The notes under the pieces are model-generated. The model was not told where the DNA came from. It ran no database searches and worked only from the letters and a program-made list of their open reading frames with translations. From the NCBI GenBank assembly GCA_031761405.1, contig JASEVX010000008.1, positions 68,970,236 through 69,034,235 on the forward strand: 64,000 bases of DNA, written 5' to 3'. The position numbers and the translations under genes were made by a program. This document shows positions 1-64,000 of this stretch, piece after piece; positions within the stretch are counted from its first letter, which is position 1, and every line of letters begins with the position of its first letter. Origin of the DNA: Serripes groenlandicus (lineage: Eukaryota; Mollusca; Bivalvia; Cardiida; Cardiidae).

Positions 1-1835
1 GTAGTTATCGACTTTTGAATACATGTAGTATATAGTGTAAAATAAAGTATAGCAGTCTAGCTAATAGGGACTGTTTTGTCTTCGTAAACAAGAGAAAGTT
101 GATGCAACGCATCAATGTCGCCGGATATCCATAGTGTAGTTATGCATAACACTAACATTATAGTAGTTGAATAAACAGTTATCAACTGAGGGGCAAATTG
201 GAACATCAGGGGTGCGGGTCAAGTGAAAATGTATCATAACTTGCATTGTTTTGTCAACGAAGTGAATGATAATTGAAGCCTTTCATTGTTTATGATCAAT
301 CTCCATTCCAAAGTAGGTTGGCCATACACACAACCAACTAATTATTGATCATAAACAGTAATGGAAATGAGAAATCTTGCCAAGCATTAGTCTTAGTATG
401 TATACAGTGCTTTCATTAAGGAATAATTATAAGATTTGTGAATTCCACATAAACTTTTCAAGATGTTTGTCAGAATATTTGAATTTTATTATTTTTCAAT
501 AAAACCACAAAACAGACAATTTAGGATTTGCATGCAATAGAACGTCATTTTACCTTTCCTCTATTAACGTCAACAGTGGACACCTTCGCAGCAATCTACC
601 TTTAAAACAATGAGATAATGGTTAAATCGCTGAAGACATGAGTTTTCTCGTTTTCTCAAAATGATATTAGCTTGGCATCCTAATTATATCATACTTTAAC
701 AAATGTTGAAGTGTAGTCCAATATTTATAACCTTCGAAATATAATATCAAACAGTTAAATCTCATTGAAATTGTTGTATAATTTAAACTTAATTTCGAAC
801 ATAAACTGAGCCCTACAACATGTTAATTTATTTTAATTCTTTCCTTCCTTTTTTATAATGAAAATAACAAACTACTCATGTTTTAAAATTATATTATGAT
901 GAGCGCCCTTGTGTCAATGATGCATAACAATATGCAGATCGGAAGCAATATGCCTTTAGGGAATTAAATGACACATTTAAAATTGTCAAGGACGAAATAA
1001 TTTTGTACGAAAGACCCGATTCTTTCTTATTCGCAGAGGTGTCGTTCTTGAAACTCTCTTTATAGGCAGAGAGTGTTCGTTCAAAGTAATTTTTCTATTA
1101 AAACCAGTTTTATCTCGGTTTGTTCTTTTCTTCGTTTGTTTCGAACCAAATAAACATTTTAAATCACCTATGATTTACTATCTGTAAGTGAGTGTAAAGA
1201 GCGGCTCTCTGCAAAGGAGATTGATCTACGCAGTTGGTATTCGCGAGTATGTAAACAAATAAATTAGACTGTGCGACGTAAAGGTTTGTAGTTATCGCCT
1301 TTTGAGTACATGTAGTATATAGTGTAAAATAAAGTATACCAGTCTAGCTTATAGGGACTGTTTTGTATTCGTAAATAAAACAAAAAAACATAAATGCGAG
1401 TCAAAATAAAGAAACTGAAAATACCTAAAACATCGGAATATTTATTTCATTTTAAATGTGTCATTACTTAGTGTTTTTAAACAAACACAATTGTAATATG
1501 TTCAAGACATCTAAATGTGTTTCTTTCTAATAATAATCCCTTCTCCCATGTGATTCCCGAAAACCTATTAAAAATAGAAGTCGCGGGCTTCTGCCCGGCG
1601 ACTAATAAAACAAAAAAACATAAATGCGAGTCAAAATAAATAAACTGAATATACCTAAAACATCGGAATATTTATTTTATTTTAGATGTGTCATTACTTA
1701 GTGTTTTTAAACAACCACAATTGTAATATGTTCAAGACATCTAAATGTGTTTCTTTCTAATAATAATCCCCCCTCCCATGTGATTTCAGAAAACCTATTA
1801 AAAATAGAAGTCGCGGGCTTCTGCCCGGCGACTAA
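1..1835 (+). mobile_element. Family A Helitron-like element A1, 5' end outside window, split by A2
   Basis: Bases 1-88 and 1606-1835 are two pieces of one non-coding family A element; the intact equivalent of the junction is seen inside A2 near 1287-1400. The right end carries the family hairpin GTCGCGGGCTTCTGCCCGGC followed by GACTAA at 1830-1835. No protein is encoded. The assignment to a family is direct, because four copies in this window share body and ends. The Helitron-like classification is inference from end structure and lack of target duplication. Confidence 0.8.
89..1605 (+). mobile_element. Family A Helitron-like element A2, complete, nested in A1
   Basis: Complete copy, about 1.5 kb. 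It starts CAAGAG, then a hairpin (TTGATGC/GCATCAA) and the arm GTCGCCGG. It ends in a hairpin whose right arm is CCGGCGAC, followed by TAA (overall CTAA). Joining base 88 to base 1606 recreates the uninterrupted sequence seen at about 1370-1385, so the borders are defined to within a base or two with no target duplication. Copy A4 at 43.6 kb is very similar along nearly the whole length. No coding potential; non-autonomous. Confidence 0.85.
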
Positions 1836-1907
1836 TAAAAAAAGCTTAGCCTAGGAAGTTGGGGAAAAGTTATTGAATACAAATTAAATGTGTTTAAAGG
1901 TTTGAAA

Positions 1908-4220
1908 CAAGAGAAAGTTGATGCAAGGCATCAATGTCGCCGGAAAAGACTGCATTGATTTATTTTTTAACACACATGTATTCTTGACTTTCATTAGTCT
2001 AAACATACACATAATGTTTTCATAAGGACTAATTCCAGGATTTTTGAAATTCCACATAGATCTACAAATTTCAGGATTTTTCTTTTGGTCAGGATTTTTG
2101 ATGTTTTGTATTTGTCAACAAGAGGCCCTCATGGCCTATGCTCTACTGGTATGGTTCTTTGGTCATTTTCAATCCAGAGCATGTATGTATGATGAAGATC
2201 GGATAGTAAATGGAGGCTCTTTTGTGTTCACAAGCTGTATTATAGCAATTTTTACAATTTCATGGGCCATAATCCAGTCTTGCATGGGCGGATCTGGCTG
2301 ATTTTCAAAAGGAACCAAGCTCTCATCAATATTTAACTACTATCTAAGTTTGGTGAAGATCAGATAGTAAATGGAGCCTCTATTGTGTTCACATGCTCAA
2401 TTATAGCAATTTATAGTCTCATGGATATCTAACTACTGTATAAGTTTGGTTGAGATACAATCAAAAGTGAAGACTGTATCGTGTTGACAAGCTCTTTTAT
2501 AGCAATTTTGACCATTTCAAGGGCCATAATCCAGTCATGCATGGGCGATTCTGGCTGGTTTTCGAAAGGAACCGAACTCTCATGGATATCTAACTACTGT
2601 TTAAGTTTGGTTGAGATACAATCAAAAAAGAAGACTGTATTGTGTTAAAAAGCTCTTTTATAGCAATTTTGACCATTTCAAGGGCCATAATCCAGTCATG
2701 CATTGGCGGATCTGGCTGGTTTTTGAAAGGAACCGAGCTCTCATGGATATCTGACTACTGAATACTGTATCGTGTTAACAAGAAATCGTTTACGGACGGA
2801 CGCACGCACGCACGCACGGATGACGGACAAATCACCACGACATAAGCCCTTCTGACCTTTGGCCAGTAGAGCTAATAAAACCACAACAAATTAATACATT
2901 TTGAGATTTAAATCTACATGCAATAAAAAGCTACTAAACCCTTTCCATGTCTGAAGCAACAATGAAAACCTTTAAACGCTTAAAACATTGAGAAAGCGGT
3001 TAAATTGCTGAAGACATGAACGTCCTCCTTTTTAATAATAATTATAATAAATATTTCACAGATGTTAAAATTGATCCTCATATGTTTAAAAAGTAGTCCA
3101 CACTTGAAACAACATATCAGCTAAATTGTTTATCTAAATCGTTGATGCATACAATATATGTTTTGCGCAAGGGACATGCCAATTGCGAGTCCCATTACTA
3201 TTTAATAGGTGGCAAGTATGAAATTAATTGGGTGCGAAAGAGCAGATTTTCTTTATTTCTAAATCTATTGTTTATCAGAGTTTGTTCTTCTCTTAATTTG
3301 TTTCAAGCCAAATAAACATTTGATATCACATATATTTAATCATTCAAGTGTGTAATATTAGCTATCTATCAGTTATAAGGTGTTTGAGCATTCTTTCGAA
3401 ATGTTGACTCTCGTGTGTCAAATCGAGGCGTAGTGTCAGACATCGAAGAAAGTGAATAAAAAATCAGGCAAAGCTTTAGTGCATGTTTTATTCCACTGCA
3501 TTCGAGTGAAAAAAAGCATTTCCTTATTATCTTTCTTTCTCCTACATTCGACCCATGCACTCGTTTCATGACGTTTAAGAAATAAATTCGTCGTGCGACA
3601 TTTTTTGTCTGCATAAACAAGTCACTTTTCTAAGTTTACATTTTACTTCCGGTTACATCGCTTTGTTTACATTTGGCAATATGAAACTAGGTCACGAACT
3701 GAGGAAAAGGCGTTTTGACGTTCACGACCGATAAACAGGCTTATATTTGAGACATATTTTCACAAAATATTTCTTATTTTTGTTTCTGTTACCAGTTTAT
3801 GTTGATACTTATCTATTAAAATGAGAATTCGAAGTGATTTTTATATCGATAGTCTTTTGCAAGCAGGTGCGCGTATGTAAAAAAATTAGACTGTGCGACG
3901 TAAAGGTTTGTAGTTATCGCCTTTTGATTACATAGTTTATTAAAATAAAGTATCGCAGTCTAGCTAATAGGGACTGTTGTGTCTTCGTAAATAAAACACA
4001 AAAACGTAAATGCAAGTCAGAATAAAGAAACTGCACATACTTAAAACATCGAAATATTTATTTCATTTTAAATGTGTCATAACTTAGTGTTTTTAAACAA
4101 ACGCAATTGTAATATGTTCAAGACATTTAAAAAAAAAAAAAAAAAAAATAACCCCCCCTCCCATGTGATTTCCGAAAACCTATTAAAAATAGAAGTCGCG
4201 AGCTTCTGCCCGGCGACTAA
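1908..4220 (+). mobile_element. Family A Helitron-like element A3, interrupted by B1
   Basis: Starts CAAGAG at 1908 with a slightly degraded 5' hairpin (GATGCAAGGCATC) and the arm GTCGCCGG. It runs to 2118, resumes at 2876 after family B element B1, and ends with the hairpin and CTAA at 4220. It is more diverged than A2 and A4 and carries a poly-A run near 4129-4148, so it is probably an older insertion. No gene inside. Confidence 0.75.
2119..2875 (+). mobile_element. Family B Helitron-like element B1, nested in A3
   Basis: Starts CAAGAG, then the hairpin GGCCCTCATGGCC and the arm CTCTACTGG. It ends with the hairpin CTGGCC/GGCCAG, the arm CCAGTAGAG and CTAA. The body has internal repeats of about 180 bp and a GACG/CACG-rich stretch near 2795-2830. 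The outer flanks, tcaa and taaaacc, rejoin to the uninterrupted sequence of family A (compare about 495-510). The 85-residue open frame over 2044-2301 spans the element border and is not a gene. Confidence 0.82.
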
Positions 4221-4570
4221 TAACTGTAGAAGACATACATATTTTGCATCTTTTTGTTTCTTAAAATCAGTCAATACAATTTATTGATTCATAAAGGTTG
4301 CTTTTTTTTCAAACATATAATAGAGTTTTTCTTAACAATACTAATGTTGGTTGCTCCCTTTTTGATTACGTCACCCCATAGTACAAAATTAAAACCTATC
4401 CCATACTGACGCCTCGCTTCAACGCGGCGTCAATAATAAAACACCCGCTGAGTATTCAAATGCCGTCACGAGTACTTTCGGCATTTCAGCCTTTGTCAGC
4501 GGCGCTTCATGAATCAATATTTACATTACAACGAAAATGACATATTAACGTTATAACGTCATATAAAGAG
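4221..4570. other. Unassigned spacer with one terminal-type hairpin
   Basis: No gene seen. At 4407-4432 there is a hairpin with arms TGACGCC and GGCGTCA followed by ATAATAAA. It resembles the right end of family A in layout but not in sequence, so it may be the end of a fifth related family. No matching left end was found. Confidence 0.4.
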
Positions 4571-5655
4571 GCCCGTTCTGTTCTGTTACCCGTTTTCCAC
4601 ATACGACGAATATGTTTTGTTAACCCTTTCCCACGTACGACGAATCTGTTCTGTTACCCCTTTCACAGGTACGAAGAATCTGTTCTGTTATCCCTTTCCC
4701 ATGTACGACGAATCTGTTCTGTTACCCTTTTCGACGTACGAAGAATCTGTTCTGTTAACCCTTTCCCACGTACGACGAATCTGTTCTGTTAATCCTTTCC
4801 CACGTACGACGAATCTGTTCTGTTAATCCTTTCCCACGTACGACGAATCTGTTCTGTTAACCCTTTCCCACGTACGACGAATCTGTTATGTTGTCCCTTT
4901 CCCACATACGACGAATCTGTTCTGTTAACCCTTTCCCACGTACGACGAATCTGTTATGTTAACCCTTTCCCACGTACGACGAATCTGTTCTGTTAATCCT
5001 TTCCCACGTACGACGAATCTGTTCTGTTAATCCTTTCCCACGTACGAAGAATCTGTTCTGTTAACCCTTTCCCACGTACGACGAATCTGTTATGTTAATC
5101 CTTTCCCACGTACGACGAATCTGTTCTGTTAACCCTTTCCCACGTACGACGAATCTGTTCTGTTAACCCTTTCCCACGTACGACGAATCTGTTCTGTTAA
5201 CCCTTTCCCACGTACGACGAATCTGTTATGTTGTCCCTTTCCCACATACGACGAATCTGTTCTGTTAACCCTTTCCCACGTACGACGAATCTGTTATGTT
5301 AACCCTTTCCCACATACGACGAATCTGTTCTGTTAATCCTTTCCCACGTACGACGAATCTGTTCTGTTAATCCTTTCCCAGTTACGACGAATCTGTTATG
5401 TTAACCCTTTCCAACGTACGACGAATATGTTATGTTAACCCTTTCCCACGTACGACGAATCGGTTATGTTAATCCTTTCCAACGTACGACGAATATGTTA
5501 TGTTAACCCTTTCCAACGTACGACGAATATGTTATGTTAACCCTTTCCCACGTACGACGAATCGGTTATGTTAACCCTTTCCAACGTACGACGAATATGT
5601 TATGTTAACCCTTTCCCACGAACGACGAATATGTCATGTTAACCCTTTCCCACGT
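4571..5655. repeat. 34-bp minisatellite array
   Basis: About 32 head-to-tail copies of a 34-bp unit containing ACGACGAATCTGTTCTGTTA and a TTTCCCACGT part. Units differ by a few substitutions (CTGTT or ATGTT, CCCA or CCAA), with variants clustered toward the right end. Open frames here simply follow the repeat. Confidence 0.95.
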
Positions 5656-6175
5656 ACATATCTACAAATAGAGTACATATATCCACATATAGTACATATC
5701 TACAAATAGAGTACATATATCCACATATAGTACATATCTACAAATAGAGTACATATATCCACATATAGTACATATCTACAAATATAGTACATATATCCAC
5801 ATATAGTACATATCTACAAATAGAGTACATATATCCACATATAGTACATATCTACAAATATAGTACATATATCCACATATAGTACATATCTACAAATATA
5901 GTACATATATCCACATATAGTACATATCTACAAATATAGTACATATATCCACATATAGTACATATCTACAAATAGAGTACATATATCCACATATAGTACA
6001 TATCTACAAATAGAGTACATATATCCACATATAGTACATATCTACAAATAGAGTACATATATCCACATATAGTACATGTCTACAAATATAGTACATATCT
6101 ACACATAAAGTACATATCTGCAAATATAGTACATTTCTACAAATATAGTACTACAAATATAGTACATATCAACAA
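5656..6175. repeat. 38-bp minisatellite array
   Basis: About 13-14 copies of a 38-bp unit built from two related halves (ACATATCTACAAATAGAGT and ACATATATCCACATATAGT). It directly abuts the preceding 34-bp array and degrades at its right edge. Confidence 0.95.
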
Positions 6176-6216
6176 ATAAATGTAATTATTGAATTGTATA
6201 ATTTTTTAATTGTGAC

Positions 6217-6310
6217 AAAAGAATAAATTGATCATACTGCGCAATTTATCCTTGTGTCGCAATGTTTTCAAATGTTATCTGCTGCAGAGGTACGTGAAAG
6301 TTGTGGATGA
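6217..6310 (+). repeat. Satellite-flanking cassette, copy 1
   Basis: Short non-coding block with a degraded AAATTG...CAATTT inverted pair, then TTTTCAAA and TCTGCTGCAGAGG at 6278-6290. The same order of elements recurs beside other, unrelated arrays in this window (8.4, 13.3, 39.0 and 47.7 kb). Confidence 0.55.
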
Positions 6311-6682
6311 CGATGTTCTCTTCTTAAAGCGATATAATCACGAATTAAGTTAATCAGTCATCAATTCAATAAGTACATTGACCTGTCATCACATCATTTT
6401 AACTTTTTCTACATTCATATTTACGCAAAAACAAAGGAAAACACTTCTAACGAAAAATCAAACTCCAACCATGCCTTCTGGTTTCATCAGTGCATTTACT
6501 CGACATTTTTGTTGAAAAGTATGGTTTTCAAGTAAAAGATAATATTTGCATTTTAGACATTTATTCTAAATATCATAATTATCGTATAATTTCGAGGTGA
6601 AAACAAACGCATCTCGTTTGTTAGTATATAAGACAACGCCAAGCAATCGAAGACGGGAAGTCTTATTTCCGGTAACTGGAGT
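6311..6682. other. Unassigned spacer
   Basis: No gene, repeat or structured element recognised apart from ordinary AT-rich sequence. Confidence 0.5.
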
Positions 6683-6998
6683 TTTTGATGAACAAGTGAA
6701 CACAATTTGATTTCTTTCGAGTACCCAAGTTTTTGATGAACAAGTGAACACAATTTGATTTCTTTCGAGTACCCAAGTCTTTGATGAACAAGTGAACACA
6801 ATTTGATTTCTTTCGAGTATCCAAGTCTTTGATGAACAAGTGAATACAATTTGATTTCTTTCGAGTACCCAAGTCTTTGATGAACAAGTGAACACAATTT
6901 GATTTCTTTCGAGTACCCAAGTCTTTGATGAACAAGTGAACACAATTTGATTTCTTTCGAGTACCCAAGTCTTTGATGAACAAGTGAACACAATTTGC
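6683..6998. repeat. 48-bp minisatellite (about 6.6 copies)
   Basis: Unit contains GATGAACAAGTGAACACAAT and TTTCGAGTACCCAAGTC. Because 48 is a multiple of 3 and the unit lacks stops on the minus strand, all three minus frames stay open (up to 146 residues). That is expected from the repeat and does not support a gene. Confidence 0.93.
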
Positions 6999-7088
6999 TC
7001 GGTCAAAGTACAGGCCCCATTTTGTATCTAATCTTCATGAAAGTTAGTCAGAACATACATCTCCATTAACTATATATATATATTTATA

Positions 7089-8368
7089 CACAGGTGCCCG
7101 GCGCAAAAGACCCTTTAAAAAAGAAAAAAAATGGTTTTAGAAAAAAAAAATATATATATATATTAATTACATTATAAAGGTATTCAACTTCGATGGATTG
7201 TTTACATATGTCGATTGTTCAATGCTTCTAGCAAAGTGAATTTTCGACCGATTTTTACAAATAATATATTAATCGACGCGGAATTGATTTCTTTCAGCTA
7301 TATAAACACTAATATGGTAACAACTTTTCTATTTATCAAGATACGAGAGACGGATCATGCAAACTTTTTCTCTCGTAGACGATCTGACTCTGAATTCATC
7401 AGATACGTCTATCAGTGAAATGCAACAAATATCAGGTTTCATAGAACAAAATCAACTTATGCATATGCATAATAATATTCTATAACACTTACGTCCGGCT
7501 ATTTTCTTTTGTTACAACCTTAATCAATGATATCGGCAATTATCTGCAGCGGTTACTTTCGCTCGGATGAAGACAGCCATTCAAATTGGTGACCCGGAAG
7601 TCGTTTCTTGTGAAATTATATTGGTACCTGGTTTTACATTTAGGTAAGTACACGAACGGAAACCGCTCCATGTAAACATTGCGGTTTGTTTATACTGTCA
7701 ACGCATTGACAGATCGGCGGGAAACTTGAGCCCGTTCTGTATGTGGAGGAAACAGTAAAGCGAGAACCATATTAATTATTTCGGGGACTGGTTTCCGTTC
7801 GTGTACTTACCTAAATTTAAAGCAGGGAACCAATACAATTTCTTCAGAAAGGACTTCCGTGTCACCGATTTGAATGGCCGCCTTCTTTATAGCGAAAGTA
7901 ACCGCTGCAGATAATTATCGATATCATTGATTAAGGTTGTAACAAAAGTCAATAGCCGGACGTAAGTGTTATAGAGTATTATAATGCATAAGTTGATTTT
8001 GTTCTATGAAACGTGATATGTGTTGCATTTCACTAATAAACGTATCGATGAATTCAGAGTCAGATCGTCTACGAGAGAAAAGGTTTGCATGATCCGTCTC
8101 TCGTATCTTGATAAATATAAAAATAATGACCATATTAGTGTTTATTTAGCTGAGAGAAATCAATTCCGCGTCGATTAATATATTATTTGTAAAAATCGGT
8201 CAAAAATTGAGTTTGCTAGAAGCATTCAACAAACGGCATATGTAAAAAAATCCGTTGATTTGCCATGGAAGTAAAATACCTTTATAATGTTATTAACATA
8301 TAATTTTTTTTTTTTTTCTAAAACTATTTTTTTCATGTTTAAAGGGTCTTTTGCGCCGGGCACCTGTG
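7089..8368. mobile_element. Foldback element with arms of about 575 bp
   Basis: The left arm (7089-7664) and right arm (7790-8368) are imperfect reverse complements around a spacer of about 125 bp. The termini read CACAGGTGCCCGGCGC on the left and the complement on the right. The arms differ by scattered substitutions and small indels, so the element is not brand new. The spacer holds a small hairpin (CTGTCAACGCATTGACAG). No target duplication could be identified. The short open frame at 7215-7418 lies in an arm and is not a gene. Confidence 0.85.
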
Positions 8369-8395
8369 CTTTGGTTAATGACTAAAAGTGGAAAA

Positions 8396-8510
8396 CATTG
8401 TGGCAAAGGGAGAAATTGCTCGTTTGAGCAATTTCTTCATTTGTCACTATGTTTTCAAAAAGCCGTCTGCTGCAGAGGCGTCAGAAAGCGTCTATATGAG
8501 GGAAAGGGTT
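8396..8510 (+). repeat. Satellite-flanking cassette, copy 2 (best preserved)
   Basis: Contains the hairpin GAGAAATTGCTC/GAGCAATTTCTTC at about 8409-8438, TTTTCAAA, TCTGCTGCAGAGG at 8466-8478 and GGGAAAGGGTTAA at its right edge. It lies between the foldback element and the 48-bp satellite. Confidence 0.6.
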
Positions 8511-8825
8511 AATTTACTGTTTCATAAGAGAAAATCGAATATGACAAAGAGAAAGTAAACACACTTTATTTTCCTTGTAAGCCATTTTTACAGATAAACA
8601 TTTTGATGCAAAGTTCCGTAACAGCCGCAATTATTCCCTCACAAGGTGAGATTTACTGTTTTCCAATGTTTCACCTTTTATGGTTCGATCCTGTATGATC
8701 AACATTATGAGCGGATTTAATGTGTTTTAATTTTTCTATTGAGACAATATAAAAATACCTGGCAGCAACGTTTTCAAGTTGAATAGGGTCCCGTAGTGTC
8801 GGGTTGCAGGAAAGCGTTAACCTTG
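8511..8825. other. Unassigned spacer before the 48-bp array
   Basis: No gene or defined element seen. The right edge (near 8790-8822) contains a degraded version of the GGGTTAA-type motif found at the cassette edge. Confidence 0.4.
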
Positions 8826-10757
8826 GAACAAATGAATACTGATGTAAACGTATTTAATATACATAAATCATTGAACAAAATGAATAATGATGTAAACGTA
8901 TTTAATATACATAAATCATTGAACAAATGAATAATGATGTTAACTTATTTAATATACATAAATCATTGAACAAAATGAATAATTATGTAAACGTATTTAA
9001 TATACATGAATCATTGAACAAAATGAATAATGATATAAACGTATTTAATATACATATATCATTGAACAAAATGAATAATTATGTAAACGTATTTAATATA
9101 CATAAATCAATGAACACAATGAATAATGATATAAACGTATTTAATATACATGAATCATTGAACAAAATGCATAATGATGTAAACGTATTTAATATACATG
9201 AATCATTGAACAAAATGAATAATGATGTAAACGTATTTAATATACATAAATCATTGAACAAAATGAATAATGATGTAAACGTATTTAATATACATGAATC
9301 ATTGAACAAATGAATAATGATGTTAACTTATTTAATATACATAAATCATTGAACAAAATGAATAATGATGTAAACGTATTTAATATACATAAATCATTGA
9401 ACAAAATGAATAATGATGTAAACGTATTTAATATACATGAATCATTGAACAAATGAATAATGATGTTAACTTATTTAATATACATAAATCATTGAACAAA
9501 ATGCATAATGATGTAAACGTATTTAATATACATGAATCATTGAACAAAATGAATAATGATGTAAACGTATTTAATATACATAAATCATTGAACAAAATGA
9601 ATAATGATGTAAACGTATTTAATATACATGAATCATTGAACAAAATGAATAATGATGTAAAGGTATTTAATATACATAAATCATTGAACACAATGAATAA
9701 TGATGTAAACGTATTTAATATACATAAATCATTGAACAAAATGAATAATGATGTAAACGTATTTAATATACATAAATCATTGAACAAAATGAATAATGAT
9801 GTAAACGTATTTAATATACATATATCATTGAACAAAATGAATACATTAAATGAATCATTGAACAAAATGAATAATGATGTAAACGTATTTAATATACATG
9901 AATCATTGAACAAAATGAATAATGATGTAAACGTATTTAATATACATAAATCATTGAACAAAATGAATAATGATGTAAACGTATTTAATATACATGAATC
10001 ATTGAACAAATGAATAATGATGTTAACTTATTTAATATACATAAATCATTGAACAAAATGAATAATGATGTAAACGTATTTAATATACATAAATCATTGA
10101 ACAAAATGAATAATGATGTAAACGTATTTAATATACATGAATCATTGAACAAATGAATAATGATGTTAACTTATTTAATATACATAAATCATTGAACAAA
10201 ATGCATAATGATGTAAACGTATTTAATATACATGAATCATTGAACAAAATGAATAATGATGTAAACGTATTTAATATACATAAATCATTGAACAAAATGA
10301 ATAATGATGTAAACGTATTTAATATACATGAATCATTGAACAAAATGAATAATGATGTAAACGTATTTAATATACATAAATCATTGAACACAATGAATAA
10401 TGATGTAAACGTATTTAATATACATAAATCATTGAACAAAATGAATAATGATGTAAACGTATTTAATATACATAAATCATTGAACAAAATGAATAATGAT
10501 GTAAACGTATTTAATATACATATATCATTGAACAAAATGAATACATTAAATGAATCATTGAACAAAATGAATAATGATGTAAACGTATTTAATATACATA
10601 TATCATTGAACAAAATGAATACTGATGTAAACGTATTTAATATACATATATCATTGAACAAAATGAATACTGATGTAAACGTATTTAATATACATAAATC
10701 ATTGAACAAAATGAATACTGATGTAAACGTATTTAATATACATATATCATTGAACAC
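8826..10757. repeat. 48-bp satellite array with 700-bp higher-order repeat
   Basis: About 40 copies of a 48-bp unit containing GATGTAAACGTATTTAATAT and CATTGAACAAAATGAATAA. A block beginning near 9310 is repeated near 10010, with the same variant order, including a shortened unit (ATGAATACATTAAATG) at 9837 and 10537. This shows duplication of about 700 bp of array. Long frames on both strands (up to 209 residues) are produced by the 48-bp period and are not genes. Confidence 0.95.
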
Positions 10758-11910
10758 ATAGGATCTTAAACGCCATCAGATAAATTTGATAATATATATT
10801 GTAATTAAACATTCGCTTGTTTTGGTTTGTATCGTTATGAAACCTCGTGGTAAAAATAGAAATACGAAACAAAACTTCTAAAGAAAGATTGAACAAACAT
10901 TGTAAATTGTAGGACTTATTGAAAGACTTACAAATGGGGGAACCTTGGTCTTGGCGAAGGGATGTATTTTCAAATTCCGCACCTGGTGAAACAAAAGTAC
11001 GAAGAATTCGTTCATAACAAATGTCGTCAATTTGGTAAACATGATTTTAATCCAAGTGGGTTAAGTTAAATCTTTATTAGAGATTCAATTTATTACATTT
11101 TTATCAGTCATTTCTTATTGGCACACATGGTTACCGAATTGAAGGCTATGAGCTATATAAACAACTTTCCGAATGCATTAATGTTTCTAAACTTAGAAAT
11201 TCATGTACATATGTAATGAAAGCTTTTCAATTAAGATATGGATTGTAATGATGATATAAAGTGTACAAATAAGTTGTAAATATAAATGTTGTGTTGGCTT
11301 TACATTTTATGTACTGATATAATTTTCATTTATTGATGTGCATGTGTCATACTTTTGTCAATATGCCCCTTGCCTATATTTGATATATTGTCTCATATTA
11401 TTTTATATGTTATGTTATGTTATGTTATGTTGTATCATATTATATCATATCATATTATATCATATCATATCATATCATATTATATTATTATATTATATTA
11501 AATTGTGTTATATTAAATTGTATTGCATGTTCAGCGTGTATTAGGAAAAGCACATATATACAGTGGTGATGATGATATGATTTTACGTTTGAACCTTTTC
11601 CGTCTTTCGAATGTATGTACTTGTAAATTGGTAAATGTTCTCCACTTTCTATGTCATTTGTAATTTTTATTTGTGTATTTTGTTTTTCTCACGGGTCATG
11701 TGGCCTATTGAATTTATATTTGAAATAAACTTCTTCTTCTATATTCAAAATCCAAGATGCAGTTTGAGTTGCACGTACCAGCGATTTTTAAAATGCACAC
11801 ATACACTTGTTTAAACCTGAATGCCAATGATACCTTTAGATCAAAAGCATCCTAACTTCTTTATTCCCAGAATAAAAAGCATTTGTTTGTCGTGGCGATG
11901 GTCTGGATAT
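10758..11910. other. Unassigned region, possible LINE or gene 3' end
   Basis: No coding region recognised. Near 11725-11745 there is an AATAAA signal followed by a CTTCTTCTTCT tail, which is the sort of end seen in LINE 3' regions or transcript ends, but no reverse transcriptase motif is visible upstream. At 11403-11520 there is a low-complexity stretch of TGTTA/TCATA-type pentanucleotides. Confidence 0.35.
11403..11520. repeat. Pentanucleotide low-complexity tract
   Basis: Runs of TATGT and then ATCAT/ATTAT units; simple sequence only. Confidence 0.85.
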
Positions 11911-12768
11911 ATGCGTTCTCGTTCGTCAATCTATCCAGTTACTAATACGGATTATCTCGTTCCTGTATGATAATCTATCCAGTTACTTGTACGGATTATT
12001 TCGTTCCTGTATGATAATCTATCCAGTTACTTGTACGGATTATTTCGTTCCTGTATGATAATCTATCCAGTTACTTGTACGGATTATTTCGTTCCTGTAT
12101 GATAATCTATCCAGTTACTAATACGGATTATCTCGTTCCTGTATGATAATCTATCCAGTTACTTGTACGGATTATCTCGTTCCTGTATGATAATCTATCC
12201 AGTTACTTGTACGGATTATCTCGTTCCTGTATGATAATCTATCCAGTTACTTGTACGGATTATTTCGTTCATGTATGATAATCTATCCAGTTACTTGTAC
12301 GGATTATTTCGTTCCTGTATGATAATCTATCCAGTTACTTGTACGGATTATTTCGTTCCTGTATGATAATCTATCCAGTTACTTGTACGGATTAATTCGT
12401 TCCTGTATGATAATCTATCCAGTTATTTGTACGAATTATTTCGTTCCTGTATGATAATCTATCCAGTTACTTGTACGGATTATTTCGTTCCTGTAGGATA
12501 ATCTATCCTGTTACATGTACGAATTATTTCGTTCCTGTATGATAATCTATCCAGTTACTTGTACGGATTATTTCGTTCCTGTATGACAATCTATCCAGTT
12601 ACTTGTACGGATTATTTCGTTCTTGTGCGTCAATCTATCCAGTAACTTGTACGGATTATTTCGTTCACGTCCGTTAATCTATCCAGTTACATGTACGGAT
12701 TATTTCGTTCTTGTCCTTCAATTTATCCAGTTACTTGTACGGATTATTTCGTTCACGTCCGTCAATCT
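11911..12768. repeat. 44-bp satellite, array 1
   Basis: About 19 copies of a 44-bp unit containing TACGGATTATTTCGTTCCTG and AATCTATCCAGTTACTTG. Most units carry CCTGTATGATAA; the last few switch to the CACGTCCGTCAA form that also occurs in array 2 at 15.5 kb. Confidence 0.95.
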
Positions 12769-15458
12769 CATGTGGCACTATTTCTGAAGATTTGCAGGTA
12801 TTGCGTCCCTTTTCCAGGCCCGCGATTAAGTCTAAAATCGATAATTGAGTTATGGCCCTTTGGTAACGGTTCTATAATCTGTATATATTGATTATTTGTA
12901 AACAGGTTTATTGGCGTATTCGATTTCATACTATGCCAACTTGAAAATAGTCAAAATTGTGTCAAGCTTTTAGTTGATTTGACTATACTGTTTACCTTAA
13001 TTTTTCAATATGAATCACATACGTATTCCTAATTAACCCTTTCCGACTTAGACGATTATGACATATACATTTAGTCTACGATAATAAGTATTTTTTGTAA
13101 ATAAAAGAACAATGATTGTAAATTTGAAAAATTGTTGCAAAAAGATAAATTGCTCCTTCTCAAGGTAAAGAGTACATTTCTTACTATTTTAACAATCACA
13201 CAAAATTATGAACTTTAAAATATAAACTTTTAGCTTGTAAAATTATATACTGCTGAAGCAGCTGTTTTTTTGTTAAGAATTTTTTTATAAAAAATCTATA
13301 AAATAGAAAATATTGGGACAAAAGGAGAACAAGTGAGCAATTTCTCCTTTGCAACAAGGTTTCAAAAGTCCTTGATGCAGAACCGACAAAAAGCATTAAT
13401 ACAAGAAGAAGACTGTAAAATTTGAAATCTATTAACAAATACAACTGATCAACTTAATTTGAATTTTAGAATTAATTTAAGTTTTCGTCTTCATATACCA
13501 TATTTATACTTTATGGCAATCATTTCCTGTGTGTATGTTCAGTGTGATGTTTTTATAAGTTCGAGGTATTGTTGAAAGTCATTAACATTATGTTATCGGT
13601 TATAACAGATAACCACCTCTGATTCAGTTAAAGAAATAAATTGAAACTTGCGAATTGCTAATGAACAAACTTGGTTAAGAATGATAAAGAAACTACGCAA
13701 TTAAATATTTATAGCACATGTAAAAACTTAAATTAAGTATATTTATATGATTTTAACCTTTTATGATAATAAATAGTTATTGAACACCAATTTTAGCTAT
13801 ACCATATATCATTATGCGACACCGAATGACGTCATTTATATTCCCGTAATATTGATAATTGTATATAAAGAGTTGATGGAAAAGAAGCCGTCGCTCGTGA
13901 GTAATATTAATAGTTATAGAGAAATCAACACATGCATGGGAAAACTAAATATTGACTATGTCCAGATCAGCCTATGCATCAATACAGTCAGTTCAAAAGC
14001 AATATTGTTCACATATAACTAACCAGAGACATATAAACACATATGTCTCTGAACTAACCAACTGTCAACTATGACTACTGATAACCTTTAGTGAAAGGAC
14101 AGATTGATTAAACTCTTGGTTTTGGTTTCATTAAATCGTGGAACTAATAACGTAGAACAAGTCCTTAAACATTGCGTGGGCAATGCAAATTATATTGTAT
14201 TTATATAATGTTATTCACTTCTTTGTTTGCTATTCTTTCAATTTATACTACTAACTTACGTTCGTTATAATGGGATCATTTAACCTCGCCTTTCGGCATT
14301 AAGCCATTTGGCTAGCATTTTATATTAGTATTAAACTTTCATTTCTTTTATATCATATCCAAGGACAACGTCTTTAATTGGTTACAATTTATAGACCTCA
14401 TTCACACATTACAAGCCAATTACGCAAGTGCTATAAATTAATTAAGCAGATATGTGTAAACCCTTCGTTTCACCGCATATCGTATATATAAATTCATTGC
14501 ATTTTAAATTGAGTTACATATATAATTGTAGATTTATAAATAGTTTAATCCCACTCAATTTCTTTGAACAATGCATTATAAGGTATAAAACACCGAAAAA
14601 TATATTAAAATTACACAAAAATAATCAAAATATTTTTATTCTTTTATGAGGTCTAAAGAATGTTTAAATAAGCAATATGTTTTACTTTTGTCTTATCACT
14701 TCTAATTCACAGGTGACAAATTGTTTAATTGGTCATTGCTTTAATTGTTCTTTTTTCATGTTCTGTTAAATTGTGCTTTTCCTAATACGTTTAATATATC
14801 AATGCTGGAACAAGTTAATTTTCCCACCCACCTATCTACATACACGACATTAGTAAACGATAAAAATAGATCTAGTCATTACCAGATACAGTCGAACCTC
14901 GTTAAATCGGACGCCGTTAATCCGGAAAATTCGCGATACGGACATAAAATTCATATGTACATATTAAGGCGTTTTCTGCATTTTTAAATGAAAATGGAAG
15001 TATCAAGACATAAACATATTCAATTGAAATTTGTGTGACTGAAATAATTCAAAATAGACTTAACGATTATAACTTATAAAATTTCCTTAGAAAATAGGAA
15101 ATACGGTAAAAATGGACTTAAAAATGAAAGAAATTGCGATTTTCCAATAATTTACATGGAATAAAGAAGGAATGCATGTTGTCTATTAAAATCAAAAATG
15201 GAAGTATCAGGCAATTAATCTATTTTGTATATCTTTACATTAAATGAAAGCAGACATTTTGAACTTATAGAAAAAAACTTTTAAAATATTGTCATCCAAA
15301 AAATTAATGACTTTATATCAATTTTAAAGATCTGTCCCTATATAATTCCATATAGCCTAAATACCAGGTCACCGGCAAGTTAGTGTAAATTGTATCGATT
15401 TCAAGAGGAGTAACTCTCTCGATTAAGCCAGTCACTTTACCAAAATAGTGCAGTATGA
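12769..15458. other. Unassigned region between two 44-bp arrays
   Basis: AT-rich, no supported gene. Open frames of 60-80 residues at 13.2, 13.8, 14.5 and 14.7 kb show no recognisable domain. Degraded satellite-cassette motifs occur near 13035 (TAACCCTTTCCGACTTAGAC) and 13322-13347 (GAGCAATTTCTCC). Confidence 0.45.
14889..14930 (+). mobile_element. Possible pogo/Tigger-type terminal repeat, one end only
   Basis: The dinucleotide TA is followed by CAGTCGAACCTCGTTAAATC, which resembles the terminal repeat of pogo/Tigger DNA transposons (TA target, CAGT start). No convincing opposite end was found before the 44-bp array, so this may be a solo end or chance. Confidence 0.35.
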
Positions 15459-17284
15459 TCAAGTTACTTGTACGGATTATTTCGTTCACGTCCGTTAATC
15501 TATCCAGTTACATGTATGGATTATTTTGTTCTTGTATGACAATCTATCCAGTTACTTGTACGGATTATTTCGTTCTTGTATGACAATATACCCTGTTACT
15601 TGTAGGGATTATTTCCTTCTCGTGTGGCAATCTATCCAGTTACATGTACGGATTATTTCGTTCTTGTATGACAATCTATCCAGTTACTTGTACGGATTAT
15701 TTCGTTCATGTCCCTCAATCTATCCAGTTACATGTACGGATTATTTCGTTCTTGTATGACAATCTATACACTTACTTGTACGGATTATTTCGTTCTCGTC
15801 CGTCAATCTATCCAGTTACTTGTACGGATTATTTCGTTCTTGTCCCTCAATCTATCCAGTTACTTGTACGGATTATTTCGTTCTTGTCCCTAAATCTATC
15901 CAGTTATTTGTACGGATTATTTCGTTCTTGTCCCTCAATCTATTAAGTTACTTGTACGGATTATTTCGTTCTTGTCCGTTAATCTATCCAATTACTTGTT
16001 TACTTGTACGGATTATTTCGTTCTTGTATGACAATCTATCCAGTAATTGTACGCATTATTTCGTTCTCGCCCGTCAATCTATCCAGTTACTTGTACGGAT
16101 TATTTCGTTCTCGTATGACAATCTATCCAGATACTTACACGGATTATTTCGTTCTTGTCCGTCAATCTATCCAGTTACTTGTACGGATTATTTCGCTCTC
16201 GTTCGTCAATCTATCCAGTTACTTGTATGGATTTGTTCGTTCTTGTCCCTCAATCTATCCAGTTACTTGTACGGATTATTTCGTTCTTGTATGACAATCT
16301 ATGCAGTTACTTGTACGGATTATTTCATTCTTGTCCCTCAATCTATCAAGTTACTTGTACGGATTATTTCGTTCTCGTCCCTAAATCTATCCAGTAATTT
16401 GTACAGATTATTTCGTTCTTGTCCCTCAATCTATCAAGTTACTTGTACGGATTATTTCGTTCTTGTCCCTCAATCTATTAAGTTATTTGTACGGATGATT
16501 TCGTTCTTGTCCCTCAATCTATCCAGTTACGTGTACGGATTATTTCGTTCTGGTTCCTAAATCTATCAAGTTACTTGTACGGATTATTTCGTTCTTGTCC
16601 CTCAATCTATCCAGTTACGAAGTACGGATTATTTCGTTCTTGTATGAAAATCTATCCAGTAATTGTACGGATTATTTCGTTCTTGTATGAAAATCTATCC
16701 AGTAATTGTACGGATTATTTCGTTCTCGCCCGTCAATCTATCCAGTTACTTGTACGGATTATTTCGTTCTCGTATGACAATCTATCCAGATACTTACACG
16801 GATTATTTCGTTCTTGTCCGTCAATCTATCCAGTTACTTGTACGGATTATTTCGTTCATGTTCGTCAATCAATTCAGTTACTCGTACATATTATTTCGTT
16901 CTTGTGTGACAATCTATCCAGTTACTTGTACAGATTATCTCGTTCTTGTATAACAATATATCAAGTTAATTGTACGGATTATTTCGTTCTCGTCCGTCAA
17001 TTTATCCAGTTACATGTACGGATTATTTCGTTCTCGTCCGTCAATCTATCCAGTTACTTGTACGGATTATTTCGTTCTTGTATAACAATCTATCCAGGTA
17101 CTTGTACGGATTTTTCATCGTTGTATGACAATCTATCCAGTTCTTATACGGATTATTTCGTTCTTGTTTGACAATCTATCCAGTTACCTGTACAGATTAT
17201 TTCGTTCTTGTATGACAATATATCCAGTTACCTGTACAGATAATTTCGTTCTTGTACCTCAATATATCCAGTTACTGGTACGGA
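15459..17284. repeat. 44-bp satellite, array 2
   Basis: About 41 copies of the same 44-bp family as 11.9-12.8 kb, here mostly in CTTGTCCCTCAA, CTCGTCCGTCAA and TGTATGACAA forms. An internal segment is duplicated (around 16036-16170 and 16664-16830 carry the same unusual variants). Overlapping frames of up to 246 residues on the plus strand are a result of the repeat. Confidence 0.95.
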
Positions 17285-20200
17285 CCTATTTTTCTATGTT
17301 TGAGTTATTTGGTATGTACGTATTTTCCTATGTTCGAGTTAGTGGATATGTCGGTGTTTTCCTATGTTCGAGTGAGTTGATATGTTCGTATTTTTCTATG
17401 TTCGAGTTAGTCGATATGTCCGTATTTTCCCATGTTCGAGTTAGTTGATATGTCCGTAATTTCCCATGTTCGAGTTAGTTGATATGTACGTATTTTACTA
17501 TGTTCGAGTTAGTTGATATGTCCGTATTTTACTATGTTCGAGTTAGTTGATATGTCCGTATTTTACTATGTTCGAGTTAGTTGATATGTCCGTATTTTTC
17601 TATGTTCGAGTTAGTTGATATGTCCGTATTTTACTATGTTCGAGTTAGTTGATATGTCCGTATTTTATTATGTTCGAGTTAGTTGATATGTACGTATTTT
17701 TCTGTTTGAGTTAGTTGATATGTCCGTATTTTACCATGTTTGAGTTAGTTGATATGTCCGTATTTTACTATGTTCGAGTTAGTTGATATGTACGTAGTTT
17801 TCTGTTTGAGTTAGTTGATATGTACGTATTTTACTATGTTTGAGTTAGTTGATATGTACGTATTTTACTATGTTTGAGTTAGTTGATATGTACGTATTTT
17901 TCTGTTTGAGTTAGTTGATATGTTCGTATTTTACTATGTTCGAGTTAGTTGATATGTACGTATTTTTCTGTTTGAGTTAGTTGATATGTTCGTATTTTAC
18001 TATGTTCGAGTTAGTTGATATGTACGTATTTTTCTGTTTGAGTTAGTTGATATGTTCGTATTTTACTATGTTCGAGTTAGTTGATATGTACGTATTTTTC
18101 TGTTTGAGTTAGTTGATATGTTCGTATTTTACTATGTTCGAGTTAGTTGATATGTTCGTATTTTACTATGTTTGAGTTAGTTGATATGTACGTATTTTAC
18201 TATGTTTGAGTTAGTTGATATGTCCGTATTTTACTATGTTTGAGTTAGTTGATATGTCCGTATTTTACTATGTTCGAGTTAGTTGATATGTCCGTATTTT
18301 ACTATGTTTGAGTTAGTTGATATGTACGTATTTTACTATGTTCGAGTTAGTTGATATGTACGTATTTTACTATGTTTGAGTTAGTTGATATGTCCGTATT
18401 TTACTATGTTTGAGTTAGTTGATATGTACGTATTTTTCTGTTTGAGTTAGTTGATATGTCCGTATTTTACCATGTTTGAGTTAGTTGATATGTCCGTATT
18501 TTACTATGTTCGAGTTAGTTGATATGTACGTAGTTTTCTGTTTGAGTTAGTTGATATGTACGTATTTTACTATGTTTGAGTTAGTTGATATGTACGTATT
18601 TTACTATGTTTGAGTTAGTTGATATGTACGTATTTTTCTGTTTGAGTTAGTTGATATGTTCGTATTTTACTATGTTCGAGTTAGTTGATATGTACGTATT
18701 TTTCTGTTTGAGTTAGTTGATATGTTCGTATTTTACTATGTTCGAGTTAGTTGATATGTACGTATTTTTCTGTTTGAGTTAGTTGATATGTTCGTATTTT
18801 ACTATGTTCGAGTTAGTTGATATGTACGTATTTTTCTGTTTGAGTTAGTTGATATGTTCGTATTTTACTATGTTCGAGTTAGTTGATATGTTCGTATTTT
18901 ACTATGTTTGAGTTAGTTGATATGTACGTATTTTACTATGTTTGAGTTAGTTGATATGTCCGTATTTTACTATGTTTGAGTTAGTTGATATGTCCGTATT
19001 TTACTATGTTCGAGTTAGTTGATATGTCCGTATTTTACTATGTTTGAGTTAGTTGATATGTACGTATTTTACTATGTTCGAGTTAGTTGATATGTACGTA
19101 TTTTACTATGTTTGAGTTAGTTGATATGTCCGTATTTTACTATGTTTGAGTTAGTTGATATGTCCGTATTTTACTATGTTTGAGTTAGTTGATATGTCCG
19201 TATTTTACTATGTTGGAGTTAGTTGATATGTATATATTTCCCATGTTTGAGTTAGTTGATATGTCCGTATTTTACTATGTTGGAGTTAGTTGATATGTCC
19301 GTATTTTACTATGTTCGAGTTAGTTGATATGTACGTATTTTACTATGTTCGAGTTAGTTGATATGTCCGTATTTTACTAAGTTCGAGTTAGTTGTTATGT
19401 CCGTATTTTACTATGTTGGAGTTAGTTGATATGTACGTATTTTACTATGTTTGAGTTAGTTGATATGTTCGTATTTTGCTATGTTCGAGTTAGTTGTTAT
19501 GTACGTATTTTACTATGTTCGAGTAAGTTGATATGTCCGTATTTTTCTATGTTTGAGTTAGTTGATATGTACGTATTTTACTATGTTCGAGTTAGTTGAT
19601 ATGTTCGTATTTTACTTTGTTTGAGTTAGTTGATATGTCCGTATTTTACTATGTTTGAGTTAGTTGATATGTACGTATTTTACTATGTTCGAGTTAGTTG
19701 ATATGTCCGTATTTTACTATGTTCGAGTTAGTTGATATGTCCGTATTTTACTATGTTCGAGTTAGTTGATATGTACGTATTTTACTATGTTCGAGTTAGT
19801 TGATATGTCCGTATTTTACTATGTTCGAGTTAGTTGATATGTCCGTATTTTACTATGTTCGAGTTAGTTGATATGTACGTATTTTACTATGTTCGAGTTA
19901 GTTGATATGTCCGTATTTTACTATGTTCGAGTTAGTTGATATGTCCGTATTTTACTATGTTCGAGTTAGTTGATATGTACGTATTTTACTATGTTCGAGT
20001 TAGTTGATATGTCCGTATTTTACTATGTTCGAGTTAGTTGATATGTTCGTATTTTACTATGTTTGAGTTAGTTGATATGTACGTATTTTTCTATGTTTGA
20101 GTTAGTTGATATGTACGTATTTTACTATGTTCGAGTTAGTTGATATGTTCGTATTTTACTTTGTTTGAGTTAGTTGATATGTTCGTATTTTACTAAGTTC

Positions 20201-23168
20201 GAGTTAGTTGATATGTCCGTATTTTACTATATTCGAGTTAGTTGATATGTACGTATTTTACTATGTTCGAGTTAGTTGATATGTACGTATTTTACACGTA
20301 TTTTACTATGTTTGAGTTAGTTGATATGTACGTATTTTTCTGTTTGAGTTAGTTGATATGTACGTATTTTACTATGTTTGAGTTAGTTGATATGTACGTA
20401 TTTTACTATGTTTGAGTTAGTTGATATGTACGTATTTTTCTGTTTGAGTTAGTTGATATGTTCGTATTTTACTATGTTCGAGTTAGTTGATATGTACGTA
20501 TTTTACTATGTTCGAGTTAGTTGATATGTACGTATTTTACACGTATTTTACTATGTTTGAGTTAGTTGATATGTACGTATTTTTCTGTTTGAGTTAGTTG
20601 ATATGTACGTATTTTACTATGTTTGAGTTAGTTGATATGTACGTATTTTACTATGTTTGAGTTAGTTGATATGTACGTATTTTTCTGTTTGAGTTAGTTG
20701 ATATGTTCGTATTTTACTATGTTCGAGTTAGTTGATATGTACGTATTTTTCTGTTTGAGTTAGTTGATATGTTCGTATTTTACTATGTTCGAGTTAGTTG
20801 ATATGTACGTATTTTTCTGTTTGAGTTAGTTGATATGTTCGTATTTTACTATGTTCGAGTTAGTTGATATGTACGTATTTTTCTGTTTGAGTTAGTTGAT
20901 ATGTTCGTATTTTACTATGTTCGAGTTAGTTGATATGTTCGTATTTTACTATGTTTGAGTTAGTTGATATGTACGTATTTTACTATGTTTGAGTTAGTTG
21001 ATATGTCCGTATTTTACTATGTTTGAGTTAGTTGATATGTCCGTATTTTACTATGTTCGAGTTAGTTGATATGTACGTATTTTACTATGTTCGAGTTAGT
21101 TGATATGTCCGTATTTTCCCATGTTCGAGTTAGTTGATATGTTCGTATTTTACTTTGTTTGAGTTAGTTGATATGTACGTATTTTACTATGTTCGAGTTA
21201 GTTGATATGTCCGTATTTTACTATGTTCGAGTTAGTTGATATGTACGTATTTTACTATGTTTGAGTTAGTTGATATGTACGTATTTTACCATGTTCGAGT
21301 TAGTTGATATGTACGTATTTTACTATGTTTGAGTTAGTTGATATGTTCGTATTTTACTATGTTCGAGTTAGTTGATATGTTCGTATTTTACTATGTTCGA
21401 GTTAGTTGATATGTACGTATTTTACTATGTTCGAGTTAGTTGATATGTACGTATTTTACTATGTTCGAGTTAGTTGATATGTCCGTATTTTCCCATGTTC
21501 GAGTTAGTTGATATGTACGTATTTTACTTTGTTTGAGTTAGTTGATATGTACGTATTTTACTATGTTCGAGTTAGTTGTTATGTCCGTATTTTACTATGT
21601 TCGAGTTAGTTAATATGTACGTATTTTCCTATGTTCGAGTTAGTTGATATGTCCGTATTTTACTATGTTCGAGTTAGTTGATATATACGTATTTTACTAT
21701 ATTCGAGTTAGTTGATATGTACGTATTTTACTATGTTCGAGTTAGTTGATATGTACGTATTTTCCTATGTTCGAGTTAGTTGATATGTACGTATTTTCCT
21801 ATGTTCGAGTTAGTTGATATGTACGTATTTTACTATGTTCGAGTTAGTTGTTATGTCCGTATTTTACTATGTTCGAGTTAGTTAATATGTACGTATTTTC
21901 CTATGTTCGAGTTAGTTGATATGTCCGTATTTTACTATGTTTGATTTAGTTGATATGTCCGTATTTTACTATGTTTGAGTTAGTTGATATGTACGTATTT
22001 TACTATGTTCGAGTTAGTTGATATGTACGTATTTTGCTATGTTTGAGTTAGTTGATATGTACGTATTTTACTATGTTTGAGTTAGTTGATATGTACGTAT
22101 TTTACTATGTTTGAGTTAGTTGATATGTACGTATTTTACTATGTTTGAGTTAGTTGATATGTACGTATTTTCCTTTGTTCGAGTTAGTAAAATACGTACA
22201 TATCAACTAACTCGAACATAGTAAAATACGTACATATCAACTAACTCAAACATAGTAAAATACGTACATATCAACTAACTCGAACATGGGAAAATACGGA
22301 CATATCAACTAACTTCGAGTTAGTTGATATGTACGTATTTTACTTTGTTTGAGTTAGTTGATATGTACGTATTTTCCCATGTTCGAGTTAGTTGATATGT
22401 ACGTATTTTACTATGTTTGAGTTAGTTGATATGTACGTATTTTACTATGTTTGAGTTAGTTGATATGTACGTATTTTACTATGTTTGAGTTAGTTGATAT
22501 GTACGTATTTTACTATGTTCGAGTTAGTTGATATGTACGTATTTTACTATGTTCGAGTTAGTTGATATGTACGTATTTTACTATGTTCGAGTTAGTTGAT
22601 ATGTACGTATTTTACTATATTCGAGTTAGTTGATATGTCCGTATTTTACTATGTTCGAGTTAGTTGATATGTCCGTATTTTACTATGTTCGAGTTAGTTG
22701 ATATGTACGTATTTTACTTTGTTTGAGTTAGTTGATATGTCCGTATTTTACTATGTTGGAGTTAGTTAATATGTACGTATTTTACTATGTTGGAGTTAGT
22801 TGATATGTACGTATTTTACTAAGTTCGAGTTAGTTGATATGTACGTATTTTACTAAGTTCGAGTTAGTTGATATGAATATATTTCCCATGTTTGAGTTAG
22901 TTGATATGTCCGTATTTTACTATGTTCGAGTTAGTTGATATGAATATATTTCCCATGTTTGAGTTAGTTGATATGTCCGTTTTTTACTATGTTCGAGTTA
23001 GTTGTTATGTACGTATTTTACTATATTCGAGTAGTTGATATGTCCGTATTTTACTATGTTCGAGTTAGTTGATATCTCCGTATTTTACTATGTTTGAGTT
23101 AGTTGATATCTCCGTATTTTACTATGTTCGAGTTAGTTGTTATGTACGTATTTTCCTATGTTCGAGTA
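17285..23168. repeat. 34-bp satellite, long array
   Basis: About 170 copies of a 34-bp unit containing TATGTTCGAGTTAGTTGATA and TGTACGTATTTTAC. There are C/T, A/C/T variants and a shortened form (TTTTTCTGTTTGAG). Higher-order duplication is visible: a block from about 17690 recurs 736 bp later with the same variant order. The array ends directly before the first BHMT-like exon copy, so if the gene is real this is intron sequence. Confidence 0.96.
22188..22314 (-). repeat. Inverted segment inside the 34-bp array
   Basis: Just under four monomers in reverse orientation (AAAATACGTACATATCAACT) lie between forward monomers. Both junctions fall inside the unit: GAGTTAGTAAAATACG on the left and AACTAACTTCGAGTTAG on the right. 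Confidence 0.92.
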
Positions 23169-23198
23169 TTTGGGAGACCTCTGTACGTTTAAACATAG

Positions 23199-23396
23199 CA
23201 GTTTTATGGCCATAGAGAAAAGACGCGTGTAATTGGACGTGAAAACGACACAGAACGAATGAACATCGCCGCCCTGAAAATGGCCCGAGAAGTTGCGGAT
23301 GAGCATGGATGTTTAATAGCGGGAAATATTTGTAATAGTTCTGTGTATGTGACCGACGACGAAAAGGTGTATGATTACATCGACAAGATGTTTAAG
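23199..23396 (+). pseudogene. BHMT-like: BHMT-like exon, copy 1, frameshifted
   Basis: This 198-bp segment matches the intact exon at 28851-29049 closely, but one A is missing in the run near 23216-23222. With the same acceptor (ACATAG) and frame as the intact copy, it reads into a stop at GTGTAA shortly after. Downstream of that point the frame is still open and encodes the same family motif (NIAALKMAREVADEHG, LIAGNICNSSVYV). The donor AAG|GTATGG is retained. Either this copy is dead, or an acceptor shifted by one base is used. It is the left copy of a tandem segmental duplication. Confidence 0.7.
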
Positions 23397-25755
23397 GTAT
23401 GGAAATAGTTGTACTAGTTCTGTGTATGTGACCGACGACGAAAAGGCGAATGATTACATCGACAAGATGTTTAAGGTATGGAAATAGTTGTAATAGTTCT
23501 GTGTTTGGCCCGGCGACGAAAAAGTGAATGATTACATCGACAAGATATTTAAGGTATGGACATAGTTGTAATAGTTCTGTGTATGTGCCCGGCGACGAAA
23601 AGGCGAATGATTACATCGACAAGATGTTTAAGGTATGGAAATAGTTGTAATAGTTCTGTGTTTGGCCCGGCGACGAAAAAGTGAATGATTACATCGACAA
23701 GATGTTTAAGGTATGGACATAGTTGTAATAGTTCTGTGTATGTGCCTGGCGACGAAAAGGTGAATGATTACATCGACAATATGTTTAAGGTATGGACATA
23801 GTTGTAATAGTTCTGTGTATGTGCCCGGCGACGAAAAGGTGAATGATTACATCGACAAGATGTTTAAGGTATGGACATAGTTGTAACAGTTCTTTATTAA
23901 ACCGGGTGACGAAAAGGCTAATGATTACATCGACAAGATGTTTAAGGTATGGACATAGTTGTAACAGTTCTATAGTAAACCGGGTGACGAAAAGGCTAAT
24001 GATTACATCGACAAGATGTTTCAGGTTAGCAAATAGTTTTAACAGTTCTATAGTAAACCGGGTGACGAAAAGGCTAATGATTACATCAACAAGATGTTTA
24101 AGGTATGGACATATTTGTAATAATTCTGTGTAGGTGCCTTGCGACGAAAAGGTGAATGATTACATCGACAAGATGTTTAAGGTATTGACATAGTTGTAAT
24201 AGTTCTGTGTATGTGCCTGGCGACGAAAAGGTGAATGATTACATCGACAAGATGTTTAAGGTATGGACATAGTTGTTATAGTTCTGTGTATGTGCCTGGC
24301 GACAAAAAGGTGAATGATTACATCAACAAGATGTTTAAGGTATGGACATATTTGTAATAATTCTGTGTAGGTGCCCGGCGACGAAAAGGTGAATGATTAC
24401 ATCGACAAGATGTTTAAGGTATGGACATAGTTGTAATAGTTCTGTGTATGTGCCCGGCGACGAAAAGGTGAATGATTACATCGACAAGATGTTTAAGGTA
24501 TGGACATAGTTGTAATAGTTCTGTGTATGTGCCCGGCGACGAAAAGGCGAATGATTACATCGACAAGATGTTTAAGGTATGGAAATAGTTGTAATAGTTC
24601 TGTGTTTGGCCCGGCGACGAAAAAGTGAATGATTACATCGACAAGATGTTTAAAGTATGGACATAGTTGTAATAGTTCTGTGTATGTGCCTGGCGACGAA
24701 AAGGTGAATTATTACATCAACAAGATGTTTAAGGTATGGACATAGTTGTAATAGTTCTGTGTATGTGCCCGGCGACGAAAAGGTGAATGATTACATCGAC
24801 AATATGTTTAAGGTATGGACATAGTTGTAATAGTTCTGTGTATGTGCCTGGCGACGAAAAGGCGAATGATTACATCGACAAGATGTTTAAGGTATGGAAA
24901 TAGTTGTAATAGTTCTGTGTTTGGCCCGGCGACGAAAAAGTGAATGATTACATCGACAAGATGTTTAAAGTATGGACATAGTTGTAATAGTTCTGTGTAT
25001 GTGCCTGGCGACGAAAAGGTGAATTATTACATCAACAAGGTGTTTAAGGTATGGACATAGTTGTAATAGTTCTGTGTATGTGCTCAGCGACGAAAAGGTG
25101 AATGATTACATCGACAAGATGTTTAAGGTATGGACATAGTTGTAACAGTTCTTTATTAAACCGGGTGACGAAAAAGCTAATGATTACATCGACAAGATGT
25201 TTAAGGTATGGACATAGTTGTAATAGTTCTTTATTAAACCGGGTGACGAAAAGGCTATTGATTACATTGACAAGATGTTTTAGGTTAGCAAATAGTTGTA
25301 ACAGTTCTATAGTAAACCGGGTGACGAAAAGGTGAATGATTACATCAACAAGATGTTTAAGGTATGGACATAGTTGTAACAGTTCTATAGTTAACCGGTT
25401 GACGAAAATGCTAATGATTACATTGACAAGATGTTTTAGGTTACCAAAACGTTGTAACAGTTCTATGTTAAACTGGTTGACAAAAAGGCTAATGATTACA
25501 TCGATAACATGTTTAACGTTAGCAAATAGTTTTAACAGTTCTATAGTAAACCGGTTGACGAAAATGCTAATGATTACATCGACAAGATGTTTAACGTTAG
25601 CAAATAGTTTTAACAGTTCTATATTAAACCGGTGACGAAAAGACTAATGATACCATCGACAAAATGTTTAAGGTATGGAAATAGTTGTTACAGTTCTATA
25701 GTAAACCGGGTGACGAAACGGCTAATGATTACATCGACAAGATGTTTAAGGTAAT
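23397..25755 (+). repeat. 79-bp exon-derived satellite, copy 1
   Basis: About 30 head-to-tail units of about 79 bp. Each consists of the last part of the adjacent BHMT-like exon (from TTCTGTGTATGTG through GACAAGATGTTTAAG), its splice donor and about 20 bp of intron. The first unit after the exon is nearly identical to it (GTGACCGACGACG). Later units share CCCGGCGACG, and the most distal ones use CTATAGTAAACCGGGTGACG. The peptide in the exon frame stays readable in many units, but every unit contains an in-frame stop in its intronic part. The open frames beginning MITSTRC are in another frame and are artefacts. Confidence 0.9.
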
Positions 25756-26470
25756 GAAAATCGATATGTAATGACAATGACGTGGCACAAAATCTCTGAA
25801 TCAGATATATGTGTTTGTTAATAGCGAGTATCAACCCTTTTCGTCCTGACGAATTAAATCAATCAATCTTGTTATAATCGATCATTTCTTAAATTAGACA
25901 TGTGGAATAACAAGTTAATAACGCGTGATTATAAATCGTGACGTATATCCATTCATAGCCATAGCAGACGGTATTGCAGTTCATGGGGGCTGTTTCAACA
26001 ACGTCTGTTTCAACAATGTCTTTTTCAACAATGTCTGTTTCAACAATGTCTGCTGTTATTTGTATTCGGTCAATCTGAAGGGACTTTTAAACCGTCCTTC
26101 ACCCATTCGGACACGGATTCACCATCAACATGCTAGTTACAATGTACATTCATGACTTACGTTACCGATCTAAATCGACTAAAACGTTAATTCAAAATGT
26201 TCCGAAAGTAAATCACTATAACTAGTAACCATTTCCCACAAACAAAGCATCTGCAGCAGACAATGTTGAGGCCAAAATGAATATAAGGAACATATTGATA
26301 CGTAAGAGAACAAATATCGCATTAGTTGGAAAGATGGTGGCAAATGGGGAAAACAAATGCTCGTCTTCTACAATTGCGCCAACATTCGTCTGCAAGTTGG
26401 AAAGGGTAAATAAACTTATGTACTATACAGTTGATCTTGTTTAAGTTGAAAACACTAATTTGCAAGATCT
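25756..26470. other. Unassigned spacer in duplication copy 1
   Basis: Contains a motif like the satellite-cassette edge (CAACCCTTTTCGTCCTGACG at about 25829) and, in reverse orientation, CATCTGCAGCAGAC near 26248. A small TCAACAATGTCTGTT repeat lies at 25993-26050. No gene recognised; the 76-residue frame at 25925 covers this repeat. Confidence 0.45.
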
Positions 26471-26479
26471 ATAAACCTA

Positions 26480-26742
26480 AGCTGAATGCTTGACAACTTT
26501 AAAGAAGACTTTACTTGTTCGAATAAGGTTGATTGATTGTTTGACAACTTTAAAGAAGAATTTACTTGTTCGAATAAGGTTGATTGTTTGTTTGACAACT
26601 TTAAAGAAGACTTTACTTGTTCGAATAAGGCTGATTGATTGTTTAACAACTTTAAAGAAGACTTAACTTGTTCGAATAAGGTTGATTGTTTATTTGACAA
26701 CTTTAAAGAAGACTTTACTTGTTCGAATAAGGTTGATTGTTT
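26480..26742. repeat. 51-bp minisatellite (about 5 copies), duplication copy 1
   Basis: Unit contains TTTACTTGTTCGAATAAGGT and GACAACTTTAAAGAAG. The 51-bp length gives an open minus-strand frame (SNKQSTLFEQVKSSLKL per unit), which is a product of the repeat. Copy 2 of the duplication has three more units. Confidence 0.92.
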
Positions 26743-27112
26743 GTAACGCCGTGTTCAACCCTTGTTCAGTCATGTCATGGCGACCACTTCGACTACTTAT
26801 GTGTTTATTGGGTTTCTCACACCAGCACTCCACACAACAGTCTGTCCAAGCAGCTGAGTTTGTGTGAGGGACGGAAGTGTATATCGCATAATATCTCTTA
26901 TACACAGAAATGTCACCAATAGTGATTGATTTGTTTTTTAAAGCTGTTTTCAAATATTGTGCAGTCATATGACGGCGGCCAGCTCACCTGCCCATGTGTT
27001 TTCTCATAGCAGAACTCTACACAACTGGCTGATTTTCACATATATTGTTAGCTCCTTAACGAAAGACGAATTACGCCTCTCGTATTAAAGTTTGTCAAAC
27101 ATAGGAAAGAAT

Positions 27113-27190
27113 GTTGGCGGAGCTTGGATTCGAACTCACAACCCCTGGAGTGTCAGTGCGCTTCTCTACCGACTCGGTACTCGGCTGACG
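27113..27190 (-). mobile_element. tRNA-like SINE head, duplication copy 1
   Basis: On the minus strand the segment has an A-box-like GAGTCGGTAGAG and a B-box GAGTTCGAATCC at roughly tRNA spacing. An acceptor stem does not close well, so it is read as the head of a tRNA-derived SINE or a tRNA relic, not as a functional tRNA gene. The identical segment is in the second duplication copy. Confidence 0.5.
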
Positions 27191-27194
27191 GAAA

Positions 27195-27780
27195 TAAAAC
27201 ATTGAACATATTTTACACTCCATTATACAAAACGTTCAATGTAACAGGACAACTAAATTGGAGTTAATAAATCCATACAGTAGACAAAACGTTTAATGTA
27301 ACGGGACAACTAAATTTCGAGCTAATAAATCCACACACTAGACCAAATTTTCAATGTAACGGGACAACTAAATCGGAGTTAATAAATCCATACAGTAGAC
27401 AAAATTTTCAATGTAACGGGACAACTAAATCCGAGTTAATAAATCCACACAGTAGACAACATTTTCAATGTAACGGGACAACTAAATCCGAGCTAATACA
27501 TCCATACAACTAAGTCGGAGTTAATAAATCCATACAGTAGACAAAACGTTCAATGTAACGGACAACTAAATCCGAGTTAATAAATCCACACAGTAGACAA
27601 AACATTCAATGTAACGGGACAACTAAATCGGAGTTAATAAATCCATACAGTAGACAAAACGTTCAATGTAACGGACAACTAAATCCGAGTTAATAAATCC
27701 ACACAGTAGACAAAACGTTTAATGTAACTGGACAACTAAATCCGAGCTAATAAATCTATACAGTAGACAAAATTTTCAAC
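27195..27780. repeat. 58-59-bp minisatellite, duplication copy 1
   Basis: About 10 units containing TTCAATGTAACGGGACAACT and GAGTTAATAAATCC, with one partly deleted unit near 27500. Confidence 0.9.
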
Positions 27781-27785
27781 GTTGA

Positions 27786-28193
27786 AATCAACAGGGGAAA
27801 TAGCCCATAGGAATATCGTTGAAATCAACAGTGGAAATAGCCCATATAAACAAACGAAATAGAGATTGCGATTTCATTGGACAGGAAACGAGCACATGTT
27901 TATAAATATGTCCCACGGTGGGCTCCATTTGTAACCTGGTGCGTTCTTGTCCTATTAAGCGTTTGTGGGTTATTGACAATTCCGGGAAATAAGTTCTAGG
28001 GAAGACGTTTCAATAGTTCTTAGTATTTATTATCATTCTATTTACATGTGGCCAGATAAGCCTGTCCAATTTACGGATCTGAATATTCTCACTTCTTTCC
28101 CCACTCTTTTAACGCCTCTAAAATTATTTGAGTTTTCCTTCATTCAATTAACGCTTGGATCACGTGACGTACAGTGGTCACATGACACATCAT
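27786..28193. other. Unassigned segment at the right end of duplication copy 1
   Basis: Begins with a short repeat (GTTGAAATCAACAG, twice) and ends at CATGACACATCAT. There it joins the 34-bp satellite in copy 1, but unique sequence at 33923 in copy 2. No gene recognised. Confidence 0.5.
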
Positions 28194-28828
28194 ATTTTCC
28201 CATGTTCGAGTTAGTTGATATGTCCGTATTTTTCTATGTTCGAGTTAGTTGATATGTCCGTATTTTACTATGTTCGAGTTAGTTGATATGTCCGTATTTT
28301 CCTATGTTCGAGTTAGTTGATATGTACGTATTTTACTATGTTTGAGTTAGTTGATATGTTCGTATTTTACTATGTTCGAGTTAGTTGTTATGTACGTATT
28401 TTACTATGTTTGAGTTAGTTGATATGTCCGTATTTTCCTATGTTCAAGTTAGTTGTTATGTTCGTATTTTACTATGTTTGAGTTAGTTGTTATGTACGTA
28501 TTTTACTATGTTTGAGTTAGTTGATATGTCCGTATTTTACTATGTTCGAGTTAGTTGTTATGTACGTATTTTTCTGTTCGAGTTAGTTGTTATGTACGTA
28601 TTTTACTATGTTTGAGTTAGTTGTTATGTACGTATTTTACTATGTTTGAGTTAGTTGATATGTACGTATTTTACTATGTTCGAGTTAGTTGTTATGTACG
28701 TATTTTACTATGTTTGAGTTAGTTGATATGTCCGTATTTTACTATGTTCGAGTTAGTTGATATGTACGTATTTTTCTGTTCGAGTTAGTTGTTATGTCCG
28801 TATTTTCCTATGTTCGAGTATTTGGAAG
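28194..28828. repeat. 34-bp satellite block between duplication copies
   Basis: About 18 units of the family at 17.3-23.2 kb, with many GTTATG variants like those at the right end of the first array. It marks the junction of the tandem duplication. Confidence 0.95.
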
Positions 28829-28850
28829 TCCTCTGTACGTTTAAACATAG

Positions 28851-29049
28851 CAGTTTTATGGCCATAGAGAAAAAGATGCGTATAATTGGACGTGAAAACG
28901 ACACAGAACGAATGAACATCGCCGCCCTGAAAATGGCCCGAGAAGTTTCGGATGAGCATGGATTTTTAATAGCGGGAAATATTTGTAATAGTTCTGTGTA
29001 TGTGACCGACGACGAAAAGGTGTATGATTACATCGACAAGATGTTTAAG
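28851..29049 (+). CDS. BHMT-like: BHMT-like homocysteine S-methyltransferase, internal exon (intact copy)
   Basis: The exon encodes about 66 residues of the N-terminal half of a homocysteine S-methyltransferase barrel. It includes MRIIGREND, then NIAALKMAREVSDEHG and LIAGNICNSSVYV, ending YIDKMFK. Enzymes of this family move a methyl group from betaine (or a similar donor) to homocysteine to make methionine, in the cytosol, using a zinc held by cysteines encoded further downstream. The proposed acceptor is ACATAG|CAG and the donor AAG|GTATGG; the exon ends on a complete codon (phase 0). It is intact where copy 1 is frameshifted. Upstream exons are not visible and may lie left of the window. 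The family call rests on recognised sequence pattern; exon borders are inferred. Confidence 0.75.
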
Positions 29050-31329
29050 GTATGGAAATAGTTGTACTAGTTCTGTGTATGTGACCGACGACGAAAAGGC
29101 GAATGATTACATCGACAAGATGTTTAAGGTATGGAAATAGTTGTAATAGTTCTGTGTTTGGCCCGGCGACGAAAAAGTGAATGATTACATCGACAAGATA
29201 TTTAAGGTATGGACATAGTTGTAATAGTTCTGTGTATGTGCCCGGCGACGAAAAGGCGAATGATTACATCGACAAGATGTTTAAGGTATGGAAATAGTTG
29301 TAATAGTTCTGTGTTAGGCCCGGCGACGAAAAAGTGAATGATTACATCGACAAGATGTTTAAGGTATGGACATAGTTGTAATAGTTCTGTGTATGTGCCT
29401 GGCGACGAAAAGGTGAATGATTACATCGACAATATGTTTAAGGTATGGACATAGTTGTAATAGTTCTGTGTATGTGCCCGGCGACGAAAAGGTGAATGAT
29501 TACATCGACAAGATGTTTAAGGTATGGACATAGTTGTAACAGTTCTTTATTAAACCGGGTGACGAAAAGGCTAATGATTACATCGACAAGATGTTTAAGG
29601 TATGGACATAGTTGTAACAGTTCTATAGTAAACCGGGTGACGAAAAGGCTAATGATTACATCGACAAGATGTTTCAGGTTAGCAAATAGTTTTAACAGTT
29701 CTATAGTAAACCGGGTGACGAAAAGGCTAATGATTACATCAACAAGATGTTTAAGGTATGGACATATTTGTAATAATTCTGTGTAGGTGCCTTGCGACGA
29801 AAAGGTGAATGATTACATCGACAAGATGTTTAAGGTATTGACATAGTTGTAATAGTTCTGTGTATGTGCCTGGCGACGAAAATGTGAATGATTACATCGA
29901 CAAGATGTTTAAGGTATGGACATAGTTGTTATAGTTCTGTGTATGTGCCTGGCGACAAAAAGGTGAATGATTACATCAACAAGATGTTTAAGGTATGGAC
30001 ATATTTGTAATAATTCTGTGTAGGTGCCCGGCGACGAAAAGGTGAATGATTACATCGACAAGATGTTTAAGGTATGGACATAGTTGTAATAGTTCTGTGT
30101 ATGTGCCTGGCGACGAAAAGGCGAATGATTACATCGACAAGATGTTTAAGGTATGGAAATAGTTGTAATAGTTCTGTGTTTGGCCCGGCGACGAAAAAGT
30201 GAATGATTACATCGACAAGATGTTTAAAGCATGGACATAGTTGTAATAGTTCTGTGTATGTGCCTGGCGACGAAAAGGTGAATTATTACATCAACAAGAT
30301 GTTTAAGGTATGGACATAGTTGTAATAGTTCTGTGTATGTGCCCGGCGACGAAAAGGTGAATGATTACATCGACAATATGTTTAAGGTATGGACATAGTT
30401 GTAATAGTTCTGTGTATGTGCCTGGCGACGAAAAGGCGAATGATTACATCGACAAGATGTTTAAGGTATGGAAATAGTTGTAATAGTTCTGTGTTTGGCC
30501 CGGCGACGAAAAAGTGAATGATTACATCGACAAGATGTTTAAAGTATGGACATAGTTGTAATAGTTCCGTGTATGTGCCTGGCGACGAAAAGGTGAATTA
30601 TTACATCAACAAGGTGTTTAAGGTATGGACATAGTTGTAATAGTTCTGTGTATGTGCCCGGCGACGAAAAGGTGAATGATTACATCGACAAGATGTTTAA
30701 GGTATGGACATAGTTGTAACAGTTCTTTATTAAACCGGGTGACGAAAAGGCTAATGATTACATCGACAAGATGTTTAAGGTATGGACATAGTTGTAATAG
30801 TTCTTTATTAAACCGGGTGACGAAAAGGCTAATGATTACATTGACAAGATGTTTTAGGTTAGCAAATAGTTGTAACAGTTCTATAGTAAACCGGGTGACG
30901 AAAAGGTGAATGATTACATCAACAAGATGTTTAAGGTATGGACATAGTTGTAACAGTTCTATAGTTAACCGGTTGACGAAAATGCTAATGATTACATTGA
31001 CAAGATGTTTTAGGTTACCAAAACGTTGTAACAGTTCTATGTTAAACTGGTTGACAAAAAGGCTAATGATTACATCGATAACATGTTTAACGTTAGCAAA
31101 TAGTTTTAACAGTTCTATAGTAAACCGGTTGACGAAAATGCTAATGATTACATCGACAAGATGTTTAACGTTAGCAAATAGTTTTAACAGTTCTATATTA
31201 AACCGGTGACGAAAAGACTAATGATACCATCGACAAAATGTTTAAGGTATGGAAATAGTTGTTACAGTTCTATAGTAAACCGGGTGACGAAAAGGCTAAT
31301 GATTACATCGACAAGATGTTTAAGGTAAT
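29050..31329 (+). repeat. 79-bp exon-derived satellite, copy 2
   Basis: About 29 units, in the same order of variants as copy 1 but with one unit fewer. Each unit retains a copy of the exon end and the potential splice donor AAG|GTATGG (or GTTAGC in distal units). Confidence 0.9.
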
Positions 31330-32052
31330 GAAAATCGACATGTAATGACAATGACGTGGCACAAAATCTCTGAATCAGATATATGTGTTTGTTAATAGCG
31401 AGTATCAACCCTTTTCGTCCTGACGAATTAAATCAATCAATCTTGTTATAATCGATCATTTCTTAAATTAGACATGTGGAATAACAAGTTAATAACGCGT
31501 GATTATAAATCGTGACGTATATCCATTCATAGCCATAGCAGACGGTATTGCAGTTCATGGTGGCTGTTTCAACAACGTCTGTTTCAACAATGTCTTTTTC
31601 AACAATGTCTGTTTCAACAATGTCTGCTGTTATTTGTATTCGGTCAATCTGAAGGGACTTTTAAACCGTCCTTCACCCATTCGGACACGGATTCACCATC
31701 AACATGCTAGTTAGAATGTACATTCATGACTTACGTTACCGATCTAAATCGACTAAAACGTTAATTCAAAATGTTCCGAAAGTAAATCACTATAACTAGT
31801 AACCATTTCCCACAAACAAAGCATCTGCAGCAGACAATGTTGAGGCCAAAATGAATATAAGGAACATATTGATAAGTAAGAGAACAAATATCGCATTAGT
31901 TGGAAAGATGGTGGCAAATGGGGAAAACAAATGCTCGTCTTCTACAATTGCGCCAACATTCGTCTGCAAGTTGGAAAGGGTAAATAAACTTATGTACTAT
32001 ACAGTTGATCTTGTTTAAGTTGAAAACAACACTAATTTGCAAGATATATAAA
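31330..32052. other. Unassigned spacer in duplication copy 2
   Basis: Near-identical to 25756-26470. No gene recognised. Confidence 0.5.
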
Positions 32053-32475
32053 CCTAAGCTGAATGCTTGACAACTTTAAAGAAGACTTTACTTGTTCGAA
32101 TAAGGTTGATTGATTGTTTGACAACTTTAAAGAAGACTTTACTTGTTCGAATAAGGTTGATTGTTTGTTTGACAACTTTAAAGAAGACTTTACTTGTTCG
32201 AATAAGGCTGATTGATTGTTTAACAACTTTAAAGAAGACTTAACTTGTTCGAATAAGGTTGATTGTTTATTTGACAACTTTAAAGAAGACTTTACTTGTT
32301 CGAATAAGGTTGATTGTTTGTTTGACAACTTTAAAGAAGACTTTACTTGTTCGAATAAGGCTGATTGATTGTTTAACAACTTTAAAGAAGACTTAACTTG
32401 TTCGAATAAGATTGATTGTTTATTTGACAACTTTAAAGAAGACTTTACTTGTTCGAATAAGGTTGATTGTTTGTA
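32053..32475. repeat. 51-bp minisatellite (about 8 copies), duplication copy 2
   Basis: Same family as 26480-26742, expanded by three units. The 132-residue minus-strand frame follows the repeat period. Confidence 0.92.
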
Positions 32476-32842
32476 ACGCCGTGTTCAACCCTTGCTCAGT
32501 CATGTCATGGCGACCACTTCGACTACTTATGTGTTTATTGGGTTTCTCACACCAGCACTCCACACAACAGTCTGTCCAAGCAGCTGAGTTTGTGTGAGGG
32601 ACGGAAGTGTATATCGCATAATATCTCTTATACACAGAAATGTCACCAATAGTGATTGATTTGTTTTTTAAAGCTGTTTTCAAATATTGTGCAGTCATAT
32701 GACGGCGGCCAGCTCACCTGCCCATGTGTTTTCTCATAGCAGAACTCTACACAACTGGCTGATTTTCACATATATTGTTAGCTCCTTAACGAAAGACGAA
32801 TTACGCCTCTCGTATTAAAGTTTGTCAAACATAGGAAAGAAT

Positions 32843-32920
32843 GTTGGCGGAGCTTGGATTCGAACTCACAACCCCTGGAGTGTCAGTGCGCTTCTCTACC
32901 GACTCGGTACTCGGCTGACG
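32843..32920 (-). mobile_element. tRNA-like SINE head, duplication copy 2
   Basis: Same as 27113-27190, carried along by the segmental duplication. Confidence 0.5.
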
Positions 32921-32949
32921 GAAATAAAACATTGAACATATTTTACACT

Positions 32950-33510
32950 CCATTATACAAAACGTTCAATGTAACGGGACAACTAAATTGGAGTTAATAA
33001 ATCCATACAGTAGACAAAACGTTTAATGTAACGGGACAACTAAATTTCGAGCTAATAAATCCACACAGTAGACCAAATTTTCAATGTAACGGGACAACTA
33101 AATCCGAGTTAATAAATCCACACAGTAGACAACATTTTCAATGTAACGGGACAACTAAATCCGAGCTAATACATCCATACAACTAAGTCGGAGTTAATAA
33201 ATCCATACAGTATACAAAACGTTCAATGTAACGGACAACTAAATCCGAGTTAATAAATCCACACAGTAGACAAAACTTTCAATGTAACGGGACAACTAAA
33301 TCGGAGTTAATAAATCCATACAGTAGACAAATCGTTCAATGTAACGGACAACTAAATCGGAATTAATAAATCCACACAGTAGACAAAACGGTCAATGTAA
33401 CGGGACAACTAAATCCGAGCTAATAAATCTATACAGTAGACAAAACGTTCAATGTAACGGACAACTAAATCGGAGTTAATAAATCCATACAGTAGACAAA
33501 ATTTTCAACG
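32950..33510. repeat. 58-59-bp minisatellite, duplication copy 2
   Basis: Same family as 27195-27780, with unit rearrangement at its right side relative to copy 1. Confidence 0.9.
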
Positions 33511-33922
33511 TTGAAATCAACAGGGGAAATAGCCCATAGGAATATCGTTGAAATCAACAGTGGAAATAGCCCATATAAACAAACGAAATAGAGATTGCGA
33601 TTTCATTGGACAGGAAACGAGCACATGTTTATAAATATGTCCCACGGTGGGCTCCATTTGTAACCTGGTGCGTTCTTGTCCTATTAAGCGTTTGTGGGTT
33701 ATTGACAATTCCGGGAAATAAGTTCTAGGGAAGACGTTTCAATAGTTCTTAGTATTTATTATCATTCTATTTACATGTGGCCAGATAAGCCTGTCCAATT
33801 TACGGATCTGAATATTCTCACTTCTTTCCCCACTCTTTTAACGCCTCTAAAATTATTTGAGTTTTCCTTCATTCAATTAACGCTTGGATCACGTGACGTA
33901 CAGTGGTCACATGACACATCAT

Positions 33923-34439
33923 TAAAACCAACTCATGTGACCAGACACTGGTCAGGCACAACTTATCCATAAATAAATATTAATACAAATAAATGTATAA
34001 GGTCAATTTGAGACGACCGTGCATGCGTTATATAAAGTAAGGCGAAGTATGTTGGTCTGATTTAACAGAGATTGGTAAATTATATATAAGATAAAAAATA
34101 AAGTATCATTTTCGTGTGTATTACGTTTATCCAGGGACACTATATTACAGTGTAATATAGTGTCCCTGGTTTATCATTCCATCATAACGACGGAGAAGTA
34201 CGATCATTAAGTGAATACGGGTCTGTCAAATTATATGCACGATTAATGTTCTCATATCTGACTATTCTGTGTGTTCTTTCCTATTTACAAACGTTGACCC
34301 ATTATATATTCAGATATACTATATATTGAATAGCAGTAACGTATATATCGTTTCACAGTTACGACGTATGGTTAAGATTAGTATTGATAATTGATCCGTT
34401 CCACGAGGAAACCAACATTATGGATTATGCGTAATGTAT
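33923..34439. other. Unassigned spacer with a perfect hairpin
   Basis: Unique AT-rich sequence between the duplication and the 32-bp satellite. It holds the 39-nt hairpin described at 34131-34169. No gene seen. Confidence 0.5.
34131..34169. repeat. Perfect 19-bp inverted repeat, 1-nt centre
   Basis: The left arm CCAGGGACACTATATTACA is followed by one G and its exact complement. It could be two fused ends of a small DNA transposon or a structured RNA element; nothing else supports either. Confidence 0.9.
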
Positions 34440-36950
34440 CGACAGGATTGTATATCAATCTATCATTTGAAACACATGATTGTATGTCAATCTATAATTT
34501 AAAACACAGGATTGTATATCAATCTATTATTTAAAACACAGGATATCAATCTATCATTTAAAACACAGGATTGTATATCAATCTATCATTTAAAACACAG
34601 GATTATATATCAGTCTATTATTTAAAACACAGGATTTTATATCAATTTATCATTTAAAACACAGGATTGTATATCAATCTATCATTTAAAACACAGGATT
34701 GTATGTAAATCTATCATTTGAAACACAGGATTTATGTCAATCTATCATTTAAAACACAAGATTGTATATCAATCTATCATTTGAAACACAGGATTGTATG
34801 TCAATCTATCATTTGAAACAGAGGATTTATGTCGATCTATCATTTAAAACACAAGAAATCTATCATTTAAAACACAGGAGTGTATGTCAATATATCATTT
34901 AAAACACAAGATTGTATATCAATCTATCGTTTGTAACACAGAATTGTATGTCAATCTATCATTTAAAACACAGGATTGTATATCAATCTATCATTTAAAA
35001 CAGGATTGTATATCACTCTATCATTTAAAACACAGGAGTGTATATCAATCTATCATTTAAAACACAGGATTGTATGTCAATCTATCATTTAAAACACAGG
35101 ATTGTATATCAATCTATCATTTAAAACACAGGATTGTATATCAATCTATCATTTAAAACACATGATTGTATGTCAATCTATCATTTAAACACACAGGATT
35201 GTATGTCAATCTATCATTTGATACACAGGATTGTATGTCAATCTATCATTTAAAACACATGATTGTATATTAATCTATCATTTGAAACACAGGATTGTAT
35301 ATCAATCTATCATTTAAACAAGAGGCCCATGAGGGCCTATGCTCTACTGGTATGGTAACTTTGGTGAAGATCAGATAGTAAATGGAGCCTCTATTGTGTT
35401 CACATGCTCAATTTTAGCAGTTTGGACAATTTCAAGGGCCATAATCCAGTCATGCATGGGCGGATCTGGTTTTCGAAAGGAACCGAGCTCTCGTGGATAT
35501 CTAACTACTGTATAAGTTTTGTTGAGATACAATCAAAAGTGAAGACTGTATCGTGTTAACAATAAATTGTTTACGGACGGACGGACGGACGCACGGACGC
35601 ACGGACGGACGCACGGACGACGGACGAATCGCCACGACATAAGCCCTTCTGGTCTTTGGCCAGTAGAGCTAAAAACAGGATTGTATATCAATCTATAATT
35701 TCAAACACAGGATTGTATGTCAATCTATCATTTAAAATACAGGATTGTATATCAATCTATCATTTGAAACACAGGATTGTATGTCAATCTATCATTTAAA
35801 ACACAGGATTGTATATCAACCTATCATTTCAAACACAGGATTGTAAATCAATCTATCATTTAAAACACAGGATTGTATATCAATCTATCATTTGAAACAC
35901 AGGATTGTATGTCAATCTATCATTTAAAACACAGGATTGTATGTCAATCTATCATTTAAAACACAGGATTGTATGTCAATCTATCATTTAAAACACAGGA
36001 TTGTATGTCAATCTATCATTTAAAACACAGGATTGTATATCAATCTATCATTTAAAACACAGGATTGTATATCAATCTATCATTTAAAACACAGGATTGT
36101 ATATCAATCTATAATTTCAAACACAGGATTGTATATCAATCTATCATTTGGAAAACAGGATTGTATATCAATCTATCATTTAAAACACAGGATTGTATGT
36201 CAATCTATCATTTAAAACACAGGATTGTATGTCAATCTATCATTTCAAACACAGGATTGTATATCAATCTATCATTTGAAACACAGGATTGTGTGTCAAT
36301 CTATAATTTCAAACACAGGATTGTATATCAATCTATCATTTGAAACACAGGATTGTATGTCAATCTATCATTTAAAACACAGGATTGTATGTCAATCTAT
36401 CATTTAAAACACAGGATTGTATATCAATCTATCATTTGAAACACAGGATTGTATGTCAATCTATCATTTAAAACACAGGATTGTATATCAATCTATCATT
36501 TAAAACACAGGATTGTATGTCAATCTATAATTTCAAACACAGGATTGTATATCAATCTATAATTTCAAACACAGGATTGTATGTCAATCTATCATTTGAA
36601 ACACAGGATTGTATATCAATCTATCATTTGAAACACAGGATTGTATGTCAATCTATCATTTAAAACACAGGATTGTATGTCAATCTATCATTTGAAACAC
36701 AGGATTGTATATCAATCTATAATTTCAAACACAGGATTGTATGTCAATCTATCATTTCAAACACAGGATTGTATATCAATCTATCATTTGAAACACAGGA
36801 TTGTATGTCAATCGTTCATTTAAAACACAGGAGTGTATGTCAATCTATCATTTGAAACACAGGATTGTATATCAATCTATCATTTAAAACACATGATTGT
36901 ATATCAATCGTTCATTTAAAACACAGGATTGTATGTCAATCTATCATTGA
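34440..36950. repeat. 32-bp satellite array
   Basis: About 67 units of 32 bp containing ATCAATCTATCATTTAAAAC and ACAGGATTGTAT, interrupted by element B2 at 35319-35672. Units to the left are more degraded. Since 32 is not a multiple of 3, a fixed strand reads all frames in turn; the 60-92-residue frames are artefacts. Confidence 0.95.
35319..35672 (+). mobile_element. Family B Helitron-like element B2, inserted in 32-bp satellite
   Basis: Short complete copy: CAAGAG, the hairpin GGCCCATGAGGGCC, the arm CTCTACTGG and a body with a run of GGACGGACGCACGGACGC, ending in the hairpin and CCAGTAGAG, then CTAA. The flanks CATTTAAA and AAACAGG rejoin to a satellite unit with at most one substitution, again with no clear target duplication. 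Confidence 0.85.
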
Positions 36951-37116
36951 ATCAATCAAGTGAAGTGATTCATTCATTAGTTCATGTATAAATGACCGGG
37001 AGAATCACCTTTCTATGAATTTATGGTTATATTATGGATAATAAATCACACAACTTCCCTTTTGTGAAACCAGTATTTACTACTTTAATGTTTCTGATTA
37101 CCATCTATAACACTAG
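36951..37116. other. Short unique spacer
   Basis: AT-rich sequence between the 32-bp and 33-bp arrays; nothing recognised. Confidence 0.5.
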
Positions 37117-37640
37117 TACTGTTACGGAGATTCAATTGACCCTATGTGGTACTGTTACGGAGATTCAATCTACCCTATGTGGTCCTGTTACGGAGATTCA
37201 ATTTACCCTATGTGGTACTGTTACGGAGATTCAATCTACCCTATGTGGTCCTGTTACGGAGATTCAATCTACCCTATGTGGTCCTGTTACGGAGATTCAA
37301 TCTACCCTATGTGGTCCTGTTACGGAGATTCAATCTACCCTATGTGGTACTGTTACGGAGATTCAATCTACCCTATGTGATCCTGTTATTGAGATTCAAT
37401 CTACCCTATGTGGTACTGTTACGGAGATTCAATCTACCCTATGTGGTCCTGTTACGGAGATTCAATTGACCCTATGTGGTCATGTTATGGAGATTCACTC
37501 TACCTTTTGTGTTCCTGTTACGGAGATTCAATTGACCCTATGTAGTACTGTTACGGAGATTCAATCTACCCTATGTGGTCCTGTTACAGAGATTCAATAT
37601 ACCCTATGTGGTACTGTTACGGAGATTCAATCTACCCTAC
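37117..37640 (+). repeat. 33-bp satellite, forward half
   Basis: About 16 units containing TGTTACGGAGATTCAATCTA and CCCTATGTGGT. The 33-bp unit gives open frames in all three plus-strand frames. Confidence 0.95.
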
Positions 37641-38953
37641 ATAGGGTCAATTGAATCTCCGTAACAGGATCACATAGGGTAGATTGAATCTCCGTAACAG
37701 GACCACATAGGGTAGATTGAATCTCCGTAACAGTACCACATAGGGTAGATTGAATCTCCGTAACAGTACCACATAGGGTAGATTGAATCTCCGTAACAGT
37801 ACCACATAGGGTAGATTGAATCTCCGTAACAGGATCACATAGGGTAGATTGAATCTCCGTAACAGGACCACATAGGGTAGATTGAATCTCCGTAACAGTA
37901 CCACATAGGGTAGATTGAATCTCCGTAACAGTACCACATAGGGTAGATTGAATCTCCGTAACAGTACCACATAGGGTAGATTGAATCTCCGTAACAGGAT
38001 CACATAGGGTAAATTGAATCTCCGTAACAGGACCACATAGGGTCAATTGAATCTCCGTAACAGGACCACATAGGGTAGATTGAATCTCCGTAACAGTAAC
38101 ACATAGGGTAGATTGAATCTCCGTAACAGGACCACATAGGGTAGATTGAATCTCCGTAACAGGACCACATATGGTAAATTGAATCTCCGTAACAGGACCA
38201 CATAGGGTAGATTGAATCTCCGTAACAGGATAACATAGGGTAAATTGAATCTCCGTAACAGGATCACATAGGGTAAATTGAATCTCCGTAACAGGACCAC
38301 ATAGGGTAGATTGAATCTCCGTAACAGTACCACATAGGGTAGATTGAATCTCCGTAACAGGACCACATAGGGTAGATTGAATCTCCGTAACAGTACCACA
38401 TAGGGTAGATTGAATCTCCGTAACAGTACCACATAGGGTAGATTGAATCTCCGTAACAGGACCACATAGGGTAGATTGAATCTCCGTAACAGTACCACAT
38501 AGGGTAGATTGAATCTCCGTAACAGGATCACATAGGGTAAATTGAATCTCCGTAACAGGACCACATAGGGTCAATTGAATCTCCGTAACATGACCACATA
38601 GGGTAGATTGAATCTCCGTAACAGTAACACATAGGGTAGATTGAATCTCCGTAACAGGACCACATAGGGTAGATTGAATCTCCGTAACAGGACCACATAG
38701 GGTAAATTGAATCTCCGTAACAGGACCACATAGGGTAGATTGAATCTCCGTAACAGGATCACATAGGGTAAATTGAATCTCCGTAACAGGATCACATAGG
38801 GTAAATTGAATCTCCGTAACAGGACCACATAGGGTAGATTGAATCTCCGTAACAGTACCACATAGGGTAGATTGAATCTCCGTAACAGGACCACATAGGG
38901 TAGATTGAATCTCCGTAACAGTACCACATAGGGTAGATTGAATCTCCGTAACA
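37641..38953 (-). repeat. 33-bp satellite, inverted half
   Basis: About 40 units of the same family in the opposite orientation. The switch is at the palindromic junction CTACCCTACATAGGGTCAA near 37640. A block of variants (including the TGTTAC, GATAAC and ATGGTAAA forms) recurs about 528 bp apart, indicating secondary duplication. The 457-residue minus-strand frame over 37627-39000 is this array, not a gene. Confidence 0.95.
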
Positions 38954-38956
38954 GAA

Positions 38957-39060
38957 GCTGTCACGGGTTTTTGACGCATTTGCCGTAAACAGCGTAACAA
39001 AAGGAGAAATTGCTTATCGTGAGTAATTTCTCCATTTGCCCCAATTGTCCTTTCAATAAT
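38957..39060 (+). repeat. Satellite-flanking cassette, copy next to the 33-bp array
   Basis: Immediately follows the array. It has TTTTGACGCATTTGCCGTAA, then the hairpin GGAGAAATTGCTTA...TGAGTAATTTCTCC at 39003-39033, then a TTTGCCCCAATTGTCC stretch. Same layout as at 8.4 kb. Confidence 0.6.
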
Positions 39061-39239
39061 TATACTTTCGTTTCTAGAGATTTCATATGTTTACCATAGG
39101 TGTATTCAAAGTCGTTTTGCCAGACATGTTGGAGTCACAGCATGGTCGACTGTTTACATAGTTCTATTTTGACTCAATAAAGAAAGCGGATAGAATTTCG
39201 TTATTCGGTCAAACCAATTAAATCAGTATGAAGCAGATG

Positions 39240-39355
<116 letters not shown>

Positions 39356-39397
39356 AAACAAGGCTTGAAATCGGATTATTGCGCAAACACTGAGCAA

Positions 39398-39714
39398 GAT
39401 GATATGTTATACAACAAGATGATATGTTATACAACAAGATGATATGTTATACAACAAGATGATGTTATACATATGACTTGGTGTCTTCGGTCATCTCACG
39501 GAAGTAACCGTATTTCGTTTAACATGCAAAACTGTCTACTGAACCAAACCTATACATTTTTGAGTTTCTAGAGGCATGTTTTCAACAGTAACTGCGTATA
39601 TTACAAAGTGTACTGTTTAACATGCAAAACTGTCTACTGAACCAAACCTATACATTTTTGAGTTCCTAGAGGCATGTTTTCAACAGTAACTGCGTATATT
39701 ACGAAGTGTACTGT
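39398..39714. repeat. 20-bp repeat and a 98-bp tandem duplication
   Basis: Three to four copies of GATGATATGTTATACAACAA (39398-39466), then a near-perfect duplication with offset 98 bp, starting at 39518 and 39616. No gene. Confidence 0.85.
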
Positions 39715-40226
39715 TTTACAGTGCGCCCACTCTTGTTTGCGGTTGTACGGTCTACATACGTTGACAACGTTTTGACCGTAAAAGTCCGTTAAATTGCTGT
39801 GTAATTGATCCCGACTGAAAACAGTTAAAATGGCATCTTTAAATTTGATATACTTTTTATTTAATGTACTATTGTTGATCCATTAATTTATTCGCATATA
39901 CACTTTCAGTAGCAATAAAAAGCTACGTGCCTGTATATGAATGTATGTAAAAGAAACACTTAAAAGAATTTCAATACAGTAGACACGCGAAAACTTGGAC
40001 TAAAAAGTGACTTACGATAAATTCATTTACGTATCACCAGTTTCCTTATTCATTTACAATTACCTCTTCATTATGACGAGCAAGGCAGTGATAAAACCAT
40101 CACATAAAGAAAACCATACAGCAGCAGTTCTGATTGCTCTTGAAACAATTCTGTCGAACTATTCGATAATTATATTATTAGTTTTAGAGATATTCCATAT
40201 TTTTGCCTTCATGTCTTCTAAGTCGA
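39715..40226. other. Unassigned spacer
   Basis: A TA followed by CAGTAGACACGCGAAAACTT at 39977 resembles a pogo/Tigger-type end, but without a partner. The 76-residue frame at 40007 has no recognised domain. Confidence 0.4.
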
Positions 40227-40895
40227 CTGCTCATTGATTGTATTTTGTAAAGTGTAAATTGTATTTTATTGTATTTTGTAAAGTGTAAATTGTATTTTAT
40301 TGTATTTTGTAAAGTGTAAATTGTATTTGTATTTTGTAAAGTGTAAATTGTATTTTGTAAAGTGTAAACTGTATTTGTATTTTGTAAAGTGTAAATTGTA
40401 TTTTATTGTATTTTGTAAAGTGTAAATTGTATTTTGTAAAGTGTAAATTGTATTTGTATTTTGTAAAGTGTAAATTGTATTTTATTGTATTTTGTAAAGT
40501 GTAAATTGTATTTTGTAAAGTATAAACTGTATTTGTATTTTGTAAAGTGTAAATTGTATTTTGTAAAGTGTAAACTGTATTTGTATTTTGTAAAGTGTAA
40601 ATTGTATTTTATTGTATTTTGTAAAGTGTAAATTGTATTTTGTAAAGTGTAAATTGTATTTGTATTTTGTAAAGTGTAAATTGTATTTTATTGTATTTTG
40701 TAAAGTGTAAATTGTATTTTGTAAAGTGTAAACTGTATTTGTATTTTGTAAAGTGTAAATTGTATTTTGTAAAGTGTAAACTGTATTTGTATTTTGTAAA
40801 GTGTAAATTGTATTTTGTAAAGTGTAAATTGTATTTGTATTTTGTAAAGTGTAAATTGTATTTTGTAAAGTGTAAATTGTATTTGTATTATATTT
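40227..40895. repeat. AT-rich minisatellite with mixed unit lengths
   Basis: Units of TGTATTTTGTAAAGTGTAAA with linkers of a few bases (TTGTATT, TTGTATTTTAT, CTGTATT) give periods of about 21-33 bp arranged in repeated blocks. It ends only a few bases before the BHMT-like last exon, so it probably makes up the end of the intron. The 201-residue minus frame is an artefact. Confidence 0.93.
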
Positions 40896-40898
40896 AAG

Positions 40899-41185
40899 AC
40901 AAAAACGCCTTCCCGGTAGACCTTTATGCCTGTGTGTGCAGCAGACAACAAATCGAGGAATTCGCCAGACAAGCTCGTGAACTCGGGATCCAGTATGTAG
41001 GGCTATGTTGTAGAAACTCTGGTTCCATGTCGCGTATAGTCGCTGAAGAGTATGGCCGGACACCAGCAGCCTCTCGTTATCGACCATGTATGGAGAACCA
41101 CTATATGTTTGGTGACAAGACTAAGTTTAATACCTACCATACCGACTATTTACGAAATGCTACAAATACCAGCAATAAACTATAA
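40899..41185 (+). CDS. BHMT-like: BHMT-like homocysteine S-methyltransferase, last exon
   Basis: Encodes the C-terminal part of a homocysteine S-methyltransferase. It has an FPVDLYACVCSRQQIEEFAR segment that corresponds to the last barrel helix, then IQYVGLCCRN with the paired zinc-binding cysteines (GGCC in vertebrate BHMT), VAEEYGRTPAASRY and a short tail ending at TAA. The proposed acceptor is ATTTAAG|AC, 3 bases after the minisatellite. The exon starts with two bases of a split codon, which does not fit directly with the phase-0 donor at 29049, so exons lie between or the two belong to different genes. The last residues (ATNTSNKL) are encoded by the first unit of the following minisatellite, so the original stop was probably displaced. 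The first G of the GG pair is L here. Confidence 0.8.
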
Positions 41186-41495
41186 ATACCGGCAATAAAC
41201 TATAAATACTAGCAATAAACTACAAATACCAGCAATAAACTATAAATACCAGCAATACACTAAGAATACCGGCAATAAACTGTAAATGCCAGCAATAAAC
41301 TACAAATACCAGCAACAAACTATAAATACCAGCTATAAACTAAAAATAATAGCAATAAACTATAAATACCAGCAATAAATTACAAATATCAGCAATCAAC
41401 TATAAATACATGTACCAGTAATAAACTACAAATACCAGCAATACACTATAAATACCAGTGATAACCTATAAATACCAGCTATAAACTATAAACAT
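41161..41495. repeat. 20-bp minisatellite after the last exon
   Basis: About 16 units of ATACCAGCAATAAACTATAA, with one longer unit carrying ATGTACC near 41409. It overlaps the 3' end of the BHMT-like reading frame. Every unit offers an AATAAA-type signal. Confidence 0.92.
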
Positions 41496-41589
41496 CACTT
41501 TCAATTGATCGGATCTACAGACATCAAATGGAAATAGTTTAGTTTAAACGTGTTTTATTTTCTCTTGGTAATCACAGTACATATATATG

Positions 41590-41769
41590 TGTAAAATACC
41601 TTTTTTTGTCCAGGTACATTGTATATTACCTGCGTGAATCAGACATTACAACTAATCAATATACATATTACCTGTGATATATCACAGGGAATATGTATAT
41701 TGATTAGTTGTAATGTCTGATTCACGCAGGTAATATACAATGTACCTGGACAAAAAAAGGTATTTTACA
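41590..41769. repeat. Near-perfect 180-bp palindrome
   Basis: Two 90-bp arms meet at CCTGTGATATATCACAGG with no spacer; I see very few mismatches (one at 41670/41689). The outer ends read TGTAAAATACC and GGTATTTTACA. It could form a long hairpin or cruciform. Confidence 0.92.
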
Positions 41770-41959
41770 TAGTTCTTGAATTAGTGACCAGATTTTTAGA
41801 CGTATTACCTGAATTCATTTTGTCTTTTTTTTCTGGACTTATAGAGTTGTTTTCCTTCTGAAAATATTAGTTGATTAGTTGATTCAATAAATATCACCTG
41901 TATTTTGTAACATACATTTATTTTATGCTTACCTATAACTTATAGAAATTTCTCAATTA

Positions 41960-43100
41960 ATTAATCAGTATGACTTGTGCAGTGAGATTGTGACTTTTGA
42001 AGCGAGATTATGACTTGTGCAGTGAGAGTATTACTTTTGAAGGGAGATTATGACTTTTGCAGTGAGATTGTGACTTTTGAAGTGAGATTATGACTTGTGC
42101 AGTGACATTATGACTTGTTCAGTGAGATTATTACTTTTGAAGTGATATTATGACTTGTGCAGTGAGATTATGACTTGTGCGATGAGATTATGACTTTTGC
42201 AGTGACATTATGACTTGTGCAGTGACATTATGACTTGTGCAGTGAGATTATGACTTTTGAAGTGATATTATGACTTGTGCAGTGAGATTATGACTTGTGC
42301 AGTGAGATTATGACTTTTGCAGTGACATTATGACTTGTGCAGTGGAATTATGACTTTTGCAGTGACATTATGACTTGTGCAGTGAGATTATGACTTTTAG
42401 AGTGACATTAATACTTGTGCAGTGACATTATGACTTGTGCAGTGAGATTATGACTTTTACAGTGGGCTTATGACTTTTGCAGTGGAATTATGACTTTTGC
42501 AGTGGAATTATGACTTTTGCAGTGGAATTATGACTTTTGCAGTGACATTATGACTTTTGCAGTGACATTATGACTAGTGCAGTGAGATTATGACTTGTGC
42601 AGTGACATTATGACTTGTGCAGTGAGATTATGACTTTTGCAGTGACATTTTGACTTGTGCAGTGACATTATGACTTCTTTTGCAGTGACATTATGACTTT
42701 TGAAGTGACATTATGACTTGTGCAGTGAGATTATGACTTTTGAAGTGAGATTATGACTTGTGCAGTGAGATTATTACTTTTGCAGTGGGAGTATGACTTG
42801 TGCAGTGAGATTATGACTTGTGCAGTGAGATTATGACTTTTGAAGTGACATTATGACTTGTGCAGTGAGATTATGACTTTTGAAGTGACATTATGACTTG
42901 TGCAGTGAGATTATGACTTTTGAAGTGAGATTATGACTTGTGCAGTGAGATTATGACTTTTGCAGTGGGATTATGACTTGTGCAGTGAGATTATGACTTG
43001 TGCAGTGAGATTATGACTTTTGCAGTTGGATTATGACTTTTGCAGTGAGATTATGACTTTTGCAGCAGTGACATTATGACTTTTGCAGTGGAATTATGAC
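41960..43100. repeat. 20-bp minisatellite array
   Basis: About 57 units of TTATGACTTGTGCAGTGAGA, alternating between GTGC, TTGC and TTGA forms and between GAGA, GACA and GGAA forms. Longer blocks repeat the same order (for example around 42720-42840 and 42880-43000). Confidence 0.95.
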
Positions 43101-43565
43101 CAGCAATTATCAACATATGTGGTTTGAAATGAAAGAGTCAGCTTATTGTGAAATTCTACACATATATCTTGAAATATCTTGAACAATAAAAACGATTTAT
43201 TCAATGTCTAATATGACATAACAATTAACGTTATTGTGAAGACATTAATTGGTAGGAGCGCTTTGCCCGTTATGCGACGTGAAACACGTTTATTCAAACA
43301 CTCAGTGCACGACTTTAAATTACATCTGTAGGCAGCAGACACTAAGGTAAGCCTGTACATTCGGGCATTCTAATCCTAATCAACATTGCTCGTTATTAGT
43401 GCAGCAATATGTATCAAATGCGAGTTCATATGTAATGATTTGATAGATTCAATGCTGATAATAACAGTTGCATTATGGCCATTCAATTCCGATTGCACCA
43501 ACCTGAAGCAGACGCATTTGAAAAAGTATTGCCATGAATGCGAAAACTCTCTTTACATGAAAGTA
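43101..43565. other. Unassigned spacer left of A4
   Basis: No gene recognised. The last bases (ACATGAAAGTA) match the 43-bp satellite that continues on the other side of A4. Confidence 0.45.
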
Positions 43566-45036
43566 CAAGAGAAAGTTGATGCAATGCATCAATGTCGCCG
43601 AATATCCATAGTGCAGTTATGCATAACACTAACATTATAGTAGTTGAATAAATAGTTATCAACAGAGGGGCATATTGGAACATCATGCAGGGGTGGGGTC
43701 AAGTTAAAATGTATCATAACTTGCATTGTTTTGTCAACGAAGTGAATGATAATTGAAGCCATTCATTGTTTAAGATCAATCTCCATTCCAAAGTAGGTTG
43801 ACCATACTCACAACCAACTAATTACAGTGCTTTCATTAAGGAATAATTATAAGATTTGTGAATTCCACATACACCTTTCAAGATGTTTGTCAGAATATTT
43901 GAATTTTATTATTTTTCAATAAAACCACAAAACAGACAATTTAGGAGTTGCATGCAATAGAACGTCATTTTACCTTTCCTCTAATAAAGTCAACAGTGGA
44001 CACCTTTGCAGCAATCTACTTTTAAAACAATGAGATAAGGGTTAAATCGCTGAAGACATGAGTTTTCTCTTTTTCTCAAAATGATATTAGCTTAGCATCC
44101 TAATTATATCATACTTTAACAAATGTTGAAATGTAGTCCAATATTTATAAATTAGACCACCTTCGAAATATAATATCAACTAAACAGTTAAATCTCATCG
44201 AAATTGTTGTATAATTTAAACTTAATTTCGAACATAAACTGAGCCCTACAACATGTTAATTTATTTTAATTCTTTCCTTCCTTTTTTATAATGAAAATAA
44301 CAAACTACTCATGTTTTAGAATTATATTATGATGAGCGCCCTTGTGTCAATGATGCATAACAATATGCAGATCGGAGGCAAAATGCCTTTAGGGAATTGA
44401 ATGACACATTTAAAATTGTCAAGGACGAAATAATTTTGTACGAAAGACCCGATTCTTTCTTATTCGCAGAGGTGTCGTTCTTGAAACTCTCTTTATAGGC
44501 AGAGAGTGTTCGTTCAAAGTAATTTTTCTATTAAAACCAGTTTTATTTCGGTTTGTTCTTTTCTTCACTTGTTTTGAACCAACTAAACATTTTAAATCAC
44601 CTATGATTTACTATTTGTAAGTGAGTGTAAAGAGCGGCTCTCTGCAAAGGAGATTGATCTACGCAGTTGGTATTCGCGAGTATGTAAACTAATTAAGACT
44701 GTGCGACGTAAAGGTTTGTAGTTATCGCAATTTGATTACAAGTAGTATATAGTGTAAAATAAAGTATACCAGTCTAGCTAATAGGGACTGTTTTGTCTTC
44801 GTAAATAAAACAAAAACACATAAATGCGAGTCAAAATAAAGAAACTGAAAATACCTAAATCATCGGAATATTTATTTCATTTAAGATGTGTCATTACTAA
44901 AGTGTTTTTAAACAAACACAATTGTAATATGTTCAAGACATCTAAATGTGTTTCTTTCTAATAATAATCCCCCCTCCCATGTCATTTCCGAAAACCTATT
45001 AAAAATAGAAGTCGCGGGCTTCTGCCCGGCGACTAA
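43566..45036 (+). mobile_element. Family A Helitron-like element A4, complete
   Basis: Complete copy, very similar to A2: CAAGAG, the hairpin TTGATGCAATGCATCAA, the arm GTCGCCG, the body, the terminal hairpin and CTAA. The flanks ACATGAAAGTA and TAAATAGTTTATA rejoin to make an uninterrupted 43-bp satellite unit, with no target duplication. Compared with A2 it lacks some 30 bp near 43825 and has small indels. Confidence 0.87.
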
Positions 45037-47726
45037 TAAATAGTTTATATAGTCGAAATCATTGTGATACATCAAAGTATAAAGAGTTTATATTGTCGAA
45101 ATCATTGTGAAACATGAAAGTATAAATAGTTTATATAGTCATAATGGCTAAGGTCATGACGAACTCGAAGGAGGGTAGGGTCAGGGGGCACGTGTATCGA
45201 TGGCGCAGACACTTGGTTCTCGTGAACGCACATCTCCAATCTGGAGTCAAAATTCAAAATAGAAGCCTCCGTGTTGTATCCACTTATTTCATTATCAACA
45301 CCAGAAAGCTCGTTTTCTTGTTGTCTAAATTACGGATCGAAATTATTTAAAAGGCCCAATTAAACAAATCCTTATTTATCTGCCTTACAAATATAAACCT
45401 CACTGATTACTGAACTCAAAGGTTCGTATTTTAGGATTATTTAAACACCAGCATCAATAATTGCCACCCTCCGCCATTTTGGAACTCTTCTAACTCTCGC
45501 TTGAAGCAGGGTTGCAAATAGTCGGGATCAGAAGTTCATATGACGTCACTAGGGTTCAAACTCTTGCCGTTCATGAGGAACCCGTGTAACTTTAGTCGGA
45601 ACTCGGGTTCGTCGTGAACTACGCCTGTGATACATGAAAGTATAAATAGTTTATATAGTCGAAATCATTGTGTTACATGAAAGAATAATTAGTTTATAGA
45701 GTCGAAGTCATTGTGATACATGAAAGTATAATTAGTTTAAAGAGTCAAAATCATTGTGATACATGAAAGTATAATTAGTTTATAGAGTCGAAGTCATTGT
45801 GATACATGAAAGAATAAATAGTTTATAGAGTCGAAGTCATTGTGATACATGAAAGTATAATTAGTTTAAAGAGTCAAAATCATTGTGATACATGAAAGTA
45901 TAATTAGTTTATAGAGTCGAAGTCATTGTGATACATGAAAGAATAAATAGTTTATAGATTCGAAGTCATTGCGATACATGAAAGTATAATTAGTTTATAG
46001 AGTCGAAGTCATTGTGATACATGAAAGTATAATTAGTTTATAGAGTCGAAGTCATTGTGATACATGAAAGTATAATTAGTTTAAAGAGTCAAAATCATTG
46101 TGATACATGAAAGTATAATTAGTTTATAGAGTCGAAGTCATTGTGATACATGAAAGAATAAATAGTTTATAGAGTCGAAGTCATTGCGATACATGAAAGT
46201 ATAATTAGTTTATAGAGTCGAAGTCATTGTGATACATGAAAGAATAATTAGTTAATAGAGTCGAAGTCATTGTGATACATGAAAGTATAATTAGTTTAAA
46301 GAGTCAAAATCATTGTGATACATGAAAGTATAATTAGTTTATAGAGTCGAAGTCATTGTGATACATGAAAGAATAAATAGTTTATAGAGTCGAAATCATT
46401 GTGATACATGAAAGTATAATTAGAGTCGAAGTCATTGTGATACATGAAAGAATAAATAGTTTATAGAGTCGAAGTCATTGCGATACATGAAAGTATAATT
46501 AGTTTATAGAGTCGAAATCATTGTGATACATGAAAGTATAATTAGTTTATAGAGTCGAAATCGTTGTGATACATGAAAGAATAATAAGTTTATAGAGTCG
46601 AAGTCATTGTGATACATGAAAGAATAATTAGTTTATAGAGTCAAAATCATTGTGATACATGAAAGTATAATTAGTTTATAGAGATGAAGTCATTGTGATA
46701 CATCAGAGTATAATTAGTTTATAGAGTCAAAATCATTGTGATACATGAAAGTATACATAGTTTATAGAGTCGAAGTCATTGTGATACATGAAAGTATACA
46801 TAGTTTATAGAGTCAAAATCATTGTGATACATGAAAGTATACATAGTTTATAGAGTCGAAGTCATTGTGATACATGAAAGTATAATTAGTTTATAGAGTC
46901 GAAATCATTGTGATACATGAAGGTATACATAGTTTATAGAGTCGAAGTCATTGTGATACATGAAAGTATAATTAGTTTATAGAGTCGAAATCATTGTGAT
47001 AAATGAAAGTTAGTTTATAGAGTCTAAATCATTGTGATCAATGAAATTATAATAAGTTTATGGAGTCTAAATCATTGTGATACATGAAAGTATAATTAGT
47101 TTATAGAGTCTAAATCATTGTGATACATGAAAGTATGATTAGTTTATAGAGTCGAAGTCATTGTGATACATGAAAGTATAATTAGTTTATAGAGTCAAAA
47201 TCATTGTGATACATGAAAGAATAATTAGTTTATAGAGTCGAAATCATTGTGATACATGAAAGTATAATTAGTTTAAAGAGTCGAAGTCATTGTGATACAT
47301 GAAAGTATACATAGTTTATAGAGTCGAAGTCATTGTGATACATGAAAGTATAATTAGTTTATAGAGTCGAAATCATTGTGATAAATGAAAGTTAGTTTAT
47401 AGAGTCTAAATCATTGTGATACATGAAAGTATAATTAGTTTATAGAGTCTAAATCATTGTGATACATGAAAGTATAATTAGTTTATAGAGTCTAAATCAT
47501 TGTGATACATGAAAGTATGATTAGTTTATAGAGTCGAAGTCATTGTGATACATGAAAGTATGATTAGTTTATAGAGTCGAAGTCATTGTGATACATGAAA
47601 GTATAATTAGTTTATAGAGTCGAAATCATTGTGATACATGAAAGAATAATTAGTTTATAGAGTCGAAATCATTGTGATACATGAAAGAATAATTAGTTTA
47701 TAGAGTCGAAATCATTGTGATACATG
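45037..47726. repeat. 43-bp satellite array
   Basis: About 51 units of 43 bp containing TTAGTTTATAGAGTCGAAAT and CATTGTGATACATGAAAGTA, interrupted by an unrelated insert at about 45139-45625. Units left of the insert have the form TTATATAGTC and differ from the main array (TTATAGAGTC). Confidence 0.95.
45139..45625. mobile_element. Unclassified insert in the 43-bp satellite
   Basis: About 490 bp of non-satellite, comparatively GC-richer sequence lies between satellite units. Its ends look like a degraded inverted pair: GGTCATGACGAACTCGA on the left, and the complement of TCGGGTTCGTCGTGAAC on the right. The 68-residue frame at 45144 has no recognised domain. It could be a MITE; no target duplication is evident. 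Confidence 0.45.
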
Positions 47727-47805
47727 AAGAAATTGCTCATTATCATGTACAATTTCTAATTTCGTCTGCTGCGGAGGGGTCAAAACGTATCTTTATGTGG
47801 GAAAG
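47727..47805 (+). repeat. Satellite-flanking cassette, copy next to the 43-bp array
   Basis: Begins in the last satellite unit: GAAGAAATTGCTCA, a loop, ACAATTTCTA, then TCTGCTGCGGAGGGGTC and GTGGGAAAG. Same order as at 8.4 kb, with no gap between array and cassette. Confidence 0.6.
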
Positions 47806-48117
47806 TTGTAAGTATGTTGATGATTTGTTTCATGTATAGTTGTATGATTACGCATGCATTCAACGGTGAGTTAGCACAATGGATTAAGAATTTTCCCAAG
47901 TGAAAACTTTGGACTGCTTTAACCGGGTTTTTAAACATGATTCGCAGCATAGATTAATACATTTCCTTGTCCAATACAAACTGCAAGACCGGAATGTTCG
48001 CGAAATCAACATGCATGTATGCCTTTCAATTAATTTCCCATTTTAATAGGGTCCTCATTTTAGTAATTGATGTGTTTGGGTGTTCACTTTACCTGCCTAA
48101 CGAGTAACGTTTTCATG

Positions 48118-48180
48118 TACACACACACACACACATATATATATATATGTGTGTTATATCTATATCTCTCTAGTTATAGA
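48118..48180. repeat. (CA)n(TA)n microsatellite
   Basis: About eight CA units, then a TA run and a short TGTG and CTATAT tail. Confidence 0.9.
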
Positions 48181-50775
48181 GATATCTCTCAAAGTGTGGC
48201 ACATATCTCTCATACGAATAAATAGTAAAACGTCATGCCATATTGGTCGTAGATTCGTATTTTGAGTATTTGGTGTAATTGGGAGGAATCCGGGTCTGAG
48301 GACCCGCTCATTAGTATAGAATGCTTATAATAAGAATTACAGGCTTGCATTTCTTAGTCGATAAACATTAGGTAAATTCAAAAGATAAAATCTAGGTGGT
48401 TTTCATTTGCTTTTATATTTTATAATAAAAACTTATTAGGGTGCAATAAAACTCACTATAAAAGGATATCCAAACGATCCGATGTATTAATTATATGACG
48501 CGAAAATATGCAGGAATAGGATTGTCAAAGGTGGGTAAAATGATATTCTCCCTTCAACTTGTTATAGGCTACCAAGATCAATAAATAACTTTGATTCCCT
48601 GTGATTATCCCGAACTACTTAATGAATTACTATGAAAAATATCCGAGAATTCACAATGTTCCAGCTGTTTGGTAAATAGTTTGCCCTTATGCTTAAATAA
48701 TAAGTCAACCGACAATCTCTACAGACAAGGTGTTATTACCTAATACCTTATCCATGCTATGTATGGCCACCTGGTACATTTTATAAGTAACACAAACAAG
48801 AAGGTTATGAGATTTAAGAACATAAGTAAAGTACGAGAGGAACAGACAGGAATACGAAACAAGTGGGATAAGTGTCAGTCCGCCACGTGCCTACCACACC
48901 TCGAAAAAGGTGGACAGGTGCGTGACGAGACTGAGGCTAAAATTCAATCTCTTGACACTGCAGGGTTTTCCATGACGCACAAATCCTGCGTCATTGACGC
49001 GTTTCCAACTCAAATGACCCCCAAAAATAACATCTGTGCGTCCCTATGGACGCAATGTCGGTAAACTGAAGTCCATTCTATTTTTTTATAATCTCGGTTT
49101 TCCAAAAATCTATATTTAACTTAGTCCTTATCCTGCACCAAAACACGCGAAAAAAACTCCGACGCTTCCAGGGTCGAATCTGGCGCACCTAATGTTTGTC
49201 ACACCAAAATACACATATGGGACAACATTTGACCATTTATATATCGTATAAAGTAAACACAAACAGTCTTACTCGTGTTTTTATAGTTTTTAATCTCTTT
49301 TTAATCCACCTCTTAGAGGCCTGACGTTTAATAACTCACAATGCGGTCAATTTGAACTGAGGATAACCGAATACGGTATTGTGGGTATTGTTGTTAAAGT
49401 ACACCAAAATGGATATTTAACGAAATAGGAAATAGTTAAATGTCTTATTCAAACAAGTTTGGGCGATATTTCGTTGCGATAGCTGTCAAGGATATAAACG
49501 GTATAATAACATGAATCGAGTCTGTCTGAAACATTCTATGGATTTAGACTTCGGTTGACCAATAAATGAGAAACCGAAAATCTAAATTATTTGGACTATA
49601 TTTAACTCTGAATGACTGGTTTAAGCTTTATCGATAACATTATCGGTAATGTACACAATTTTTTTTCTCACAAATTGACATTATTAATATTAAAGGGATA
49701 ATAAAAACAAAGAACAACACACTTGTTTTTTAATGTCTGATTATGTTTTTTATATCAATCACTTGATAATAAAGTTCTAATTTTGACCCCCAACATTTAT
49801 AAGATGACCCTCAACTTTGATGACCTTGGGGACAAAATGAATCTCAAGTTTTAAAGCTTAGGGAAAACCCTGTGACAGGGAGCATAGGATATCACATTTT
49901 GGGCGGCTCCTCGGTCTGCACAAAGTGTGATGTTCACAACACTACATTTCTTGATACACTGTCGCGGGCACAGTGAGGCAAGATATAAGCTCTCTGGAGC
50001 ACTAAAACGGATAGAAGTTGCCCTGAACATAAACAATTTAGCCTATCTAGGGCGCTCCAAACATCCACCTTTCTCACTCTAGAGACTTGCCTGCTAGACT
50101 GTCAGATGACAGATAAAATATAATCCGCATTTGCTAGATCATGGAGTGAATCCTTCCTATATAGTTCCAACGTTGACAATTGAAGATTTTAAACAAACAC
50201 AAATTGAGACATGACTGGAGGGGACAATATAAAAAGTCCCAACTCTGATCATATCCCGGGTCGTGAAGGTTCATAGTGTCGGCAGGTCTTCTCTTCACCG
50301 ATCTTGACTAGACAACATCCTTCGGATCCGGAATGTGGTCGGGGTATGCATGCGGGTGGATGTCTTCTCCATATTGACCATACTCAAAATGTTCTAGACA
50401 TTAAACATCCGTTTTATCCAAATTTAGGTCAGATGGAAGCAATTCATTTTCCATAGAAGACCATTGTAGCGTTTTGGGCTATGGCTCTTTCCCAACAGTA
50501 TAACTAACCCAGAAACCTACATTCAATCAAAGTTCATTATCAAAACTACCAAAACAGCACAACAACCTCACATGCTATCCAACCTTTTTTTTTAGCCATG
50601 ACGTCAAATCAAAGGTCACCATTATATCGCAGTAAAAATGGCTCCGGCATAATCCTGGCAATTGCCCCTGTGGTGATTTACTGACGAACTCGATCATGAT
50701 CTTCCAGACGCTTGGTTAATGTTCACCAATATGTATCGCATATATCGTCACATGATTATTTACTGTGACAGTTAA
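48181..50775. other. Unassigned region
   Basis: No gene recognised. The 101-residue plus-strand frame at 48759-49064 (MYGHLVHFISNTNKK...) has no visible domain and no supporting context. It covers a stretch with repeated GCGTCATTGACGCG/GACGCAATG-type motifs and is left unannotated as a gene. Confidence 0.45.
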
Positions 50776-51621
50776 CAAGAGCTGTCGGAGGACAGCGCGC
50801 TCGACTATTCCACCGCTTATTTAAGTTACTGAGATAATGGACTCTTATGTAGTTGCATGCAAAATATTAACCACAATTTCTTAAAGGGTGATAATTTGCA
50901 TTATATGCAGGATAGAGTTATCAAACTTTGATAATATACACTGGTGTGTTAGTTGGGTAGGGTTGTAGAAAGTTTCAATGCAATGCATCAGGTAAATACA
51001 GAGATATGGACTCTTAATTTAGTTGCACGCAAAACTTAAACCAGAATTTCTAAGTAAAAAAAAGTGTCATAATTTGCATAAAATGCAGGATAGAGTTATC
51101 TAACTTGACAATCTACACAGGTGTGATAGTTGGGTAGGGTTGTAGAAAGTTTCAATGCAATGCATGAGGTAAATACAGAGATATGGACTCTTAATTTAGT
51201 TGCATGCAAAACTTTAACCAGAATTTCTAAGTAAAAAAAGGGCCATAACTTGCATAAAATGCAGGATAGAGTTATCTAACTTGATAATCTACATAGGTGT
51301 GATGCTTGGGTAGGGTTGTATAAAGTTTCAATGCAATGCATCAAGTAAATACTGAGATATGGACTCTTAATTTAGTTGCACGCAAAACTTTAACCAGAAT
51401 TTCTAAGTAAAAAAGGGCCATAACTTGCATAAAATGCAAGATAGAGTTATCTAACTTGATAATCTACATATGTGTGATAGTTTAGTAGAGTTGTAGAAAG
51501 TTTCAATGCAATACATGTAGTATTTAAGTACTTGCATGCAAAACCTTAACCAAAGTGTGACGTGGACGCCGACGCCAGGGTGAGTAGTATAGCTCTCATA
51601 TTCTTCGAATAGTCGAGCTAA
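50776..51621 (+). mobile_element. Family D Helitron-like element D1
   Basis: Starts CAAGAG, then the hairpin CTGTCGGAGGACAG and the arm CTCGACTATTCC. The body is about four tandem units of about 175 bp (each with CAGAATTTCTAAGTAAAA and TTGCATAAAATGCAGGATAG). It then has GACGCCGACGCC and ends in the hairpin CATATTCTTCGAATAGTCGAGC followed by TAA (overall CTAA). Non-coding. Confidence 0.85.
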
Positions 51622-52370
51622 AAATGGGGCATATACATGTGCCTAAAATATCGACTGCGTCGTGAATTGTCTGCTTTTATAATTCACATTTTAAAACGTT
51701 TGGTTTGAAGTACGAGGCGGACTTTCTCGTGTTTGTTGAGTGTTTTGTTATTATTTCATTTCTTAAATCGATTTTGGTGGATTATTACTGTTGTGGAAGA
51801 AAAATAACATGATTAAATTTCCATAAGGTTATAGGGCTACACACAATCCAGAATGTGTTACAATTTTATAAAAGTGAAATTAAATGTGGTTAAAATAGCA
51901 GACAGTACTTTCACGCAATGAATGTCAATTATAAGTAAGAAATATTGAAACATAAAAAATGCGAAAGGCAATGCCCTCGCGGATTTTGCTTTTAACCTTT
52001 TATTTTTGACGAAGTGTCTGTGTTATCAAATATAAGAAAATATTTAAACATGTATCCCCTATAGGGAACCCCTTTGGAAGGGTATTCTTACCAACCCAAC
52101 AGTACATTTCCCTCACGACAATATAGTGCAACAACCTACCTGAACCTCCATTATCAAATATTTGCATGAGGCACTCTAGAGGGGCTTCCTTTCTACCTCA
52201 GACGTCTCTACTTAAATGAGATCTTTCTTGAAATTTGCATAATTAGCCTTGTCATCATGTCCATTCCGTAAAAGATGCATTTTAAACATTTCCACCCCCC
52301 GCCTCTCAAAAATGTCCCTTCATAGCATGTTTTAAACTGGACATGTTTCACTTTAAACAATTAATAATTG
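51622..52370. other. Unassigned spacer
   Basis: AT-rich; no gene or repeat recognised. Confidence 0.45.
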
Positions 52371-53530
52371 CATTTTAAACGGAATGAAGAGCAATACTTG
52401 CTTTTACGCAACTTCCCCGGGGCAGTTTCAAGGAGCATATATAGAGAGCGACATCTAAAGTTAAAGCGAAATATGTTCATTCCGTAAAATTTCATTTCAA
52501 GCATTTAACCACAAAACAAACATTTTCAAAGGAATTTGTCCCTTAATAAACAACACATGTTTGTAACAAACAGTATCTGTCGCTGTCTATATAATGCTCC
52601 TGGCTTCTGCCCGGGGGCACTTGTGTACAAGCATTTATTGCTCTTCATTCCGTTTAAAATGCTTTTGAGACAGTTTCCCCAAAAAACTTTCAAGCCCCGT
52701 TTTCTTTATATTCTCTCTCCCCCAAAGAAACCCTCTTCCCATTATATGCAACTTTAAATTACACATTCTAGGTACAAACTATAATAGTCGCTCTCTATAT
52801 ATATGTTCCTGGCTTCTGCCCCGGGGCACTTGCGTACAAGCATTTATTGCTCTTCATTCCGTTTAAAATGCTTTTCAGACAGTTTCCCCAAAAAACTTCC
52901 AAGCCCCGTTTTCTTTATATTCTCTCTCCCCCAAAGAAATCCTTTTCCCATGAAATCTTCCCCTTATATGCAACTTTAAATTACACATTCTAGGTACAAA
53001 CTATAATAGTCGCTCTCTATATATATGTTCCTGGCTTCTGCCCCGGGGCACTTGTGTACAAGCATTTATTGCTCTTCATTCTGTTTAAAATGCATTTCAA
53101 ACAGTTTTCCCAAAAAACTTCCAAGTCCCGATTTCTTTATTTTCTCTCTCCCCCAAAGAAACCCTTTTCCCGGGAAATCTATCCCTTATATGCAACTTTA
53201 AATTATACATTCTAGACACAAACTGTATTAGTCGCTCTCTATATATGCTCCTGGCTTCTGCCCCTGGGCACTTGCGTATAAGCATTTATTGCTCTTCATT
53301 CCGTTTAAGATGCATTTCAGACAGTTTCGCCAAAACACTTCCAAGCCCCGTTTTCTTTAAATTGTCTCTACCCCAAAGAAACCCTTTTCCCAGGAAATCG
53401 TCACCTTATATGCAACATAAACTGCACATTCTTGGCACAAACTATACTAGTCGCTCTCTTTATAATTATGCTCCTGGCAACTGCCCCGGGGCAGAAGCCA
53501 GGAGCATATAGAGAGAGCGACAGCTATAGT
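52371..53530. repeat. Repeat block of 210-222-bp units with inverted ends
   Basis: Four direct units start near GGCTTCTG at 52602, 52811, 53033 and 53253. Each contains CTTCTGCCC(C)GGGGCACTTG and AAAGAAACCCTTTTCCC. Partial units in the opposite orientation flank them: GGGGCAGTTTCAAGGAGC near 52420 and GGGGCAGAAGCCAGGAGC near 53491. The right one forms a hairpin with the adjoining forward unit. Short frames here are not supported as genes. Confidence 0.85.
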
Positions 53531-55663
53531 TTATGCGAAATATGTCTAGTTAAAAAGATGCTATTAAGACAAAAACTCCCTGAAAAATGTTTTCTTTGTT
53601 GGGGAAATGTTTGAAATGCATTTTTACAGAATGAACTTGATGCCAAGGCTATTACGCCAATTTCCGGAAAGATTTGTTTTCAGTAGAGGTATTAAGGTGG
53701 AATCATACCTTTGAAATAAAGTTGTTTTGACGTCAAATGTACGTTTTTTGCGAAATGAGAGTGTTGTTAAAGAAATCACCATGGCTTTCTCGTTTGAAGT
53801 GGTATTTGGAAAGAGTTCACTAAAATATTTTAACAGTAATTCGGTTATTTCAAATTTATTAAAAATTCACCGAGAGATTTTTTTTAAAAACTTATATAAT
53901 TTAGAACAACCTTTTGTCTACCATTTACCAAAGTTTCAAGAAAATCTATCATGCAGATCTTTAGTAAATCGCAATGACGTTAAAGCTGTCACGCGACAAA
54001 CCGTACACTGCGGAATTTAAATTGAAACGTACCCAGGGTTATTAAAATGAACTCCCGATTTTTCATCAAAATAATCAGTTTTATTCTTTTACGAAAGTTG
54101 TAAATTATACTCCTTTAAATATTACATATGTTTTATATAAATTGACCTGTCTACTTCGCTGTTTATCTGTTAAATCATTTTTTCACATTCCATGGATTAG
54201 TATTAGTAGGCTATTAGTCTCAAACTGTCGCTTGCAGTTCTTATAGATAGATTTTATTTCACTTATTCGAATACATGTAATTTGTCATTTACATACACAG
54301 GAACACCAAATAGAAATTCGATATAACATGAAGTTTCATGATTTTACATAACCCAACATTTCTGATACGAAATTCTTCAAACAAGAGCATCGTCAGAATT
54401 ATCATGGAAGAAATTGTTAATATATTTTATTATTACTTTCATATTTGTCACTCTAGGTATTTTGTGATGTATTTTCAGATAACAGTAAATACAGAATGCG
54501 TTTCTCTTAATCAGGCAAAAAGCAAGTTTCAGAACTTCCAAGATTATAACTGAACAGCATGCAAAGCTTTCTATCTATTCTATCTGTGATTATGCTTTTG
54601 TTATTTAAGGAAACACTTTATATGATAAAACATAGAGAATATATATAACTATTTGACTTTCTTCCCTTTGGAAAACCTTATGTACAAGATTTTATGAAAG
54701 TTTTGACTTGATTGTATTCACACAGCTCCGCAGTTCAATTCAACCTAGAGCTGTTTGAAAACAGGTGTTTATTTACAATATTTTCCTGTATAGTTTGGGT
54801 AAATAACCCACTATTATTGTCTACATACATATATCCCTCGTAGTGCTATCACATCGTTGTTTGCACTATGTAGTGAGCCTTCGATGTCATTACACAGGTG
54901 TCTAGAAATTGTAGACAGTTTATAGTCGGGTAATGATACATTTTGTTTTATTATTGGAAGTGTGTCGACAACACAAATAATTAGGTAGGAACATGTGGCC
55001 AAAGGTGTGATATTCTACGGTGTCATGGCATTGTGATTTACTTAAAATCAAACCAATAGCTTTGTCTTGAAATTTGGGTTTAGGGTAAAATACAATTCTC
55101 AAGAAAAACCAAAGTACCGGTAGTTTTAAAATAACTGGGACATATGGAGTAAAAAGGAAAGATAGAAGAAGGGATGGGTGGCTGTGTATCATTTTCAGTT
55201 CCACAATGCGCGTACCGACGCACGTCAATAGTATTACGGCATTGCACTTTAATAAAAGTCCGCCCGATATATTTCCAACAAATTTGAATAAATTGGAGAA
55301 ATAATGGTGTTCTGAATTATAATGATTTCTTTTAAAAGAAATATCTAGGGCATTTTTTTTGTTAGTAAATTAGACGTAAGGTAATAACTGTATTATTAGT
55401 CAGCGAAATAAACCAAATTTTGCTTTAAAATTATTTAAAGTGGCATTTCTATCCAGAGGGAAGAAAACTCATTATGTAAGAAGCTGAATGTGTTTGGGAT
55501 TAACCACAAACATGTTACCCAATTAAGAGTCCACACTCACAAATCATACTTTTCTCCAAGATTTCAGGATTTTAAAAACGGAGCCGTTCATGTACATTTT
55601 CATTCCGAAATGTATTTAAAGGTTGGATGTCATATACAAACTGTGTTGAGATAAAAATGTACA
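53531..55663. other. Unassigned region
   Basis: Mostly unique, AT-rich. Frames at 53727-54020, 54338-54553 and 54920-55228 have no recognised domains or splice context. Confidence 0.45.
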
Positions 55664-56366
55664 TAACTGTTATAAAAACACACTCAGTTCAATGAGGCAT
55701 ATACATTGTATACACAATAAGTGTGTGTATCTAGTGCTTTTAAAGTAATATAAATGCTGTTTATGGAAAGTCACAGACAACTAACATTATCTTGTTTCCA
55801 TAGTTTTCTGTGATATACCTGAAATTACTTACGCAATAAGTAAATGTTTATTGTTTGGTGTTAAACTCCGCTTTCAACATGTTTTATGTTATATCACGTA
55901 GTTTTCTGTGTCTATTTATCCTGACATCAGCCAGTCAGTCGTAATGCTAACCCTACAACCCTCAGCGCCACGGAAGGCAGCTTTACTATCAATTTTAATG
56001 TGGTATGACACGGCAAGGGATCAAACCTTTAACCGCCCACATCCGAGACGGACGCTCTACCACATCATCGAGGCCGTCAAGTAAATGTTTATCTAGTGCT
56101 AAACTAATTATGCTGTTTATTAGATGATTTACGGTATGTCACAAGAAAATACGATTCTCTTATTTCATAATAGTGAAGATCTGTATGTACTTATGCAGTA
56201 TGATCAGGGTCTTCACTATTAGGAAATAAGAGAATGTTAGTTTTCTGTGAGATACCTGAAATCATCTATATCCCATACACAGCATAATTGTATAATGCTT
56301 TAACACTAGATAAACACACTTATTGTGTATCTGTGCTTCAATGAACTGAGTTATTTTTTATAACAG
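55664..56366. mobile_element. Foldback element with nested hairpin, split by a SINE
   Basis: Outer arms: AACTGTTATAAAAACACACT... near 55668 pairs with the complement of the segment ending near 56366. Both include CACAATAAGTGTGT and CTAGTG. An inner hairpin (ATTCTCTTATTTC, ATAGTGAAGA and their complements) lies at about 56154-56234. The SINE at 55852-56078 sits in the left side. Confidence 0.75.
55852..56078 (-). mobile_element. tRNA-derived SINE with 14-bp target duplication
   Basis: On the minus strand: an A-box-like TGTGGTAGAGCG and a B-box GGTTTGATCCC, then a body with TGACTGGCTGATGTCAGG, and a 3' tail ending GTTTAACACCAAACA. It is flanked by perfect 14-bp direct repeats, AAGTAAATGTTTAT, at 55838-55851 and 56079-56092. 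The head and tail match what I know of bivalve tRNA-derived SINEs. Confidence 0.87.
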
Positions 56367-56389
56367 TTGACATGTGTACACTTTATTTC

Positions 56390-56974
56390 CCCCCTAGATA
56401 TGGCCTAGATATCATCAAGACAAACTTTCTAACAAAGTTTCAACATGCTCAAGTTGAAAATGCGGGTTTAGAGTGTTAACAAGATTTTCCTTAAATTAAA
56501 CCTAGTAACCTAGTTTTTGACCGAACATGACCTATATTCGATATTGGCCTAGAAATCACCATGACAAACATTCTGACAAAGTTTCAACATGCTCAAGCCA
56601 AAAAATGTGGCTTCCAGAGTGTTAACAAGATTTTTCATAAATTTGACCTAGTGACCTAGTTTTTGACCGGACATGACGCAGTTTAAAAGTTGGCCTAGAA
56701 ACCACTAAGACAAACATTCTGACAAAGTTTCAACATGCTCAAGCCAAAAATGTAGCTTCCAGAGTGTTAACAAGATTTTCCTTAAATTTGACCCACATGA
56801 CCCAGTTTCAAACTTGGCCTAGAGTTGATAAAGATAAATGTTCTGATAAACTTTCATAAAGATTGGGTGCAAAATGTTTCCTCTAGAGTGTTAACAAGCA
56901 AATGTTGACGACGGACGACGGACAAAAGGCGATCACAATAACTCACCTTGAGCCCAAGTGCTCTGGTGAGCTAA
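56390..56974 (+). mobile_element. Family C Helitron-like element C1, 5' truncated
   Basis: The right end is complete: GACGACGGACGACGGAC, the hairpin CTCACCTTGAGC...GCTCTGGTGAG, then CTAA. The body has three repeats of about 130 bp (ACAAAGTTTCAACATGCTCA). No CAAGAG start was found, so the left boundary is approximate. Confidence 0.75.
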
Positions 56975-56975
56975 A

Positions 56976-58079
56976 CAAGAGGGCCATGATGGCCCTGGAA
57001 TCGCTCACCTGATTATTTTTTTCACTTTAGCTATATAAGCCCCGCCATCTGGCGGGCATAGTTTCCAACCAATCAACTTGGCTTTAAGGAATCTGATAGA
57101 GGGTCACCCTAGGAACATTTCTATAAAATTATTTGAAAATCGGCCTGACACTTTTGAAGGAGAAGATTTTTTAAGTTTTCACTATAGCAATAAAAGGCAA
57201 AATAGCCCCGCCCCCTGGCGGCCATGTTTTTTGAGCAATCAACATGGCTTGAAGGAATCTGATAGAGGGTCATCCAAGGAACATTTCTACAAAATTATTT
57301 GAAAATCGGCCCGACACTTTTGGAGGAGAAGATTTTTTAAGTTTGCACTATAGCTATATAAGGCAAAAAAGCCCCGCCCCCCCCCTGGCGGCCATGATTT
57401 TCGACCAATCAACATGGCTTGAAGGAATCTGATAGAGGGTCACCCAAGGAACATTTCTACAAATTTATTTGAAAATCGGCCTGACACTTTTGGAGAAGAA
57501 GATTTTTTAAGTTTGCACTATAGCCATATAAGGAAAAATAGCTCCGCCCCCCCCTGGCGGCCATGTTTTTCGACCAATCAACATGGCTTGAAGGAATCTG
57601 ATAGAGGGTCACCCGAGGAACATTTCTACAAAATTATTTGAAAATCGGCCTGACACTTTCGGAGGAGAAGATTTTTTAAGTTTGCACTATAGCCATATAA
57701 GGAAAAATAGCCCCGCCCCCCCCTGGCGGCCATGTTTTTCGACCAATCAACATGGCTTGAAGGAATCTGATAGAGGGTCACCCGAGGAACATTTCTACAA
57801 AATTATTTGAAAATCGGCCTGACACTTTCGGAGGAGAAGATTTTTTAAGAATTTTGAAGTTTTTTCATTTCGTTGCCATGGAAACCAGAATTATGCATGG
57901 ATCCCGAAAATTTTAAGGAATTCTGGTGAGGACATTGAGAGGATGCTTTCTGTGAAGTTTCATCCCAGTTGACCCACCGGTTACAGAGGAGAAAATGTTG
58001 ACGGACGACGGACGACGGACGCCGGACATAGGGCGATCACAATAACTCACCTTGAGCACTTCGTGCACAGGTGAGCTAA
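56976..58079 (+). mobile_element. Family C Helitron-like element C2, complete, abutting C1
   Basis: Starts CAAGAG one base after the CTAA of C1, then the hairpin GGGCCATGATGGCCC and the arm CTCACCTG. The body is about five tandem units of about 163 bp (with CCCCGCCCCCTGGCGGCCAT and AATCTGATAGAGGGTCA), then GACGGACGACGGACGCCGGA, ending with CACAGGTGAG and CTAA. The 74-residue frame at 57078 is a product of the repeat. Confidence 0.87.
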
Positions 58080-58083
58080 AAAA

Positions 58084-58650
58084 CAAGAGGGCCTGGAGTG
58101 CTCACCTGATTTTATTTTTTCTCACTTTAGCTATATAAGCCCCGCCCCCTGGCATCCATAGTTTTCGACCAAACAACATGGCCTGAAGGAATCTGATAGA
58201 GGGTCACCCTAGGATCATTTCTACAAAATTATTTGAAAATCGGCCCGACACTTTCCGAGGAGAATATTTTTTAAGTTTTCACTATAGCCATATAATGCAA
58301 AAAAAAAAAACGCCCAGTGGCGGCCATGTTTTTCGACCAATCAACATGGCTTGAAGGAATCTGACAGTGGGTCACTAAAGGAACATTTGTACAAAACTAT
58401 TTGAAAATCTGCCTACCAGTCTTGGAGGAGAAGAATTTTTAAAAAAAAATTGTTGCGTTGCCATGGAATTCTGCATGGATTCCAAAAATTTGAAGGAATT
58501 CTGGTGAGGTCATTGAGAGGATGCTTTCTGTGAAGATTCATCCTAATTGACCAACTGGTTACTGAGGAGAAGATTTTGATGGACACCGCACGCCGGACAA
58601 AAGGTGATCACAATTACTCACCTTGAGCACATTGTCCTCAGATGAGCTAA
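58084..58650 (+). mobile_element. Family C Helitron-like element C3, abutting C2
   Basis: Starts CAAGAG five bases after the end of C2, with a degraded 5' hairpin (GGGCCTGGAGTG) and the arm CTCACCTG. The body has two of the 163-bp-type units and ends with CTCAGATGAG and CTAA. Confidence 0.8.
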
Positions 58651-59078
58651 AAAGGACTTAGGAATAAGACTTAAGCTTCCTTTTTAACTGTACATGTCAG
58701 AAAATGTAGAAAGACTTAGGAATAAAACTTAAGCTTAAAAGATTTTGGAAAAAGACTGAAGCTTACTTTTTTGTCTTTACATGTCGGAAATTGTAAAAAT
58801 ACTTTGTAATAAGACTTAAGCTTACTTTTTCATCTGTACACGTTAGAAAACGTAGAAAGACTTCAGAATAAGACTTTAGCTTAAAAGATATCAAAATAAT
58901 ATGTAAGCTTACTTTTTCATATGTACATGTTAGAAAACATAGAAAGACTTCGGAATAAGACGTAAGCTTACTTTTTCATATGTACATGTCAGAAAATGAA
59001 GAAAGACTTCGGAATAAGACTTATGCTTACTTTTTCATATGTACATGTTAGAAAGTGTAGAAAGACTTCGGAGCGTGA
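58651..59078. repeat. About 60-bp minisatellite
   Basis: About seven degenerate units with AAGACTTCGGAATAAGACTT, AAGCTTACTTTTTCATATGT and ACATGTTAGAAA. Some units are shortened. Confidence 0.88.
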
Positions 59079-59189
59079 TAAAACAGGATGTCAACATATT
59101 CTATCAACCCACATCTGTAGCAACTTCATTCGATGGTCAATGAATTCATCTTCATAACGACCTGTAATTAAAGAAATAATGATTGTATA

Positions 59190-59749
59190 ACATCTGCATG
59201 AAAATTTTAAGGGCCGTAATCCAGTCATGCATGGGCACATCTGGATGGTTTTCAAAAGGAACCGAGCTCTCCTCAATATTTAACTACTATCTAAGTTTTC
59301 AGGTGAAGATCAGATAGTAAATAGAGCCTCTATTGTGTTCACAAGCTCTATTATAGCAATTTTAACAATTTCAAGGGCCATAATCCAGTCTTGCATGGTC
59401 GGATCTGTCTGGTTTGCAAAAGGAACCAAGCTCTCATGGATACCTAACTACTGTGTAAGTTTGGTGAAGATCAGATAGTAAATGGAGTCTCTATTGTGTT
59501 CAAAATCTCCATTATAATAATTTTGACAATTCCAAGGGCCATAATCCAGTCTTGCATGGGCGGATCTGGCTGGTTTGCCAAAAGGAACCGAGCTCTCATG
59601 GATATCTAACTACTGTATAAGTCTGATTGAGATACAATTTAAACTGAAGACTGTATCACGTTCACAAGCAATTGTTTACGGACGGACGCACGGACGACAT
59701 ACACCACACCACGGCATAAGCTCTTCTGGCCTTTGGCCAGTAGAGCTAA
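59190..59749 (+). mobile_element. Family B Helitron-like element B3, 5' truncated
   Basis: Body units match B1 (GGGCCATAATCCAGTC, GGAACCGAGCTCTC). The right end is typical: GGACGGACGCACGGACGAC, the hairpin CTGGCCTTTGGCCAG, then TAGAG and CTAA. No CAAGAG start is seen, so the left border is approximate. Confidence 0.78.
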
Positions 59750-60403
59750 AAAGCAAAACAAACTCACATGTTCACCGTTTTTTGACAGAGCTAGGAGGTC
59801 AAATCAAAGGTGACGCTTATCCTGCACTGAATTTTACTTTCAATTTCAGAAAATACAGCACGTTCTGAATGTGTCAACATAGCTAAAAGCAAACACTATT
59901 TTTGTTATAAATCAGTCACAGGTTATTCAACTTAATAAACAACAATTTCAACTTCCAACAAAATCATTATTGTCCAATGGGAGACAACTTCAATCCAAAA
60001 TATTCATCTGAAATTCCCTGACCAAATTGTCTGCCCAGCAAGCCATTCCGATTTACTTACCTTTGAGGTCAAATTATGCTAAATACATCCGCTGACTTGC
60101 TGATCTACAGTACTATAGTCCCTAAAAAAAAACTTTGTTTGCGTAGAAATGAGTGTATACCATCACCAGAATGTATTGAATATATGACATTGAGTTTAAA
60201 CGTATTGTGAATGTGTATAGGATGCATGTAGGAAATGATTGATTTGAACACTTTTAGTATTTTGACCTTGTTTGAAAGTGAAAGTAGAGAATGCTAAACA
60301 CCGGTTTTGTCAGGGCCCGATTTGGTCCAAAATAACGGTTACACATTTTCTTCGGATTGTTTTAAAGCTAGGAGGTAACTCTTTTCAATGATATATGGTG
60401 TTC
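59750..60403. other. Unassigned spacer
   Basis: No gene recognised. The 97-residue frame at 59575-59868 overlaps B3 and is not supported. Confidence 0.45.
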
Positions 60404-60425
60404 CAGAGCTCTAGATAAGCGTGCG
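60404..60425 (+). mobile_element. Possible left end of the hAT transposon carrying the transposase
   Basis: CAGAGCTCTAGATAAGCGTG begins with CAGAG, the usual start of a hAT terminal repeat, about 0.7 kb upstream of the transposase start. The other end would lie beyond the window, so the match cannot be confirmed. Confidence 0.35.
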
Positions 60426-60543
60426 TACTGCGTTTTCACGCATTGATTTTTCAAAAAAACGCATTAAAATTTAAAACTGTGCGTATCGTCACGCATTTCA
60501 AAATCGCGATCCCGTATTGATTTCCAATTCAATGCGTAATCCA

Positions 60544-61081
60544 TAGGAGTGCAACGATTCACGCTGTTGTAAGTCTAACAATCATTAGGAATTTAATGCA
60601 TCGTACATTGAGTGAGAAAGAATGAAAGATAAACCTAGTACCTTTCTATAAATAACTCTCTCAAATACTATAGTATGTTGACCACGTGATCAGTGTACAT
60701 TTTTTCCTAACTTGTAATCTCGCGAGACAGTTAATAGAAGAGAACTTCGTCCAATGGATGCGTGAAATAACACCATGTGACATTTTCACGTGACATTTAT
60801 TTGCCGCTCTTTCTTGAAGCCGTAGTAAATATTTCCTTATTTGGAAATCTACTACGAGGCAAAATGTAATAATTTTCATTGACCATCGATGATATGACGC
60901 AATATATTATAAGGGGATGAATGCACCGGTATTCCCGGTCAGTTTAACGCTTATAGAGATATAAACAGTGAGATACGTCGAGAAAATGTCTTTTATACTT
61001 TAATTATATATTCCAATCGAATATTCGTTAATCGAGAGGGTAATATCCGAACCGAAAGTTACCTGAATCGTTGCAGCCCTA
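60544..61081. mobile_element. hAT-type MITE with 18-bp terminal repeats and 8-bp target duplication
   Basis: Left end TAGGAGTGCAACGATTCA; right end is the complement of TAGGGCTGCAACGATTCA (16 of 18 match). It is flanked by GTAATCCA at 60536-60543 and GTAATCCG at 61082-61089, an 8-bp duplication with one change, as expected for the hAT superfamily. It encodes no transposase and sits just upstream of the unrelated hAT transposase gene. Confidence 0.85.
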
Positions 61082-61116
61082 GTAATCCGCTCTTTAGACT
61101 TTTCTGCGTTTTACAC

Positions 61117-64000
61117 ATGTCCCGTTCTATGTATTCAAACGCTTTACATTTAAAAATGGCATCCAAAAAGAAGACAATTAAATCTGGACGACTTAAAAAG
61201 GATTCTGCGGCGGATACCCCGTCATTGTTTTCTTTTTTTCCTCGCAGAGAAAATCCCAACGAGGGTTATATATTTTCAAAACAAATCGTCGCAGAAATCA
61301 TCGATTCAGTCGTGGAAAGTTCGCAAGAAACCAAAAAAAAGAAACACACTGCCAGCGTTGTCACGGAAAAAACGGTAAATTCCTGGTTACGAAGTTTCCC
61401 TTGGCTAATCGTAAACAATGAGGGAACTGAGAAAACCTTAAAATGTAAAACATGTATAGAAAAAAAAGTGTGTTCACCATGGGCAGGAGAAGGTTCTCAT
61501 AACTTCCAACGAAACAGTGTGGAAAGGCATAATAAATCGGCAGAGCATAAACAGGCTGAAAGAGAACTGTTAAATGACAAAAAAACTCAGCAGATTAACA
61601 CATGTGATCAATATGAAACTGAAGATGTAAAAGAACCACAGGTAGTAACTGATGATGACATTAAATTGTTCAAAACTGTGTTCTATGCCTGTAAAGAAGA
61701 GCTTCCTTCTGATAAAATCAATAGTTTGATTGATTTGCAGAATATTAATGGAGCGCATATCAAATACAAGAACTTAAGCTATGCTACTGTCAATGAAATA
61801 CAATCTTGTATTTCTAGTGTTCTTGAAAGAGACCTTGTAGAAGAAATTAAACAGTCTGAAACTTACGCTGTGATGATAGATGAAAGCACAGACCTGTCAA
61901 TTCATAAACACCTTGCGATTTGTGTTCGATACGTTAAAAACGGTGAAGCGGTCACCAGGTTCCTTGCTAATGTAGCAGTTGTAAATGGAAAAGCTCATAC
62001 TATTGTCACCCACCTTGTAGAATGTTTCACAGAGCTTGGACTTGATCTAACAACAAGAGCTGTCGGAGGACAGCGCGCTCGACTATTCCACCGCTTATTT
62101 AAGTTACTGAGATAATGGACTCTAATGTAGTTGCATGCAAAACATTAACCACAATTTCTTAGTGGGTGATAATTTGCATTATATGCAGGATAGTGTTATT
62201 TAACATGATTATTTTCATAGATGTGATGGTTAGATAGGGTTGTATAACCTTTCAATGGAATCCATCAAGTAGTTACTAAGATATGGACTCTTAATGTAGT
62301 TGCACACAAACCTTTAACCATAATTTCTAAGTAAAAAAAGGGCAACAATTTGCACCATATACAGGATAGAGTTATCTTAATTGGTTGTGTTTATAGTTGT
62401 ACAATTGGGAAAGGTTGTATAAAGTTTCAATACAATTTTTCAAGTTGTTACTGAGATTACACTCTAAATGTAGTTGCAAAACTTTAACCAGAATTTCTAA
62501 GTCCAAAAAGGTCCATAACTTGCATAAAATGCTGGATAGAGTAATCATACTTGATTGTTTACATAGATGTGATGGTTGGTAAGGGCTGTATAAAGTTTCA
62601 ATGCAATGCATCAAGTAGTTACTAAGAGATGGTCTCTTTATGTAGTTGCATGCAAAACTTTAACCAGAATTTATAAGTCCAAAAAGGCCATAACTTGCAT
62701 AAAATGCAGGATAGAGTTATCATACTTGATAATCTACACAGGTGTGATAGTTGGGTAGGGTTGTAGAAAGTTTCAATGCAATGCATCAAGTAAATACTGA
62801 GATATGGACTCTTAATTTAGTTGCACGCAACACTTTAACCAGAATTTCTAAGTAAAAAAAATGCCATAACTTGCATAAAATGCAGGATAGAGTTATCTAA
62901 CTTGATAATCTACATAGGTGTGATAGTTGGGTAGGGTTGTATAAAGGTTCAATACAATGCATCAAGTATATACTGAGACGTGGACTCTTAATTTAGTTGC
63001 ACGCAAAACTTTAACCAGTATTTCTATGTAAAAAAAGGGCCATAACTTGCATAAAATACAGAATAGAGTTATCATACTTGATAATCTACACAGGTGTAAT
63101 AGTTGGGTAGGGTTGTAGTAAGTTTCAATGCAATGCATCAAGTAAATACTGAGATATGGACTCTTAATTTAGTTGCACGCAAAACTTTAACCAGAATTTC
63201 TAAGTAAAAAAAAGTGCCATAACTTGCCTAAAATGCAGGATAGAGTTATCTAACTTGTTAATCTACATAGGTGTAAAAGTTGGGTAGGGTTGTGTAAAGG
63301 TTCAATGCAATGCATCAAGTATATACTGAGATATGGACTCTTAATTTAGTTGCATGCAAAACTTTAACCAGAATTTCTAAGTAAAAAAAGGGCCATAACT
63401 TGCATAAAATGCAGGATAGAGTTATCTTAGATGATAATCTACACAGGTGTGATAGTTGGGTAGGGTTGTAGAAAGTTTCAATGCAATGCATCAAGTAAAT
63501 ACTGAGATATGGACTCTTAATTTAGTTGCACGCAAAACTTTAACCAGAATTTATAAGTAAAAAAAGGGCCATAACTTGCATAAAATGCAGGATAGAGTTA
63601 TCTAACTTGATAATCTACACAGGTGTGATAGTTGGGTAGTGCTGTATAAAGTTTCAATGCAATGCATCAATTAAATACTGAGATATGGACTCTTACTTTA
63701 GTTGCACGCAAAACTTTAACCAGAATTTCTAAGTAAAAAAGGGCCATAACTTGCATAAAATGCAGGATAGAGTTATCTAACTTGATAATCTACATTGGTG
63801 TGATAGTTTGGTAGGGTTGTAGAAAGTTTCAATGCAATACATGTAGTATTTAAGAACTTGCATGCAAAACCTTAACCAAAGTGTGACGTGGACGCCGACG
63901 CCGACGCCGACGCCAGGGTGAGTAGTATAGCTCTCATATTCTTCGAATAGTCGAGCTAAAAATGGTATCTCTTGCTACTGATGGGGTCTCAACAATGACT
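61117..64000 (+). pseudogene. hAT-superfamily transposase, interrupted by element D2 and cut by the window end
   Basis: The reading frame runs 61117-62053 and resumes at 63960-64000. The alternative start at 61156 (MASKKK) is likelier, because a lysine-rich N-terminus follows. Residues counted from 61117: a C2H2-type TTF/BED-like zinc finger with C110, C113, H138 and H144 for DNA binding; then a linker; then MIDESTD (253-259), the first catalytic-acid region of the hAT RNase-H-like domain. Removing D2 joins ...LDLT to KMVSLATDGVSTMT in frame, which continues the hAT pattern (TDG). With D2 present, translation runs 20 residues into the element and stops at 62115. The protein closest in type is the zinc-finger 862/KIAA1586-like hAT group. 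The C-terminal dimerisation domain lies outside the window. Confidence 0.85.
62054..63959 (+). mobile_element. Family D Helitron-like element D2, inserted in the transposase gene
   Basis: Complete copy of 1906 bp. CAAGAG, the hairpin CTGTCGGAGGACAG, the arm CTCGACTATTCC and the first 70 bp are nearly identical to D1. The body has about ten units of about 175 bp, against four in D1. It then has four GACGCC units and ends with GAATAGTCGAG and CTAA. The flanks rejoin exactly, in frame, to the transposase coding sequence, so there is no target duplication. Confidence 0.9.

Follow-up and report, generated by a model that had tools for sequence, protein, structure and literature searches.

The BHMT-like gene pieces and the surrounding repeats

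The window, i.e., the whole analysed stretch of 64,000 nucleotides, is minisatellite-rich animal DNA with a GC content of 33.7%, of which 55% is assigned to tandem repeats by TRF. On its + strand, three recognisable pieces of a BHMT-like (homocysteine methyltransferase) gene can be located by tblastn, the middle one occurring in two copies (A and B) together with the repeats following it. The relevant features are listed below, with residues numbered according to the protein P0001.

10912..11015, + strand: remnant of BHMT-like exon 1, residues 5-58 (tblastn of 11 mollusc proteins, three-frame translation)
17287..23167, + strand: 34-bp minisatellite filling the intron directly upstream of exon copy A, its tail lying within the duplicated block (TRF, sequence)
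23202..23396, + strand: BHMT-like coding exon, copy A, open, 65 aa, residues 69-133, with acceptor CAG/TTT and donor AAG/GTATGG (tblastn)
23322..23400, + strand: source unit, comprising the terminal 75 bp of the exon and GTAT (unit cutting)
23401..25754, + strand: array A, comprising 30 copies of the exon end (family F1: 19, family F2: 11), with a donor-like site closing each of them (TRF, unit cutting, identity scan, tree)
25755..28193, + strand: remainder of block copy A with 15-, 51- and 57-bp tandem arrays (TRF, block alignment)
28193..28819, + strand: 34-bp array opening block copy B (TRF, junction sequence)
28854..29049, + strand: exon copy B, shifted in frame by +1 through an additional A at 28870 and carrying four substitutions, reading FYGHREKDAYNWT followed by a stop (block alignment, translation)
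29054..31328, + strand: array B, 29 copies, differing from array A by one 79-base gap and 10 substitutions (unit cutting, alignment)
31329..33922, + strand: remainder of block copy B up to the duplication junction (block alignment)
40898..41155, + strand: aligned part of the last BHMT-like exon, residues 258-343 (tblastn)

Between the 65-aa exon (GC content 42.6%) and eight BHMT-like proteins from heterodont clams, identity is 61.5-69.2% (E 5e-21 to 3e-26), and values of 58.8-67.4% to heterodont homologs are obtained for the last exon. The best full-length relatives, found with a query whose middle part did not come from the window, are the BHMT-like proteins of Mercenaria, Ruditapes, Mactra and Mya; besides these, scallop, mussel and limpet proteins also match the coding exon. 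Judged by these nearest relatives, the host of the locus is probably a heterodont bivalve. For tblastn of the window, 13 arrays were masked and 11 out of 120 listed proteins were employed, while results of an earlier tblastn refer to the first 150 lines of its output. The three inter-exon stretches within 11030-40894 consist of 71-73% tandem repeat versus 40-44% outside the gene (TRF). Repeat units in this region are diverse, with lengths of 34, 44, 51, 57, 32, 33 and 48 bp among them.

The 79-bp unit, its source and its multiplication

Two 79-bp arrays were delimited with TRF, one of 31.0 copies at 23322-25753 and one of 30.0 copies at 28975-31327. If the units are cut where the exon ends, array A consists of one exon unit plus 30 copies and array B of one plus 29, bearing out the 59 units in two arrays counted in the sequence-only reading that preceded this analysis. 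The unit is composed of 75 bp that can be aligned with the exon end, plus GTAT from the intron, and thus contains more of the exon than the approximately 58 bp previously assumed. Since the heptamer GGAAATA occurs both in the exon (GCGGGAAATATTTG) and at the junction (GTATGGAAATAGTTG), the breakpoint can be placed at several points, corresponding to 67-75 bp of exon (at least 67 bp in any case) and 4-12 bp of intron. The final array unit continues into GTAATGAAAATCG, a junction-like sequence that probably represents the old start of the intron.

All copies (units 1-30 in A and 1-29 in B) are 68-95% identical to the 79-bp exon unit. When the latter was slid ungapped along the + strand, the best match reached 74 of 79 positions inside array A, where the scan started one base in and left unit A01 (95% identical) uncounted, versus 41 of 79 in 1-23300 and 31401-64000, so that the resemblance of exon and array is clearly beyond chance. 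Also in line with the sequence-only reading, the unit nearest to the exon, A01, is the most exon-like one and groups with the exon in the tree (support 85/87). In blastn searches at E<=1e-3, exons 1 and 5 with short flanks did not reveal a second copy in the window, nor did exon 2 outside 23100-31400. A joined array-translation query against predicted proteins yielded 3052 candidates but none at E<=1; since proteins of this kind are rarely predicted, the result is of little weight as to arrays in other species.

The proposed direction from exon to satellite is supported by protein homology, as the exon is conserved in other molluscs. An array existing first, from which the 3' end of the exon had been taken, might be suspected from the alignment of exon unit and array units across all 79 columns and from some unit sites which, by eye, are as close to other clam proteins as the exon is, for example, at VPGDE. 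However, the 25 codons of the copied exon end have aligned counterparts in BHMT-like proteins from gastropods and other bivalves, and reading on from the exon into the array in the same frame meets a stop codon already at 23406. The direction from array to exon is discarded in view of this homology, and an array-first origin is given next to no probability.

The array derived from the exon is not a smooth series. Identity to the exon unit along array A amounts to 89-95% in units 1-6, 75-80% in units 7-9, 89-94% in units 10-22 and 68-80% in units 23-30, reflecting two families in the order of 6 F1, 3 F2, 13 F1 and 8 F2 units. Family F1 (19 units in array A, 79 bp long in 15 cases and 78 bp in 4) is 89-95% identical to the exon unit, family F2 (11 units of 78 bp, one being of 77 bp) 68-80%. 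In the tree, which like the family consensuses was derived from array A alone (31 of 61 units), F2 is set apart from F1 and the exon with a support of 100/99; bootstrapping had not converged, with 3 of the 25 inner branches well supported and 17 open. Units 3-9 differ from units 19-25 by only 1-6 positions and units 14-17 from units 18-21 by 0-1; therefore, blocks of units were copied. Of the steady increase in divergence with distance from the exon that had been described, a coarse trend stands (Spearman rho for distance versus unit index 0.58 in A and 0.57 in B), whereas a smooth gradient is replaced by two families arranged in blocks. The gradient is a trend made of blocks and no clock.

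Substitutions at third codon positions account for 6 of 12 differences between F1 and F2, 6 of 15 between exon and F2 and none of 5 between exon and F1, suggesting no concentration at this position, as would be expected for non-coding divergence. A coding-like divergence, as from two functional seeds, was also considered but discarded, as the 6 of 12 between F1 and F2 are too few to be told from one third. The split into F1 and F2 could reflect more than one seeding event.

The two arrays had been counted as separate, but array B turned out to be a recent tandem copy of array A. The stretch from inside the 34-bp array to 28193 recurs up to 33922, amounting to a tandem duplication of about 5.7 kb. 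Between A and B, the 79-bp arrays diverge by 0.44% and the intron flank next to them by 0.69%. Values of 0-0.4% apply to the source unit, the 51-bp array and the two spacers, and the 57-bp array reaches 2%. Gap bases number 79, 153 and 113 in the 79-, 51- and 57-bp arrays, respectively. The frameshift in exon copy B is located outside the copied exon part. Besides, the region around the 5' part of the exon (23151-23321 versus 28803-28974) carries 6 substitutions in 171 positions and one indel, about nine times the value elsewhere (17/4232; Fisher p = 1.8e-4, leaving out 9 junction columns and the 57-bp array, in which 10 of 497 positions differ). This excess might be due to conversion from another BHMT copy.

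Differences of 0-0.7% over most of the block are also compatible with an assembly artefact, in which A and B are two haplotypes placed in tandem or the repeat number suffers from a collapse or expansion error. Such values lie within the range of bivalve heterozygosity, and the left junction of the duplication sits in a repeat. At the right junction, however, both copies leave a common non-array sequence for different flanks, and the relation between exon and array is independent of the duplication. We regard an artefact as rather unlikely, and a true duplication is preferred.

Copied donors and the state of the gene

The repetition of the splice donor, as pointed out in the sequence-only reading, holds throughout the arrays. 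The GT is kept in 58 of the 59 copies and the complete 9-mer of the exon donor, AAGGTATGG, in 41. In a simple duplex model, 45 of the 59 array donors pair with the 5' end of U1 at least as well as the real one, compared to 3.7% of 1338 GT sites at 41500-64000. The real donor itself is weak in this model (-6.2 versus -11.8 for a consensus donor). Translation of the extended exon shows that all 30 decoys of array A lead to one identical product ending in VWK and a stop codon, with exons of 274 to 2549 nt. Hence, variable transcripts in the protein sense, as had been envisaged, are not predicted for array A.

Nor is the locus in line with the active gene context presumed earlier. With the main arrays masked, the 11 proteins gave no convincing tblastn match on either strand of the window for residues 134-257 of P0001, i.e., about 124 middle residues; matches reaching this part had E-values of 0.08 or worse, with the best one falling inside the last exon. 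A complete S-methyltransferase domain, as needed in a functional BHMT-like gene, was therefore not found in the window by this search. In addition, the exon series is not open and in frame. The remnant of exon 1 lacks residues ~27-45 (about 19 codons) and changes frame mid-way (tblastn, three-frame translation), exon 2B bears its +1 shift, and a stop codon arises when exon 2A is connected with the last exon via the apparent acceptor. The last exon reads Cys-Cys-Arg (CCR) where Cys-Cys-Gly is invariant in 69 of 69 BHMT-like proteins (identifiers not beyond P0070, length 325 aa or more). Taken alone, the CCR change speaks only weakly for a dead gene, because in a leave-one-out comparison 13 of these 69 reference proteins likewise deviate at one conserved column of the last exon. 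Overall, the BHMT-like gene around the array looks broken. Exon 2A, however, is fully open with only one change among 17 columns conserved at least 95%, and the gene may therefore have died only lately; alternatively, the missing exons may be located outside the window or may have been lost in assembly.

The number and quality of the copied donors would also suit a gene still alive, with about 30 donors that regulate splicing or form a splice trap: U1 would be engaged at many sites, use of a decoy would result in the VWK stop and transcript decay, and output would fall with repeat number. The 41 donors sharing the real 9-mer and the 45 pairing at least as well with U1, against 3.7% of the GT sites at 41500-64000, as well as the open exon copy A are in favor of such a device. 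On the other hand, it would have to operate in a gene with a broken exon 1, a middle part not convincingly matched, the CCR change and a stop codon at the junction of exon 2A and the last exon. Moreover, the real donor is weak by itself in the model and the decoy exons are up to 2549 nt long, and long exons are in general poorly defined. A living gene controlled in this way is considered very improbable. The array is probably not a working splicing device, and any regulatory role appears unlikely.

Proposed origin and relation to known systems

Our preferred reading, to which we assign a probability of roughly 0.85, is "exon stuttering": a minisatellite seeded by an exon and lying in an intron of a BHMT-like gene that is decaying and probably belongs to a heterodont bivalve. 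As judged from the junction, a tandem duplication of about 79 bp would initially have brought the beginning of the intron next to an exon position 75 bp before the exon's end, aided by the 7-bp GGAAATA common to both breakpoints. The array would then have grown via copying of single units and of blocks of up to about seven units, resulting in the two families of alternating blocks, with the exon-adjacent unit probably being the newest exon copy; here, block copying is evident from the unit relationships, whereas the order of events is deduced. Subsequently, and visible in this assembly, about 5.7 kb comprising exon, array and following intron appear to have been tandemly duplicated, recently. 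The copied donors would finally be without a job, because the locus apparently does not offer what a working enzyme needs and any decoy of array A would add just VWK and a stop.

Exon stuttering has recently been described in chicken, where edges of coding exons with donor or acceptor recur in imperfect tandems through the adjacent intron, affecting 236 introns in 115 genes, 190 of these introns residing on dot chromosomes (PMC12954441, 2026). Hence, the rarity claimed in the sequence-only reading has to be qualified, as exon stuttering with copied splice sites is already on record, though in chicken. The chicken repeats comprise 20-187 bp of exon in 1-44 copies, cover the introns and vary in length among individuals; the association with GC-rich genes is given as such and not as a definition, and gerbils are mentioned as data not shown (PMC12954441). 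The clam locus shares with them a coding exon part copied in the adjacent intron (units 68-95% identical to the exon unit) and reaching the exon border with its splice site (GT in 58/59, 9-mer in 41/59), a size and number within these limits (75 bp, 29-30 copies) and a highly repetitive intron (inter-exon tandem repeat 71-73%). As to an unaltered source exon, the picture is mixed, with exon A open and exon B frameshifted outside the copied part. In contrast to the chicken cases, the setting is AT-rich (GC of 33.7% in the window and 42.6% in the exon), the array is very regular and head-to-tail, the host gene looks dead, the block is duplicated and the observation is from one individual.

Three other known processes are comparable in part. 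Tandem duplication of exon segments bearing AGGT as a route of intron gain, as in the Rogers model, the 24-bp repeats of fission yeast and potato RdRp (PMC4974935), likewise involves tandem copies of exon sequence carrying splice-site sequence, but in the clam the natural donor of an exon end is copied inside an existing intron. In the SmPoMuc mucin genes of Schistosoma, exon sequence of an invertebrate is also tandemly multiplied within a gene; there, the whole 27-bp exon plus flanking introns (about 1 kb) is repeated and codes for a repeat domain, with aberrant splicing reported, whereas the clam unit is a non-coding exon end plus donor (PMC2576457). Satellites seeded from rDNA spacers and transposons can form higher-order blocks (PMC5615363), and the clam array resembles them in having started from a pre-existing sequence and in its higher-order blocks, but its seed is the end of a protein-coding exon with donor and it is still found at its birthplace.

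In literature searches restricted to open-licence papers, no report of exon-end stuttering in an invertebrate was found, and a full-text search for "sequence stuttering" returned PMC12954441 alone. The clam array is likely an invertebrate, AT-rich example of exon stuttering and provides a unit-by-unit record of the transition from an exon end to a minisatellite. Its occurrence in an AT-rich mollusc suggests that the process is wider than the GC-rich chicken genes and requires another driver, with microhomology at the exon edge combined with local recombination being a candidate. One may go further and propose that the growth of a donor array behind an exon acts as a splice trap helping to silence the gene, and that stuttering is general in eukaryotes, independent of high GC content and bird dot chromosomes; we hold this broader proposal to be unlikely. 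If splice-trap silencing were true, repeat growth at an exon edge would be a route to gene loss, which would agree with stuttering and gene loss occurring together in birds, an association observed but left unexplained in PMC12954441.

Apart from the 79-bp arrays, a 20-bp array at 41160-41492 begins at the last codons of the final exon and contains the stop codon of this frame. It holds nine AATAAA motifs between 41174 and 41420, i.e., poly(A)-signal-like sequence has also been multiplied. At 37119-38954, two 33-bp arrays of a common unit but opposite orientation meet at 37639 and form a large inverted repeat (TRF). Finally, a 400-aa open frame at 60913-62112 bears a zf-C17orf113 domain (E 2e-14) together with a sub-threshold match to DUF4371, a combination characteristic of hAT-type transposase-derived genes.
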